A stretch of DNA of 44,036 bases from Sulfurovum sp. (lineage in GTDB: Bacteria; Campylobacterota; Campylobacteria; Campylobacterales; Sulfurovaceae). A program made the translations under genes and the position numbers. The notes under the pieces were generated by a model. It saw nothing but the letters and a program-made list of their open reading frames with translations, ran no database searches and was not told where the DNA came from. Positions 1-44,036 of this stretch are shown here, one piece after another. How positions within the stretch are numbered: position 1 is the first letter of the stretch; each line of letters begins with the position of its first letter. The DNA lies in NCBI RefSeq assembly GCF_015493435.1, contig NZ_WGDD01000022.1, positions 1-44,036 of the forward strand. The letters are read 5' to 3'.

Positions 1-267
1 ATTTTGTATCTGGAGGTTTTTATAGATGAACTCTGCCCTGTAAGTGTTGTTTGCAACAATCCCCCCTACTTTGGCAGCTGCCAGAAAAACATATTCAGGC
101 TTTTCTGTTTCAAAAAAATCGGCTACGGCTTGTTGGTTTGTAAGATCAAGTTCCTGATGTGTTTTGCAAACCAGATTTGTGTAGCCTTTTTGTTGCAGGT
201 TTTTAAGTATAGCACTACCAACCAGACCTCTATGCCCAGCCACATAAATTTTACTGTTTTTATGCAT
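1..267 (-). CDS. fcl: GDP-L-fucose synthase (partial, N-terminal part only)
   Basis: The gene runs off the left edge, so only its first 89 codons are present. The translation has a Rossmann start with the glycine motif [12 protein letters not shown], then THQELDL and [10 protein letters not shown], the signature stretch of WcaG/Fcl. The enzyme epimerises and reduces GDP-4-keto-6-deoxy-mannose, the product of Gmd, to GDP-L-fucose in the cytoplasm. It starts with ATG at 267, four bases after the stop of gmd, so the two are almost certainly cotranscribed and translationally coupled. The catalytic Tyr-Lys pair lies outside the window, so activity cannot be judged. Confidence 0.88.
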
Positions 268-271
268 GCTT

Positions 272-1411
272 TTATTCAAAATAACTCATAATTTTATACC
301 CACCCTCTTTGAGGTAGAGGTCTTTTTGCATCAGTTTCAGATCTGAAGCCATCATATCGTTCACGAGTTCCTCAAGCCTGTACTCACGTTTCCAGCCAAG
401 TTTCTGTTCTGCCTTGGCAGGGTTTCCAAGCAGCATATCGACCTCTGTAGGCCTGAAGTATCTTTTGTCCACTGCAACAACAGGAGTGCCCGTGGTCAAG
501 TGTTTACCGTCCAGGGAAAGCATCTGCATGCGTGCCTGATCGATCGATTTTATGTAACCGACTTCATCAACGCCTTTCCCTTTGAATTCAAGCGCTATTC
601 CCACATAGGCAAACGCCATACGGACAAAATCACGTACTGCCGTGGTTTTCCCTGTGGCGATCACCCAGTCTTCAGGTTCGTCTGCCTGCAGGATCATCCA
701 CATCATACGCACATAATCTTTTGCATGTCCCCAGTCTCTTTTTGCATCAAGATTTCCAAGATACAGCTTTGCCTGAAGTCCCAATGCTATTTTCGATGCA
801 GCCCGGGTGATTTTCCGTGTCACGAATGTTTCTCCCCGTACCGGAGATTCATGGTTGAACAATATGCCGTTGCAGGCAAACATGCCATAGGCTTCTCTAT
901 AATTTACCGTGATCCAGTAGGCATACATTTTCGCTACGGCATAGGGAGAACGCGGATAAAAAGGGGTGCTCTCAGTTTGCGGTACCTCCTGAACCTTTCC
1001 ATACAGTTCGGAAGTAGAAGCCTGGTAAATCCTGGTCTTTTTCTCAAGGCCCAGCAGCCTCACTGCTTCCAAAATACGCAGTGTCCCGGTGCCGTCTGCA
1101 TTGGCAACATATTCCGGTGTTTCAAAAGAAACAGCAACATGCGACATCGCTGCCAGATTGTAAATTTCATCAGGCTGCACTTCCTGTATGATACGTGTCA
1201 GGTTCATACTGTCCGTCATATCACCGTAATGCAGGATGAAATCCCTGTTCTTGATATGAGGATCCTGGTAGAGATGGTCAATACGGTCCGTATTGAAAAG
1301 ACTTGAACGTCTTTTGATACCATGGACGATATATCCTTTTTTTAAAAGAAATTCTGACAGATAGGCACCATCCTGCCCTGTCACACCTGTGATCAATGCT
1401 ACTTTACCCAT
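272..1411 (-). CDS. gmd: GDP-mannose 4,6-dehydratase
   Basis: Converts GDP-D-mannose to GDP-4-keto-6-deoxy-D-mannose in the cytoplasm, the first step towards GDP-fucose and related deoxyhexoses. Extended short-chain dehydrogenase fold: the NAD(P) glycine motif [10 protein letters not shown] is at the N terminus, the catalytic Ser/Thr lies in ASTSELYGK, and the YxxxK pair lies in [12 protein letters not shown]. From the chosen ATG at 1411 it is 379 residues, near the family's usual length. An ATG-like codon exists 21 bases upstream, but an AGGAG about 8 bases before 1411 favours the shorter form. It overlaps the end of manC by 8 bases and is followed by fcl. Confidence 0.95.
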
Positions 1412-2741
1412 TGTCTGCTCTCCTGTAGTCATCTTCTATTCTAATTATATCATCTTCTCCCGTATAGCTTCCTACCTGTGCTTCGATCAGAACGATAGGT
1501 TCATCCGTCTTGTTCGACAGTCTGTGCAGCTTCTCTTTCTCGATATAGGTTGATTCATTTTCATAAATGGTTTTAAGCGTATCACCTACCTGTACCGTAG
1601 CTTCTCCCCTGACTACGATCCAATGTTCATTCCGGTGCAAATGTTTTTGCAGCGAGAGTCTCTTGCCCGGATTTACCACAATGCGCTTGATCTTGTAGTT
1701 CTCATGGGTATACAGCACTTCATATGTTCCCCAGGGACGGTGTACAAGATTGTGCAGCCTGGTCAAGTTTCCCTTGTGTCCATTTAGCCGAGTGACGACC
1801 TCCTTTACTTTTTGCGAACTTCCTTTTTTGGAAATGAGCAGTGCATCAGGAGTATCTACAATGATACTATCCTCAATATCTACCAGTTCCACCACTTTGT
1901 CTGCAAGTATGAAATTATTGTTTTCATCGTTTGGCAGTTCTTCTGCCAAAGCATCGAAACTGCCTACATCCGACCACCCTATATCGGAGGGAATGACCTT
2001 TACCCTGTCTGATTTCTCCATCAGCGCATAGTCGATACTGTTATCCGGTATCTTCATCATATCCTGATGTTTGATCCGAACCATTATTCCCTCTTTGTTC
2101 GCATTTTCATAGGCATACAGTGAAGCACTGTAGATTGCCGGGGCATATTTTTGGAGTTCATCCAAAAAAATACCTGCTTTGAAACAGAACATCCCGGAAT
2201 TCCAATAATAATTGCCTGCCTTATAGTAGGATTCCGCAGTTTCGGCATCCGGCTTTTCATGAAAAGCTTTGACATCATAACCATCTGCTTCAATGTATCC
2301 AAATCCTGTTTCCGGAAAGGCAGGGCTGATACCAAAAGTTACCAGGGCATCATTCAAAGCAAATTCTTTCGCCTGTTCAAGTACACGGGCATAGGCTGTT
2401 TCATTTTTAATAAGATGATCCGAAGGCGTGACCAATACAATTTCCTCAGGGTTCAGTGAAAAACAGGCCAGCGCAATAGCCGGTGCAGTATTGCGGCCTA
2501 TGGGCTCCAGCAGGTATTGGCTGTTTTTCTTCTCCAATGCTTCAAGCTGGTCGAGCGCAAGGAAATACTGCTCTGCATTGGAAACGATATACTGGCGTTC
2601 GCATATCCTGGAGTTTCTTTCTACCGTTAATTGAAACAGAGATTTGTCATTAAACAGTTTTACAAATTGTTTAGGCATAAGTGCACGGGAAAGCGGCCAC
2701 AACCTTGTTCCGTTTCCCCCACATAAAATAATATTTGTCAT
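1404..2741 (-). CDS. manC: Mannose-1-phosphate guanylyltransferase / mannose-6-phosphate isomerase
   Basis: Makes GDP-mannose from mannose-1-phosphate and GTP; the two-domain form may also isomerise fructose-6-phosphate to mannose-6-phosphate. The N-terminal nucleotidyltransferase has the pyrophosphorylase signature [12 protein letters not shown] at residues 8-19. The C-terminal cupin carries [10 protein letters not shown] and the metal-site-like [11 protein letters not shown]. At 445 residues it is slightly shorter than many type II ManC/AlgA proteins (about 470), but both domains are present. A GAGG lies 7 bases before the ATG. It is the first gene of a manC-gmd-fcl unit that feeds GDP-sugars to surface polysaccharide or glycoprotein synthesis. 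Confidence 0.95.
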
Positions 2742-2768
2742 GTATGAGCCTCGTCAAAAGAATAAACG

Positions 2769-2774
2769 ATTATA
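2769..2774 (-). promoter_or_regulatory. -10 box of the manC-gmd-fcl operon
   Basis: A perfect TATAAT on the minus strand sits about 28 bases upstream of the manC start codon. No convincing -35 is seen, which is usual for epsilonproteobacterial sigma-70 promoters. Confidence 0.55.
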
Positions 2775-2862
2775 CCTAAAAGCACTTATCTTCTATGCTT
2801 TTTGATCATCCCGTATTTATCAAAAAATGACACGGTGATGCCATATTTAGCCTATATCCTGA

Positions 2863-2868
2863 TATAAT
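2863..2868 (+). promoter_or_regulatory. -10 box of the O-antigen-ligase-like gene
   Basis: TATAAT within GATATAATTT. A transcript starting about 7 bases downstream would begin after the upstream possible start codon (2869) and before the ATG at 2899, which supports the latter as the true start. Confidence 0.55.
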
Positions 2869-2898
2869 TTGACCCAACGGTTTAGCATCAGGAAAAAT

Positions 2899-4203
2899 AT
2901 GAAACACAAAAATCTTTTTTTACCTTTATCGGAGTCAAGAAAATCTTTCTTGCTTGCCACAATGCTCAGTGCCATTCTGTTCTGGATCGGCCTGGGGGTC
3001 GGCAGCAACCTGTCAGATACTTCTTTCTGGATCAACAGTACCTGGCAGACAGTAAAACTTGAATGGCTTTTTATGCTCGCATATATTGTCCTGTACCAAA
3101 AGCTTCCGTCTCTGAAAAAATTTTGGAAAAATTATAGATTTGTTACCCTTCTGTCTGTTTTGTGGCTGACCGTTGTTGTTTCCTCCTACCTGCTGTCTCC
3201 CGTTTACAGTTGGCAAAACCCTTTGGCTTCCATGCGACTGGCAGAAACGGTTACCCATTTTCTTTTTTTCCTGTTTCTATGGGATTTTTTTGCCCAAAAC
3301 ACTGTCAGTTACCGTATGATCTTTGCTGCTGTCATCCTCTCCACACTGGTTGTTATGGGCTATTTTATCTACATCCATTTTGCTTTCCCCCACCTGGAAG
3401 CAGAGAAGCATGTTTTCAGTATGCGCTCAGACAAGCTGATCTTAAATACTCATTTGCATAGAATCGGGTATCAGGTAGAGACAGCTATAGGATTTGCTGT
3501 AGCATTTCTCTTTATGAAGAAAACAAAATATTTTTCCCTTTTTCTCATAGGATCCCTGTTTGTCTTTTTATTGTGGCTGGGAGGCCGTGCAGCTATTCTT
3601 GGAAGCATTATTACATTGCTTATATGTCTGTTTTACTTTAGAAAAAACATTTCTGGGAAAACACTTATCTGGTTTGGAGCTTTTTCCATCTTGTCGCTGT
3701 CTGCAACTACTTACTTTCATTTGATAAACCTTGACTATTTTTTCCATGCTCTGAACAAAACATTTCAGGCGGGTTCTTTGGACCACCTTCTGACCGGTCG
3801 TCTCGAAGTGTGGTCCCTTGTACTGAAAGAACTTCAGGGACATTGGCTTCTGGGTACCGGGCCGCAAAGCTATTTTTTTTATCTGCACAGACATACAGAT
3901 GTGGTTCATGCCCATAACTTTATATTGCAGATGCTTGGAGAATGGGGTATTGTCGGTACGGCCCTTTTTGCTATTTTACTCTATCGGGCTGTCAGATACG
4001 GGGTACTGCTGCATTTGCACAAACCTGTCTCTGCGGAAAAATATCATATTGCTGCAGGTCTGGTTCTTCTTTCTTTAAGCATTACAGGGCTTTTTGGCGG
4101 CATTTATTTTTTTGTTCAGACATCCGTCTATCTGGCTGTCGCTTTTGCTTTATGGGTCATACCTTCCGACTCAGCCGGAAATCTGCACCCGGTAAAAGAA
4201 TAA
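2899..4203 (+). CDS. O-antigen ligase / polymerase family membrane protein
   Basis: A 434-residue polytopic inner-membrane protein with about ten or more hydrophobic segments. The central LWLGGRAAILG and the later LTGRLEVW...LLGTGPQSYF and HAHNFILQMLGEWGIVG pattern is typical of the Wzy_C/WaaL superfamily (large periplasmic loop, conserved His-Asn). Such proteins polymerise lipid-linked glycan or transfer it to lipid A or to protein. Its neighbours (GDP-mannose/fucose synthesis on one side, pilins and PglB on the other) leave three options: lipopolysaccharide ligase, glycan polymerase, or pilin O-ligase. Sequence alone does not decide between them. The ATG at 2899 has AGGA 5 bases upstream. 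The gene is convergent with the pilin gene at 4207, with a gap of only 3 bases. Confidence 0.75.
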   Translation: MKHKNLFLPLSESRKSFLLATMLSAILFWIGLGVGSNLSDTSFWINSTWQTVKLEWLFMLAYIVLYQKLPSLKKFWKNYRFVTLLSVLWLTVVVSSYLLSPVYSWQNPLASMRLAETVTHFLFFLFLWDFFAQNTVSYRMIFAAVILSTLVVMGYFIYIHFAFPHLEAEKHVFSMRSDKLILNTHLHRIGYQVETAIGFAVAFLFMKKTKYFSLFLIGSLFVFLLWLGGRAAILGSIITLLICLFYFRKNISGKTLIWFGAFSILSLSATTYFHLINLDYFFHALNKTFQAGSLDHLLTGRLEVWSLVLKELQGHWLLGTGPQSYFFYLHRHTDVVHAHNFILQMLGEWGIVGTALFAILLYRAVRYGVLLHLHKPVSAEKYHIAAGLVLLSLSITGLFGGIYFFVQTSVYLAVAFALWVIPSDSAGNLHPVKE

Positions 4204-4206
4204 GCA

Positions 4207-4590
4207 CTAATATGAAATCAGAGCCCCGCCGAACACAATCAGCTTGGTTCCCTCCAATCCTTTTTGGGCAGCCGCCTTCTGTGCAGCGTCGCAGTAAGGT
4301 TTGCCATCATCACTCCCGCCATTTGCAACAGAAAGTGACAAAGTCTGATTGGCTATCAATACATTTGGTGCAAAACAGTTCAACTTGACATTGGTATGGT
4401 TTGCCGATACATTTCCTGTTGCCATATAATAGGTTGTGATATCGTTCAGATACACTGACAGATTGTTCAGCTCCTTGCTGGTTTTGGCATCATCTCTGCT
4501 TGCAGCAAGTCTGGGTATGGCAATGGCTGCCAGTATTCCTATGATCACTATGACAAAGATAAGCTCGATCATTGTAAATGCATTTTTCAT
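4207..4590 (-). CDS. Type IV pilin-like / pseudopilin protein 1
   Basis: A 127-residue class III-signal protein: short leader MKNA, cleavage before FTMIEL, Glu at mature position 5, then a hydrophobic helix of about 20 residues. The residue before the cleavage site is Ala, not the usual Gly, which prepilin peptidases tolerate less well. Cys72 and Cys100 could form a disulfide. The C terminus has the PYC...G...SY pattern shared with the other two pilins here. It contains four N-x-S/T sequons (N43, N60, N64, N81). It lies 27 bases downstream of pglB on the same strand with AAGGGG as ribosome-binding site, so it is probably cotranscribed with pglB. It is likely assembled into a pilus or type II secretion pseudopilus. 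Confidence 0.85.
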   Translation of the reverse strand: MKNAFTMIELIFVIVIIGILAAIAIPRLAASRDDAKTSKELNNLSVYLNDITTYYMATGNVSANHTNVKLNCFAPNVLIANQTLSLSVANGGSDDGKPYCDAAQKAAAQKGLEGTKLIVFGGALISY

Positions 4591-4617
4591 GACTGTTTTC
4601 CCCTTTTTGTATTTATA

Positions 4618-6777
4618 TTATTCATTTGCCCGCTTAACCCTGAAAATCTTCATTCTTCCTGTCTCACCCACTTTTTCAAACAGCTTGTGGTCATAGACAT
4701 CCAGCAGCATTGCCTGTATGTAAAAAGCATTGTAAGCTTTTTTGTTCATCCAGAGCAGCAATCCTTTTGCATCGAGTAAATTCATATTGGAATTCTTATG
4801 AAAGGAAAAAGACTCTTTGCGCGTATTGTTTTGTGCAATCATCAGAGTATTGACAGGTGTTTTGTTCCCGTTTGCGTCTACTACCATACCGTCACTGCTG
4901 TCAAGAATATAGCTGTATCCCTCCAACAAACTGTAATTATGGGAAAAAGGCCTTGTAACTGGTGTGGCTTTGTAGATAGGCATTGCCTTATATTTACCTC
5001 CTCTGAAATCCCAATAGGCATACTTCATTAGAATTCCAATATAGCTTAACATATTTTGATGAAGTATAATATAGACGTTACCTTCTTCTCCGGGTAAAGA
5101 AATCTTTTTTTGCTGATGAAATGACTTGAAAAGCTTGGTCAGGTTATGATCTTTTGCCAGTTTCGGCAGGGTAAACCCTGCTCCTGCACTGTTCGACGGC
5201 GGTCGGTAATAACTGAGATATCGTGCAGCATTTGCTGTAAAGTAAGGGTCATCACTCAAAAGTATCTGTGCAACCAGATGCGAATCCGGACCGCCATGAT
5301 AGCCATTGTCTGTCAGTGTATTGTTATATCCCGTATAGTACCAAAGCGGCCAGCCGTAATCCCACCATGTTACAATGGTGTCTTTTTTACTGAGGTTTTT
5401 GGAAAAAGATTTCAGGAGTGCCTTGTCCCAGCTGTAAAACTGCAAGCCCATTGCCGCAGAGGTATTGAAGGCAAAAATATTATATATCATGAGAAGCAAA
5501 ACCAGCGTTGTCCCGTAGTAGGGAAGACGACGGACATAGCAGGAACGTTCATATCGTTTCAACAGTATATTTTTGAACAAAAAAAGCAGATAGACAAAAC
5601 CAAACGCCAGTACCGGCGTTGCATACATTGCAAAGCGTAAGCCTGCCCAGGTCGACATATATCCCAAAATCATCAAAGGAAGTGTCAACAGCATCAATGG
5701 GTAGGCTGTAAGCATAATAAAGTATCCGCCGGTTGCCACCAGTACATAGATCACCGAAATAAAAAGTGGAGCATAGGCTTTCCACAGATCAACACCGCCC
5801 ACTTCACTGACAAACTTCAAGTCATTGAGATAATGATAGGTAATGCCCTTTCCGCTGAAAATCTTTTCATTTGCCGGTGTCAGATAGGTTACAGCCCTGT
5901 GGATATATTGATCCGGATGCACCAAAAACAGTGCTGCCACAAACCCTATCGACAGCAGTATCCAGTAAAAACGATGGTCTACCTTCTCATACCGGTTCAG
6001 TACAGAAAAAAAGCTATAAAACAGTACGATGACGACAAGCTTTGTCAGGACTGCTGCAGGGGCTATGGCCAATACCAGCAGGATAAAACCGCCAAGCATT
6101 GTTTTGTTTTTTCTATGATAAAGAAACAGGTACACCAAAGCAGTCAGGACGATAAGAAGATTGATAATCGGTGCCGAATGGTACCACCATCCGAAAAGCA
6201 GCAGGGCAAGTGCCCCTAAAAAAGTATAAAACAGACTTTTGTGTTCAAACCCTTTAATGATCCAGGCGATGCCCATCATCATCAAAAAAAGGTTGACACC
6301 ATCGGTATCCATATAGCCTATATGGGTACGCATATAGAAAAATGTCCCGCTGACAGCCACAAGAGCACTCAGCAGCCCCAGTACCGGCTGTCTGATCGAT
6401 GTACCGATCATTACCATAGGGATGGCTATAAGAGGTGCTATGAAAATGGGCAGCAGTACCATTGTCCAGTCCAACGACAGATGGAAGAACCCCGATACAA
6501 AAGCGATCAGGTGGCCCAGCAGATAGTCATCTCTAAAGGGCAATTCCACACCCGCAAGAATTTCTTTGGCATAAAACCCATACCGGCCTGCATCCGGCGT
6601 CCAGATAGCGATGGGGTCGCTGCCATCCCAAAGAGGTCCGATCTGTCCGGCTTGATAGAACAGTATCAGGCGAATCAGTACACCAAACAGATAAACAATA
6701 AAAATATAAATAAACAGCTTCGCAAAAGAGAGCTGTTGCGGGGGAAAGTGAATATATCTTTTAAATGTATTATCCAT
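4618..6777 (-). CDS. pglB: Oligosaccharyltransferase PglB (STT3 family)
   Basis: Transfers a lipid-linked oligosaccharide to asparagine in N-x-S/T sequons on the periplasmic face of the inner membrane. 719 residues, close to Campylobacter PglB (713). The N-terminal half has many membrane segments. The first loop carries WTPDAGRYGFYA, and a DxD motif appears as YMDTDG. The soluble C-terminal domain has the family hallmark WWDYG in TIVTWWDYGWPLWYY. No other pgl glycan-assembly gene is in the window. Instead it sits between two pilin genes, with the downstream pilin probably in the same transcript. This suggests pilins as substrates, which is inference. Confidence 0.93.
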   Translation of the reverse strand: MDNTFKRYIHFPPQQLSFAKLFIYIFIVYLFGVLIRLILFYQAGQIGPLWDGSDPIAIWTPDAGRYGFYAKEILAGVELPFRDDYLLGHLIAFVSGFFHLSLDWTMVLLPIFIAPLIAIPMVMIGTSIRQPVLGLLSALVAVSGTFFYMRTHIGYMDTDGVNLFLMMMGIAWIIKGFEHKSLFYTFLGALALLLFGWWYHSAPIINLLIVLTALVYLFLYHRKNKTMLGGFILLVLAIAPAAVLTKLVVIVLFYSFFSVLNRYEKVDHRFYWILLSIGFVAALFLVHPDQYIHRAVTYLTPANEKIFSGKGITYHYLNDLKFVSEVGGVDLWKAYAPLFISVIYVLVATGGYFIMLTAYPLMLLTLPLMILGYMSTWAGLRFAMYATPVLAFGFVYLLFLFKNILLKRYERSCYVRRLPYYGTTLVLLLMIYNIFAFNTSAAMGLQFYSWDKALLKSFSKNLSKKDTIVTWWDYGWPLWYYTGYNNTLTDNGYHGGPDSHLVAQILLSDDPYFTANAARYLSYYRPPSNSAGAGFTLPKLAKDHNLTKLFKSFHQQKKISLPGEEGNVYIILHQNMLSYIGILMKYAYWDFRGGKYKAMPIYKATPVTRPFSHNYSLLEGYSYILDSSDGMVVDANGNKTPVNTLMIAQNNTRKESFSFHKNSNMNLLDAKGLLLWMNKKAYNAFYIQAMLLDVYDHKLFEKVGETGRMKIFRVKRANE

Positions 6778-6817
6778 TATAAATCGCCTTTGGTTTCATA
6801 TAGTGCAATAAAATATT

Positions 6818-6823
6818 ATTATA
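6818..6823 (-). promoter_or_regulatory. Extended -10 box upstream of pglB
   Basis: Reads TGCTATAAT on the minus strand, an extended -10, about 41 bases upstream of the pglB ATG. Confidence 0.5.
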
Positions 6824-6885
6824 GCAGAAGTAAGGTATGGAGAATAGATAAAGATTGAAGATAGGAAAAAACCGTACTGAAATAC

Positions 6886-6909
6886 CCGGTCTGCGCAAAG
6901 ACAGACCGG
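6886..6909 (-). terminator. Hairpin downstream of pilin 2
   Basis: Perfect 8-base stem CCGGTCTG / CAGACCGG with an 8-base loop, 25 bases past the pilin 2 stop codon. A T-run follows only about 18 bases later on the minus strand, so it may be a terminator or an attenuator that lowers read-through from the pilin into pglB. Confidence 0.5.
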
Positions 6910-6933
6910 ACTGTAAGTTTGGGAAACTGCAGC

Positions 6934-7308
6934 TTAGTAAGAAACACCTGTACCGGCAAACACATGGGTACCTCTCATCCCTTTTTTGTTTGCCGCTTTC
7001 TGTGCAGATACACAATATGGATCAGTATTAGTACTATTAGCAACTGTCAGGTTACCCCCTGTATTTGTCACATCAAAACAGCTTGAAACAGCATTACATG
7101 CCGTTGTATTACGATTCAAAGTCCCTGTTGCTGTATATGAACTACCTGCATCATTGATACATGTTGAAAGGTTATTCAATACTGTAGATGCTTTTGCATC
7201 ATCTCTTGTCGCTGCCAGTTTTGGAATGGCAACTGCTGCCAAAATACCGATAATTACGATAACAAAGATCAATTCGATCATTGTAAATCCGCGTCTCATG
7301 TTAGTCAT
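6934..7308 (-). CDS. Type IV pilin-like / pseudopilin protein 2
   Basis: A 124-residue protein with a prepilin leader MTNMRRG, Gly at the cleavage position, mature FTMIEL with Glu5, and a hydrophobic helix. The IGILAA(V/I)AIP(K/R)LAA(T/S)RDDAK stretch is nearly identical to pilin 1, so the two are recent paralogues. Four cysteines (50, 71, 77, 99) and four N-x-S/T sequons (N46, N67, N86, N91) are present. The C terminus ends PYC...G...GVSY. The ATG at 7308 is preceded by CAGGAG at 6 bases, better than the internal ATG at 7299. It has its own promoter and a hairpin at its 5' end, and may be the major pilin of the locus (inference). Confidence 0.87.
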   Translation of the reverse strand: MTNMRRGFTMIELIFVIVIIGILAAVAIPKLAATRDDAKASTVLNNLSTCINDAGSSYTATGTLNRNTTACNAVSSCFDVTNTGGNLTVANSTNTDPYCVSAQKAANKKGMRGTHVFAGTGVSY

Positions 7309-7332
7309 GATTAACTCCTGAAATTTTTTAGT

Positions 7333-7350
7333 ACCAATTCAATAATTGGT
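7333..7350 (-). promoter_or_regulatory. Perfect inverted repeat at the 5' end of the pilin 2 transcript
   Basis: ACCAATT-CAAT-AATTGGT, 7-base arms. With the -10 at 7359-7364, transcription would begin near 7352, so this hairpin would form the very 5' end of the mRNA. It could stabilise the message or be an operator. Confidence 0.5.
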
Positions 7351-7358
7351 CTACTCTA

Positions 7359-7364
7359 ATTATA
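7359..7364 (-). promoter_or_regulatory. -10 box of pilin 2
   Basis: Perfect TATAAT on the minus strand (GGTATAATTAG), 51 bases upstream of the start codon. Confidence 0.5.
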
Positions 7365-7516
7365 CCTATAGTAATCTTTAATGAATATAAAATACACACT
7401 ATATATAATATTTTTTTATACAACTGCCTATTTGACATGCATGCAAATTTTTAGTTATACTAAATTTATATTTCAAACTTGTTTATGATTGCATAAAAGA
7501 AAAGGGGATGGATTTT

Positions 7517-7981
7517 ATGTATCTGTCTAAATCACGTGAAGCTTTCACACTCATAGAATTCATCTTTGTTATCATTATTATTGCACTGCTGGCAGGGATC
7601 GCCATACCGAAATTTGCGGCAACAAGAATGGATGCAAAACTTTCAACCAAAGCACAGAATATTATGACGGCTGCCAATGAAATAGCTTCCTACGCAGTAG
7701 CCAAAGGATATACCGAGGCCAATTTGTCGAAAATGTCAAGCAGCATTGCCAATATGGTAAGAAGAGGCGAAGCAGTCGATACAGGTGCTTACAGAGCAAA
7801 GATAAAAGTAGAAGATATAAACGACTGTATTCTCATTAAGATAGACAATCACGGTAGCAATACCGAAACACTGGTCATTGACTACGGAAGCAGTACAAAC
7901 CATTATTGTGACAGGTTACGCAGTTTAGTGGATAGTGAAGCCTTCCCGATGGCCTTACATGGTATTTTGGTCAGCTATTGA
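7517..7981 (+). CDS. Type IV pilin-like / pseudopilin protein 3
   Basis: A 154-residue prepilin-like protein: leader MYLSKSREA, mature FTLIEF with Glu5, hydrophobic helix ending IAIPKFAATR. It is more diverged than pilins 1 and 2 but keeps the C-terminal HYC...HGILVSY pattern. As in pilin 1, the residue before the cleavage site is Ala. Two ATGs are possible; the one at 7517 has AAGGGG 9 bases upstream, whereas the one at 7508 abuts that motif, so 7517 is chosen. It diverges from pilin 2 and is followed after 36 bases by the GGDEF-like membrane protein. Likely a minor pilin or pseudopilin. Confidence 0.8.
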   Translation: MYLSKSREAFTLIEFIFVIIIIALLAGIAIPKFAATRMDAKLSTKAQNIMTAANEIASYAVAKGYTEANLSKMSSSIANMVRRGEAVDTGAYRAKIKVEDINDCILIKIDNHGSNTETLVIDYGSSTNHYCDRLRSLVDSEAFPMALHGILVSY

Positions 7982-8017
7982 TATTATCGGGTATTCATAT
8001 TTAGAACAGGAGAAAAA

Positions 8018-8974
8018 ATGAAACAGGATCTATCTACTTATCGTATTACTTTATTGCTCTATTTGGGGGTACTGCTTCTTCCTTTCAGCTTTTACTATAC
8101 GTATTCTTCCATGCAGAATTTAGCCTCTGACACCACTGCTATAAAACAGGTAAGCCAAACCGGTGGTGACATGCTTGCTTTTGTGGCAACATCCGATCAG
8201 CAGACCAAAAAACAAATACAGCTGAAAATTGACAAAAACCTGAAAGAACTTGGCCTCTGGATCACATCCAATAATAAAAAAGAATTTTATGTGGGAGGCA
8301 GAACACTCCAAAAAGATTTTAACCGTTTGAAGCAGCAGTGGAATACATTGAAAAAAAATCCGGATAAACCCCTGGCACTGAAAGAGTGGAAAGCAGCAAA
8401 TTCTCTCAGTTTCACGATCGATAAAATGCTTTTGCTCAAGCAGGACAAAATGAGCAACATTTTCTATATCAATATAATTGGAGCAATGGTATTTTTACTC
8501 CTGCTGATTTATTTTACCAGAATGTACATTCAGCAGCAAATAAAAAAACATGCCATTTACGACTATGATACACACCTTTTCAATCAAAAGTATTTCCTTG
8601 CCAGACTTCATACCGCTGTAGAAAGGGCCAAACGGGAAAACACTCCTCTTTCAATTCTCTTTTTATCTATCAATAACTTCTCCAATGATGACTATAATGA
8701 AAAACAGCAAAAACATCTTTTGCAAAAAGTTGGACATATACTTGCCACTGCTACCAGAGACAGCGACACGGTTTGCCGCTATGATGACAATCATTTTGCC
8801 GTACTGATGTCCCAGACAAAGAAAGAACAAGGTTCGCCGCTTAAAAAGCGTTTAAAAAGCGGTTTGGAGAGTTATGACTTCGAGCTGAACCCAAAACCTG
8901 TATTCCATTGCGATATTACACAATTTGAAATGAATGAATCAGAAGAGTCATTTGTAAAGAGAAGCAGAAACTAA
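8018..8974 (+). CDS. Membrane protein with degenerate GGDEF domain
   Basis: 318 residues. Membrane helix at about 10-29, periplasmic sensor-like region at about 30-150 rich in Lys and Gln, second helix at about 151-168, then a GGDEF-type domain at about 178-305 (DYDTHLFNQKYFLARL..., RYDDNHFAVLM). The signature GG(D/E)EF is replaced by DDNHF at 256-260, and the first metal Asp region reads LSINNF, so cyclase activity is unlikely. The RxxD sequence (RDSD, 247-250) sits exactly five residues before the signature, where the c-di-GMP inhibitory site lies. It may therefore bind c-di-GMP as a receptor. Encoded 36 bases after pilin 3, which suggests a role in pilus control (inference). Confidence 0.72.
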   Translation: MKQDLSTYRITLLLYLGVLLLPFSFYYTYSSMQNLASDTTAIKQVSQTGGDMLAFVATSDQQTKKQIQLKIDKNLKELGLWITSNNKKEFYVGGRTLQKDFNRLKQQWNTLKKNPDKPLALKEWKAANSLSFTIDKMLLLKQDKMSNIFYINIIGAMVFLLLLIYFTRMYIQQQIKKHAIYDYDTHLFNQKYFLARLHTAVERAKRENTPLSILFLSINNFSNDDYNEKQQKHLLQKVGHILATATRDSDTVCRYDDNHFAVLMSQTKKEQGSPLKKRLKSGLESYDFELNPKPVFHCDITQFEMNESEESFVKRSRN

Positions 8975-9007
8975 ACATCATGAGGCATTGGCTGATGCCC
9001 CAATTCC

Positions 9008-9229
9008 TTACAGTCCATCCAAAGTTTCAATAAGCAGTTCGATCTCGTCTTCATAGGATGTAGCCTGTTTCGCAAGGCGGAGGTAGGCTTTAAGCAGTTT
9101 GTCCGGTTTGTTGTCTGTATGCAGATTCACCCCGGCTTCTGTAAGATCTTTATTGATAAAATCTGCAAAATCATCCTCGAGTTTGATTTCATACCGGTTG
9201 CCGCAGACAGTCACTCCAACATTCTTCAT
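9008..9229 (-). CDS. Small hypothetical protein
   Basis: A 73-residue acidic protein that I do not recognise with confidence. The N terminus VGVTVCGNRYEI loosely recalls ZapA-type cell-division proteins, but it is shorter and lacks an obvious long coiled coil. The C-terminal half is predicted helical (YLRLAKQATSYEDEIELLIETL). It follows the coiled-coil gene at 9324 on the same strand with a 94-base gap that contains a nested inverted repeat. Codon use is like its neighbours, so it is probably a real gene. A ZapA/ZapB-like pair is only a suggestion. Confidence 0.55.
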   Translation of the reverse strand: MKNVGVTVCGNRYEIKLEDDFADFINKDLTEAGVNLHTDNKPDKLLKAYLRLAKQATSYEDEIELLIETLDGL

Positions 9230-9261
9230 ATTTGATCCCTTGTGTTAGCTTTACAAATGAC

Positions 9262-9315
9262 GAATCGGAAATACAGGAGTGGAACTTATGATTCCTGACC
9301 CTTCATTACCGATTC
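9262..9315. repeat. Nested inverted repeat between two small genes
   Basis: Outer arms GAATCGG (9262-9268) and CCGATTC (9309-9315) enclose inner arms CAGGA and TCCTG. It lies just past the stop of the coiled-coil gene at 9324 (minus strand) and before the 73-residue gene. It may be a terminator or processing structure; no T-run is obvious. Confidence 0.35.
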
Positions 9316-9323
9316 AAAAAACT

Positions 9324-9542
9324 TTAAGACAGCAGTGCCTCGACCTGTGCAATGATCTTTTCGATCTCCGCATCTTTTTCTTCCAGTTCTCTTCTAAGCT
9401 GTGCGATCTGTGCCTCTTTTTCATTTTGCGAACCGGATACACTTGCCAACTCTGTTTTCAACTGTTCATTTTCACTTTTCAGCGCTTCATGATCTGCTTT
9501 CCATTGGGTGATCTTTTCCTGTAGTCTATGTAATGCGCTCAT
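9324..9542 (-). CDS. Small coiled-coil protein (ZapB-like in form)
   Basis: 72 residues from the ATG at 9542, which has GGAG 7 bases upstream. Almost the whole chain (HRLQEKITQWKADHEAL...REELEEKD-like heptads) is a charged amphipathic coiled coil with no membrane segment. Size and style match ZapB-type cell-division factors, but coiled coils give weak homology signals and the assignment is tentative. It has its own extended -10 (TGCTATTAT) about 31 bases upstream. It is divergent from the uvrB transcription unit and upstream of the 73-residue gene. Confidence 0.6.
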   Translation of the reverse strand: MSALHRLQEKITQWKADHEALKSENEQLKTELASVSGSQNEKEAQIAQLRRELEEKDAEIEKIIAQVEALLS

Positions 9543-9608
9543 ACTTTTTCTCCATGAATATTTTGTTGTGTTATAATAGCAAAAAGAGTTGAAATTAAGC
9601 ATCTATGC

Positions 9609-9614
9609 TATAAT
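9609..9614 (+). promoter_or_regulatory. Extended -10 box upstream of uvrB
   Basis: TGCTATAAT, a perfect extended -10. Transcription from here would give uvrB a leader of nearly 190 bases that contains a 28-codon open frame (9638-9724) and a hairpin (9752-9770). Confidence 0.5.
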
Positions 9615-9751
9615 TTAAAAAAGAGGCGAAGAGTTCTATGCCCAGTCAACATCAAATATTATCTTCTCTGCTTCAAGAGAAACTTGACAGCCTTATGATC
9701 AGTTTATTGTTTAGTTCGATATAATCACTCCAAAAGAATACTATGGCAGCC

Positions 9752-9770
9752 GTAGGGTACAACACCCTAC
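9752..9770. repeat. Short palindrome, GTAGGGT family
   Basis: GTAGGGT-acaac-ACCCTAC, perfect 7-base arms, in the uvrB leader. It resembles the flanks of the longer GTAGGGTGTTGTC palindromes at 11829, 14567 and 30502. Confidence 0.55.
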
Positions 9771-9808
9771 CTCATAAATGATAGAGATAATACTAATAAA
9801 GGATGAAA

Positions 9809-11782
9809 ATGCCAGACTTTACTGTGAACAGTCCCTACAAACCTGCCGGTGATCAGCCGACTGCCATTGAGACACTTTCAACTTCTATTGAAGCAGGGAA
9901 CAAGTATCAGACACTGCTGGGAGTGACAGGTTCAGGGAAAACCTATACCATGGCAAAAGTCATAGAAAAGACAAAAAAGCCTACGCTTATTATGACACAC
10001 AACAAGACGCTGGCAGCGCAGCTCTACTCCGAGTTTAAAAGTTTTTTTCCCAACAATCATGTAGAATATTTCATCTCATACTACGACTACTACCAGCCCG
10101 AAGCCTACCTTCCGAGACAGGATCTTTTTATAGAGAAGGATTCTTCCGTCAACGAGGAACTCGAGAGGCTTCGGTTAAGTACCACCGCTTCACTGCTGAG
10201 CCATGATGATGTCATAGTCATCGCTTCGGTCTCTGCCAATTACGGGCTTGGTTCACCGGAAGACTACAAAACCATTGTACAGAAACTGACTGTGGGTGAA
10301 GAATACAACCAGAAAGAACTGCTGCTTAAATTTGTCGATATGGGATACAAGCGCAATGATGAATTCTTCGATATCGGCAATTTTCGTGTCAGTGGCGAAG
10401 TTGTGGACATTTATCCTGCCTACTCGGACGAATTTGCCATACGCATCGAGTTTTTCGGAGATGAGGTGGAAGCAATCTACGAATTTAACTCCCTGACAGG
10501 GGAGAAGAACAAGGACCTCAAAGAAGTCACCGTCTACTCTGCCAACCAGTTTATCGTCTCCAAAGAGAAACTGGCACGTGCCGTCAATACCATAGAAGAA
10601 GAACTCGGAGAACGGCTTGCCTACTTTCAGAGGGAAGACCGGATGATAGAATACAACCGGCTTAAACAGCGTACCGAGTTTGATCTTGAAATGATAGAAG
10701 CCACAGGAATGTGCAAGGGAATAGAGAATTATTCACGTCACCTGACAGGCAAAAAACCCGGTGAAACTCCCTACTCCATGATGGACTATTTTGAAGCTAT
10801 GCATGATGACTACCTGGTGATCGTCGATGAATCACATGTTTCTCTCTCTCAGTTTCGGGGTATGTATGCCGGTGACAGAAGCCGGAAAGAAGTACTGGTA
10901 GACCATGGGTTCAGACTTCCCTCGGCACTTGACAACCGTCCTTTGATGTTTGACGAATACATTAACAAGGCACCCCACTTTCTTTTTGTCTCCGCCACAC
11001 CGAACGCATTGGAGCTGGAACTCTCTTCTGTCGTGGCAGAACAGGTTGTACGACCTACCGGACTGCTTGACCCACTGATAGAAGTGGTAGATTCCACCTA
11101 TCAGGTGGAAGACCTTCATGACCGAATGAAACCGGTGATAGAACGGGGCGAACGGGTGCTTGTCACTGTGTTGACAAAAAAAATGGCAGAAGAGTTGACA
11201 CATTACTACAATGACCTTGGCTTGAGAGTACGTTATATGCACTCCGACCTTGACGCCATAGAGCGAAACCAGGTCATCCGTTCTTTGCGTTTGGGAGAAT
11301 TTGATATTCTTGTCGGTATCAACCTGCTGCGTGAAGGACTTGACCTGCCCGAAGTCAGTCTCGTTGCCATACTCGATGCAGACAAGGAAGGATTTCTGCG
11401 TTCAAAAACATCGCTTATCCAAACCGCAGGGCGCGCAGCAAGAAATACCAACGGACACGTGCTCATGTATGCCAGAAAAATAACCGATTCCATGAAAGCA
11501 ACCATTGAAGTCACACAAAAACGGCGTGAAAAGCAGATCGCTTACAACAAAGAACACGGTATTACACCCAAAACCACGATCCGTGAACTCGATACCAATC
11601 TCAAAGTCGAAGATGCAGGTGAACTCTACAACAAACGCAGCAAACTGGACAAAATGCCCAAAGCCGAACGACAACAGCTTGTCAAGGAACTTAAAGCGAA
11701 GATGCTTGCAGCGGCAAAGAACCTGGAGTTTGAAGAGGCAGCACGACTGCGCGATGAGATAGCAAAGGTCAAAAAACTGTAA
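9809..11782 (+). CDS. uvrB: Excinuclease ABC subunit B
   Basis: The DNA-damage verification helicase of nucleotide excision repair, acting with UvrA and UvrC in the cytoplasm. 657 residues, the usual length. It shows N-terminal [15 protein letters not shown], Walker [11 protein letters not shown], the beta-hairpin region [12 protein letters not shown], the DESH Walker B (VIVDESHVS), SATPNALE, the C-terminal helicase motif QTAGRAARN, and the UVR domain [13 protein letters not shown] at the C terminus. An ATG two codons upstream (9803) abuts the AAGG, so the ATG at 9809 with 6-base spacing is preferred. It is a stand-alone gene followed by a palindrome. Confidence 0.97.
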
Positions 11783-11828
11783 TTTTACGGGATACGATAA
11801 AAACCATACACACAAAATTCATATTCAT

Positions 11829-11854
11829 GGTGTTGTCGCGGGACAATACCCTAC
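11829..11854. repeat. Imperfect GGTGTTGTC palindrome
   Basis: GGTGTTGTC-gcg-GGACAATACC followed by CTAC, in the gap between uvrB and ppk. A member of the dispersed palindrome family with one mismatch in the arms. Confidence 0.55.
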
Positions 11855-11903
11855 AGGTACCCCCTATAGGATATGATGATTTCCCACCCTGCAAAAAATT
11901 CGC

Positions 11904-11909
11904 TATAAT
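11904..11909 (+). promoter_or_regulatory. -10 box of ppk
   Basis: TATAAT in CGCTATAATACGC, about 34 bases before the ppk ATG. Confidence 0.55.
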
Positions 11910-11942
11910 ACGCAAAAAATATACATTATACAGGCGAATTAC

Positions 11943-14030
11943 ATGGCATTGGACTTAAATTCATCACAACTCTACTTCAACCGTGAACTCTCATGGCTTC
12001 AATTTAACTCCCGCGTACTTGCACAGGCACTCGACGAAAAACTTCCTCCGCTTGAACGTTTAAAATTTTTAGCCATTTACGGAACGAATCTGGATGAATT
12101 CTACATGATCCGTGTTGCGGGGCTCAAAGCCCTGTTCAAAGCACGCATTCAGGAAAGCGGTGCCGATAAACTGACGCCGACAGAACAGCTCGATGCCATA
12201 CGGAATTATCTGCACAAAGAACAGGAAGTGCTGGAGAACTGTTACACATCCATCATTTCCGAGCTGCATACACACGGTGTGCATGTCAAAAACTTCGATG
12301 CTTTGCACAAAGATGAAAAAATACAGATAGAAGAAGTCTTTTTTAATGAAATCTTTCCTGTCATCATTCCCATTGCCGTAGATACGACACATCCTTTCCC
12401 CCATCTGAACAACCTGAGTTTCGGTCTGGCAATGACACTCGAGGATGATTCAAAAAACATTAAGCACGGGCTGATCCGAATTCCCCGTATTCTTCCGAGA
12501 TTTATCCAGCTTGAACAAACTTTTGTGCCTGTAGAAAGTGTTGTGCAGCATTTCTCTTCCGAACTTTTCCCCGGCTTTACCCAACTTGCTTCTGCCTCTT
12601 TCAGGGTGACAAGAAATGCCGACATCGAGATAGAAGAAGAAGAGGCAGACGATTTTCTTGAAATCCTTCAGGAGGGTCTGCGTTCCCGTAACAAAGGTTC
12701 TCTTATACGCCTTGAACTGATGGAAGGCGCAGACAAAGGTTTGCTGAATTTCCTGCTTTCACATCTCAACCTCGATGAGGATGATATCTATTCGTACAAA
12801 AGTGTCCCGTTGAATCTGGGAACTCTATGGCAGATCGTCGGAGACAAAGCACTTTCCCATCTGGTACTTCCGACCTTCACCCCCAAGACACTGCCGCCGC
12901 TTGACAGCGAAAACATTTTCGAAGCCATCGAAAAACAGGACATACTGCTCTACCATCCTTTTGACAGCTTTGAACCTGTCATACAGTTTATCAAGATGGC
13001 TGCTGCCGATCCAGAGACACTTGCCATCCGTATGACACTTTACCGTGCAGGACAGAAATCTCCCATTGTCAAAGCCCTGATCGATGCAGCCCGGGACGGG
13101 AAACAGGTAACCGTACTGGTAGAACTCAAAGCCCGTTTCGACGAAGAGAACAACCTGCGTTGGGCCAAAGCACTTGAAGATGCCGGTGCACATGTTGTAT
13201 ACGGGATCCCTGGACTGAAAGTTCACGCAAAAATCGCCCAGATCATTAAACGCAAAGGAAAAAAGCTTCAAAGCTATGTTCATCTTGCAACAGGAAACTA
13301 TAACCCGACCACCGCAAAAATCTATACCGATATTTCCTACTTCACTTCCAAAGAGGCATTTGGAAATGATGCCACACACTTTTTCCATTTTCTGACAGGT
13401 TTTTCGACCTATACCAAACTGGACACACTTTTTATGGCACCGGTACAGATCAAACCCAAACTGATCAAGCTGATAGAAAAAGAAGGCAGGGAAGGCAGGA
13501 ACGGACATATTATTCTCAAAGCCAATTCACTGGTCGATACCGATATTATCAAGTCACTTTACAAAGCTTCACAGGCGGGATGCAAGATCGATCTTATTAT
13601 TCGCGGTATCTGCTGTCTCAAACCGGGTATCAAAGGTGTTTCCGACAATATTGCCGTTTCTTCGATCATCGGAAAATATCTGGAACACCCGAGAATTTAC
13701 TATTTTAAGAACCACAAAGTGAACTGTTTTATTTCCAGTGCGGACCTCATGCCCAGAAACCTGATCCGCCGTATTGAACTCATGACACCTGTTTTGGAAG
13801 AAAAGCTGGCACAAAAGATCGTGCAGATCCTGATGCTCCAGCTTGCAGACAATCAGCTTAGATGGGAACTCCGGGAAGACGGAAACTATATCAAGGTGCC
13901 GCTTCTGGGAAAAGCGGTCAATAACCATGAGGTACTTGAACAGTATGTCAACAAAATTTACGACAAAACAAAAAAAGAGACGCCGGACTATGTCAGCCGG
14001 CTTGCCAGCAAAATACTCAAAGAAAGCTGA
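11943..14030 (+). CDS. ppk: Polyphosphate kinase 1
   Basis: Polymerises ATP gamma-phosphate into inorganic polyphosphate and can run in reverse. 695 residues, standard for PPK1. The N-terminal domain starts YFNRELSWLQFN, then the head domain. The catalytic core has the autophosphorylated His in LKVHAKIAQI, with YVHLATGNYNPTTAKIYTD downstream, and the second catalytic region ICCLKPGIKGVS. RMTLYRAGQKSPIVKALIDAA is another conserved block. It has its own promoter and is followed after 15 bases by the gamma-carbonic-anhydrase-like gene, so the two may be cotranscribed. Confidence 0.96.
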   Translation: MALDLNSSQLYFNRELSWLQFNSRVLAQALDEKLPPLERLKFLAIYGTNLDEFYMIRVAGLKALFKARIQESGADKLTPTEQLDAIRNYLHKEQEVLENCYTSIISELHTHGVHVKNFDALHKDEKIQIEEVFFNEIFPVIIPIAVDTTHPFPHLNNLSFGLAMTLEDDSKNIKHGLIRIPRILPRFIQLEQTFVPVESVVQHFSSELFPGFTQLASASFRVTRNADIEIEEEEADDFLEILQEGLRSRNKGSLIRLELMEGADKGLLNFLLSHLNLDEDDIYSYKSVPLNLGTLWQIVGDKALSHLVLPTFTPKTLPPLDSENIFEAIEKQDILLYHPFDSFEPVIQFIKMAAADPETLAIRMTLYRAGQKSPIVKALIDAARDGKQVTVLVELKARFDEENNLRWAKALEDAGAHVVYGIPGLKVHAKIAQIIKRKGKKLQSYVHLATGNYNPTTAKIYTDISYFTSKEAFGNDATHFFHFLTGFSTYTKLDTLFMAPVQIKPKLIKLIEKEGREGRNGHIILKANSLVDTDIIKSLYKASQAGCKIDLIIRGICCLKPGIKGVSDNIAVSSIIGKYLEHPRIYYFKNHKVNCFISSADLMPRNLIRRIELMTPVLEEKLAQKIVQILMLQLADNQLRWELREDGNYIKVPLLGKAVNNHEVLEQYVNKIYDKTKKETPDYVSRLASKILKES

Positions 14031-14045
14031 GACAAAGGAAACGAT

Positions 14046-14570
14046 ATGTTATTGAAATTTAAAGAATGGACACCGAAAATCGGTAAAAATGCATGGATCG
14101 CCGAAGGGGCATCGGTCATAGGAAGAACCACTATGGGAGAAGATTCTGCGGTATGGTTCGGCTGTGTTATCAGAGGAGATGTACACTTTATCACCATTGG
14201 TGACAGAACCAATATTCAGGACCTCAGCATGATCCATGTCACACACTATAAAAAAGAAGACATGTCAGACGGGCATCCCACTGTCATCGGCAATGATGTC
14301 ACGGTCGGCCACAGGGTGATGCTGCACGGCTGTACTATTGAAGATGCCTGCCTCATCGGTATGAGCGCAACCATTCTCGACGGAGCCGTCATCGGGAAAG
14401 AATCTATTGTAGGTGCCGGAAGTCTTGTCACCAAAAACAAAAAATTCCCTCCGCGTTCGCTTATCATGGGAAGCCCTGCCAAAGCAGTCAGAGCACTTAC
14501 AGACGAAGAGGTGGCAGAACTTTATGCCTCGGCCAAACGATACGTAGCATTTAAAAATGAATATATGTAG
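14046..14570 (+). CDS. Gamma-carbonic anhydrase-like hexapeptide-repeat protein
   Basis: 174 residues folding as a left-handed beta helix (repeats such as IGDRTNIQD, VIGNDVTVG, CTIEDACLIG, VIGKESIVG). His residues in MIHVTHY and VTVGHRVMLHG fit the three-His zinc site of the YrdA/PaaY/Cam family. Some family members hydrate CO2, others act on CoA thioesters or have no known activity, so the substrate is open. The stop codon TAG overlaps the left arm of the palindrome at 14570. It follows ppk closely. Confidence 0.85.
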   Translation: MLLKFKEWTPKIGKNAWIAEGASVIGRTTMGEDSAVWFGCVIRGDVHFITIGDRTNIQDLSMIHVTHYKKEDMSDGHPTVIGNDVTVGHRVMLHGCTIEDACLIGMSATILDGAVIGKESIVGAGSLVTKNKKFPPRSLIMGSPAKAVRALTDEEVAELYASAKRYVAFKNEYM

Positions 14571-14593
14571 GGTGTTGTCCCCCGACAACACCC
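14567..14593. repeat. Perfect GGGTGTTGTC palindrome
   Basis: GGGTGTTGTC (14570-14579), loop CCCC, GACAACACCC (14584-14593): a perfect 10-base stem preceded by GTA. Best copy of the dispersed family. It has no T-run, so it is not a classical terminator. Confidence 0.65.
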
Positions 14594-14633
14594 ATATCAT
14601 GTATGCACAAAAATTTCAATAAGAAAGGTTAGG

Positions 14634-15290
14634 ATGACACAAATTATCACCAAAAGCTTTAAAGATATTTTTTCAGGGGACGTCCTGTTATTTACGGTAA
14701 AGGTTACCCTCCTCTCTGCTGTAATCACCGCTGTTGTCGCATGGCTCTTCGGCGGAATACTCAGCAGTTTCATTAAAAATTACCTGAGCTGGATACCCTG
14801 GGAGTGGCTCCAGACAACCGGTGCCTCGGTAGCAACTATTGCGGTCGCCTACATGCTCTTCATCATCACTATCGCCATTGTTACTTCACTCATGGTCGAA
14901 CCGCTGCTGATAAAACTGGCTGCAAAGCACTACCCCGGCAAACCCGTGGTAGGCAGCCCCAGCATCACCAAGTCCCTTCTGCTCAGCCTTAAGGCAGGGG
15001 CAATCTTTCTTCTCATTTTTCTTTTTACTTTTCCAGTTATGTTCATTCCTCTTGTCGGTGCGGTCTGGATGCTCTGGCTTTGGTCGATACTCATCAAGGA
15101 ACCTACACTTTACGATGTCGGTTCATTGTTTATTGCTGACAAAACAGTCATGAAACAGAAAAAGAAAAAAACGACAATCCTTGCTATGATCGCTGCGGCA
15201 TTCAACTACATTCCCGTCATCAATATCTTTGCAGCTGTTTTTGGGCAGATACTTTTTTTGCATCATGTACTGGGCGAAGAAGAGAAATAG
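14634..15290 (+). CDS. EI24 / CysZ-like integral membrane protein
   Basis: 218 residues with four strong hydrophobic stretches and the EI24-domain pattern (MVEPLLIKLAAKHYPG, then KSLLLSLKAGAIFLL..., C-terminal FNYIPVINIFAAVFGQILFLHH). In gamma-proteobacteria the related CysZ is a sulfate permease; in Campylobacterota the role of these proteins is not established. No cysteine-synthesis gene is next to it. The gene is followed by a hairpin with a T-run at 15290. Confidence 0.75.
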   Translation: MTQIITKSFKDIFSGDVLLFTVKVTLLSAVITAVVAWLFGGILSSFIKNYLSWIPWEWLQTTGASVATIAVAYMLFIITIAIVTSLMVEPLLIKLAAKHYPGKPVVGSPSITKSLLLSLKAGAIFLLIFLFTFPVMFIPLVGAVWMLWLWSILIKEPTLYDVGSLFIADKTVMKQKKKKTTILAMIAAAFNYIPVINIFAAVFGQILFLHHVLGEEEK

Positions 15291-15314
15291 ATACTTTTTT
15301 TAAGTATCGTTTTT
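15290..15314 (+). terminator. Rho-independent terminator
   Basis: GATACTT-ttttt-AAGTATC followed by GTTTTT, beginning at the last base of the EI24-like gene, between convergent genes. Confidence 0.7.
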
Positions 15315-15332
15315 CCGTTTGGTTATCAGGAC

Positions 15333-16139
15333 CTATTGCCTGTTCTTTTCGCTGCATTCCTTCTTTATCCGTCTTGTTTTTTTACTTGATGTAGAGAACC
15401 GCAGCAGATCATCTGTCGTTTTGACATAATCCGGTACGTTTTCAAAACTTCTCTCCAGTACCTTGGAAGCACAAAGTGCATCGCTGTAGGCACGGTGGTG
15501 TGTAGCTGTTTTGATTTCGAGAAAATCTATCAGATAAGCCAGGCCGTAACGTTCGCTTTCAAACGTTCTTTTGGCAAGCTCGATAGTACAGAGTTTGGGA
15601 TTGCCGATACCTCCGAGACCGAAACGCTCGAAAGAAGCTGTCAGAAAACTGTAGTCAAAGCTGGCATTGTGTGCGACAAATACTGCATCGCCCATAAATT
15701 GGCGCAGCTCTGTCAATGCTGCTCTTCTTGTCGGAGCATCAATCAGGTCGGTCGGCTCGATGCCGGTGATCTTCGTAATATATTCCGGAAGAAAAGCACA
15801 TTCGACAAATGTTTCAAACCTGTCAACAATATTTCCCTCTTCAACCATGACCGCCCCGATCTCTATGACCTGGGAGGTACCTGGTTTACTGCCATTCGTC
15901 TCAATATCTATGACACAGTAGCGCTGAGTTGTATACGGGGTAAAAAAAGTATCAAGCCTGTATTTTCCTGCTTCATCCATACTGATCGGATACCCGGAAG
16001 CCTGAAGCAGAAAAAAGATCGTATCACTGTCTTCCAGCAATGTAGTATGCTTTTCCGCTATTGCTTTATACTGCGTTTCATCAAGTATGCCGTCGTGTTT
16101 ACGAAAGGCCGAGGTAAGTTCATCAAAGACTTTTTGCAT
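15333..16139 (-). CDS. DEDDh 3'-5' exonuclease (DNA polymerase III epsilon-like)
   Basis: 268 residues from the ATG at 16139. An N-terminal region of about 85 residues precedes a DnaQ-type exonuclease: YCVIDIETNG (first DxE), FVAHNASFDYSFL, and HHRAYSDALCA (His and last Asp). It probably trims or proofreads DNA or RNA 3' ends; whether it is the replicative epsilon subunit cannot be told. A longer frame reaches 16208, but that would bury more of trpF; the chosen start overlaps trpF by 17 bases. Likely cotranscribed with trpF. Confidence 0.85.
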   Translation of the reverse strand: MQKVFDELTSAFRKHDGILDETQYKAIAEKHTTLLEDSDTIFFLLQASGYPISMDEAGKYRLDTFFTPYTTQRYCVIDIETNGSKPGTSQVIEIGAVMVEEGNIVDRFETFVECAFLPEYITKITGIEPTDLIDAPTRRAALTELRQFMGDAVFVAHNASFDYSFLTASFERFGLGGIGNPKLCTIELAKRTFESERYGLAYLIDFLEIKTATHHRAYSDALCASKVLERSFENVPDYVKTTDDLLRFSTSSKKTRRIKKECSEKNRQ

Positions 16140-16713
16140 TGCGCAGGAACCGCTCCACTTTATGGGGATCTTTTTTTCCCTTGACCGATTCGACACCGGA
16201 ACTGACATCGACCCCGTAGAAACCGAAGGTTTTCACCTCAGCTATATTTTCAGGAGTCAACCCTCCCGCAAGGATGATCCGTGAACAGTCCACACCCTCA
16301 AACCATTCAAGGTTCAGACGCTTTCCGCTGCCGCCGTACCCTTCACAGAATACATCGACAAGACGATAGCGGTCAGCAAATGTTTGCACATCTTCTGCTG
16401 ATCTTGCGCGTACCACGGGAAGTGTTTTGGGCGCAATGGCATCAAGAGATTTTTCATCGACATCAAAATGGATCTGTGCAAGCGAAATATTCGAATATCG
16501 GCACACCGTATCGATAGTTTCAACCCCTTCATTGACAAACAGTCCCACTCTCTCTACAAAAGGAGGAAGCTGATCGATGATACGTTTAGCCTCTTTGGGG
16601 GTAATATAGCGCGGCGACTGGTTGTAAAATACAAACCCGAGTGCATCCGCTCCGCATTCAACTGCATGCAGGGCATCTCTCAAATTGGTGATACCGCAAA
16701 TTTTTACTCGCAT
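16123..16713 (-). CDS. trpF: Phosphoribosylanthranilate isomerase
   Basis: Third step of tryptophan synthesis from anthranilate (N-(5-phosphoribosyl)anthranilate to CdRP), a cytoplasmic beta/alpha barrel. 196 residues. MRVKICGITNLRDALHA with the catalytic Cys at residue 6, GFVFYNQSPRYI, ILAGGLTPENIAEV and GVDVSSGVE with the catalytic Asp and phosphate-binding glycines are all present. It lies away from any other trp gene, between rpe and the exonuclease gene, so it is not in a trp operon here. Confidence 0.95.
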   Translation of the reverse strand: MRVKICGITNLRDALHAVECGADALGFVFYNQSPRYITPKEAKRIIDQLPPFVERVGLFVNEGVETIDTVCRYSNISLAQIHFDVDEKSLDAIAPKTLPVVRARSAEDVQTFADRYRLVDVFCEGYGGSGKRLNLEWFEGVDCSRIILAGGLTPENIAEVKTFGFYGVDVSSGVESVKGKKDPHKVERFLRNAKSL

Positions 16714-16725
16714 TGTTCAACCTCG

Positions 16726-16767
16726 TAGGGTGTGTACTGCCCGCGGGGAATACCCCTGGGCACACCT
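16726..16767. repeat. Long GC-rich imperfect inverted repeat
   Basis: Begins GTAGGGTGT like the other palindromes and ends ACACCTC. Nested arms are GGTGT/ACACC, GCCC/GGGC and GGGG/CCCC around AATA. It lies between rpe and trpF; a diverged member of the family or a terminator-like structure. Confidence 0.45.
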
Positions 16768-16877
16768 CATTGATTATATTTCAGCCTTTCGGCAATATAG
16801 GATACCTATAGTGTTCTTTCTAAAGGGAACCTCTAATAATAAGTAATTCCATACCGTGCATAGTGGTGCACCCTGCA

Positions 16878-17519
16878 TTATTTCAAAGAAGCAATCGCTT
16901 CCGCAACCCCTTCAGGATGTTTGTACACATAGGACCCCGCAACCACAACATCCACACCAGCTGCAGCAAGCTCCCTGACATTGATGTTGTTCACACCGCC
17001 GTCTACTTCAATAAGACAATCCGGGTTTCGCTGTTCTATCAATCTTTTCAGTCTTTGCGCCTTTTCAATCACAGAAGGAATAAACTTCTGTCCGCCAAAA
17101 CCGGGGTTGACACTCATCAACAATACCATATCCAAATCTTCTATCAAAAACTCCAATTCTTCCGGAAGCGTATTGGGATTGAGTGCAATGGAAGGCCTGA
17201 TCCCCAGTGAACGAATCTTCTGGATCATTCTGTGGGGATGTCTCTCTGATTCAAGGTGAAAAGAGATAGACTCCGGTTTCAGAGGAGCAAAAAGATCCAC
17301 GAAAAAGTTATTGTCTTCAACCATTAAATGTACATCGAGCGGTTTGGAAGCCGATTTTGCCACTGCTTCCACAACAACGGGGCCGATTGTCAGGTTGGGA
17401 ACAAAATGCCCGTCCATCACATCGACGTGAACAAGGTCACATCCGCCTTCACAGATCGCTTTGACATCATGTGCGAGATGCCCAAAGTCTGCAGAAAGTA
17501 TACTGGGTGCCACTAACAT
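16878..17519 (-). CDS. rpe: Ribulose-phosphate 3-epimerase
   Basis: Interconverts ribulose-5-phosphate and xylulose-5-phosphate in the pentose phosphate or Calvin pathways. 213 residues from the ATG at 17519 (AGGAG 5 bases upstream). (V)APSILSADFGHL, HVDVMDGHFVPNLTIGP with metal and catalytic Asp, HLMVE, MSVNPGFGGQKFIP and EVDGGVN are all canonical. The in-frame upstream codon at 17537 lies before the ribosome-binding site and is not used. It precedes trpF with a 164-base gap that holds a palindrome. Confidence 0.95.
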   Translation of the reverse strand: MLVAPSILSADFGHLAHDVKAICEGGCDLVHVDVMDGHFVPNLTIGPVVVEAVAKSASKPLDVHLMVEDNNFFVDLFAPLKPESISFHLESERHPHRMIQKIRSLGIRPSIALNPNTLPEELEFLIEDLDMVLLMSVNPGFGGQKFIPSVIEKAQRLKRLIEQRNPDCLIEVDGGVNNINVRELAAAGVDVVVAGSYVYKHPEGVAEAIASLK

Positions 17520-17588
17520 GGATCTCCTTTTGTTCATCCGGAATAAATTGGCGCATTATAGCATAATGCAGGTAATATTCACGTGCGC

Positions 17589-18356
17589 CTACAAAAACGT
17601 TTCATGTGTAATGGTGATCAGTTTGATTCCGCTTTTGCGTATCATATCCGCAATATCAGTTACAATTTTATGCCGCATATCACTGTACAATGCTTCTTTC
17701 TGTGCCTTGACAAAAAACCGCAGTTCAAACAGTATCCCCCTGAGTGTATAGTCGTTCACCCCTGTCAGAATCACTTTTTCATTATCTATATCGGGATGGG
17801 TATGCAGAAAGTCTGACACTTTCTGATCGATCTCGTCGAGAAGGGTTTTGGGAGTATCAAGATCAAAAAGAAATTGTGTATCGACCCTCATTGCATCACG
17901 CGCACTGTAATTGTCGATCATTTTCTGGGTGACCATATTGTTCGGGATCGTCAGTACGGTATCAAAAGTGGTTCGTATCTTGGTTGAACGTATTCCCACA
18001 TTGATGATTACACCTATATCATCCCCTATTTTAATGCGGTCTCCCGTTTTAAACGGTCTGTCCGCAATAATAATAGCCGATCCGAAGAAGTTTGCAATAG
18101 TATCTTTGGCAGCAATAGCGAAGGCCAGACCACCGATACCCAGTCCGGCAAGCACTGTTTTGTACGGTATGTGAAATATTTCTGCAATGATGAACAGTGC
18201 TGCGGTAATCAGAAGTATACGCAAGATACTTCCAAGGAGGGAAATGATGATCTCATCAACATCCGTCGATGTCTTTCTGGCATGGATCTGAAGCCTCGAG
18301 AACATGATAGAGATCAGATTGTAAAGGATCCATGTTATACCGATGACAGTATCCAT
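17589..18356 (-). CDS. MscS-family mechanosensitive ion channel
   Basis: 255 residues. Two or three membrane helices, then the pore-lining helix and MscS beta domain: VLAGLGIGGLAFAIAAKDTIANFFGS, IIIADRPFKTGDRIKIGD and TIPNNMVTQKMIDNYS. The channel opens under membrane tension to release solutes during osmotic downshock. The open frame extends to 18485, but a perfect TATAAT at 18408-18403 would lie inside that extension, so the ATG at 18356 is taken as the start. Divergent from rpmB. Confidence 0.87.
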   Translation of the reverse strand: MDTVIGITWILYNLISIMFSRLQIHARKTSTDVDEIIISLLGSILRILLITAALFIIAEIFHIPYKTVLAGLGIGGLAFAIAAKDTIANFFGSAIIIADRPFKTGDRIKIGDDIGVIINVGIRSTKIRTTFDTVLTIPNNMVTQKMIDNYSARDAMRVDTQFLFDLDTPKTLLDEIDQKVSDFLHTHPDIDNEKVILTGVNDYTLRGILFELRFFVKAQKEALYSDMRHKIVTDIADMIRKSGIKLITITHETFL

Positions 18357-18402
18357 AGGCTTTTCTTCTGCACAGTTCCACCTTCCGTATTTACGTTCTT
18401 TT

Positions 18403-18408
18403 ATTATA
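18403..18408 (-). promoter_or_regulatory. -10 box of the MscS gene
   Basis: TATAAT on the minus strand, 47 bases upstream of the chosen start; it decides against the longer reading frame. Confidence 0.5.
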
Positions 18409-18463
18409 ACAAAAAGTTTTTCTCTTCCGGGTTCCATTAAGCAAAATTTATGCTGTTTTTGTC

Positions 18464-18469
18464 TATAAT
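18464..18469 (+). promoter_or_regulatory. -10 box of rpmB
   Basis: TATAAT preceded by a T-rich stretch (TGCTGTTTTTG), about 56 bases before the rpmB ATG. Confidence 0.55.
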
Positions 18470-18524
18470 CGCACAAAATTTTCACGTTTGTAATTTTAAA
18501 ACGTAATCAACTTAAGGAATAATT

Positions 18525-18734
18525 ATGTCAAGAAGATGTTCAGTCTCCGGAAAAGGCCCATTGGTAGGAAACAATGTTTCTCACGCTAACAACAAAACAA
18601 AAAGAAGACAACTTCCAAACCTGAGATCAGTAAAGATCACTATGGAAGACGGTACAACCAAAAGAGTCAAGATCGCCGCTTCAACGCTCAGAACCATGAA
18701 AAAGAAAGCTGCGCAAGCTGCAGCAGCGAACTAA
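18525..18734 (+). CDS. rpmB: 50S ribosomal protein L28
   Basis: 69 residues, [28 protein letters not shown]...LPNLRSV, then [19 protein letters not shown]. This is the whole L28 family pattern. The C terminus ends in an Ala-rich tail. AAGGA lies 7 bases before the ATG. It is followed by a hairpin and the potassium channel gene. Confidence 0.97.
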
Positions 18735-18743
18735 ACCTTTTAA

Positions 18744-18769
18744 GATAAGGGAGGGTATACTCTCTTATC
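18744..18769 (+). promoter_or_regulatory. Hairpin abutting the potassium-channel start codon
   Basis: GATAAGGGAG-ggtata-CTCTCTTATC, 9 of 10 pairs plus a G-U, ending one base before the ATG at 18770. The purine-rich GGGAGGG, the only Shine-Dalgarno-like stretch, is in the left arm and loop, so folding would hide it. It could equally act as the rpmB terminator. Confidence 0.5.
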
Positions 18770-19900
18770 ATGACTTCTATAGAAAAGCTTAAAAAGTTTC
18801 TCGGCTGGAGAAGCACTCCAAAACCGCATATTACCCTGAATGATGAATTTTATTCTCACTTAGCCCCTTTTAGATTTCCTCTGATCCTCACCGTTCTTAT
18901 TATGCTTCTGGGTACCATAGGCTATATGGTCATTGACCATTTTCCGCTCATGGATGCTATTTACCAGACAGGGATTACTTTTACCACTGTCGGTTTTGGA
19001 GAAATAAGACCTATCTCGGATATGGGACGTATTTTTACCATTACACTGATTATTTTCGGGTTCATTGTTTTTTCCGTCGCGGTAGGTATTATCGCTGAAG
19101 TAGTGAAGAAGGGAGACTTTCAAAAAACTGTCAAGGAGCGTAAAATGCTTTATGAGATCGCCAGACTGAAACAGCACTTTGTTGTCTGTTACCACAATGA
19201 ATTTACCATACAGGTTACCAAGCAGCTTCGCGCCAATCACATTCCGTTTGTAGTCGTAGACCCCAGAGACGATATGGAAGAGATCGCCAAAAAGTACCAC
19301 TATCCCTACTTTGTAACCGCAGAACCGCATACTGAAGCCGGCATATTGAAATCACACCTCTCTTCAGCCAAAGGTGTCATCACGCTTGCAGACAACGTAG
19401 CAGACAATATTGCAACCATTGCCTCAGCGCGCCTTTATGAAAATGAGATAGGACGAAAAAGAAAATTCCTCATCATTGCAAATGCCAAAAGCAACGAAGA
19501 TGATCAGAAACTGCTCAAGCTCGGTGCTGACAAAGTCGTTACGGCAACCAAGCTGATGGCTGAGCGTATCAATGCCATGGCGGCACGTCCCGATATGGAG
19601 AACCTGCTGCAGGAATTTCTGTACAAAAAGGACACTCCTCTGGACCTGGAAGAAGCAAAAGTCTCCAAAACTTCCTGGCTGGTGTTGAAAAAGATCAGGG
19701 CAGCCCGTTTCAGAGATATTGCGAATGTAACGATCATCGGTATTCGGCAAAAAGACGGAAAATTCATTCCCATGCCGAAAGGCGATACTATTATTATGCC
19801 CGAATCGCGGCTGCTTCTCATCGGTACGGAAGACGGCATCAGACATGCCAAGAAGATCATCCGTAAAAAAGAGAAGCCTGACGAGTTAAAATATATTTAA
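18770..19900 (+). CDS. Potassium channel protein with TrkA-N (RCK) domain
   Basis: 376 residues. Two membrane helices flank a pore loop with the selectivity filter TTVGFGEI (GFG in place of GYG) at about 75-82. A cytoplasmic TrkA-N/RCK domain follows (HFVVCYHNEFTIQVTKQL..., FVVVDPRDDMEE) and then a C-terminal TrkA-C-like region (VTIIGIRQKDGKFIPMPKGD). The first strand lacks the usual GxGxxG (CYHNEF instead), so nucleotide binding may be altered. Likely a K+ efflux or uptake channel of the Kch/MthK type. It follows rpmB by 35 bases; its ATG sits against a hairpin. Confidence 0.9.
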   Translation: MTSIEKLKKFLGWRSTPKPHITLNDEFYSHLAPFRFPLILTVLIMLLGTIGYMVIDHFPLMDAIYQTGITFTTVGFGEIRPISDMGRIFTITLIIFGFIVFSVAVGIIAEVVKKGDFQKTVKERKMLYEIARLKQHFVVCYHNEFTIQVTKQLRANHIPFVVVDPRDDMEEIAKKYHYPYFVTAEPHTEAGILKSHLSSAKGVITLADNVADNIATIASARLYENEIGRKRKFLIIANAKSNEDDQKLLKLGADKVVTATKLMAERINAMAARPDMENLLQEFLYKKDTPLDLEEAKVSKTSWLVLKKIRAARFRDIANVTIIGIRQKDGKFIPMPKGDTIIMPESRLLLIGTEDGIRHAKKIIRKKEKPDELKYI

Positions 19901-19912
19901 AAGGAAAGTGTT

Positions 19913-21130
19913 ATGTCCAACTATACTGTTTTACCGCTTGAGGGCGGACTTGCAAATGTCAAAGGTTTCTTTTGTGATGCCGTAAATGTCGGCATGCGTA
20001 CCAATCCGGCCAATTCAGGGCCTACAGATGTTGACGGCGATGTAGCCTTTATCCGCTCTGAAGTTCCCTGTGACATTTCAGCTGTGTTCACAAGCAATAC
20101 CTTTCAGGCAGCACCCATCAAACATTTTAAGCGTTACGGAAAAGAATTTCAAACAGATTTTGTACTGGTCAATGCCAAAAATGCCAATGCTATGACGGGA
20201 GAGAAAGGCATAGAAGATATTGACATGATTATGTCAACTCTGCAGCAGAAACGGAAAGTGACAAACCCTGTCATGAGTTCTACCGGAGTGATCGGCTACC
20301 GTCTTCCCGTGGACAAGATTTGTTCTGCATTTGATACACTGGACTTCAATGCCAAACATTCCAGCAAGACGGCAAGAGCCATCATGACGACTGACAGTTT
20401 TAAAAAAGAGCTGGCATACCGTGTAGAACTTTCCAACGGTACCCACTTCAATATTGCCGCCATCTGCAAGGGGGCAGGGATGATCAACCCCGCCATGGCC
20501 ACTATGCTCTGCTTTATTATCACTGATGCAGATATCCCAAAGCCGGAGATGGATAGTTTGCTGACGGAAGGAACCGGGCAATCGTTCAACCGTATCTCTG
20601 TTGATGGCGATACCTCCACCAATGATACGGTTATGCTGCTTGCCAACAGACAAAGCGGCACTTACGACAAAAAGGCTTTTGCCGATGTTTTGAACACACT
20701 CATGTTTGAACTGGCCATGATGATACTCAAGGATGGAGAAGGTGCCAACAAACTGGTCGCCTTTGAAGTCAAAGGTGCCCTTACAGAGGCAGAAGCACAG
20801 AAAGCTTCTCGTGCATTGAGCAATTCCCTGCTGGTCAAAACAGCACTTTTCGGAGAAGACCCCAACTGGGGGCGCATCGCTTCGACCATCGGTGCAAGCG
20901 GGATATCCTGTGACGAGACAAAGCTGACCATTCACTACGATGATCTGCTTATCTACTCCGATACTTTCAGGGAGCTGGACAAAGAGCGGGAAGAAGAAGC
21001 TTACAGGATCATGAAGCAGGAGCAGTTCAAAGTCACCTGTGACATTGGCCTCGGAGATGCTTCATTCACTTCCTACGGCTGTGACTTGAGCTATGAGTAT
21101 GTGAAGATCAATGCAGAATACCGAACCTAG
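19913..21130 (+). CDS. argJ: Bifunctional ornithine acetyltransferase / N-acetylglutamate synthase
   Basis: Recycles acetyl groups in arginine synthesis: N-acetylornithine plus glutamate gives ornithine plus N-acetylglutamate. 405 residues. The self-cleavage site is seen as NPAMATMLCF, where the Thr becomes the N-terminal nucleophile of the beta chain. NRISVDGDTSTNDTV, GEDPNWGRI and the C-terminal SYEYVKINAEYRT are canonical. AAGGAAAG lies before the ATG. It is 12 bases after the potassium channel gene, so cotranscription is likely. Confidence 0.95.
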   Translation: MSNYTVLPLEGGLANVKGFFCDAVNVGMRTNPANSGPTDVDGDVAFIRSEVPCDISAVFTSNTFQAAPIKHFKRYGKEFQTDFVLVNAKNANAMTGEKGIEDIDMIMSTLQQKRKVTNPVMSSTGVIGYRLPVDKICSAFDTLDFNAKHSSKTARAIMTTDSFKKELAYRVELSNGTHFNIAAICKGAGMINPAMATMLCFIITDADIPKPEMDSLLTEGTGQSFNRISVDGDTSTNDTVMLLANRQSGTYDKKAFADVLNTLMFELAMMILKDGEGANKLVAFEVKGALTEAEAQKASRALSNSLLVKTALFGEDPNWGRIASTIGASGISCDETKLTIHYDDLLIYSDTFRELDKEREEEAYRIMKQEQFKVTCDIGLGDASFTSYGCDLSYEYVKINAEYRT

Positions 21131-21201
21131 TTCCGGTTTAACAAAGCTCTAACCACAAAGAAGATAAAATACGGACAAAATACTACAGATCAGGAGTAAC
21201 A

Positions 21202-21426
21202 ATGTTACACGAATACAGAGATGAAATACATGAACTCAAGCAGAAAGATGCACACTTTGCACATATTTTTGAAAAGCATAATGAACTTGATAAAAAAATA
21301 GCACATGCTGAGCAGGGAGATGTACCCATGACAGATATGGAACTGGAAACATTGAAAAAAGAAAAGCTGCTTCTCAAAGATGAAGCATACAAAATCATCA
21401 TGGATTACAGAAAATCCAAAGCATAA
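21202..21426 (+). CDS. YdcH-family (DUF465) small protein
   Basis: 74 residues, helical: EYRDEIHELKQKDAHFAHIFEKHNELDKKI...LKKEKLLLKDEAYKIIMDYRK. This matches the DUF465/YdcH pattern (an FxxLxxxHxxLdxxI-like core and a KKxKLxLKDEI-like tail). The function of the family is not known. CAGGAG lies just before the ATG. It is followed by a GC-rich hairpin (21437-21453). Confidence 0.8.
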   Translation: MLHEYRDEIHELKQKDAHFAHIFEKHNELDKKIAHAEQGDVPMTDMELETLKKEKLLLKDEAYKIIMDYRKSKA

Positions 21427-21436
21427 TTTGTCTTTA

Positions 21437-21453
21437 GCGGGCTTGCTGCCCGC
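21437..21453 (+). terminator. GC-rich hairpin after the YdcH-like gene
   Basis: GCGGGC-ttgct-GCCCGC, 6-base stem, 11 bases past the stop. A T-stretch (TTTTTATT) appears only about 10 bases later, so termination is possible but not certain. Confidence 0.4.
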
Positions 21454-21528
21454 GTATCCGCCTTTTTATTCCATACATCTTCTTATCACAAATTTCAACT
21501 ATAAAACATTATTTCAGGATAGTCTGCC

Positions 21529-22887
21529 ATGAAAGCATTTCATACAATTCCCCACATTGACAAAGCCCTTCTTTCCACATTAGAGACACTGCACTTTACC
21601 ACCATGACAGAAATACAGCAAAAAAGTATTTCCCCTGCACTGGAAGGAAAGGATATTCTGGCACAGTCCAAAACCGGTTCGGGAAAAACACTTGCCTTCG
21701 GTATCCCTGCAGTCATGCAGACCGATATGGGCAAGAACAAACCACAAACCATCATTATCACCCCGACACGGGAACTGGCAGAACAGATCGCCGTAGAACT
21801 CAGAAGAATTGCTTCCTACAAAGCAAATCTCAAGATCCTGACCCTCTATGGCGGTGTACCCCTTAGAGCACAGGCAGACTCTTTAGCCCAGGGAGCCCAT
21901 ATTCTTATCGGAACCCCCGGACGCATACAGGACCATCTTGCCAAAGGGACATTGACACTTGAAACTATCAGGAGACTGGTACTTGATGAAGCAGACCGAA
22001 TGCTTGATATGGGATTCTATGACGAGATCGTCAAAATAAGTTCAAACATGCCCAAAGAAAAACAGACACTCCTTTTTTCTGCTACTTTCCCGCCCAAAAT
22101 AGAAACGCTGGCAAAAAAGCTGCTGAAAGCGCCTTTGACCATTAAAGCAGACACACAGCAGCAGGCAGACAAGATCGATGAACGTGTCTATGAGACAGAA
22201 GACAAGTTCAGAACACTTAACGCGCTCATTCAGTCCTACCGGCCCGAATCTCTATTGATATTCTGCAACACAAAGGCAGAAGTGATCTCACTTACCGACA
22301 AACTGCACAGGCGCGGCCACTCTGTCATTGACATCCACGGAGATCTCGACCAGAGAGAACGCAACGAAGCAGTGATCCTCTTTTCCAACACGTCCAAAAA
22401 GATCATGGTCGCAACCGATGTAGCTTCCCGGGGTTTGGACATTAAAAATATTTCTCTGGTCATCAATTATGATCTTCCGTTTGACAAAGAAGTTTATACC
22501 CACAGGATAGGCCGTACAGGACGTGCCGATGCCACAGGCATGGCAATTTCCCTTTACAGTCCCCATGACAGTGAAAAATGCAGCTGGATCACTTCCAGGG
22601 CACAAAAAGCAGAACAAAAGAACTTGCGTGTTGATGCTGCATTCAAAATGATATCTGACTTGGATACACTTTGTCTCAACGGCGGGAAAAAGACCAAGCT
22701 GCGTGCAGGGGATATACTCGGTACTTTTTGCAAAGAGATCGGTATTGACAATTCCCACATAGGAAAGATCACTATTACGGATACCAAATCGTATATTGCC
22801 CTGCATCACAGCAGCATCAATACCGTCTTGAAAGCATTGAAAAATACCAAAATAAAGAAAAAGAAATATGTAGCGTGGCGACTGTAG
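21529..22887 (+). CDS. DEAD-box RNA helicase, DbpA-like
   Basis: 452 residues. Q-motif region, motif I AQSKTGSGKT, Ia TPTRELAEQ, GTPGR, II DEAD, III SAT, VI HRIGRTGR. The C-terminal 75 residues (KLRAGDILGTFCKEIGIDNSHIGKITITDTKSYIAL) fit the DbpA RNA-binding domain, which in E. coli recognises hairpin 92 of 23S rRNA. A role in large-subunit ribosome assembly is therefore likely. AGGA lies about 12 bases before the ATG. Stand-alone gene, convergent with the DedA gene. Confidence 0.92.
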   Translation: MKAFHTIPHIDKALLSTLETLHFTTMTEIQQKSISPALEGKDILAQSKTGSGKTLAFGIPAVMQTDMGKNKPQTIIITPTRELAEQIAVELRRIASYKANLKILTLYGGVPLRAQADSLAQGAHILIGTPGRIQDHLAKGTLTLETIRRLVLDEADRMLDMGFYDEIVKISSNMPKEKQTLLFSATFPPKIETLAKKLLKAPLTIKADTQQQADKIDERVYETEDKFRTLNALIQSYRPESLLIFCNTKAEVISLTDKLHRRGHSVIDIHGDLDQRERNEAVILFSNTSKKIMVATDVASRGLDIKNISLVINYDLPFDKEVYTHRIGRTGRADATGMAISLYSPHDSEKCSWITSRAQKAEQKNLRVDAAFKMISDLDTLCLNGGKKTKLRAGDILGTFCKEIGIDNSHIGKITITDTKSYIALHHSSINTVLKALKNTKIKKKKYVAWRL

Positions 22888-22908
22888 GCACTATACAGAA
22901 ACCGATAC

Positions 22909-23526
22909 TTAATCCTCTCCGAGTATCTCTTTTTTTCTTTTGTTTCTGATCATATAAAAAATCGTGATCAATACCACACTGACCAAAGCGATCAGTGTAG
23001 CAGTATGAAGATACTTGGAGATCAATGCTTCATTGGAACCAAGAATGTATCCCAGAAAGACCAGTACTACTACCCATATACCCGCACCCAGCGCAGAATA
23101 AAAGGAAAATTTTACGATGTTCATTTTTGCCAAACCGGCCGGGAGGGAGATAAGCTGGCGGATACCGGGGATCAATCTGCCGTTGAAGGTTGAAACCTCG
23201 CCATGTTTTCGGAAAAATATTTCAAGGGTTTCAAGGGTTTCTTCTTTAACGAAAACATATTTCCCGTATTTGAGCAGGAATTTTCTTCCGAAATGCATAG
23301 CAAGATAATAGTTGAAGAGTGCACCCCCCACAGATCCGGCAATTCCTATAATGACAACAAGGTAGACATTCATGTCACCTTTGTAGGCAAGGTATCCTGC
23401 CGGTATCATAATGATCTCACTGGGGAAGGGGAAGAAAGTACTTTCAAGGAACATAAGAAGAAAGATCCCCCAATAGCCCATATCTCCTATTTTATCGACA
23501 AGGAATGCAGCGATCTCCTGTAACAT
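22909..23526 (-). CDS. DedA-family membrane protein
   Basis: 205 residues, several membrane helices, with the DedA/SNARE-associated pattern: FLESTFFPFPSEIIMIPAGYLA, GSVGGALFNYYLAMHFGR and FNGRLIPGIRQLISLPAGLAKMN (conserved Glu and Arg residues). DedA proteins are linked to undecaprenyl-phosphate or phospholipid flipping and membrane homeostasis. It begins 10 bases after accA with no clear ribosome-binding site of its own, suggesting translational coupling to accA. Confidence 0.9.
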   Translation of the reverse strand: MLQEIAAFLVDKIGDMGYWGIFLLMFLESTFFPFPSEIIMIPAGYLAYKGDMNVYLVVIIGIAGSVGGALFNYYLAMHFGRKFLLKYGKYVFVKEETLETLEIFFRKHGEVSTFNGRLIPGIRQLISLPAGLAKMNIVKFSFYSALGAGIWVVVLVFLGYILGSNEALISKYLHTATLIALVSVVLITIFYMIRNKRKKEILGED

Positions 23527-23536
23527 TCAAATGATG

Positions 23537-24472
23537 CTATTCAGAAAAGGCACCGACTGAAGTCAGTCGTTTATAGCGCTGGTCAAGCATCTCGTCAAGG
23601 GGAAGTGCTTTAAGCATCTCTACCTGCTCAAGGAAATATTTTTTGATCACTTCTGCTGCCGTTACTTTGTCCCGGTGCGCACCGATAAGAGGCTCATCAA
23701 GGACGTCATCGACCAAATGGTGTTCCAGAAGATCGCTTGGTGTGATCTTCAATGCCTTGGTTGCCGTTTCGACTTTCGAAGGGTCATTCCATAAAATAGC
23801 CGAACATCCTTCCGGAGAAATAACGGAAAAAACCGAATAGCGCATCATGGCAAGCTTGTCTGCTACACCTATTGCCAATGCTCCCCCCGAACCGCCTTCA
23901 CCGATCACAATGGATATCATCGGTACTTTGGTTGCGGAAAATTCAAAAAGGTTTCTTGCAATTGCTTCACTCTGCCCGCGTTCTTCGGCACCCAACCCGG
24001 GATAGGCACCCGGAGTGTCAATGAGCATCAGTACAGGTATATCGAACTTCTCGGCCAGTCTGACGGCACGAAGCGCTTTTCTGTATCCTTCAGGGTTGGG
24101 CATACCAAAATTTCTTTTGATCTTGTTTTTGACCCCGCGCCCTTTCTGTTCGCCGATCAGCATCGTCTTCTGTCCGTCGATCCAGCCGATATAGCAGAGA
24201 ATAGCCGGATCATCGCGAAAAGCCCGGTCCCCGTGTATTTCATAGGCATCATCCATCAGCAGTTTGATATAGTCAAGAGAATAAGGTCTGTCCGGATGAC
24301 GGGCAAGTTGAAGCTTCTGATAGTCACTTAAAGAACCAAAGGTTTTCTCAACCTCTTTTTTAAGCTCTTTCTGGTATTTTTCCACTGCTTCCAGATTGGC
24401 AATGGCATGTGCAGATACGATCTCTTCCTGTATCTTCTCTATTTTACTCTCAAAATCCAGATAAGTTGCCAT
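23537..24472 (-). CDS. accA: Acetyl-CoA carboxylase carboxyltransferase subunit alpha
   Basis: 311 residues. With AccD it transfers carboxyl from biotin to acetyl-CoA to make malonyl-CoA for fatty acid synthesis. [15 protein letters not shown] at the N terminus, then [64 protein letters not shown] and [16 protein letters not shown], all family-typical. Lies 9 bases after fabF, in an acpP-fabF-accA-dedA run. Confidence 0.97.
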
Positions 24473-24481
24473 AGGATGTCC

Positions 24482-25699
24482 TTAAATTTTCTTGAAAATG
24501 ACTACACCGTTCGTACCGCCAAAACCGAAAGAATTACTCATTACTACATTGACGTCTGCTTTTCTTGCTTCATTCGGCACATAGTCAAGATCACAGTTCT
24601 CGTCCGGTGTCGTATAGTTGATGGTCGGAGGCAGTACGCCGTCTCTCATTGCCATGAGTGAGATGACTGCTTCGATAGCACCGGCTGCACCGAGGCAGTG
24701 TCCTATCTGACCTTTGGTCGAACTGACCGGTGGGCAGTTCTCTTTTCCGCCGAACAGTTCTTTCAGTGCCGCTGTTTCATTTTTGTCGTTGACCGGCGTA
24801 GAAGTACCGTGCGCATTGACATAGTCAATTTTCGGTTTTCCTGCCATTTCATAGGCACCTTTCATCGCACGAAGAGGACCATCCATTGTCGGCGTAGTAA
24901 TGTGGTTTGCATCTCCGCTTTCACCAAAACCGACCAGTTCGCCGTAAATTTTTGCTCCGCGTGCAACGGCATCTTCGTACACTTCAAGTACCAACGCACC
25001 GGCACCCTCACCCATGACGAAACCGTCACGGTCTGCATCGAACGGTCTTGAAGAAGCCTGAGGGTCATCGTTCCTTGTAGAGAGTGCTTTCATCGCAGCA
25101 AAACCGCCCATCCCGGAAGCACAGATAGCAGATTCAGCCCCGATCACAAGCATTTTGTCCGCTGTACCTATCATAATGGATTTAGCCGCTTCGCCAATGG
25201 CATGAGTACCCGCAGCACATGCGGTAACAGAAGACAGGTTCGGCCCTTTGAGTTGCTGATAGATAGAGACAAACCCGCCAAGCATATTCACGAGAGAGGA
25301 AGGAATGAAAAACGGAGAAATTCTTCTTGGACCTCTGGTTTCACATATGATCGCATTCTTTTCAATATTCGGCAATCCGCCGATCCCGGAAGCGGAAGCC
25401 ACACCGAATCTTTCCCTGTCTGTATCTTCCGGAAAATCGGCATCTGCCATGGCTTCGGCAGAGGCTTTGAGCCCAAGCTGTATAAATCTGTCTGCTTTTT
25501 TGGTCTCTTTGGCATCCATCACTGTCGTAGGATCAAAATCAGTGATCTCGCCTGCGATCTTGGAAGACTGTTTCTCCGGATCAAACAGTTCAACTGTTTT
25601 AATACCGCATTTCCCCTCGAGGATCGCGGAAAATGCACTCTCTTTGTCGAGTCCCAAAGAATTGACCATTCCCAAACCTGTCACTACTACTCTTCTCAC
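24482..25699 (-). CDS. fabF: 3-oxoacyl-ACP synthase II
   Basis: Condenses malonyl-ACP with acyl-ACP in chain elongation. 405 residues with the KAS Cys-His-His triad: Cys in VTACAAGTHAIGEA, His in NAHGTSTPVNDKNE, His in KGQIGHCLGAAGAIE. The C-terminal SNSFGFGGTN is also typical. The start codon is GTG at 25699, preceded by AGGAGAG. A hairpin between acpP and fabF may lower its expression relative to acpP. Confidence 0.97.
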   Translation of the reverse strand: MRRVVVTGLGMVNSLGLDKESAFSAILEGKCGIKTVELFDPEKQSSKIAGEITDFDPTTVMDAKETKKADRFIQLGLKASAEAMADADFPEDTDRERFGVASASGIGGLPNIEKNAIICETRGPRRISPFFIPSSLVNMLGGFVSIYQQLKGPNLSSVTACAAGTHAIGEAAKSIMIGTADKMLVIGAESAICASGMGGFAAMKALSTRNDDPQASSRPFDADRDGFVMGEGAGALVLEVYEDAVARGAKIYGELVGFGESGDANHITTPTMDGPLRAMKGAYEMAGKPKIDYVNAHGTSTPVNDKNETAALKELFGGKENCPPVSSTKGQIGHCLGAAGAIEAVISLMAMRDGVLPPTINYTTPDENCDLDYVPNEARKADVNVVMSNSFGFGGTNGVVIFKKI

Positions 25700-25772
25700 T
25701 GTCTCTCCTGTCTCTGCTTAAATTAAGATATATATCAATCCATCTCTATGGACTGAGACATATGTTATACCG

Positions 25773-25785
25773 CCCCAAAAAGGGG
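25773..25785 (-). terminator. Small hairpin between acpP and fabF
   Basis: CCCC-(5)-GGGG just past the acpP stop codon on the minus strand, without a T-run after it. A possible attenuator or processing site that would keep acpP mRNA more abundant than fabF. Confidence 0.35.
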
Positions 25786-25793
25786 AAGTACGC

Positions 25794-26021
25794 TTATACG
25801 TTTTCGATGAATTTAATTGCATCACCGACAGTAGCGATCGCTTCTGCCTGATCGTCAGGGATTTCAATATCGAATTTCTCTTCGAGCGCCATAACCAATT
25901 CAACGACATCAAGACTGTCTGCCCCAAGGTCCTCTACGAATTTAGAATCTTCTTTTACCTCATCCGGGCTCACGTTCAGCTGTTCTACAACTACTTCTTT
26001 TACATCATCAAATAATGCCAT
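25794..26021 (-). CDS. acpP: Acyl carrier protein
   Basis: 75 residues, acidic. [17 protein letters not shown], and [11 protein letters not shown] carries the Ser that receives 4'-phosphopantetheine. The frame extends 11 codons further upstream, but GGAG at 7 bases before the ATG at 26021 fixes the start. An extended -10 (TGCTATACT) lies 35 bases upstream. First gene of the fatty-acid run. Confidence 0.97.
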
Positions 26022-26055
26022 TGATTTCTCCTTAATTGTGTTTAAAATACGCACA

Positions 26056-26061
26056 AGTATA
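26056..26061 (-). promoter_or_regulatory. Extended -10 box of acpP
   Basis: TGCTATACT on the minus strand, preceded by a T-rich stretch. Confidence 0.5.
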
Positions 26062-26074
26062 GCAAAAAAATGAT

Positions 26075-26096
26075 AAAAAGGAGTTAGTTCCCCTTT
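26075..26096 (-). terminator. Likely terminator after the second NosL cluster
   Basis: On the minus strand AAAGG...CCTTT followed by TTA, about 50 bases past the stop of the NosL-like gene at 26149 and before the acpP promoter. Confidence 0.45.
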
Positions 26097-26148
26097 CTAT
26101 TCATCAAAAAACAGGTACTTTTTCTTTATGAATACAAAGTAGAATGTA

Positions 26149-26652
26149 TTAATGTCCCAAGAGCTTCTTTTTTACAAAAGGGTCATGCAGATTTTTCCCT
26201 TGAAGCATTAAAAGTTTCATTTCATCATAAGATATAAGACCCTTACTTTTCTTTTCATACGCAGCAAATCCATAACCCATAGGGTCATGTGCAATACGCG
26301 TATACCATGCTTTTTTGACATCTATCCAGTGATGTGTATCAAGTGTTTTGGTGACGATCTTTGCAATGACAGGCTTATGATTCTGCAGCCAGAGCACCAC
26401 ACACCCGATATCATCAAAGAAATAGGTATCACCCCCTTGGGTAATAATCTGTGCCTCATATGCCGTTGCTTCAATATTCATATTACATTCGGAACACTGA
26501 TACTCCTTGGGCTTGATCTTAATAATCTTATGTGCACTGTTGCCTTTATAGACATATTTTGCCCCTTGATCATTACCAAAAGAGAGAAGCAGTATCACCA
26601 AAATGGCAATCACCACCGCAACTGTCAATATATTCATCACTATTTTTTTCAT
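26149..26652 (-). CDS. Membrane-anchored NosL-like protein
   Basis: 167 residues from the second of two close ATGs (26652; GGGG 7 bases before it). One N-terminal hydrophobic helix at about 8-25 with no lipobox, so it is anchored with the rest in the periplasm. The NosL-type domain shows YQCSECNMNI (Cys53, Cys56, Met58), FFDDIGCVVLWL (Cys84) and DPMGYGFAAYE, matching the canonical NosL at 33391 block for block. NosL proteins bind Cu(I) and deliver it to NosD/NosZ. Here the gene is last in the ABC-transporter cluster and overlaps its upstream neighbour by 4 bases, so it may serve that transporter instead. Confidence 0.75.
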   Translation of the reverse strand: MKKIVMNILTVAVVIAILVILLLSFGNDQGAKYVYKGNSAHKIIKIKPKEYQCSECNMNIEATAYEAQIITQGGDTYFFDDIGCVVLWLQNHKPVIAKIVTKTLDTHHWIDVKKAWYTRIAHDPMGYGFAAYEKKSKGLISYDEMKLLMLQGKNLHDPFVKKKLLGH

Positions 26653-27617
26653 AACCATACCCCGTTTTTAAAATAATAAACAGCCACATACCCGCTGCAT
26701 AGAAAAACAAACATGCTTAGCAATACTATTGCAATTCGCTTTAAAGTTTGTGAAACAGTGTGAAAAAAAACATTCATGACCGCATAATCAATCGCAAAGA
26801 ATGTTCCCAAAAGCAGCAATCCCCAAACAGCATAACCGACATAATGGTAATGATCCTGCAACATACAGAAAGGACATTTATGGGTAGGGAGTTCATAAAT
26901 ATAGGTACCGAAGAAATAGACTACCGCATAATATCCGACCACAACGAACAATATACTTGAAGCCACACTGACAAGGGAAAGGTTGGAAAACAGACTCAAA
27001 ACGATCAATGCAAAAAGCAGATAAAAGAGCATCAGAAGTTTAGGAATATCCAACCCGAACGGCAGGCTGTTTGCACCACCTGTTTGACCGAAGATCACAG
27101 AACAGCAACTGACAGGATTTGTGGTTTCAATATGGGTAAAGTAGAGTATGTCCAAAAGAAATTCTGCACTGAGCAGAACAAAGATAAAGAGGAAAAACCA
27201 TGATTTCAGTTTGAGGTAGGGATAACGCTTTGCTTTCAGGTCTATACTGTTGATACTGAGCCACAGTCCGCTCAGAAAGAGGATCACTATTTTCAATGCC
27301 AGCAAAGGATTGCCGTAGGCATTTGCCTTGATCACACCGGCACCACACATCGCACCGGGGACAAGATCGGAAAGAGCATCGATGGTATAGACAAAATAGG
27401 GCAGCAATATGATCTTGAGCACGATGCCAAAAAAGATAATGGTCATAACCAGATAGGAGCGGTTTTCAAGAGTGAACTGTTCTGTGGTAAAAGCGTCAAA
27501 ATTCCACTTTTTAACCAACCCGACAGTCACGAGAAATGCAACAAAAAGAAGAAGATAAAGCACTGTCTCTGAAAGCAGATAAACGATGACTTCATTGTTT
27601 AAGAGTATCTCATTCAC
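26649..27617 (-). CDS. Polytopic membrane protein with periplasmic cysteine pairs
   Basis: 322 residues, about eight membrane helices. I do not recognise a characterised family. Cysteines cluster outside the helices: Cys91 (GAMCGAG), Cys171-172 (VSCCSV) and CPFC at 248-251 flanked by His247, His256 and His258 (HKCPFCMLQDHYHY). The arrangement recalls VKOR/DsbD-like thiol or metal-relay proteins, but it is not a clear match. It overlaps the ABC ATPase gene by 8 bases upstream and the NosL-like gene by 4 bases downstream, so it is very likely part of one complex or pathway with them. Confidence 0.7.
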   Translation of the reverse strand: MNEILLNNEVIVYLLSETVLYLLLFVAFLVTVGLVKKWNFDAFTTEQFTLENRSYLVMTIIFFGIVLKIILLPYFVYTIDALSDLVPGAMCGAGVIKANAYGNPLLALKIVILFLSGLWLSINSIDLKAKRYPYLKLKSWFFLFIFVLLSAEFLLDILYFTHIETTNPVSCCSVIFGQTGGANSLPFGLDIPKLLMLFYLLFALIVLSLFSNLSLVSVASSILFVVVGYYAVVYFFGTYIYELPTHKCPFCMLQDHYHYVGYAVWGLLLLGTFFAIDYAVMNVFFHTVSQTLKRIAIVLLSMFVFLCSGYVAVYYFKNGVWL

Positions 27618-28296
27618 TGTCTTTTGCCTCTACAATAGTACCATCTTCCATATGTACCACTTTGCGCACAAAAGAAAGTCCTTCAAACAAAGGGTCATGT
27701 GTGGCAACGATAACCGTTTTACCCATGTTATGCAATGATTGAAGTATCTCTATGAATTTCAGGGAATTGGCTCTGTCGAGATTGGCAGTAGGCTCATCAC
27801 AAAGGATGAGTTCAGGTTCATGAATCAATGCTCTGGCGATTGCACAACGCTGTTTTTCACCACCGGAGAGCGCTTTAACTTCCTGTGATGCTTTGTGTGA
27901 AATTGCTGATAACTCCATACTTTTATCCGCTAATACTTTGATCGTCTGCATATCAAATCCGGAATTGATCAGCGGGACAATAACATTCTCTTCTACACTG
28001 AGTGACTCTAACAGATTAAAGTGCTGAAAGATCACGCCAATGGTTTTTGCACGATACGTTGAAGCATGCAGGTCAGGCAGTTTTGAGATCAACTCTCCAT
28101 TTACCATAATCTTTCCGTTGCTGGGTTTATCGAGTGCGGCAATCAGCGAAAGAAGTGTCGACTTGCCACTCCCGCTTACCCCGCTTAAAACAACTGTTTC
28201 TCCATGGGAAACACTTAGGTTGATCGATTTAAGTGCTTCAAATGCTTGAGGGGTTCCCTCGTTATAGATTTTATTGATATTTTTAAGAACTACCAT
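27610..28296 (-). CDS. ABC transporter ATP-binding protein (MacB/LolD type)
   Basis: 228 residues from the ATG at 28296 (AAGGG upstream). Walker A GVSGSGKSTL, Q-loop FQHFNLL, signature ALSGGEKQRCAIARAL, Walker B LILCDEPTANLD, switch His in VATHDP. This is the LolD/MacB/FtsE subfamily, whose partners are FtsX-type permeases that work by mechanotransmission rather than moving substrate through the membrane. Partner permease is the gene at 28388. The upstream extension to 28362 lacks a ribosome-binding site. Confidence 0.9.
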   Translation of the reverse strand: MVVLKNINKIYNEGTPQAFEALKSINLSVSHGETVVLSGVSGSGKSTLLSLIAALDKPSNGKIMVNGELISKLPDLHASTYRAKTIGVIFQHFNLLESLSVEENVIVPLINSGFDMQTIKVLADKSMELSAISHKASQEVKALSGGEKQRCAIARALIHEPELILCDEPTANLDRANSLKFIEILQSLHNMGKTVIVATHDPLFEGLSFVRKVVHMEDGTIVEAKDSE

Positions 28297-28387
28297 AATC
28301 CATCCCTTGTAACCATTGGTATTGAGAAACACAACACCCTGCATTTTAACAATACAAAGCAATACCTTCCCTTGCTGCTCACTACTA

Positions 28388-29566
28388 TCACAGCATCGCC
28401 TCCTTGGGTGGTGTCACGGCAACTTTCCAAGCCGGGATCAATACCGCTGCCAAAAACGGAACTGCATAAAAAAGAAAGATCGACCCCAGTATCCCAAACT
28501 TAACAACCGGCACAAAGGTAACATGATTGGCAAGGTTGGAGCCTCCAAGGAAAATATGGCTCAGCAATGGTGCATTCAATACAAACACATACAGGTATGC
28601 CAATACAACACCTATGATAAAACTTATTATAACAATCACAAGATTTTCATAAAATTTCAATTTCAGAATATCTTTAATACTCCAGCCTACCGCACGAAGG
28701 ATCCCTATCTCTTTGCGCTCTGTAGAGTAAACCATGGAATACCGCTGATACAATATAAGCATAAAAGTGACAATGGTTACGAGATAAAGGATTAAAAAGA
28801 GTCCTCCTTTGTAATTATAGAGGTTCTCGTAGGCTTTTTTCACTTCTCTTTTTTCTATGACACGAACATCATAGAAGAGAAGATGCAGTTTGGTAATAAT
28901 ATTGTCCCATTCGGCATCATTGGGCACATTAAAGGTAATATCGGTCACCTCACCTTCTCCCAAACCAAAAATCTCTCTGGCCAGTTCTATAGGCATAATG
29001 ATCATATCATTGTCAATAAGGTTAGCTTGTTTTGGAAGGGTTTGATAAATGTTTACTTTTTTAAACGTACCTTTGGGGGTTTTAAATGTGAAATCATTTT
29101 TAAAATAATGTGCCTCAAGAAATTTCCTGACCCCCTCACCTACCAACATACTGTCTTTGGAAAAAAAGCGTTTCAGGTCTACATCTTTTAAAAGTCTTTG
29201 CAATGCCTGATTGTTCTGTTCATCAAAAAAATCGATACCAACCACCAAAAAAGCGTTTTCTCTTGGAGCAAAAAAATACCTTCCGTAAATTCTGGGTGCT
29301 ACGTGTGTCACACCATTGATACCCAGAATTTGATCAACCCATGCTACGGGTGTATTAGCAGGTTTTCCTGCCTGTATACGGGTCACCACAAAATCTCCCT
29401 GCTTCTGCAGTGCGGACAAAAGAGAATATTGTAAAGACGAAGAAAGGAATAGCACTGCACTTAAAAGAAAAATGATGATTACCGAGATCAGTACTGCTCC
29501 GATATGTTTACTCTTCTGCTTAAACAGCAAAAGGGTCAAGAAATGTAAAAAAGCATTATTTCTCAT
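28388..29566 (-). CDS. FtsX/MacB-family ABC permease
   Basis: 392 residues. One N-terminal helix (about 20-45), a large periplasmic domain of about 220 residues, then three helices with the FtsX pattern ERKEIGILRAVGWSIKDILKLKFYENLVI near the second helix. Typical of MacB/LolC permeases that pass force to periplasmic partners. Periplasmic partners here would be the NosL-like proteins encoded on either side (inference). A TTG at 29572 is an alternative start. It overlaps the 84-residue gene by 11 bases. Confidence 0.85.
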   Translation of the reverse strand: MRNNAFLHFLTLLLFKQKSKHIGAVLISVIIIFLLSAVLFLSSSLQYSLLSALQKQGDFVVTRIQAGKPANTPVAWVDQILGINGVTHVAPRIYGRYFFAPRENAFLVVGIDFFDEQNNQALQRLLKDVDLKRFFSKDSMLVGEGVRKFLEAHYFKNDFTFKTPKGTFKKVNIYQTLPKQANLIDNDMIIMPIELAREIFGLGEGEVTDITFNVPNDAEWDNIITKLHLLFYDVRVIEKREVKKAYENLYNYKGGLFLILYLVTIVTFMLILYQRYSMVYSTERKEIGILRAVGWSIKDILKLKFYENLVIVIISFIIGVVLAYLYVFVLNAPLLSHIFLGGSNLANHVTFVPVVKFGILGSIFLFYAVPFLAAVLIPAWKVAVTPPKEAML

Positions 29567-29810
29567 AGACAAAATCCATTCTGTTCAATGCCTGCATCTG
29601 GGGATAGGCAGGGTTTGAAGCAGTTTCATAAAAAAGTATCCTCGGTTCGTAATAGGATACACTTAATGCAGGAGAAGAAAAATTTGTCACAGCACTAATG
29701 CCCTGCAATGCCTCTTGCGGTGTTTTCCTGTCATACTGCAGATAATGCCCTGCTACCATACCTATTAACAAAAACAATATTGTCACCAATACAAAAAAAG
29801 GCTTGATCAT
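29556..29810 (-). CDS. Small membrane-anchored protein of unknown function
   Basis: 84 residues: an N-terminal helix (IKPFFVLVTILFLLIGMVAG) followed by a short periplasmic tail with YYEPRILFYETASNPAYPQM and no cysteine. No family recognised. Its ATG directly follows the TAG of the upstream NosL-like gene, and its end overlaps the permease gene, so it is translated as part of this operon. Confidence 0.6.
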   Translation of the reverse strand: MIKPFFVLVTILFLLIGMVAGHYLQYDRKTPQEALQGISAVTNFSSPALSVSYYEPRILFYETASNPAYPQMQALNRMDFVYEK

Positions 29811-30485
29811 CTATTGCACTATTCCATCTAATGCCATGAGCATTTTACCGGTAATTTCACCAAATCTTACAATCTTTTTACCATGATGTTCAGCCATGAA
29901 TGTCTGGGCACTTTTTTTGTCCTTAAAGGCTATCAGTTCATGTCCCATCGGCCCAAATACATCTGCATCCAACACATAAAATGCTTCTTTTGCAGGAATT
30001 TCATCTATAGTGTAGTAATCACTAACGACCATTTCGGAAATATGACTGCGGTCATAGGGAAAATCTCCATCAAAGATATAATACTTCATCATATCTTTTA
30101 CACCATCAAAATAGTACACTTTCCCATCATGTTTCATCATTGCAGCCCATTTTGGATATTTGGAAACGAACATACCGCATACTGGACATTTTGCATCATC
30201 AGGAACTGCTAAATGCTGACTGTTCTCTTTGATGCTTCCCTGCTGTAGATAATAGGCTACTGCTTCCAGTTTGTCAGGAGAGAGATGTTTACACGATCCG
30301 GAAGAAAGGATCTCTTTTTCAATTGTTTCAATATTACCTGCAGCATGGGGAAGCGTACTTTGCTCACACATCACTTTGACAATACGTTCCCCTTTTTGTG
30401 CAAGTTTCATTGCTTTGACAGCATTACTTTCATCTGCAAAGAGAGATATTAGACTCCATAATGCTATAAAAATAATTTTTACCAT
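29811..30485 (-). CDS. Exported NosL-domain protein with N-terminal two-cysteine module
   Basis: 224 residues from the second of two ATGs (30485; AAGGG 8 bases upstream). Signal peptide about 1-17. An N-terminal module (about 28-84) has AQKGERIVKVMC and SCKHLSPDKLEAVAYYL with Cys40 and Cys65. A NosL-type domain follows with CPVCGM (100-105), VYYFDGVKDMMKYY and FGPMGHELIAFK. The module resembles a class I cytochrome c without its CxxCH heme motif and recurs at the C terminus of the protein encoded at 30629. Presumably a periplasmic copper-binding protein; the substrate is inferred from NosL only. Confidence 0.72.
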   Translation of the reverse strand: MVKIIFIALWSLISLFADESNAVKAMKLAQKGERIVKVMCEQSTLPHAAGNIETIEKEILSSGSCKHLSPDKLEAVAYYLQQGSIKENSQHLAVPDDAKCPVCGMFVSKYPKWAAMMKHDGKVYYFDGVKDMMKYYIFDGDFPYDRSHISEMVVSDYYTIDEIPAKEAFYVLDADVFGPMGHELIAFKDKKSAQTFMAEHHGKKIVRFGEITGKMLMALDGIVQ

Positions 30486-30501
30486 CTTCATTTCCCTTGT
30501 A

Positions 30502-30525
30502 GGGTGTTGTCTTATGACAACACCA
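30502..30525. repeat. GGTGTTGTC palindrome copy near the NosL cluster
   Basis: GGTGTTGTC-ttat-GACAACACC, perfect 9-base stem preceded by GTAGG as in the copies at 9752 and 14567. In the gap between the two exported NosL-domain genes. Confidence 0.6.
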
Positions 30526-30539
30526 TCAATCTATAATTT

Positions 30540-30615
30540 TTGTATCTCTCAGTATTGTAAGGGTACAGGTATGAAAATTCGGTGCAAGCGAAGCACTAAC
30601 TGCTGAGTCATACAA
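30540..30615. repeat. 76-base imperfect inverted repeat with inner hairpin
   Basis: TTGTATCTCTCAG (30540-30552) pairs with CTGAGTCATACAA (30603-30615) at 11 of 13 positions. GTGC/GCAC at 30582-30596 forms an inner hairpin. Lies directly beside the palindrome at 30502. Could be a mobile-element remnant or an RNA structure. Confidence 0.4.
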
Positions 30616-30628
30616 CACTATGCACACA

Positions 30629-31366
30629 TTATCTGTTTTTCAGATACAATCCAATAGCCTGTAATTGTTTGCCATTCAACCCTTTACACAGCTTATTACT
30701 TACAATAAATGCTTTTGCTTCAGCAGTAGAAACAAACTTCTTATCGGTTTTCTGGCACATTTTACCATACATCATTTTCCCTTTTTGAGCCATCATTGCC
30801 TGTTTTTTGGCAATCATCTTACTATCTTTGGCAAACTCTGCTTTGGCTGCTTTAAGTGCTCCGGTAAAGTCTGTCACTTTACCACCGTTTACTTTGGCAA
30901 AAGCTTCTGCATCTGCTTTTTTTGCAAACGCATATTTACTGACTGCTGACATTGTCCCTTTTTTACGGCTTCCCACTACATATGTTGCTTTCTCTACCGG
31001 GATGAACTTCAGTGTTGTTACATCTACCACTTTCATCTCTGTAAGCTTACTGCCTTTTTTTAGATCTTCTGCCAAACAGTGAATAGAACAATACTGCTTC
31101 ACTTTACCATTCACAGTAGCTGCATGATTTGTTTTGTAGAACATTGGAAGTGTCATACCACATTCAGGACAGAATGCTTTAGCTTTACCTTCCTGTAAAA
31201 GAGTGGCCTTTCCTTTTGGTACCGCCTGAAACATTTTAATCATTTTTTTAGGCTGACCTGCCTGTTTCATTGCAGCTCCACATTTACCTGCCGCGCATTT
31301 CATCTCAGCATGCGAAAAGCTTATTATAGTCCCCAATACCAATACAGCCAATAACAGTTTTTTCAT
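30629..31366 (-). CDS. Exported NosL-domain protein with N-terminal CxxxxC and C-terminal two-cysteine module
   Basis: 245 residues. Signal peptide about 1-20 (ending SHA), then MKCAAGKCG (Cys24, Cys29) right at the mature N terminus, a likely soft-metal site. The NosL-type domain has FCPECGM (Cys66, Cys69, Met71) and QYCSIHC (Cys93, Cys97). A Lys/Met-rich linker follows, then a C-terminal module AQKGKMMYGKMC...LCKGLNGKQLQAIGLYL that matches the N-terminal module of the next protein. Probably periplasmic copper binding. A perfect -10 and an 11-base tandem repeat lie upstream, so this is the first gene of the second cluster. Confidence 0.72.
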   Translation of the reverse strand: MKKLLLAVLVLGTIISFSHAEMKCAAGKCGAAMKQAGQPKKMIKMFQAVPKGKATLLQEGKAKAFCPECGMTLPMFYKTNHAATVNGKVKQYCSIHCLAEDLKKGSKLTEMKVVDVTTLKFIPVEKATYVVGSRKKGTMSAVSKYAFAKKADAEAFAKVNGGKVTDFTGALKAAKAEFAKDSKMIAKKQAMMAQKGKMMYGKMCQKTDKKFVSTAEAKAFIVSNKLCKGLNGKQLQAIGLYLKNR

Positions 31367-31393
31367 ATCCTATCCTTATTATTTTGATAAAAT

Positions 31394-31399
31394 ATTATA
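31394..31399 (-). promoter_or_regulatory. -10 box of the second NosL cluster
   Basis: Perfect TATAAT on the minus strand, 28 bases upstream of the start codon. Confidence 0.55.
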
Positions 31400-31405
31400 A
31401 TACAT

Positions 31406-31427
31406 TAGTGTTAAATTAATGTTAATA
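31406..31427 (-). promoter_or_regulatory. 11-base tandem repeat, likely activator site
   Basis: On the minus strand TATTAACATTA then ATTTAACACTA, 8 of 11 identical, ending 6 bases upstream of the -10. Period and position suit an OmpR/PhoB-type response regulator. The 13-mer ATTTAACACTAAT recurs upstream of nosZ. Confidence 0.45.
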
Positions 31428-31943
31428 CAGTCTATGGATCTCTTCGAGCAGATTGTCAACAGTAATATCATCACCGTACGAGCGGAGAAAGTCATTCAGG
31501 TACGTTTCGGAAGCTTCCATCCCTCCTTCTTTCTCTACTTCTACCAGTTTTTTATAGAGCGGGTCAAGTACATCGGTAACATGCTTCGATATTTTTTTCC
31601 GCGACGCTTTGTATCCGGTCGGATTTCCCTCTTCGTCCCTCAAAATATCAAAATCGGTAAAAACCCAGTAGTATCTGCCGTCTTTGGCAAGATTTTTAAC
31701 CGCTGCAATAAAATTGTGCCCATTCTGGATGCGGTCCCAAAGAATCTTAAAAAGGATTTTGGGCATATCGGGATGACGCACAATACTGTGCGGCTGCCCG
31801 ATCAGCTCCTCTTTGGTATAACGGGATATTTCTGCAAAGTAGTCATTGACATAGGTGATAATACCTTTCAGGTCGGTATCACTCTCTATATAAACATTGT
31901 TTTTAAGCTCTATCTCTTCATCAATGGGTTCTGGTCGTTTCAT
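31422..31943 (-). CDS. PAS-domain protein (Aer-like)
   Basis: 173 residues, soluble. A PAS domain fills residues about 12-115: GIITYVNDYFAEISRYTKEELIGQPHSIVRHPDMP, then WDRIQNGHNFIAAVKNLAKDGRYYWVFTDF, the pattern of the redox/oxygen-sensing PAS of Aer-type taxis proteins. The rest is helical with no output domain, no HAMP and no methyl-accepting domain. It may pass a redox signal to a separate partner. GGAG 7 bases before the ATG at 31943. It sits between the nos operon and the second NosL cluster; a sensor role for N2O or redox state is inference. Confidence 0.82.
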   Translation of the reverse strand: MKRPEPIDEEIELKNNVYIESDTDLKGIITYVNDYFAEISRYTKEELIGQPHSIVRHPDMPKILFKILWDRIQNGHNFIAAVKNLAKDGRYYWVFTDFDILRDEEGNPTGYKASRKKISKHVTDVLDPLYKKLVEVEKEGGMEASETYLNDFLRSYGDDITVDNLLEEIHRLY

Positions 31944-32036
31944 CTCATTACTCCTTTTTTAGGTCATAGCACTATTATGAATGTATATTCCCCGCTTTCG
32001 CGTGTCGCTATGCTCTACTGTTCGGTTTCACAGCCA

Positions 32037-32060
32037 AGATCGTGAAGCCGTTCACGGTCT
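32037..32060 (-). terminator. Hairpin at the end of the nos operon
   Basis: CGTGAA-gccg-TTCACG core (32041-32056) extended by near-complementary GATC/GGTC flanks, about 15 bases past the stop of the last NosL-like gene. TTTT follows on the plus strand only, so termination on the minus strand is uncertain. Confidence 0.4.
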
Positions 32061-32070
32061 TTTGCGCTGC

Positions 32071-32553
32071 TTACATATCCAGGTAGCGTATCAGTCCTTT
32101 GCTTAACTTCGTAAAGGGAAGGATTTTGGTTCCCCCATTCTTCATCATAAAAAGTTTTGCATTGGTTTCTGATTCGAACGGGATCAGGTCGTCGCCATGA
32201 GGACCGGTTATTCTGCTCCCGAAGACATATACAGCTTTGGTCGCATCAATTCTTCTGCCCGTATTGAAATCCTGGACATAGAGTTTATCGATACCTGCAC
32301 TCAAAAGGCCATGTTTTTTAAAATACGGCTCATGCTGGGCTACCTGCATCATTGATTTTACAGAAACAAACTGTATTTTCTTTTTATTTTTGAGTTCTGC
32401 TTCACACAGCCATTTGTCATACTTTTTCAACGGCAGAATATAGACAGGATCTGTTGCATTCTGATCAAGCAGTATGATCTTCCCGGAAAACGGCGCCTGG
32501 GCGAAGAGGATCCCTATTCCCAGGATCATTCCCAACACGATTTTTTTTATCAT
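32071..32553 (-). CDS. NosL-like protein lacking the CxxC metal motif
   Basis: 160 residues from the ATG at 32553 (AAGGAGAG upstream). Signal peptide about 1-18. The C-terminal half (RIDATKAVYVFGSRITGPHGDDLIPFESETNAKLFMMKNGGTKI) matches the second half of the NosL domain in the proteins at 29811 and 30629. The N-terminal CxxCxM region is replaced by VYILPLKKYDKWLCEAEL with a single Cys50. It is the last gene of the nos operon, 10 bases after nosY. It may hold a partner NosL or bind a different ligand. Confidence 0.7.
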   Translation of the reverse strand: MIKKIVLGMILGIGILFAQAPFSGKIILLDQNATDPVYILPLKKYDKWLCEAELKNKKKIQFVSVKSMMQVAQHEPYFKKHGLLSAGIDKLYVQDFNTGRRIDATKAVYVFGSRITGPHGDDLIPFESETNAKLFMMKNGGTKILPFTKLSKGLIRYLDM

Positions 32554-32563
32554 CTGTCTCTCC

Positions 32564-33391
32564 TTACAAAAGATCTTTTTTTCTAAATGCAATATATCCA
32601 AAATAGGATAACAGTGCACCAATGACTATCGGATAGAAGATCGCATAAATGATCAGCCAGGTCGAACCGAGTGTATCGAGAATATAATAGGCAACCGGTC
32701 CGATGACCGTCAACTCGGGATCGAACAGCGAAATGGCCCCGATACGGAAGACTTCTATGGGGTTGAGCATGGCCAGAAATACGATCAATCCGTCATTCAT
32801 TCTGTTCTGCAGCATCAATCCTATCAGTCCGATATCGATAAACGCCAGCATGACGATCCATACAACGAACGAGCCGCCCAGGGCAATATCGGTCGATTTG
32901 ACAAGGGTAGAGAGGAAAAAGGCAAGTCCAAGAAAAACAAAACTCAGTGAAAACAGAAACGCCGAGTAGAGAAAAACCATTTTCCATGGAAGTGCTCCGC
33001 CTTTTAAAAGACCGAAAACAACACCCAGCAGCAACGCAAGAAAAACCGGCATGAAAACAGTCAGGAAGCGGCCGAGCATTTTGCCCCAGTAATAGTCTTT
33101 CAGCGATACCGGAAAGGAGAGCATATATTCAAGGACATTGCTTTCTCTGTCTCCGGAAATCGATTTGACCGTAGTAATGAGAATGAAAATAGGCAGGATG
33201 ATAATGGTGACTTGTATAAAGATCAGCAGCATACGGCTCAAGCCGGTAAACCCCATGACAACAGAGTCCGAAACACCGCTGATAAAGAAAAGCGCCATCA
33301 AGCCGCCAAAAACGACAGAATAGACATAAAACCATTTCGAACGCAATGATTCTTTGACATCCAGATATGCAACAAGAAAAAGATTTTTCAT
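32564..33391 (-). CDS. nosY: NosY, ABC permease for NosZ copper-site maturation
   Basis: 275 residues with six membrane helices of the ABC-2 type (LFLVAYLDVKESLRSKWFYVYSVVFGG start, GDRESNVLEYMLSFPVSLKDYYWGK after helix 2). With NosF and NosD it forms the NosDFY complex that readies the copper sites of NosZ. It shares a base with the end of nosL, so the order is nosF-nosL-nosY here. Confidence 0.9.
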   Translation of the reverse strand: MKNLFLVAYLDVKESLRSKWFYVYSVVFGGLMALFFISGVSDSVVMGFTGLSRMLLIFIQVTIIILPIFILITTVKSISGDRESNVLEYMLSFPVSLKDYYWGKMLGRFLTVFMPVFLALLLGVVFGLLKGGALPWKMVFLYSAFLFSLSFVFLGLAFFLSTLVKSTDIALGGSFVVWIVMLAFIDIGLIGLMLQNRMNDGLIVFLAMLNPIEVFRIGAISLFDPELTVIGPVAYYILDTLGSTWLIIYAIFYPIVIGALLSYFGYIAFRKKDLL

Positions 33392-33864
33392 CAGTACGCC
33401 TTTACTTTCTTGGAATTAGACTGCTCGATCTTTTCGATCTGCTTGACAATACTCTGATAGTCAAGCACCTTTGAGCCTGGGGGAAGGGTTTCTTTGCTGT
33501 AGGCGGCAAAACCGTATGCCATCGGTGTGATTGCACCTGAAACATACAAGGCTTTGCGTGCATTGATCCACTTTCCTGTTTTGGCATCAGTGACCCAAAT
33601 GTTCGCTTCTTTTTTCCAGGGTATTTTTTCTTCTTCCAGCCAGAGTACGGCACAGCCGATATCATCGAATTTATAGGCTTTGCCTGTCTTTGGCGCAATG
33701 ATCTGTACGGCAAATTTACGTTCGCTTATAGCCATTTTACAGCGTTCGCACATATCTCGGTCCCAGTGCATTTGCACGGCACCGCCTACCGTTTTTTTCT
33801 CACATCCGGAAAAGCCCAGCACCATTAGAAAACCCAGCAGCAGCAAAAAACTAAATTTTTTCAT
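33391..33864 (-). CDS. nosL: NosL, copper-binding lipoprotein
   Basis: 157 residues. Lipobox LGFSGC with lipidated Cys21, so anchored in a membrane facing the periplasm. DMCERCKM supplies Cys39, Cys42 and Met44; FDDIGC and ITPMAYGFAAYS are the other conserved blocks. NosL delivers Cu(I) to NosDFY/NosZ. It overlaps nosF by 14 bases. In Wolinella the order is nosF-Y-L, so nosL has a different place here. Confidence 0.92.
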   Translation of the reverse strand: MKKFSFLLLLGFLMVLGFSGCEKKTVGGAVQMHWDRDMCERCKMAISERKFAVQIIAPKTGKAYKFDDIGCAVLWLEEEKIPWKKEANIWVTDAKTGKWINARKALYVSGAITPMAYGFAAYSKETLPPGSKVLDYQSIVKQIEKIEQSNSKKVKAY

Positions 33865-34492
33865 CTTCTACCACCTTTCCGAGATCCATATATATCTGAC
33901 GGTTTACCAAACCTTTTATTTCGTCAAGCCTGTGTGTAATGAAGAGGGTAGAACAGCTTTCGTCTATCTCGGTGAGGAGTTCATAGAATTTCTCACGTCC
34001 TTTCGGGTCAAGATTGGCTGTGGGTTCATCAAAAATAAGCAAATCGCTCTCTTTGGAGAGTGCAATGGCGATCAGAAGTTTCTGTTTCATTCCGCCGGAA
34101 AGCTTGAAAAAAGGTTTGCTGATATGTTTTTGGATATCAAGGTCCATCCTGCCGGCTTCCTGCAGAACTCTCTCCCTGGGAATACCTGAACTGCGCCCGA
34201 TGTACAGCAGCAATTCTTCAATACTAAGCTTTACCGGCGGCGGCAGCTGGGGGATAAAGCTGATGTTCTCCAAAACCTTTACTCTTTCTTTTACCGGATC
34301 ATGACCGTTTACGGTAATCTTTCCGCTGTTGATATGATAAAACCCGAGCATGGCGCGTACCAATGTGGTTTTTCCTGCACCGTTTGGCCCCATCATCGCG
34401 ATACGGTCGCCTTTGTTTATCGTTATATTCACAGAGTCAAGTACTTTGCTTCCCATGAACTGTTTGCTCACTTTTTCGGCTACAACCAACAT
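33851..34492 (-). CDS. nosF: NosF, ABC ATPase of the NosDFY complex
   Basis: 213 residues. Walker A GPNGAGKTTLVRAML, signature KLSGGMKQKLLIAIAL, Walker B LLIFDEPTANLDPKG, switch His in FITHRLDE. Cytoplasmic motor that drives NosY/NosD. Begins one base after the nosH stop. Confidence 0.93.
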   Translation of the reverse strand: MLVVAEKVSKQFMGSKVLDSVNITINKGDRIAMMGPNGAGKTTLVRAMLGFYHINSGKITVNGHDPVKERVKVLENISFIPQLPPPVKLSIEELLLYIGRSSGIPRERVLQEAGRMDLDIQKHISKPFFKLSGGMKQKLLIAIALSKESDLLIFDEPTANLDPKGREKFYELLTEIDESCSTLFITHRLDEIKGLVNRQIYMDLGKVVEDEKI

Positions 34493-35404
34493 TTATACTA
34501 AATCCTTCAATCTGAATTCATAATTGTATGCATCGGTATGGCATACATCAAAACAGCGTCCGCACATTGTACAGTCACCATTGACAACAAGTTGTGTGGT
34601 CACACCTTTTTCTGTTCGTTCTTTATCATGTTTGGGTTTAATGAATTCAAGCACATGATCTTCAAAACAGGCATTCAGACAGGCACCGCAGTGGTCGCAC
34701 TTGTCCATATCCCATTTGACTTTGGTCATGCTGACCCATCCGAGCATATTGTAGGTTGTTCCTACCGGACAGATATACTTGCACCATGCTCTTCTCGAAT
34801 AAAAAATTTCAATGGAAAGCACTACAAGCACCCAGACAGCAGCGAGACTCCATCCGTATGTGATGGCACGGCTCAGGTAACCGATAGGGTTGATCACTTC
34901 AAAAACAAGATAGCCGTCTACAGCTGCGGCGATCAAAAAAATAGCCCAGAATATAAAACGTATATTCGGATTGAACCGATGTTCTTTGATGATCTTCTTT
35001 CGGACAAGTATCTGATGGATACGTTCACCTATTTCGCTGAGAAAGCCGTAGGGGCAGACCCATGCGCAGTATGCCTTGCCTCCGACAAGAAAGTAAAAAA
35101 TGATCAGCGTTGCACTTCCGATAATGACATTGACATGAAAATGATGTTCTGCCGCAAATATTTCCAGTGCGGTAAAGGGATCTATCAGGTGAAACCCGAA
35201 AAGTCTGGACCCGTTCAACGTTCCTTCAAGCAATTGCATATCGATATGAAAAGAGAGGAAAAACAGGAGATTGATAATAATCACACTCAGCCATCTCCAT
35301 GCTCTTATGGTCAGCCGGAACTTGCCCTTTTTGGTTTTATAGTACAAGGTACTCAGCAAAGACGCATTGATCAGTTCTTTGACGCTACCGTTATATCTAT
35401 CCAT
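34493..35404 (-). CDS. nosH: NosH, NapH-like membrane ferredoxin
   Basis: 303 residues. About four membrane helices with the NapH/NosR-type cytoplasmic motifs CAWVCPYG and CKYICPVG, then two [4Fe-4S] motifs near the C terminus (CDHCGACLNAC and CTMCGRCFDVC). With NosG it is thought to form a quinol dehydrogenase that sends electrons from menaquinol towards NosZ through NosC1/C2. A 52-base gap separates it from nosC2. Confidence 0.92.
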   Translation of the reverse strand: MDRYNGSVKELINASLLSTLYYKTKKGKFRLTIRAWRWLSVIIINLLFFLSFHIDMQLLEGTLNGSRLFGFHLIDPFTALEIFAAEHHFHVNVIIGSATLIIFYFLVGGKAYCAWVCPYGFLSEIGERIHQILVRKKIIKEHRFNPNIRFIFWAIFLIAAAVDGYLVFEVINPIGYLSRAITYGWSLAAVWVLVVLSIEIFYSRRAWCKYICPVGTTYNMLGWVSMTKVKWDMDKCDHCGACLNACFEDHVLEFIKPKHDKERTEKGVTTQLVVNGDCTMCGRCFDVCHTDAYNYEFRLKDLV

Positions 35405-35456
35405 TTGTTATCCTTTTATGCGGCTTCAAAACAGTGACTGAGCCACTGTTTCTGTC

Positions 35457-35987
35457 TTACTGTTGTGCTTTATACTTTTGTTCGAATGTACCGATTTCAT
35501 CTGCAAGCTCTTTGAGCTGGCCGTCATTCATTTTACTGAGCAATCCGTACATTACATAATTTTTTCTTACCCCGGACTTGAAGTCCCCAAGATCTTTATA
35601 TACTGTTTCTGCACTGAGACCTCTGAGTTTCGGACCGATGATACCGCCTCCATTCACACCGTGGCAGGAAGAACATTTTTGTTTGTAAAGCGGGCTGACT
35701 TTGAATGCAGCAACATTTCCTGCCTTGTTTTTCAATGCCTGCAGTTTTTCATCAAGCTCTTTCTTCTTTTTCTCCTGCTCTTTTTCAAGATCGGCTTTTG
35801 ACGCTTCACGGGAAGCAGCCGATTCTTCCTGAACAGGTGCCGTATTGTCCAAGTGTACTTTGATCTCTGATTTCGCAATCATTTTACTGATCTCTCCTAC
35901 TTTGTTCACTTCTCTGTCAGATTGGTATATCATGAACATTGCACCGAGTGCAAGTATCGTTACGATTGCAGCTAAGATATGTTTCAT
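35457..35987 (-). CDS. nosC2: NosC2, membrane-anchored monoheme cytochrome c
   Basis: 176 residues. An N-terminal hydrophobic helix (about 5-20), a charged Lys/Glu-rich linker predicted as coiled coil (about 55-95), then a cytochrome c domain with heme motif CSSCHG and distal Met in LLSKMNDGQLKELADEI. Carries electrons in the periplasm from NosGH to NosZ. Overlaps nosC1 by 4 bases. Name follows the Wolinella order. Confidence 0.85.
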   Translation of the reverse strand: MKHILAAIVTILALGAMFMIYQSDREVNKVGEISKMIAKSEIKVHLDNTAPVQEESAASREASKADLEKEQEKKKKELDEKLQALKNKAGNVAAFKVSPLYKQKCSSCHGVNGGGIIGPKLRGLSAETVYKDLGDFKSGVRKNYVMYGLLSKMNDGQLKELADEIGTFEQKYKAQQ

Positions 35988-36562
35988 TGTGGGTTACTCC
36001 TCATTTTTTTAATTGCTTTGTTGAATCTGTCTATCTCATTGGCGATATTTTTCAGTCTTGTCTCATCTATACGTGTTACAAGGTCTTTCATCAATTCATT
36101 TTTCTTCTCGCCTGTTTTAAATGCCATAATCTGATTAAAGATAAACGTGGCATTTTTATCGAGAAGGGCCGGTCCTATCACTCCGTTCGCATAGTCATCA
36201 TGACACGCGGAACAAAGCAGACGGTAATCCGGACTGAGCTGTTTGACCATCAGTGTGATCCGTACCCGTTCATAGGGAGAACGGATATCTCTGTAGGCAT
36301 CGAGCTCTGTTCTGACTTTTGAAGTTTCACTGTTGTAATCGCTTTCTTTTTTGTCATTCTCTTTATTGTATGAATAATAGAACTGTCCGCTGTTCTCTTT
36401 TGACTTTCCTTCTTTTTTCAGTGCTTTGACCGCACCTTCCGTCACAACAATACTCCCGGCTTTTCCTGTTTTCTGTGTCGATTCTTTCGACTGGTCTTTG
36501 CTGCATCCGCTTAGACAGAGCAGTACTGCCCCGAGCGACACGACCCATACTCTGTTACGCAT
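35984..36562 (-). CDS. nosC1: NosC1, monoheme cytochrome c lipoprotein
   Basis: 192 residues from the ATG at 36562. Lipobox LCLSGC (Cys20), a long polar linker, then heme motif CSACHDD in a cytochrome c domain with YANGVIGPALLDKN after it. The open frame extends 35 codons further into nosG, but the lipobox position fixes the start at 36562, overlapping nosG by 8 bases. Probable partner of NosC2 in electron transfer to NosZ. Confidence 0.87.
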   Translation of the reverse strand: MRNRVWVVSLGAVLLCLSGCSKDQSKESTQKTGKAGSIVVTEGAVKALKKEGKSKENSGQFYYSYNKENDKKESDYNSETSKVRTELDAYRDIRSPYERVRITLMVKQLSPDYRLLCSACHDDYANGVIGPALLDKNATFIFNQIMAFKTGEKKNELMKDLVTRIDETRLKNIANEIDRFNKAIKKMRSNPQ

Positions 36563-37379
36563 TTTTGCTTCCTTTCTTTTTTTCATATACTTCAGCATAG
36601 GTTGCGCGCGGAAGTACTTGCAATACTTTCGTCGGACACAGTTCCACACAGGCACCGCATCCGACACAGGCTTCCCGAATTTCCGGGAAAAGCCCTCCGT
36701 CTTTCGAGATCATTCCTATCGCATGGCTCGGATCAGGCTCGAACGGACACAGATCGGCACAGATACTGCAGTTTTTGCCTTCCTGCTTACCCAGCTTTTC
36801 CAGAAGCTCTTTCTGGAGTTTGACTTTTTCCGTGTCGTTGGCATAAATTTCTACTTTTCTGTTCCTTCGTTCCTGCGCCGTAATGACTTTGGTATGATCG
36901 TAGATCCTGCCGATCATCTCTTCTGTCACCTTCTTGTTGGTCAGCGCAAGACAGGCACTTTCATTCACGACAATGGCCATACCCATATGCACTTTTTCTA
37001 TGACATTGGATTCATGGTCAAGCGCACCGGTCGGACAGGCCAAGACACAGGGAAAGGCTTCGCATAGATAGCATCCTCTTTCCAGCGGTGCAATGTAGGC
37101 TGTTCCCACACCTGCTTCACCCTCTATGTCTTCCAGTTTAATCGCATCATACGGACAGACCTGCAGACACTGTCCGCATTTGATACACATCGTAAGATAC
37201 CTGTCTTCTTCTACCGCTCCGGGCGGACGCAGTCTCTCTTTATGCGGTTTGAAATCTTTGGCAGCCCATATTCCGCCTGCTGCTGCAATGCCAAGTACAC
37301 CAAGTCCCGCAGCCTGCTTCATAAACTGTCGTCTTTTTTTCTCTTCTTTTGAAGTCATGTTTTGCACTTTTTTTTCCAT
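36555..37379 (-). CDS. nosG: NosG, NapG-like periplasmic ferredoxin
   Basis: 274 residues. Twin-arginine signal KRRQFMKQAAGLG, then four [4Fe-4S] motifs: CIKCGQCLQVCP, CYLCEAFPCVLACP, CSICADLCPF and CVGCGACVELCP. Exported folded and associated with NosH on the periplasmic face. Shares one base with the end of nosD. Confidence 0.93.
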   Translation of the reverse strand: MEKKVQNMTSKEEKKRRQFMKQAAGLGVLGIAAAGGIWAAKDFKPHKERLRPPGAVEEDRYLTMCIKCGQCLQVCPYDAIKLEDIEGEAGVGTAYIAPLERGCYLCEAFPCVLACPTGALDHESNVIEKVHMGMAIVVNESACLALTNKKVTEEMIGRIYDHTKVITAQERRNRKVEIYANDTEKVKLQKELLEKLGKQEGKNCSICADLCPFEPDPSHAIGMISKDGGLFPEIREACVGCGACVELCPTKVLQVLPRATYAEVYEKKKGSKNA

Positions 37380-38602
37380 TACACTTGTCCTTCATACATT
37401 TTGGGATGCTTATCGCTCAAAAGCAGTACCGGCTCTGAAAACGGAGCCAGTTTTGCCAGAAAATTCAATATGGAGATCACAGGCGAACCGTAAAAAAACT
37501 TGACGTTTGGATTGAGAAGCCAGATTTTGTCTGCATAGGCATAATAGTTGTACGGTCTGTCACCTATACCGTCACCGTTCCGGTCAAATCCTTCATAATC
37601 ATCCCAGTAATTTCCGTCAAACAGATTTTCGGTAACTTTACTGTTGTAGGAATCGTTCGTAACATTCTCAATATTGCCCTTGAAAGTATTGTCCAGAAAT
37701 TTGTTATGCAGGCTCAAAGAGTGAAAATGGATCCCTTCACTGTTGTAAATGATCCGGTTTCCCTCTATAATATTGACCGTATCGGGTTCATAGGGCGACC
37801 TGTCTATGAACAGACCTCTTGCGCAATAGATGATCGTATTGTCTTTCAGGACAAAATTGCTTGCATCCTTCATGCCTATACCCAGTCCTGTCGTACCCAA
37901 AGAATTTTCGATAATATTTCCTGTCGCTACCGTATCTTGCGAATACATAAAAAAAATACCTACAGAATTGTGTTTATATACATTATTTTTGACGATGTTT
38001 TTGCCGGTATACATAAAATGGAGCGAGTAGCGTCCATATTCACCCCGGTTCTTTTCTATGAGGTTTCCATGCGAATACCATACCACAAAATCACGTGACT
38101 TGTAAAGATGGTTCTTGCTTAAATGGTTGTCATTGCTGTACCATAGACGCACACCGTCCCCTCTGAGTCCAAGTGCAAAAGGCTTGGACTCAATATAGTT
38201 CCCGTTGATCTCGGAGCGTGTTACCTGGGCCATATCAATGCCGAAAAGGCAGTCAACTATCTTGCAGTTCTCGACCGTGCACTGCTGCACTTTGTTCATA
38301 GAAATACCTGCATCTACCCGTTCATGTTCTGCACCGCTGTGCCTGATGGTCAGGTTCTTGAGCGTTACGCGCGAACTGCCAATCGTAACTACCGTACCTT
38401 TGCCGTCACCTTCAATTATCGCGTTCTGGTCTTTCCCGTCAATGATCAAAGGTTTGTTGATAACGATATTACCATGATAGATCCCGGCCGGAAGTTCCAG
38501 CTTTGATCCCGGTTTTGCCTTGTCAATAGCCTCCTGAAGTGCATTATTCGCCCATAACAGATGCGACAGTACCATAAGAGAGACTATAAACTTGTATATC
38601 AT
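37379..38602 (-). CDS. nosD: NosD, periplasmic copper-site maturation protein
   Basis: 407 residues. Signal peptide about 1-18 (ending LWA). A right-handed beta helix of parallel repeats (ENCKIVDCLFGIDM, NNVYKHNSVGIFFMYS, ENSLGTTGLGIGMKDASNF) and the C-terminal DGNYWDDYEGFDRNGDGIGD are NosD/CASH hallmarks. Works with NosFY and NosL to load copper into NosZ. One base separates it from nosB. An unusual extra C-terminal stretch (KIWLLNPNVKFFYGSPV...) runs towards a hydrophobic end, as in other epsilon NosD. Confidence 0.93.
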   Translation of the reverse strand: MIYKFIVSLMVLSHLLWANNALQEAIDKAKPGSKLELPAGIYHGNIVINKPLIIDGKDQNAIIEGDGKGTVVTIGSSRVTLKNLTIRHSGAEHERVDAGISMNKVQQCTVENCKIVDCLFGIDMAQVTRSEINGNYIESKPFALGLRGDGVRLWYSNDNHLSKNHLYKSRDFVVWYSHGNLIEKNRGEYGRYSLHFMYTGKNIVKNNVYKHNSVGIFFMYSQDTVATGNIIENSLGTTGLGIGMKDASNFVLKDNTIIYCARGLFIDRSPYEPDTVNIIEGNRIIYNSEGIHFHSLSLHNKFLDNTFKGNIENVTNDSYNSKVTENLFDGNYWDDYEGFDRNGDGIGDRPYNYYAYADKIWLLNPNVKFFYGSPVISILNFLAKLAPFSEPVLLLSDKHPKMYEGQV

Positions 38603-38603
38603 T

Positions 38604-39386
38604 TTAGGCTGCTTGTCTGCTTTTCTGGTATTTTCGTTTTGAAGCCAGTGCCAAAATACTCAGTATACTTATCGCGACCAGAAGCCAGAAACCCAGTGAC
38701 GGATAGGAGTGTGTCGTAAACTGTGCCACTTTCCCGTCACCAAATACCGTAGGGGTGAACGGTTTGATCTTGAATGCGCCCCAGGCATGCATGTGGTGAC
38801 CGAACCAGTAGAGCCAATAGGAATAAAACCCTATGAATACAACAGGCAGTGCCACAGGTATCAACATCAGAAGATTGAATATTCTGTTATTGTAGATCAT
38901 GAACATTGCCATGAGCCACGCTACGAAGATCAGGGCATACGGTGCAAGCATACGAAGATACGGTGCCCCTCTTTCCATCGGATCCATGCCGATATAGTGA
39001 TTGATCGTATTCATTTCATGCACATCTCCGCTGAATCCGTCAAAATGGTAAAAGACAGGGATCCCTTCCGGAAATGCATCTTTGGGATAATTCGGTGCTT
39101 CAAGAGAAACATACCAGATAGGCGCAGTGACCACATTCAACTCCATGTCGTCTGCGATCCTTTTTTTCAGACTGTCCGCATCTTCTTTGGGAATATTGGG
39201 AGAGACATACCGCCCCTTCTGATAATAATCCCATGTATCTACTGTAAGTGCAGAAAGTTTGTCTCCTTTTCCCTGACGCCCCATTTCGACGACATTATGC
39301 GTGAACACTGCAGGAATGACGAACCAGTAAAGCAGTATTCCGAGTGCCAGCAGTGTAAATATTCTTGACTTTGCCAAAGAACTCAT
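38604..39386 (-). CDS. nosB: NosB-like membrane protein
   Basis: 260 residues from the ATG at 39386 (AAAGGA 6 bases upstream). One N-terminal helix, a periplasmic region of about 140 residues, then about four helices. It contains YWLYWFGHHMHAWGAFKIKPFTP, His- and Trp-rich at the membrane surface. NosB is conserved in epsilonproteobacterial nos clusters directly after nosZ; its function is not established. It has its own FNR-type site upstream. Confidence 0.82.
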   Translation of the reverse strand: MSSLAKSRIFTLLALGILLYWFVIPAVFTHNVVEMGRQGKGDKLSALTVDTWDYYQKGRYVSPNIPKEDADSLKKRIADDMELNVVTAPIWYVSLEAPNYPKDAFPEGIPVFYHFDGFSGDVHEMNTINHYIGMDPMERGAPYLRMLAPYALIFVAWLMAMFMIYNNRIFNLLMLIPVALPVVFIGFYSYWLYWFGHHMHAWGAFKIKPFTPTVFGDGKVAQFTTHSYPSLGFWLLVAISILSILALASKRKYQKSRQAA

Positions 39387-39458
39387 GTGTATCCTTTCTT
39401 TTAGATATGCCAAAAAGCTTCAATGTACCAAGCTCTTTGAAATACCTATATATCGTTA

Positions 39459-39469
39459 GTTATATTTTA
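39459..39469 (-). promoter_or_regulatory. Candidate -10 of nosB
   Basis: Overlapping TAAAAT (39469-39464) and TATAAC (39464-39459) on the minus strand. TAAAAT places the FNR-type palindrome at about -41.5. Confidence 0.4.
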
Positions 39470-39491
39470 CCTCATTCTCCTGCGAATAGGC

Positions 39492-39505
39492 TTGATAGGT
39501 ATCAA
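39492..39505. promoter_or_regulatory. Perfect FNR-type palindrome upstream of nosB
   Basis: TTGAT-aggt-ATCAA, identical to the classical FNR consensus. Lies in the nosZ-nosB gap about 110 bases before the nosB ATG, suggesting a separate oxygen- or nitrogen-oxide-controlled promoter for nosB and the accessory genes. Confidence 0.65.
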
Positions 39506-39553
39506 GATAAATTATATTTTCTGTAAATAAGTGAAGATTATAGTGTAAGACAC

Positions 39554-39575
39554 AAAGGGCAAAGAAATGCCCTTT
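39554..39575 (-). terminator. Hairpin after nosZ
   Basis: AAAGGGC-(8)-GCCCTTT, perfect 7-base stem 15 bases past the nosZ stop. The right arm ends TTTG on the minus strand. Probably a partial terminator or 3'-end stabiliser between nosZ and nosB. Confidence 0.55.
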
Positions 39576-39589
39576 ATGCAGTGTAGATC

Positions 39590-42193
39590 CTAGAAGAGAT
39601 TCGCATTCTCGTCGATCCACTTGAGATATTCGATAATATCTTTTGTCTGTTGCTCTGTCATACCCTGGTTAGGCATACGGAGATTGAAGTAGTTGATCAT
39701 AGATTTGATGTATGGGTTGCTATACATTGTTTCTGGATGCATGATCCATCCGGTAACCCACTTCTCGGCATTTTCATGTCTTTGAAGTACACCTGTCAAA
39801 TCCGGTCCGGAACTTACTTTCCCGATAACGTGACATCCGTTACATCCGCCTTCAAGATACGCTGCTTCACCGCGTTTTGCAGCAGGGCTCATAGGTTTCG
39901 CTACTTTCTTGACCAGAAGGTCTTTCGCACGAATACCGACGTCGGCTGTTTTAACCATGTACTGCCAGATCATATTTTCGAACAGGATCGCTTTGTTCAG
40001 ATTGCCGGCTTTCACCGCTTCATCCGCTTTTTTCTTCTGCTCTGCGATCTTTCCGTACTGGTCTAACGCATCTTCCACCAAGGCTTTGATTGTCGGATAC
40101 TTCTCGTAATGGTTCTCTTTGAGGAACTTCACAACACTCTGGATGACTTTGTCTGTTGCATTGTTTACCGCAACAGTCTGATCATACTCTTTTTTAAGCT
40201 GTGCAGGACTCATTTTTGCCATTTTAAGCTTTTTAGCCGCTGTATATTTTTTATTTGGATCTTTCACCAAAAGGTAACCCATCATTTCCAAGTGAAGCGC
40301 TGAACAGAATTCCGTACAGTAGTAAGGGAATACACCTTCACGGTCTGCTTTGAATGTAACTGCAACTGTTTTACCCGGTTCGAGTGATGTGTGTACATTG
40401 TACTGATCCACCGTAAATCCGTGTGTTTCATCCTCCGCTCTTTCGAGGTTTGTCAGATAGAAAGTAACCGTATCGCCTTTGTTTACTGTAACATGCTCAG
40501 GGTTGATATGTGATCTGACCACGGTTCCGTAAACATATACATGGTTGCCTTTTCTGACGATTTTTTCCTGACCGGCAAGTGTTTTACCTACATGCACTTT
40601 ACCGGTAAAGGCATTGGTACCCATTTTGTAACGTACTTCAGGGTGCAGTTTGCTTGCTCTGATCGCTACTGCCTGGTGCGGTTCTCCAAGAGGTACCGGC
40701 ATATCGTAAAGCAATTGCATCTTTTTACCGCGGATATCGATCAGCTGGTGGTTCTGCGGATGCAATGGCCCGATTTCGTTAAATCTGTCGATCGCGAGTT
40801 TGTTCAGTGCAATGATATACTCACCCTGAGGATCTTCTGTTTTACCTTCCATTCCGCAAAGGTGGCCGATGTTGTAGTTTACGTTCTGTCTGTCTTCTAC
40901 TTTACATGTCAGGTAATCCCATTTGACAACCTGGGAGTCAACATAGAGAGAAGTATAGATCTCGCCCTCTGTTTTCCACTTTGGACCAAACTGGTTATGT
41001 AACGGCCCGAGACCCAGCTCTGCCTGGCAATGCATGGCTTTTTTCATATCGAGGATAGGGATACCGTACGGATCTTTTCCTGCATAGTCTTTGTTTTTGA
41101 TCAAATCCATGATCTTCGCAAAATCATACACAGTCGCATGGGTGTCAAGTTTACCGCAGACTACAATATATTTACCGTCCGGAGTGACATCTACACCGTG
41201 CGGTGATTTAGGCTCGGGGACCAGGAAGAGAGCATTGTTTTTAACCGCCACATCTATAGGAATGACACGTGCCCCGTTGATGATTTTTACATTTTTGTCA
41301 TCTTTGGCCAACTCTGCCAGTTTTTTCCAGTTGTAGACATGCAAAAAGTCCGTATCGTTTCTTGAACATCCCGCTTCAAACGGAGGAAGTCCTTTTTCGA
41401 TACCGCCGGTATACATTTCGGAGTTAAATGAGTTGGTGAAACCCCAACCGTAACTGGCTTCTTTACCGGCATCGGAGAGATCCTGCATGTAAGGAGGCAT
41501 TTCAATTGTAAATGATTTGTCTGGCTGGATCCTACCCTTGTCGTGGTTGAAACTCCAGACAGTCACACCGCCGCGGTATGTCTCTTTATACTCATCCATC
41601 GGGTGGTAATTGTTGTCGAGCGGTGCACCGTACTGACATGCTTCCAGAATATACTTGGAATCCGGCGTAAAGAATGCACCACCATGATCGGATTTGAATA
41701 CAGGGTTTACTACGATCTGCTTGGTGACAAAGTCGTTCAAGTCAATCACGGCAAGTCGCGGATTGGCTTTGTCATTAATGATCAGCCATTTACCGTCATA
41801 TTTACCGTTAGTCTCGGAAAGTGCCGGGTGGTGGGTATCTCCCCATGTGATCTTCTTCCCTCTGATATTACCTTCCGCCAATATTTTTTTGGTATCATCG
41901 TCATAACCCCATCCCTGCCAAGGCTCCGGGGTAAAGACACCGATATATTTGAGTATTCTCATGGACGGTACGCCATATACCATCATTTGTCCGGACTGTC
42001 CTCCCGAACTGAATACGATATATTTGTCACGTCCGCCGCTCGGCGTATAGGTTTTCGCTGCTGCGAGCAGATCTGCCTGTGTCAAACCTCTTTCTTTCAT
42101 TACTTTATCCAAGGCTCCTCCACCGAAAAGTGTTGTCACACTCAGTGCAGAACCTAGAACAAGTGATGTAAATTTGCTTAACTTGTAGCTCAT
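39590..42193 (-). CDS. nosZ: NosZ, cytochrome c nitrous oxide reductase
   Basis: 867 residues. Reduces N2O to N2 in the periplasm. A Sec-type signal (about 1-24, no twin Arg) marks the clade II/epsilon form. The beta-propeller carries CuZ ligands such as DTHHPALSE, DHGGAFF and KSPHGVDV. The cupredoxin domain has CuA ligands in PYYCTEFCSALHLEMMG (C-x3-C-x3-H-x2-M) and His in ETHGFTV. A C-terminal cytochrome c domain adds GGCNGCHVIG with distal Met-rich LRMPNQGM, the feature of cNosZ. AGGAGG lies 5 bases before the ATG. Own promoter with an FNR-type site upstream. Confidence 0.98.
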   Translation of the reverse strand: MSYKLSKFTSLVLGSALSVTTLFGGGALDKVMKERGLTQADLLAAAKTYTPSGGRDKYIVFSSGGQSGQMMVYGVPSMRILKYIGVFTPEPWQGWGYDDDTKKILAEGNIRGKKITWGDTHHPALSETNGKYDGKWLIINDKANPRLAVIDLNDFVTKQIVVNPVFKSDHGGAFFTPDSKYILEACQYGAPLDNNYHPMDEYKETYRGGVTVWSFNHDKGRIQPDKSFTIEMPPYMQDLSDAGKEASYGWGFTNSFNSEMYTGGIEKGLPPFEAGCSRNDTDFLHVYNWKKLAELAKDDKNVKIINGARVIPIDVAVKNNALFLVPEPKSPHGVDVTPDGKYIVVCGKLDTHATVYDFAKIMDLIKNKDYAGKDPYGIPILDMKKAMHCQAELGLGPLHNQFGPKWKTEGEIYTSLYVDSQVVKWDYLTCKVEDRQNVNYNIGHLCGMEGKTEDPQGEYIIALNKLAIDRFNEIGPLHPQNHQLIDIRGKKMQLLYDMPVPLGEPHQAVAIRASKLHPEVRYKMGTNAFTGKVHVGKTLAGQEKIVRKGNHVYVYGTVVRSHINPEHVTVNKGDTVTFYLTNLERAEDETHGFTVDQYNVHTSLEPGKTVAVTFKADREGVFPYYCTEFCSALHLEMMGYLLVKDPNKKYTAAKKLKMAKMSPAQLKKEYDQTVAVNNATDKVIQSVVKFLKENHYEKYPTIKALVEDALDQYGKIAEQKKKADEAVKAGNLNKAILFENMIWQYMVKTADVGIRAKDLLVKKVAKPMSPAAKRGEAAYLEGGCNGCHVIGKVSSGPDLTGVLQRHENAEKWVTGWIMHPETMYSNPYIKSMINYFNLRMPNQGMTEQQTKDIIEYLKWIDENANLF

Positions 42194-42249
42194 TCTTTCC
42201 TCCTAAAAATTTTAGTCAATCATACGACAGTATCATTGCCCATGTGGAC

Positions 42250-42255
42250 ATTATA
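42250..42255 (-). promoter_or_regulatory. -10 box of nosZ
   Basis: TATAAT in GGTATAATGTCC on the minus strand, 57 bases before the nosZ ATG. The predicted start near 42243 puts the FNR-type palindrome at about -42. Confidence 0.6.
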
Positions 42256-42278
42256 CCTTATTATAATAATAAATATGA

Positions 42279-42292
42279 TTGACCTGTGTCAA
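42279..42292. promoter_or_regulatory. Perfect FNR/Crp-type palindrome upstream of nosZ
   Basis: TTGAC-ctgt-GTCAA. Centre at 42285.5, about 42 bases upstream of the predicted nosZ start, the class II activator position. The half-site differs from the nosB site by one base (C for T). Confidence 0.65.
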
Positions 42293-42294
42293 GA

Positions 42295-42316
42295 ATTTAA
42301 CACTAATTTAACACTT
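42295..42316 (+). repeat. 11-base tandem repeat next to the nosZ FNR-type site
   Basis: ATTTAACACTA then ATTTAACACTT, 10 of 11 identical. Shares the 13-mer ATTTAACACTAAT with the repeat at 31406-31427. Possible response-regulator site. Confidence 0.5.
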
Positions 42317-42347
42317 AGGAGTTTTTTACATGCAGCATTTGCAAGGT

Positions 42348-42374
42348 ATACAGGGTAAATATATCACCCTGTAT
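42348..42374 (-). terminator. Hairpin after the TonB-dependent receptor gene
   Basis: ATACAGGGT-(9)-ACCCTGTAT, perfect 9-base stem, 6 bases past the stop codon on the minus strand; no T-run. Confidence 0.55.
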
Positions 42375-42380
42375 GTCTAT

Positions 42381-44036
42381 TTAAAATTTATAGCTCAGGT
42401 TGGTGTAGACATAGCGTCCGGGTTCGTTCATAAGCATCACTTCACCGCCGCCGGAAATGAGGGTCAGATCTTCATAGGTATTTGAAACAGCATAGGTTTT
42501 ACCGAAGAGGTTGTCTACCCCTACCGTCACTTCAAAGTGATCTGCAAATGTTTTGCTCCCTTTCAGGTTGACAACCGCATAGCCGGGCAAATACTGTTCA
42601 CCGTTGTCTGCATCATAGTCTTTCCATGCACCTGCAGCAACGACTTCGGCACGAAGCAGATAGTCATCCGGCTCTTCAAAGTTGATCCCCGCGACCAGTT
42701 TCATCGGCGGGATCTCAGGCATATTGGTCCCGGTCTGTCCGCTTAGAGGATGATCTTTCTCACCTCGTTGGTAAGAAAGAGCGGCATCCGTGTACATGGT
42801 CTCGGTCAAAATATACGTTCCGCTTACTTCAAAACCATACAGTTTCGCATCCATATTTTCAAAACGGTTGGTCATTTTGTCTGCATTGTAGAAGATAAAG
42901 TCGCCCAGTTGACTGTAAAAGAATTTTGCCTTGAGTGTCGCATCTTCAAACTGTGTTTCCCCGCCAATGTCAAATTCCGTATTGGTCACAAGGTCGAGTG
43001 TAGGGGTGCCCAGTACTTTACCCGCTTTTTGGAAATAGAGCTCGCGTCCGTCAGGAACCCGGGAAGAACGGCCTGCCCCGCCATAGAGTTTTGTTTTTTC
43101 ATCCACATGATAGGTTAACAGTACATTGCCGTTCAAGGCATTGTAGTCATTGCTCTGCAGCGTACCCAGACCGGGCTTGACCGATGTATCGTCATATCTC
43201 AGGCCAAGATCGACTTCCCATTTGTCCAAATGTATCTTGTCTTTGGCAAAAAAAGCAATATTTTCAGTATCGACATCCGGAATACTGATACCTTTATATC
43301 TGTCATTTTTCCCATAATAAGCACCATTCCAGTTGCGCAGACTGTAGTCTATGCCTACTGTTAGCTCATGGTTGTCAAGGTCGAACCTGTTTTTGATCCT
43401 GGCCCCCTGTGTATCGGTTGTCAGCCAGTTTTTCATCAGCATCATACGGGAAGCTTTTCTGTACATATTGCTCATAGGGTGGTCCACATCTGATTTGTAC
43501 AGATGAATATCAAGTTCTTTGGAATAGCTTCCCAGGTCTTTGAGGATATATTTGGCATTGTAGATATTGGAATTATCATACAGGGCATCCATCGGTGTTG
43601 TCGGGTAGAGTATATCGTCACTTCTGTTACCCGTATAGCTCAGTTTCAGCTGCTGTGTATCTGTAATATCCCAAAACATTTTTGCCAGAACGGTCTTTTT
43701 GGTAAAAGCATCCATGTCACGGTACTGCGGCAGAAGTGCCTGTCCTTTCAGCTTTTTGTCGTGTACCGGATTTCCATTCAGGTTCTGGGCGATATAGTTA
43801 TCCATCTGCTGCGCAAAATCGTTGCCGTCGCCATCTTTATACTGTCCGCCGCGTTCTCCCGAAGCACTCAGAAGAAATCTGATGCGTTCTGTACCGCCGC
43901 TGATCATCGCAGAAGCTTTTTTGTAATCCCAGCTTCCAAAGTTCAGATTGGCATCACCATGCAGCTCTTTGGTGGGCTTCAGTGTTTCAACATCGACGTT
44001 GGCACTCAGTGCACCGAAATTCTCCACATCATACGG
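42381..44036 (-). CDS. TonB-dependent outer-membrane receptor (partial, N terminus missing)
   Basis: At least 551 residues; the signal, TonB box and first part of the plug are beyond the right edge. Visible are the end of the plug (PYDVENFGALSANVDVETLKP) and beta-barrel strands with alternating aromatic pattern, KTKLYGGAGRSSRVPDGREL, and the closing strand YVYTNLSYKF with the terminal Phe of outer-membrane proteins. TonB-dependent receptors import metal chelates or free metal. Its place before nosZ recalls NosA/OprC copper receptors of denitrifiers, but the substrate is not shown by sequence. The gene ends 187 bases before nosZ with a hairpin between. Confidence 0.85.
   Translation of the reverse strand, partial: PYDVENFGALSANVDVETLKPTKELHGDANLNFGSWDYKKASAMISGGTERIRFLLSASGERGGQYKDGDGNDFAQQMDNYIAQNLNGNPVHDKKLKGQALLPQYRDMDAFTKKTVLAKMFWDITDTQQLKLSYTGNRSDDILYPTTPMDALYDNSNIYNAKYILKDLGSYSKELDIHLYKSDVDHPMSNMYRKASRMMLMKNWLTTDTQGARIKNRFDLDNHELTVGIDYSLRNWNGAYYGKNDRYKGISIPDVDTENIAFFAKDKIHLDKWEVDLGLRYDDTSVKPGLGTLQSNDYNALNGNVLLTYHVDEKTKLYGGAGRSSRVPDGRELYFQKAGKVLGTPTLDLVTNTEFDIGGETQFEDATLKAKFFYSQLGDFIFYNADKMTNRFENMDAKLYGFEVSGTYILTETMYTDAALSYQRGEKDHPLSGQTGTNMPEIPPMKLVAGINFEEPDDYLLRAEVVAAGAWKDYDADNGEQYLPGYAVVNLKGSKTFADHFEVTVGVDNLFGKTYAVSNTYEDLTLISGGGEVMLMNEPGRYVYTNLSYKF

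Follow-up and report, generated by a model that had tools for sequence, protein, structure and literature searches.

The window (the whole 44,036-nucleotide stretch of DNA analysed here) is a contig forming part of the 2.16 Mb genome of a Sulfurovaceae-like member of the Campylobacterota. Its minus strand carries a complete clade II nos cluster, in the order nosZ-B-D-G-C1-C2-H-F-L-Y and then a motif-less NosL paralogue, with a set of seven genes, hereafter called the cassette, directly downstream. The order 3' of the nos cluster is a PAS gene, the seven cassette genes, acpP and fabF. All seven were found on the minus strand from their open reading frames and from Pfam and NCBIfam searches of the window; their adjacency to the nos cluster had not been stressed in the original prediction. 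The cassette and the features around it are the following:

30629..31366, minus strand: N1, exported NosL-domain protein with a CPECGM motif, YCSxHC and a C-terminal two-cysteine module (Pfam NosL E 2.5e-14; conserved N1 family)
29811..30491, minus strand: N2, exported NosL-domain protein with an N-terminal two-cysteine module and a NosL domain with CPVCGM (Pfam NosL E 7.7e-28)
29556..29810, minus strand: s84, small single-helix anchored protein with a conserved C-terminal FVYE segment (ORF abuts N2)
28388..29566 (ORF open from TTG 29572), minus strand: FtsX/MacB/Lol-class ABC permease (Pfam FtsX PF02687 E 3e-12)
27610..28296, minus strand: ABC ATPase, LolD/FtsE/MacB type (ABC_tran E 1.8e-33; best NCBIfam FtsE/LolD)
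26649..27617, minus strand: TM8, membrane protein of eight helices in which GAMC, CC and HxCPxC are invariant (homologue alignment and model)
26149..26652 (ORF open from 26658), minus strand: N3, membrane-anchored NosL paralogue with a CSECNM motif (family alignment and identity to canonical NosL)
31422..31943, minus strand: PAS-domain protein lying between the nos cluster and the cassette, either a bystander or a sensor (Pfam PAS_3 E 2.1e-13)
32071..32553, minus strand: NosL-like protein without CXXCXM at the end of the nos cluster (Pfam NosL E 8.6e-16; sequence without CXXC)
33391..33864, minus strand: canonical nos-cluster NosL, CERCKM (Pfam NosL E 3.9e-7)
37379-38602, minus strand: nosD, member of the nos cluster and not of the cassette
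39590..42193, minus strand: NosZ, Sec-type clade II N2O reductase, probable client in the window (TIGR04246 864 bits)

The seven minus-strand genes and the domain assignments of the original prediction were thus borne out, with Pfam NosL for N1 and N2, the FtsX domain in the permease (E 3e-12) and a LolD/FtsE/MacB-type ATPase. N3 scored under the cut-off against Pfam NosL (E 0.0015) and is 43% identical over 88 aa (E 3e-20) to the window's canonical NosL; judged from sequence, it is plainly a paralogue of the latter. Five NosL-family genes therefore lie within 7.7 kb, i.e., the three of the cassette, the canonical one and the motif-less paralogue. The tight spacing that had been predicted holds for four of the six junctions, as given by the coordinates of the seven ORFs: N2 and s84 abut, s84 and the permease overlap by 11 or 17 bp, the ATPase and TM8 by 8, and TM8 and N3 by 4 or 10. 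It does not hold for N1 and N2, separated by 137 bp, nor for the permease and ATPase, with a gap of about 91 bp when counted from ATG 28296, the likely ATPase start suggested by MVVLKN in an ORF open from TTG 28362. The PAS gene is retained in nos-linked Sulfurovaceae loci, one locus (L121) being an exception. A TonB receptor fragment was also observed upstream of the window nosZ; its best equivalog is TIGR01778 (copper), with a score well below the cut-off of that model.

We then considered the individual proteins. The features of the NosL family (PF05573), CXXCXM and a second conserved methionine, were found in N1, N2 and N3 of the window. The CXXCXM motif has been described for clade II NosL, with Cys and Met as proposed Cu(I) ligands (PMC6530538). 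The N2 model (pLDDT 90) matches NosL 7og7 (E 5.9e-9), and reaches TM 0.75-0.80 by target length against 7og7 and the NosDFYL complexes. In the N2 family alignment, residues C42, C67, C102, C105, M107, M182 and H202 are invariant. The N-terminal helical module of N2, with two invariant cysteines, recurs at the C-terminus of N1; in the fused N1-N2 found in many species, it lies between both NosL domains. The N3 family keeps CXXCXM or DXXCXM, except in mcc-linked cassettes, where the motif is degraded. The MKCAxGKCG segment of N1 was also considered as a modified copper-chelating peptide, which was ruled out as there is no MNIO enzyme in the window's genome.

The transporter genes show the features of the FtsX/MacB/Lol class, namely an FtsX C-terminal permease domain and a LolD/FtsE-type ATPase. 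The permease matched MacB_PCD PF12704 with E 2e-5 and 25.4 bits, just under the cut-off of 27, and its PDB relatives are LolC, MacB and YtrF. The cassette shares its permease/ATPase superfamily with MacAB and LolCDE, but differs from both in having no adaptor and no lipoprotein chaperone, and in scores well below the family cut-offs: in NCBIfam, the LolCE equivalog gave 49.6 bits against a cut-off of 362, and the MacB equivalog was likewise far below its own. Neither a MacA adaptor nor TolC was present in any cassette locus read. Homologues of s84 lie 5' of the permease in many loci.

TM8 has no relative by sequence in Pfam, NCBIfam or the PDB. Its five cysteines are invariant in 53 homologues, and the AlphaFold2 model (pLDDT 86) bears out the eight helices as well as the CC and HKCPFC motifs described in the original prediction. 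In the predicted structure, loops 2-3, 4-5 and 6-7 carry GAMC91, C171-C172 and C248-C251; all of these face the same side, which is predicted to be periplasmic from the model and the loop charges. Foldseek found no match to the model in the PDB at E below 0.001, and VIA-align returned only half-length matches to generic helical bundles, a result compatible with a new fold or not. A relationship to FetA was rejected, the probability of TM8 against the FetA profile being near 0; moreover, the window's genome holds no FetA-type PF10080 protein (DUF2318/FtrD-like). No match to TM8 was found on plasmids, and its closest named relative among the best 80 of 351 is from the metagenome-assembled genome 'Epsilonproteobacteria bacterium (ex Lamellibrachia satsuma)', 95% identical. 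TM8 is an undescribed membrane protein and the centrepiece of the cassette.

To place the cassette in its phylum, 200 Campylobacterota genomes were surveyed; TM8 was present in 65, and leaving out one weak fragment gave 64 cassette genomes. The permease, ATPase and TM8 genes are contiguous in 109 of 113 homologous loci with enough flanking sequence, NosL-type genes lie 5' of the permease in 82 of these 113, and N3 or NosL lies 3' of TM8 in 83 of 127 loci. Such an order, conserved across more than 100 loci, cannot be due to chance. All named hosts are Campylobacterota, both for the 113 loci and for the best 80 of 351 TM8 relatives. Two genomes of the family Sulfurovaceae (G177 and G196) carry a split cassette, with a fused NosL and the permease at one place and the ATPase and TM8 elsewhere. 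In some loci (L042 and L023), TonB/ExbBD genes were seen upstream of the cassette.

Of the 200 genomes, 78 have NosL, among them every one of the 64 cassette genomes; NosL above 80 bits (N2-type) occurs in 64/64 cassette genomes and in only two of the 136 without the cassette (G044 and G199). Arcobacteraceae cassettes have no adjacent NosL; elsewhere in those genomes there is an N2-type NosL that stands alone, has an N-terminus rich in His/Met and is 50-52% identical to the Wolinella protein. As NosL is universal in cassette genomes, and as Arcobacteraceae have the stand-alone form, NosL and the cassette are co-inherited even when unlinked. Conservation of the genes separately, in unrelated contexts, would have spoken against the unit originally predicted; the contiguity of the loci and the NosL in every cassette genome show the opposite. 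The proposal of NosL-type proteins and a MacB/Lol-class ABC transporter as an accessory copper-handling system, inherited together, is supported.

Regarding the enzymes possibly served, tracking of nosZ proved partial: 40 of the 51 NosZ genomes among the 200 have the cassette and 11 lack it, while 24 of the 64 cassette genomes have no NosZ and 17 have neither NosZ nor Wolinella-type MccA. The 11 genomes indicate that the cassette is not essential for NosZ, and the 17 that there is at least one further client. NosZ as sole client is thus ruled out, by the 24 and the 11 genomes together; NirK as the missing client was ruled out as well, with no match above the cut-off in the 200 genomes. Physical linkage to nos genes was nevertheless found in the window, in other Sulfurovaceae loci and in several other families (L044, L049, L050, L051, L105 and L158). 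Among 17 genomes with NosZ and the cassette and no MccA, the two lie within 21 kb in six (six genera, four families), with a binomial probability of 6.6e-7 against a chance of about 2% each, the genomes not being fully independent. Over the TM8 tree, nos-linked cassettes are scattered, with at least nine label changes, some labels being uncertain from contig ends. Shared ancestry is ignored in the association P values, and phylogeny enters through the tree labels only.

The tightest linkage of the cassette is to MccA, an enzyme absent from the original prediction, which had proposed a machine for NosZ or another cuproenzyme; specificity for NosZ does not hold. In the survey of 200 genomes, all 30 with Wolinella-type MccA have the cassette (0/30 without it), and at every such locus read it lies inside the mcc operon. 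In Wolinella succinogenes, Campylobacter and Sulfurospirillum-like genomes, mccA, an FKBP gene, mccC, mccD, the CcsBA haem lyase gene and a Sel1 gene lead into the cassette. The mcc-linked cassettes form one clade in the TM8 tree, and in a 31st genome (G056) the mcc locus is broken by a transposase-like gene. MccA of W. succinogenes is identical to PDB 4rkm/4rkn, and a thioredoxin-like gene is next downstream of its cassette. Hermann et al. 2015 reportedly described MccA as a haem-copper sulfite reductase; its copper ligands we take, after that work, to be Cys399 and Cys495 in the published numbering, which correspond to Cys411 and Cys507 of the ORF analysed here. MccA counts among the recognised cuproenzymes (PMC7558416). 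Both copper cysteines are also retained in MccA homologues of about 50% identity, which occur without the cassette, and no NosL was found in the three such genomes tested; the copper of MccA can therefore be loaded in another way, and a link to the mere presence of any MccA is ruled out. One locus with an MccA homologue of this kind has a SCO1-like gene.

Several known systems resemble the cassette in part. NosLDFY, which assembles the copper sites of NosZ (PDB 7osf/7znq, NosDFYL), likewise combines an ABC transporter with Cu(I) chaperones of the NosL type, next to a copper enzyme of the periplasm. In contrast to NosLDFY, the cassette has no NosD (no Pfam match among its seven proteins), three NosL domains, and TM8 and the small anchored protein in addition; according to Pfam, its permease is of the FtsX class, and no ABC-2 type NosY permease was found in it. 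The opposition to NosDFY as an 'exporter' drawn in the original prediction is weak, as current views of NosDFY also favour a mechanical action on the periplasmic side. The window holds NosLDFY and the cassette side by side. At the Shewanella sirA locus, the full nosLDFY set is presumably present, without nosZ. In that MccA-type locus, SO0476-SO0484 are followed by nosL and nosY (SO0485 and SO0488) (PMC5955497), which hold a place equivalent to that of the cassette. Since the cassette stands in place of NosLDFY next to one copper enzyme, and next to another the two occur together, it is best read as copper-site machinery.

The cassette of the W. succinogenes mcc cluster is the same system, with a fused N1-N2, the small protein, permease, ATPase, TM8 and N3 in the same order, placed immediately downstream of mccABCD and the gene for a CcsBA-type haem lyase, but differs from that of the window in its probable client, MccA, and in an N3 without CXXCXM. 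Besides the mcc operon, W. succinogenes possesses NosZ, and it is accessible to genetic methods. The Wolinella mcc cluster was reportedly described by Kern et al. 2011, and the cassette genes must lie within that published region. In the nos clusters of Sulfurospirillum cavolei, a five-gene insertion between nosL and nosY, comprising an ABC permease, an ATPase and hypothetical proteins, was reported in a figure legend without family or function (PMC4794192); it is evidently the same cassette. Novelty is limited to that extent, the genes having been reported once before without function and being part of the published mcc region. The FetABCDEF system (fetMP-fetABCDEF of Campylobacter jejuni) also combines a permease of this family with an ATPase and a protein of eight helices, FetA, whose periplasmic cysteines support metal handling; FetA carries CXXC motifs and is found next to an ABC transporter (PMC10783030). 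However, FetABCDEF handles iron, has the partners FetM/FetP, two permeases and thioredoxins, and FetA has no detectable sequence relation to TM8.

What is directly established of the cassette is which genes it holds and in what order, that they are inherited together with conserved motifs, what topology is predicted, and that two copper enzymes are linked to it. Beyond this, it is probably a machine that delivers copper to respiratory copper enzymes of the periplasm and matures them, in the manner of NosLDFY but with different parts. By analogy, its role for MccA and NosZ is most likely that of NosLDFY, to supply or insert Cu(I), and from these clients and the NosL motif we infer that the metal is copper rather than another soft metal. 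The periplasmic N1 and N2 and the anchored N3 would take up Cu(I) by means of CXXCXM together with the second methionine. With its ATPase, the FtsX/MacB-class transporter may convert ATP into conformational change in the periplasm instead of bulk export, so that this MacB-class engine would drive the loading or handover of Cu(I) to the apo-enzyme. TM8, whose predicted periplasmic face bears a methionine and a histidine besides the five invariant cysteines, could act as a membrane-bound Cu(I) relay or, alternatively, as a thiol partner keeping copper and cysteines reduced. The client would be set by the neighbourhood, i.e., MccA in mcc operons and most likely NosZ in the window. The 11 NosZ genomes without the cassette, the 17 cassette genomes with neither NosZ nor Wolinella-type MccA, the MccA homologues found without the cassette, the degraded N3 motif of mcc-linked cassettes and the restriction of the mcc link to one clade count against copper delivery.

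A different explanation is that the ABC transporter and TM8 supply the periplasm with reducing equivalents, so that copper stays Cu(I) and MccA, NosZ and NosL keep reduced cysteines. The five invariant periplasmic cysteines of TM8 with CC and CPxC, the two invariant cysteines of the N2 module and the thioredoxin-like gene after the Wolinella cassette would fit such a relay, as would the parallel with FetABCDEF, for which such a role has been proposed in iron uptake and where FetA too is an 8-helix CXXC protein beside an ABC transporter (PMC10783030). Nevertheless, we regard it as unlikely: most cassettes have no thioredoxin, TM8 has no detectable relation to FetA or to a solved thiol-disulfide protein, and the NosL-family partners indicate the metal itself.

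It is less probable still that the cassette brings copper from the periplasm to the cytoplasm or the membrane, where it would meet general needs, that of the cbb3 oxidase included, instead of loading nearby enzymes. Such uptake could explain the 17 genomes with neither NosZ nor Wolinella-type MccA, and would agree with TonB/ExbBD upstream in L042 and L023 and with the TonB receptor fragment before the window nosZ, but linkage to individual copper enzymes, above all in the mcc operon, argues against it, and we know of no importers in the FtsX/MacB class. Least of all, and with very little likelihood, would we expect MacAB- or LolCDE-type export of toxic copper or release of lipoproteins, the NosL proteins buffering copper in the periplasm: the permease and ATPase are indeed most similar to LolCDE, FtsE and MacB, but no MacA adaptor or TolC accompanies any cassette read, and scores are far under the LolCE and MacB equivalog cut-offs.

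A wider proposal may be made, that the cassette is a second general machine loading copper into respiratory enzymes, in which NosL chaperones are coupled to a mechanical ABC transporter of the MacB class and to a new eight-helix cysteine family passing Cu(I) at the membrane surface; Campylobacterota would reuse it for chemically different sites, the Cys2-Cu(I)-haem site of MccA and the CuZ/CuA sites of NosZ. We put this forward tentatively, as it is nearly as likely to hold as to fail. A shared accessory machine, if true, would account both for the copper supply of MccA and for the maturation of clade II NosZ, which has been poorly studied although these bacteria are N2O sinks. NosDFY would then be matched in function by a system based on a different class of ABC transporter, and TM8 offers a concrete candidate family for Cu(I) handling at the membrane.

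A second type of MccA, the haem-copper sulfite reductase, was found at three loci (L185 in G046, L189 in G172 and L191 in G097), with approximately 50% identity to the Wolinella protein and with the copper cysteines retained. Its loci also encode a hexahaem protein and CcsBA, together with thioredoxin-like genes, which at L189 are SCO1-like; the seven-gene cassette is absent from these loci. Elsewhere, at L029 (G165), a second FtsX permease and ATPase lie directly after N3 of the mcc cassette, which suggests that the ABC part was tandemly duplicated.

NosL proteins also occur away from the transporter and from TM8, the eight-helix membrane protein. At L207 (G044; 7972-9673), an N1-N2 pair adjoins sox-like genes with neither transporter nor TM8 nearby; from this gene context, the predicted partner of the pair is a different one. 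In Arcobacteraceae, L209 and L210 carry an N2-type NosL that stands alone and whose N-terminus is rich in His and Met; the regions concerned are:

L209: 7049-7564 and 11193-11911
L210: 7364-7879

Two further proteins are encoded approximately 4 kb from the NosL gene of L209: one is of a YCGCC metal-binding-like type, and the other is rich in Met and His.

In the window, the mature N-terminus of N1 (31277-31366) reads MKCAAGKCG, resembling the KCGxxKCG of modified copper-chelating peptides (NCBIfam model, E 0.018, below cut-off), and a start of this type is kept in many Sulfurovaceae N1 proteins. Despite this motif, no MNIO enzyme was found in the window's genome. The 137 bp N1-N2 gap contains an inverted repeat, GGTGTTGTCATAAGACAACACC (30499-30523), immediately 5' of N2, possibly a processing or attenuation site.

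The last gene of the nos cluster (32071-32553) encodes a NosL paralogue which is probably structural rather than copper-binding, as the CXXCXM motif is lost and homologues occupy the same position in other nos clusters. In the Wolinella genome G167, nosZ reads as two separated pieces (C1:870653-873755), consistent with interruption of the gene. Lastly, a TonB-dependent receptor fragment lies 5' of the window's nosZ (42381-44027); its top equivalog model is the TonB-dependent copper receptor, with a score far under the cut-off, and it may represent a route for copper entry across the outer membrane.
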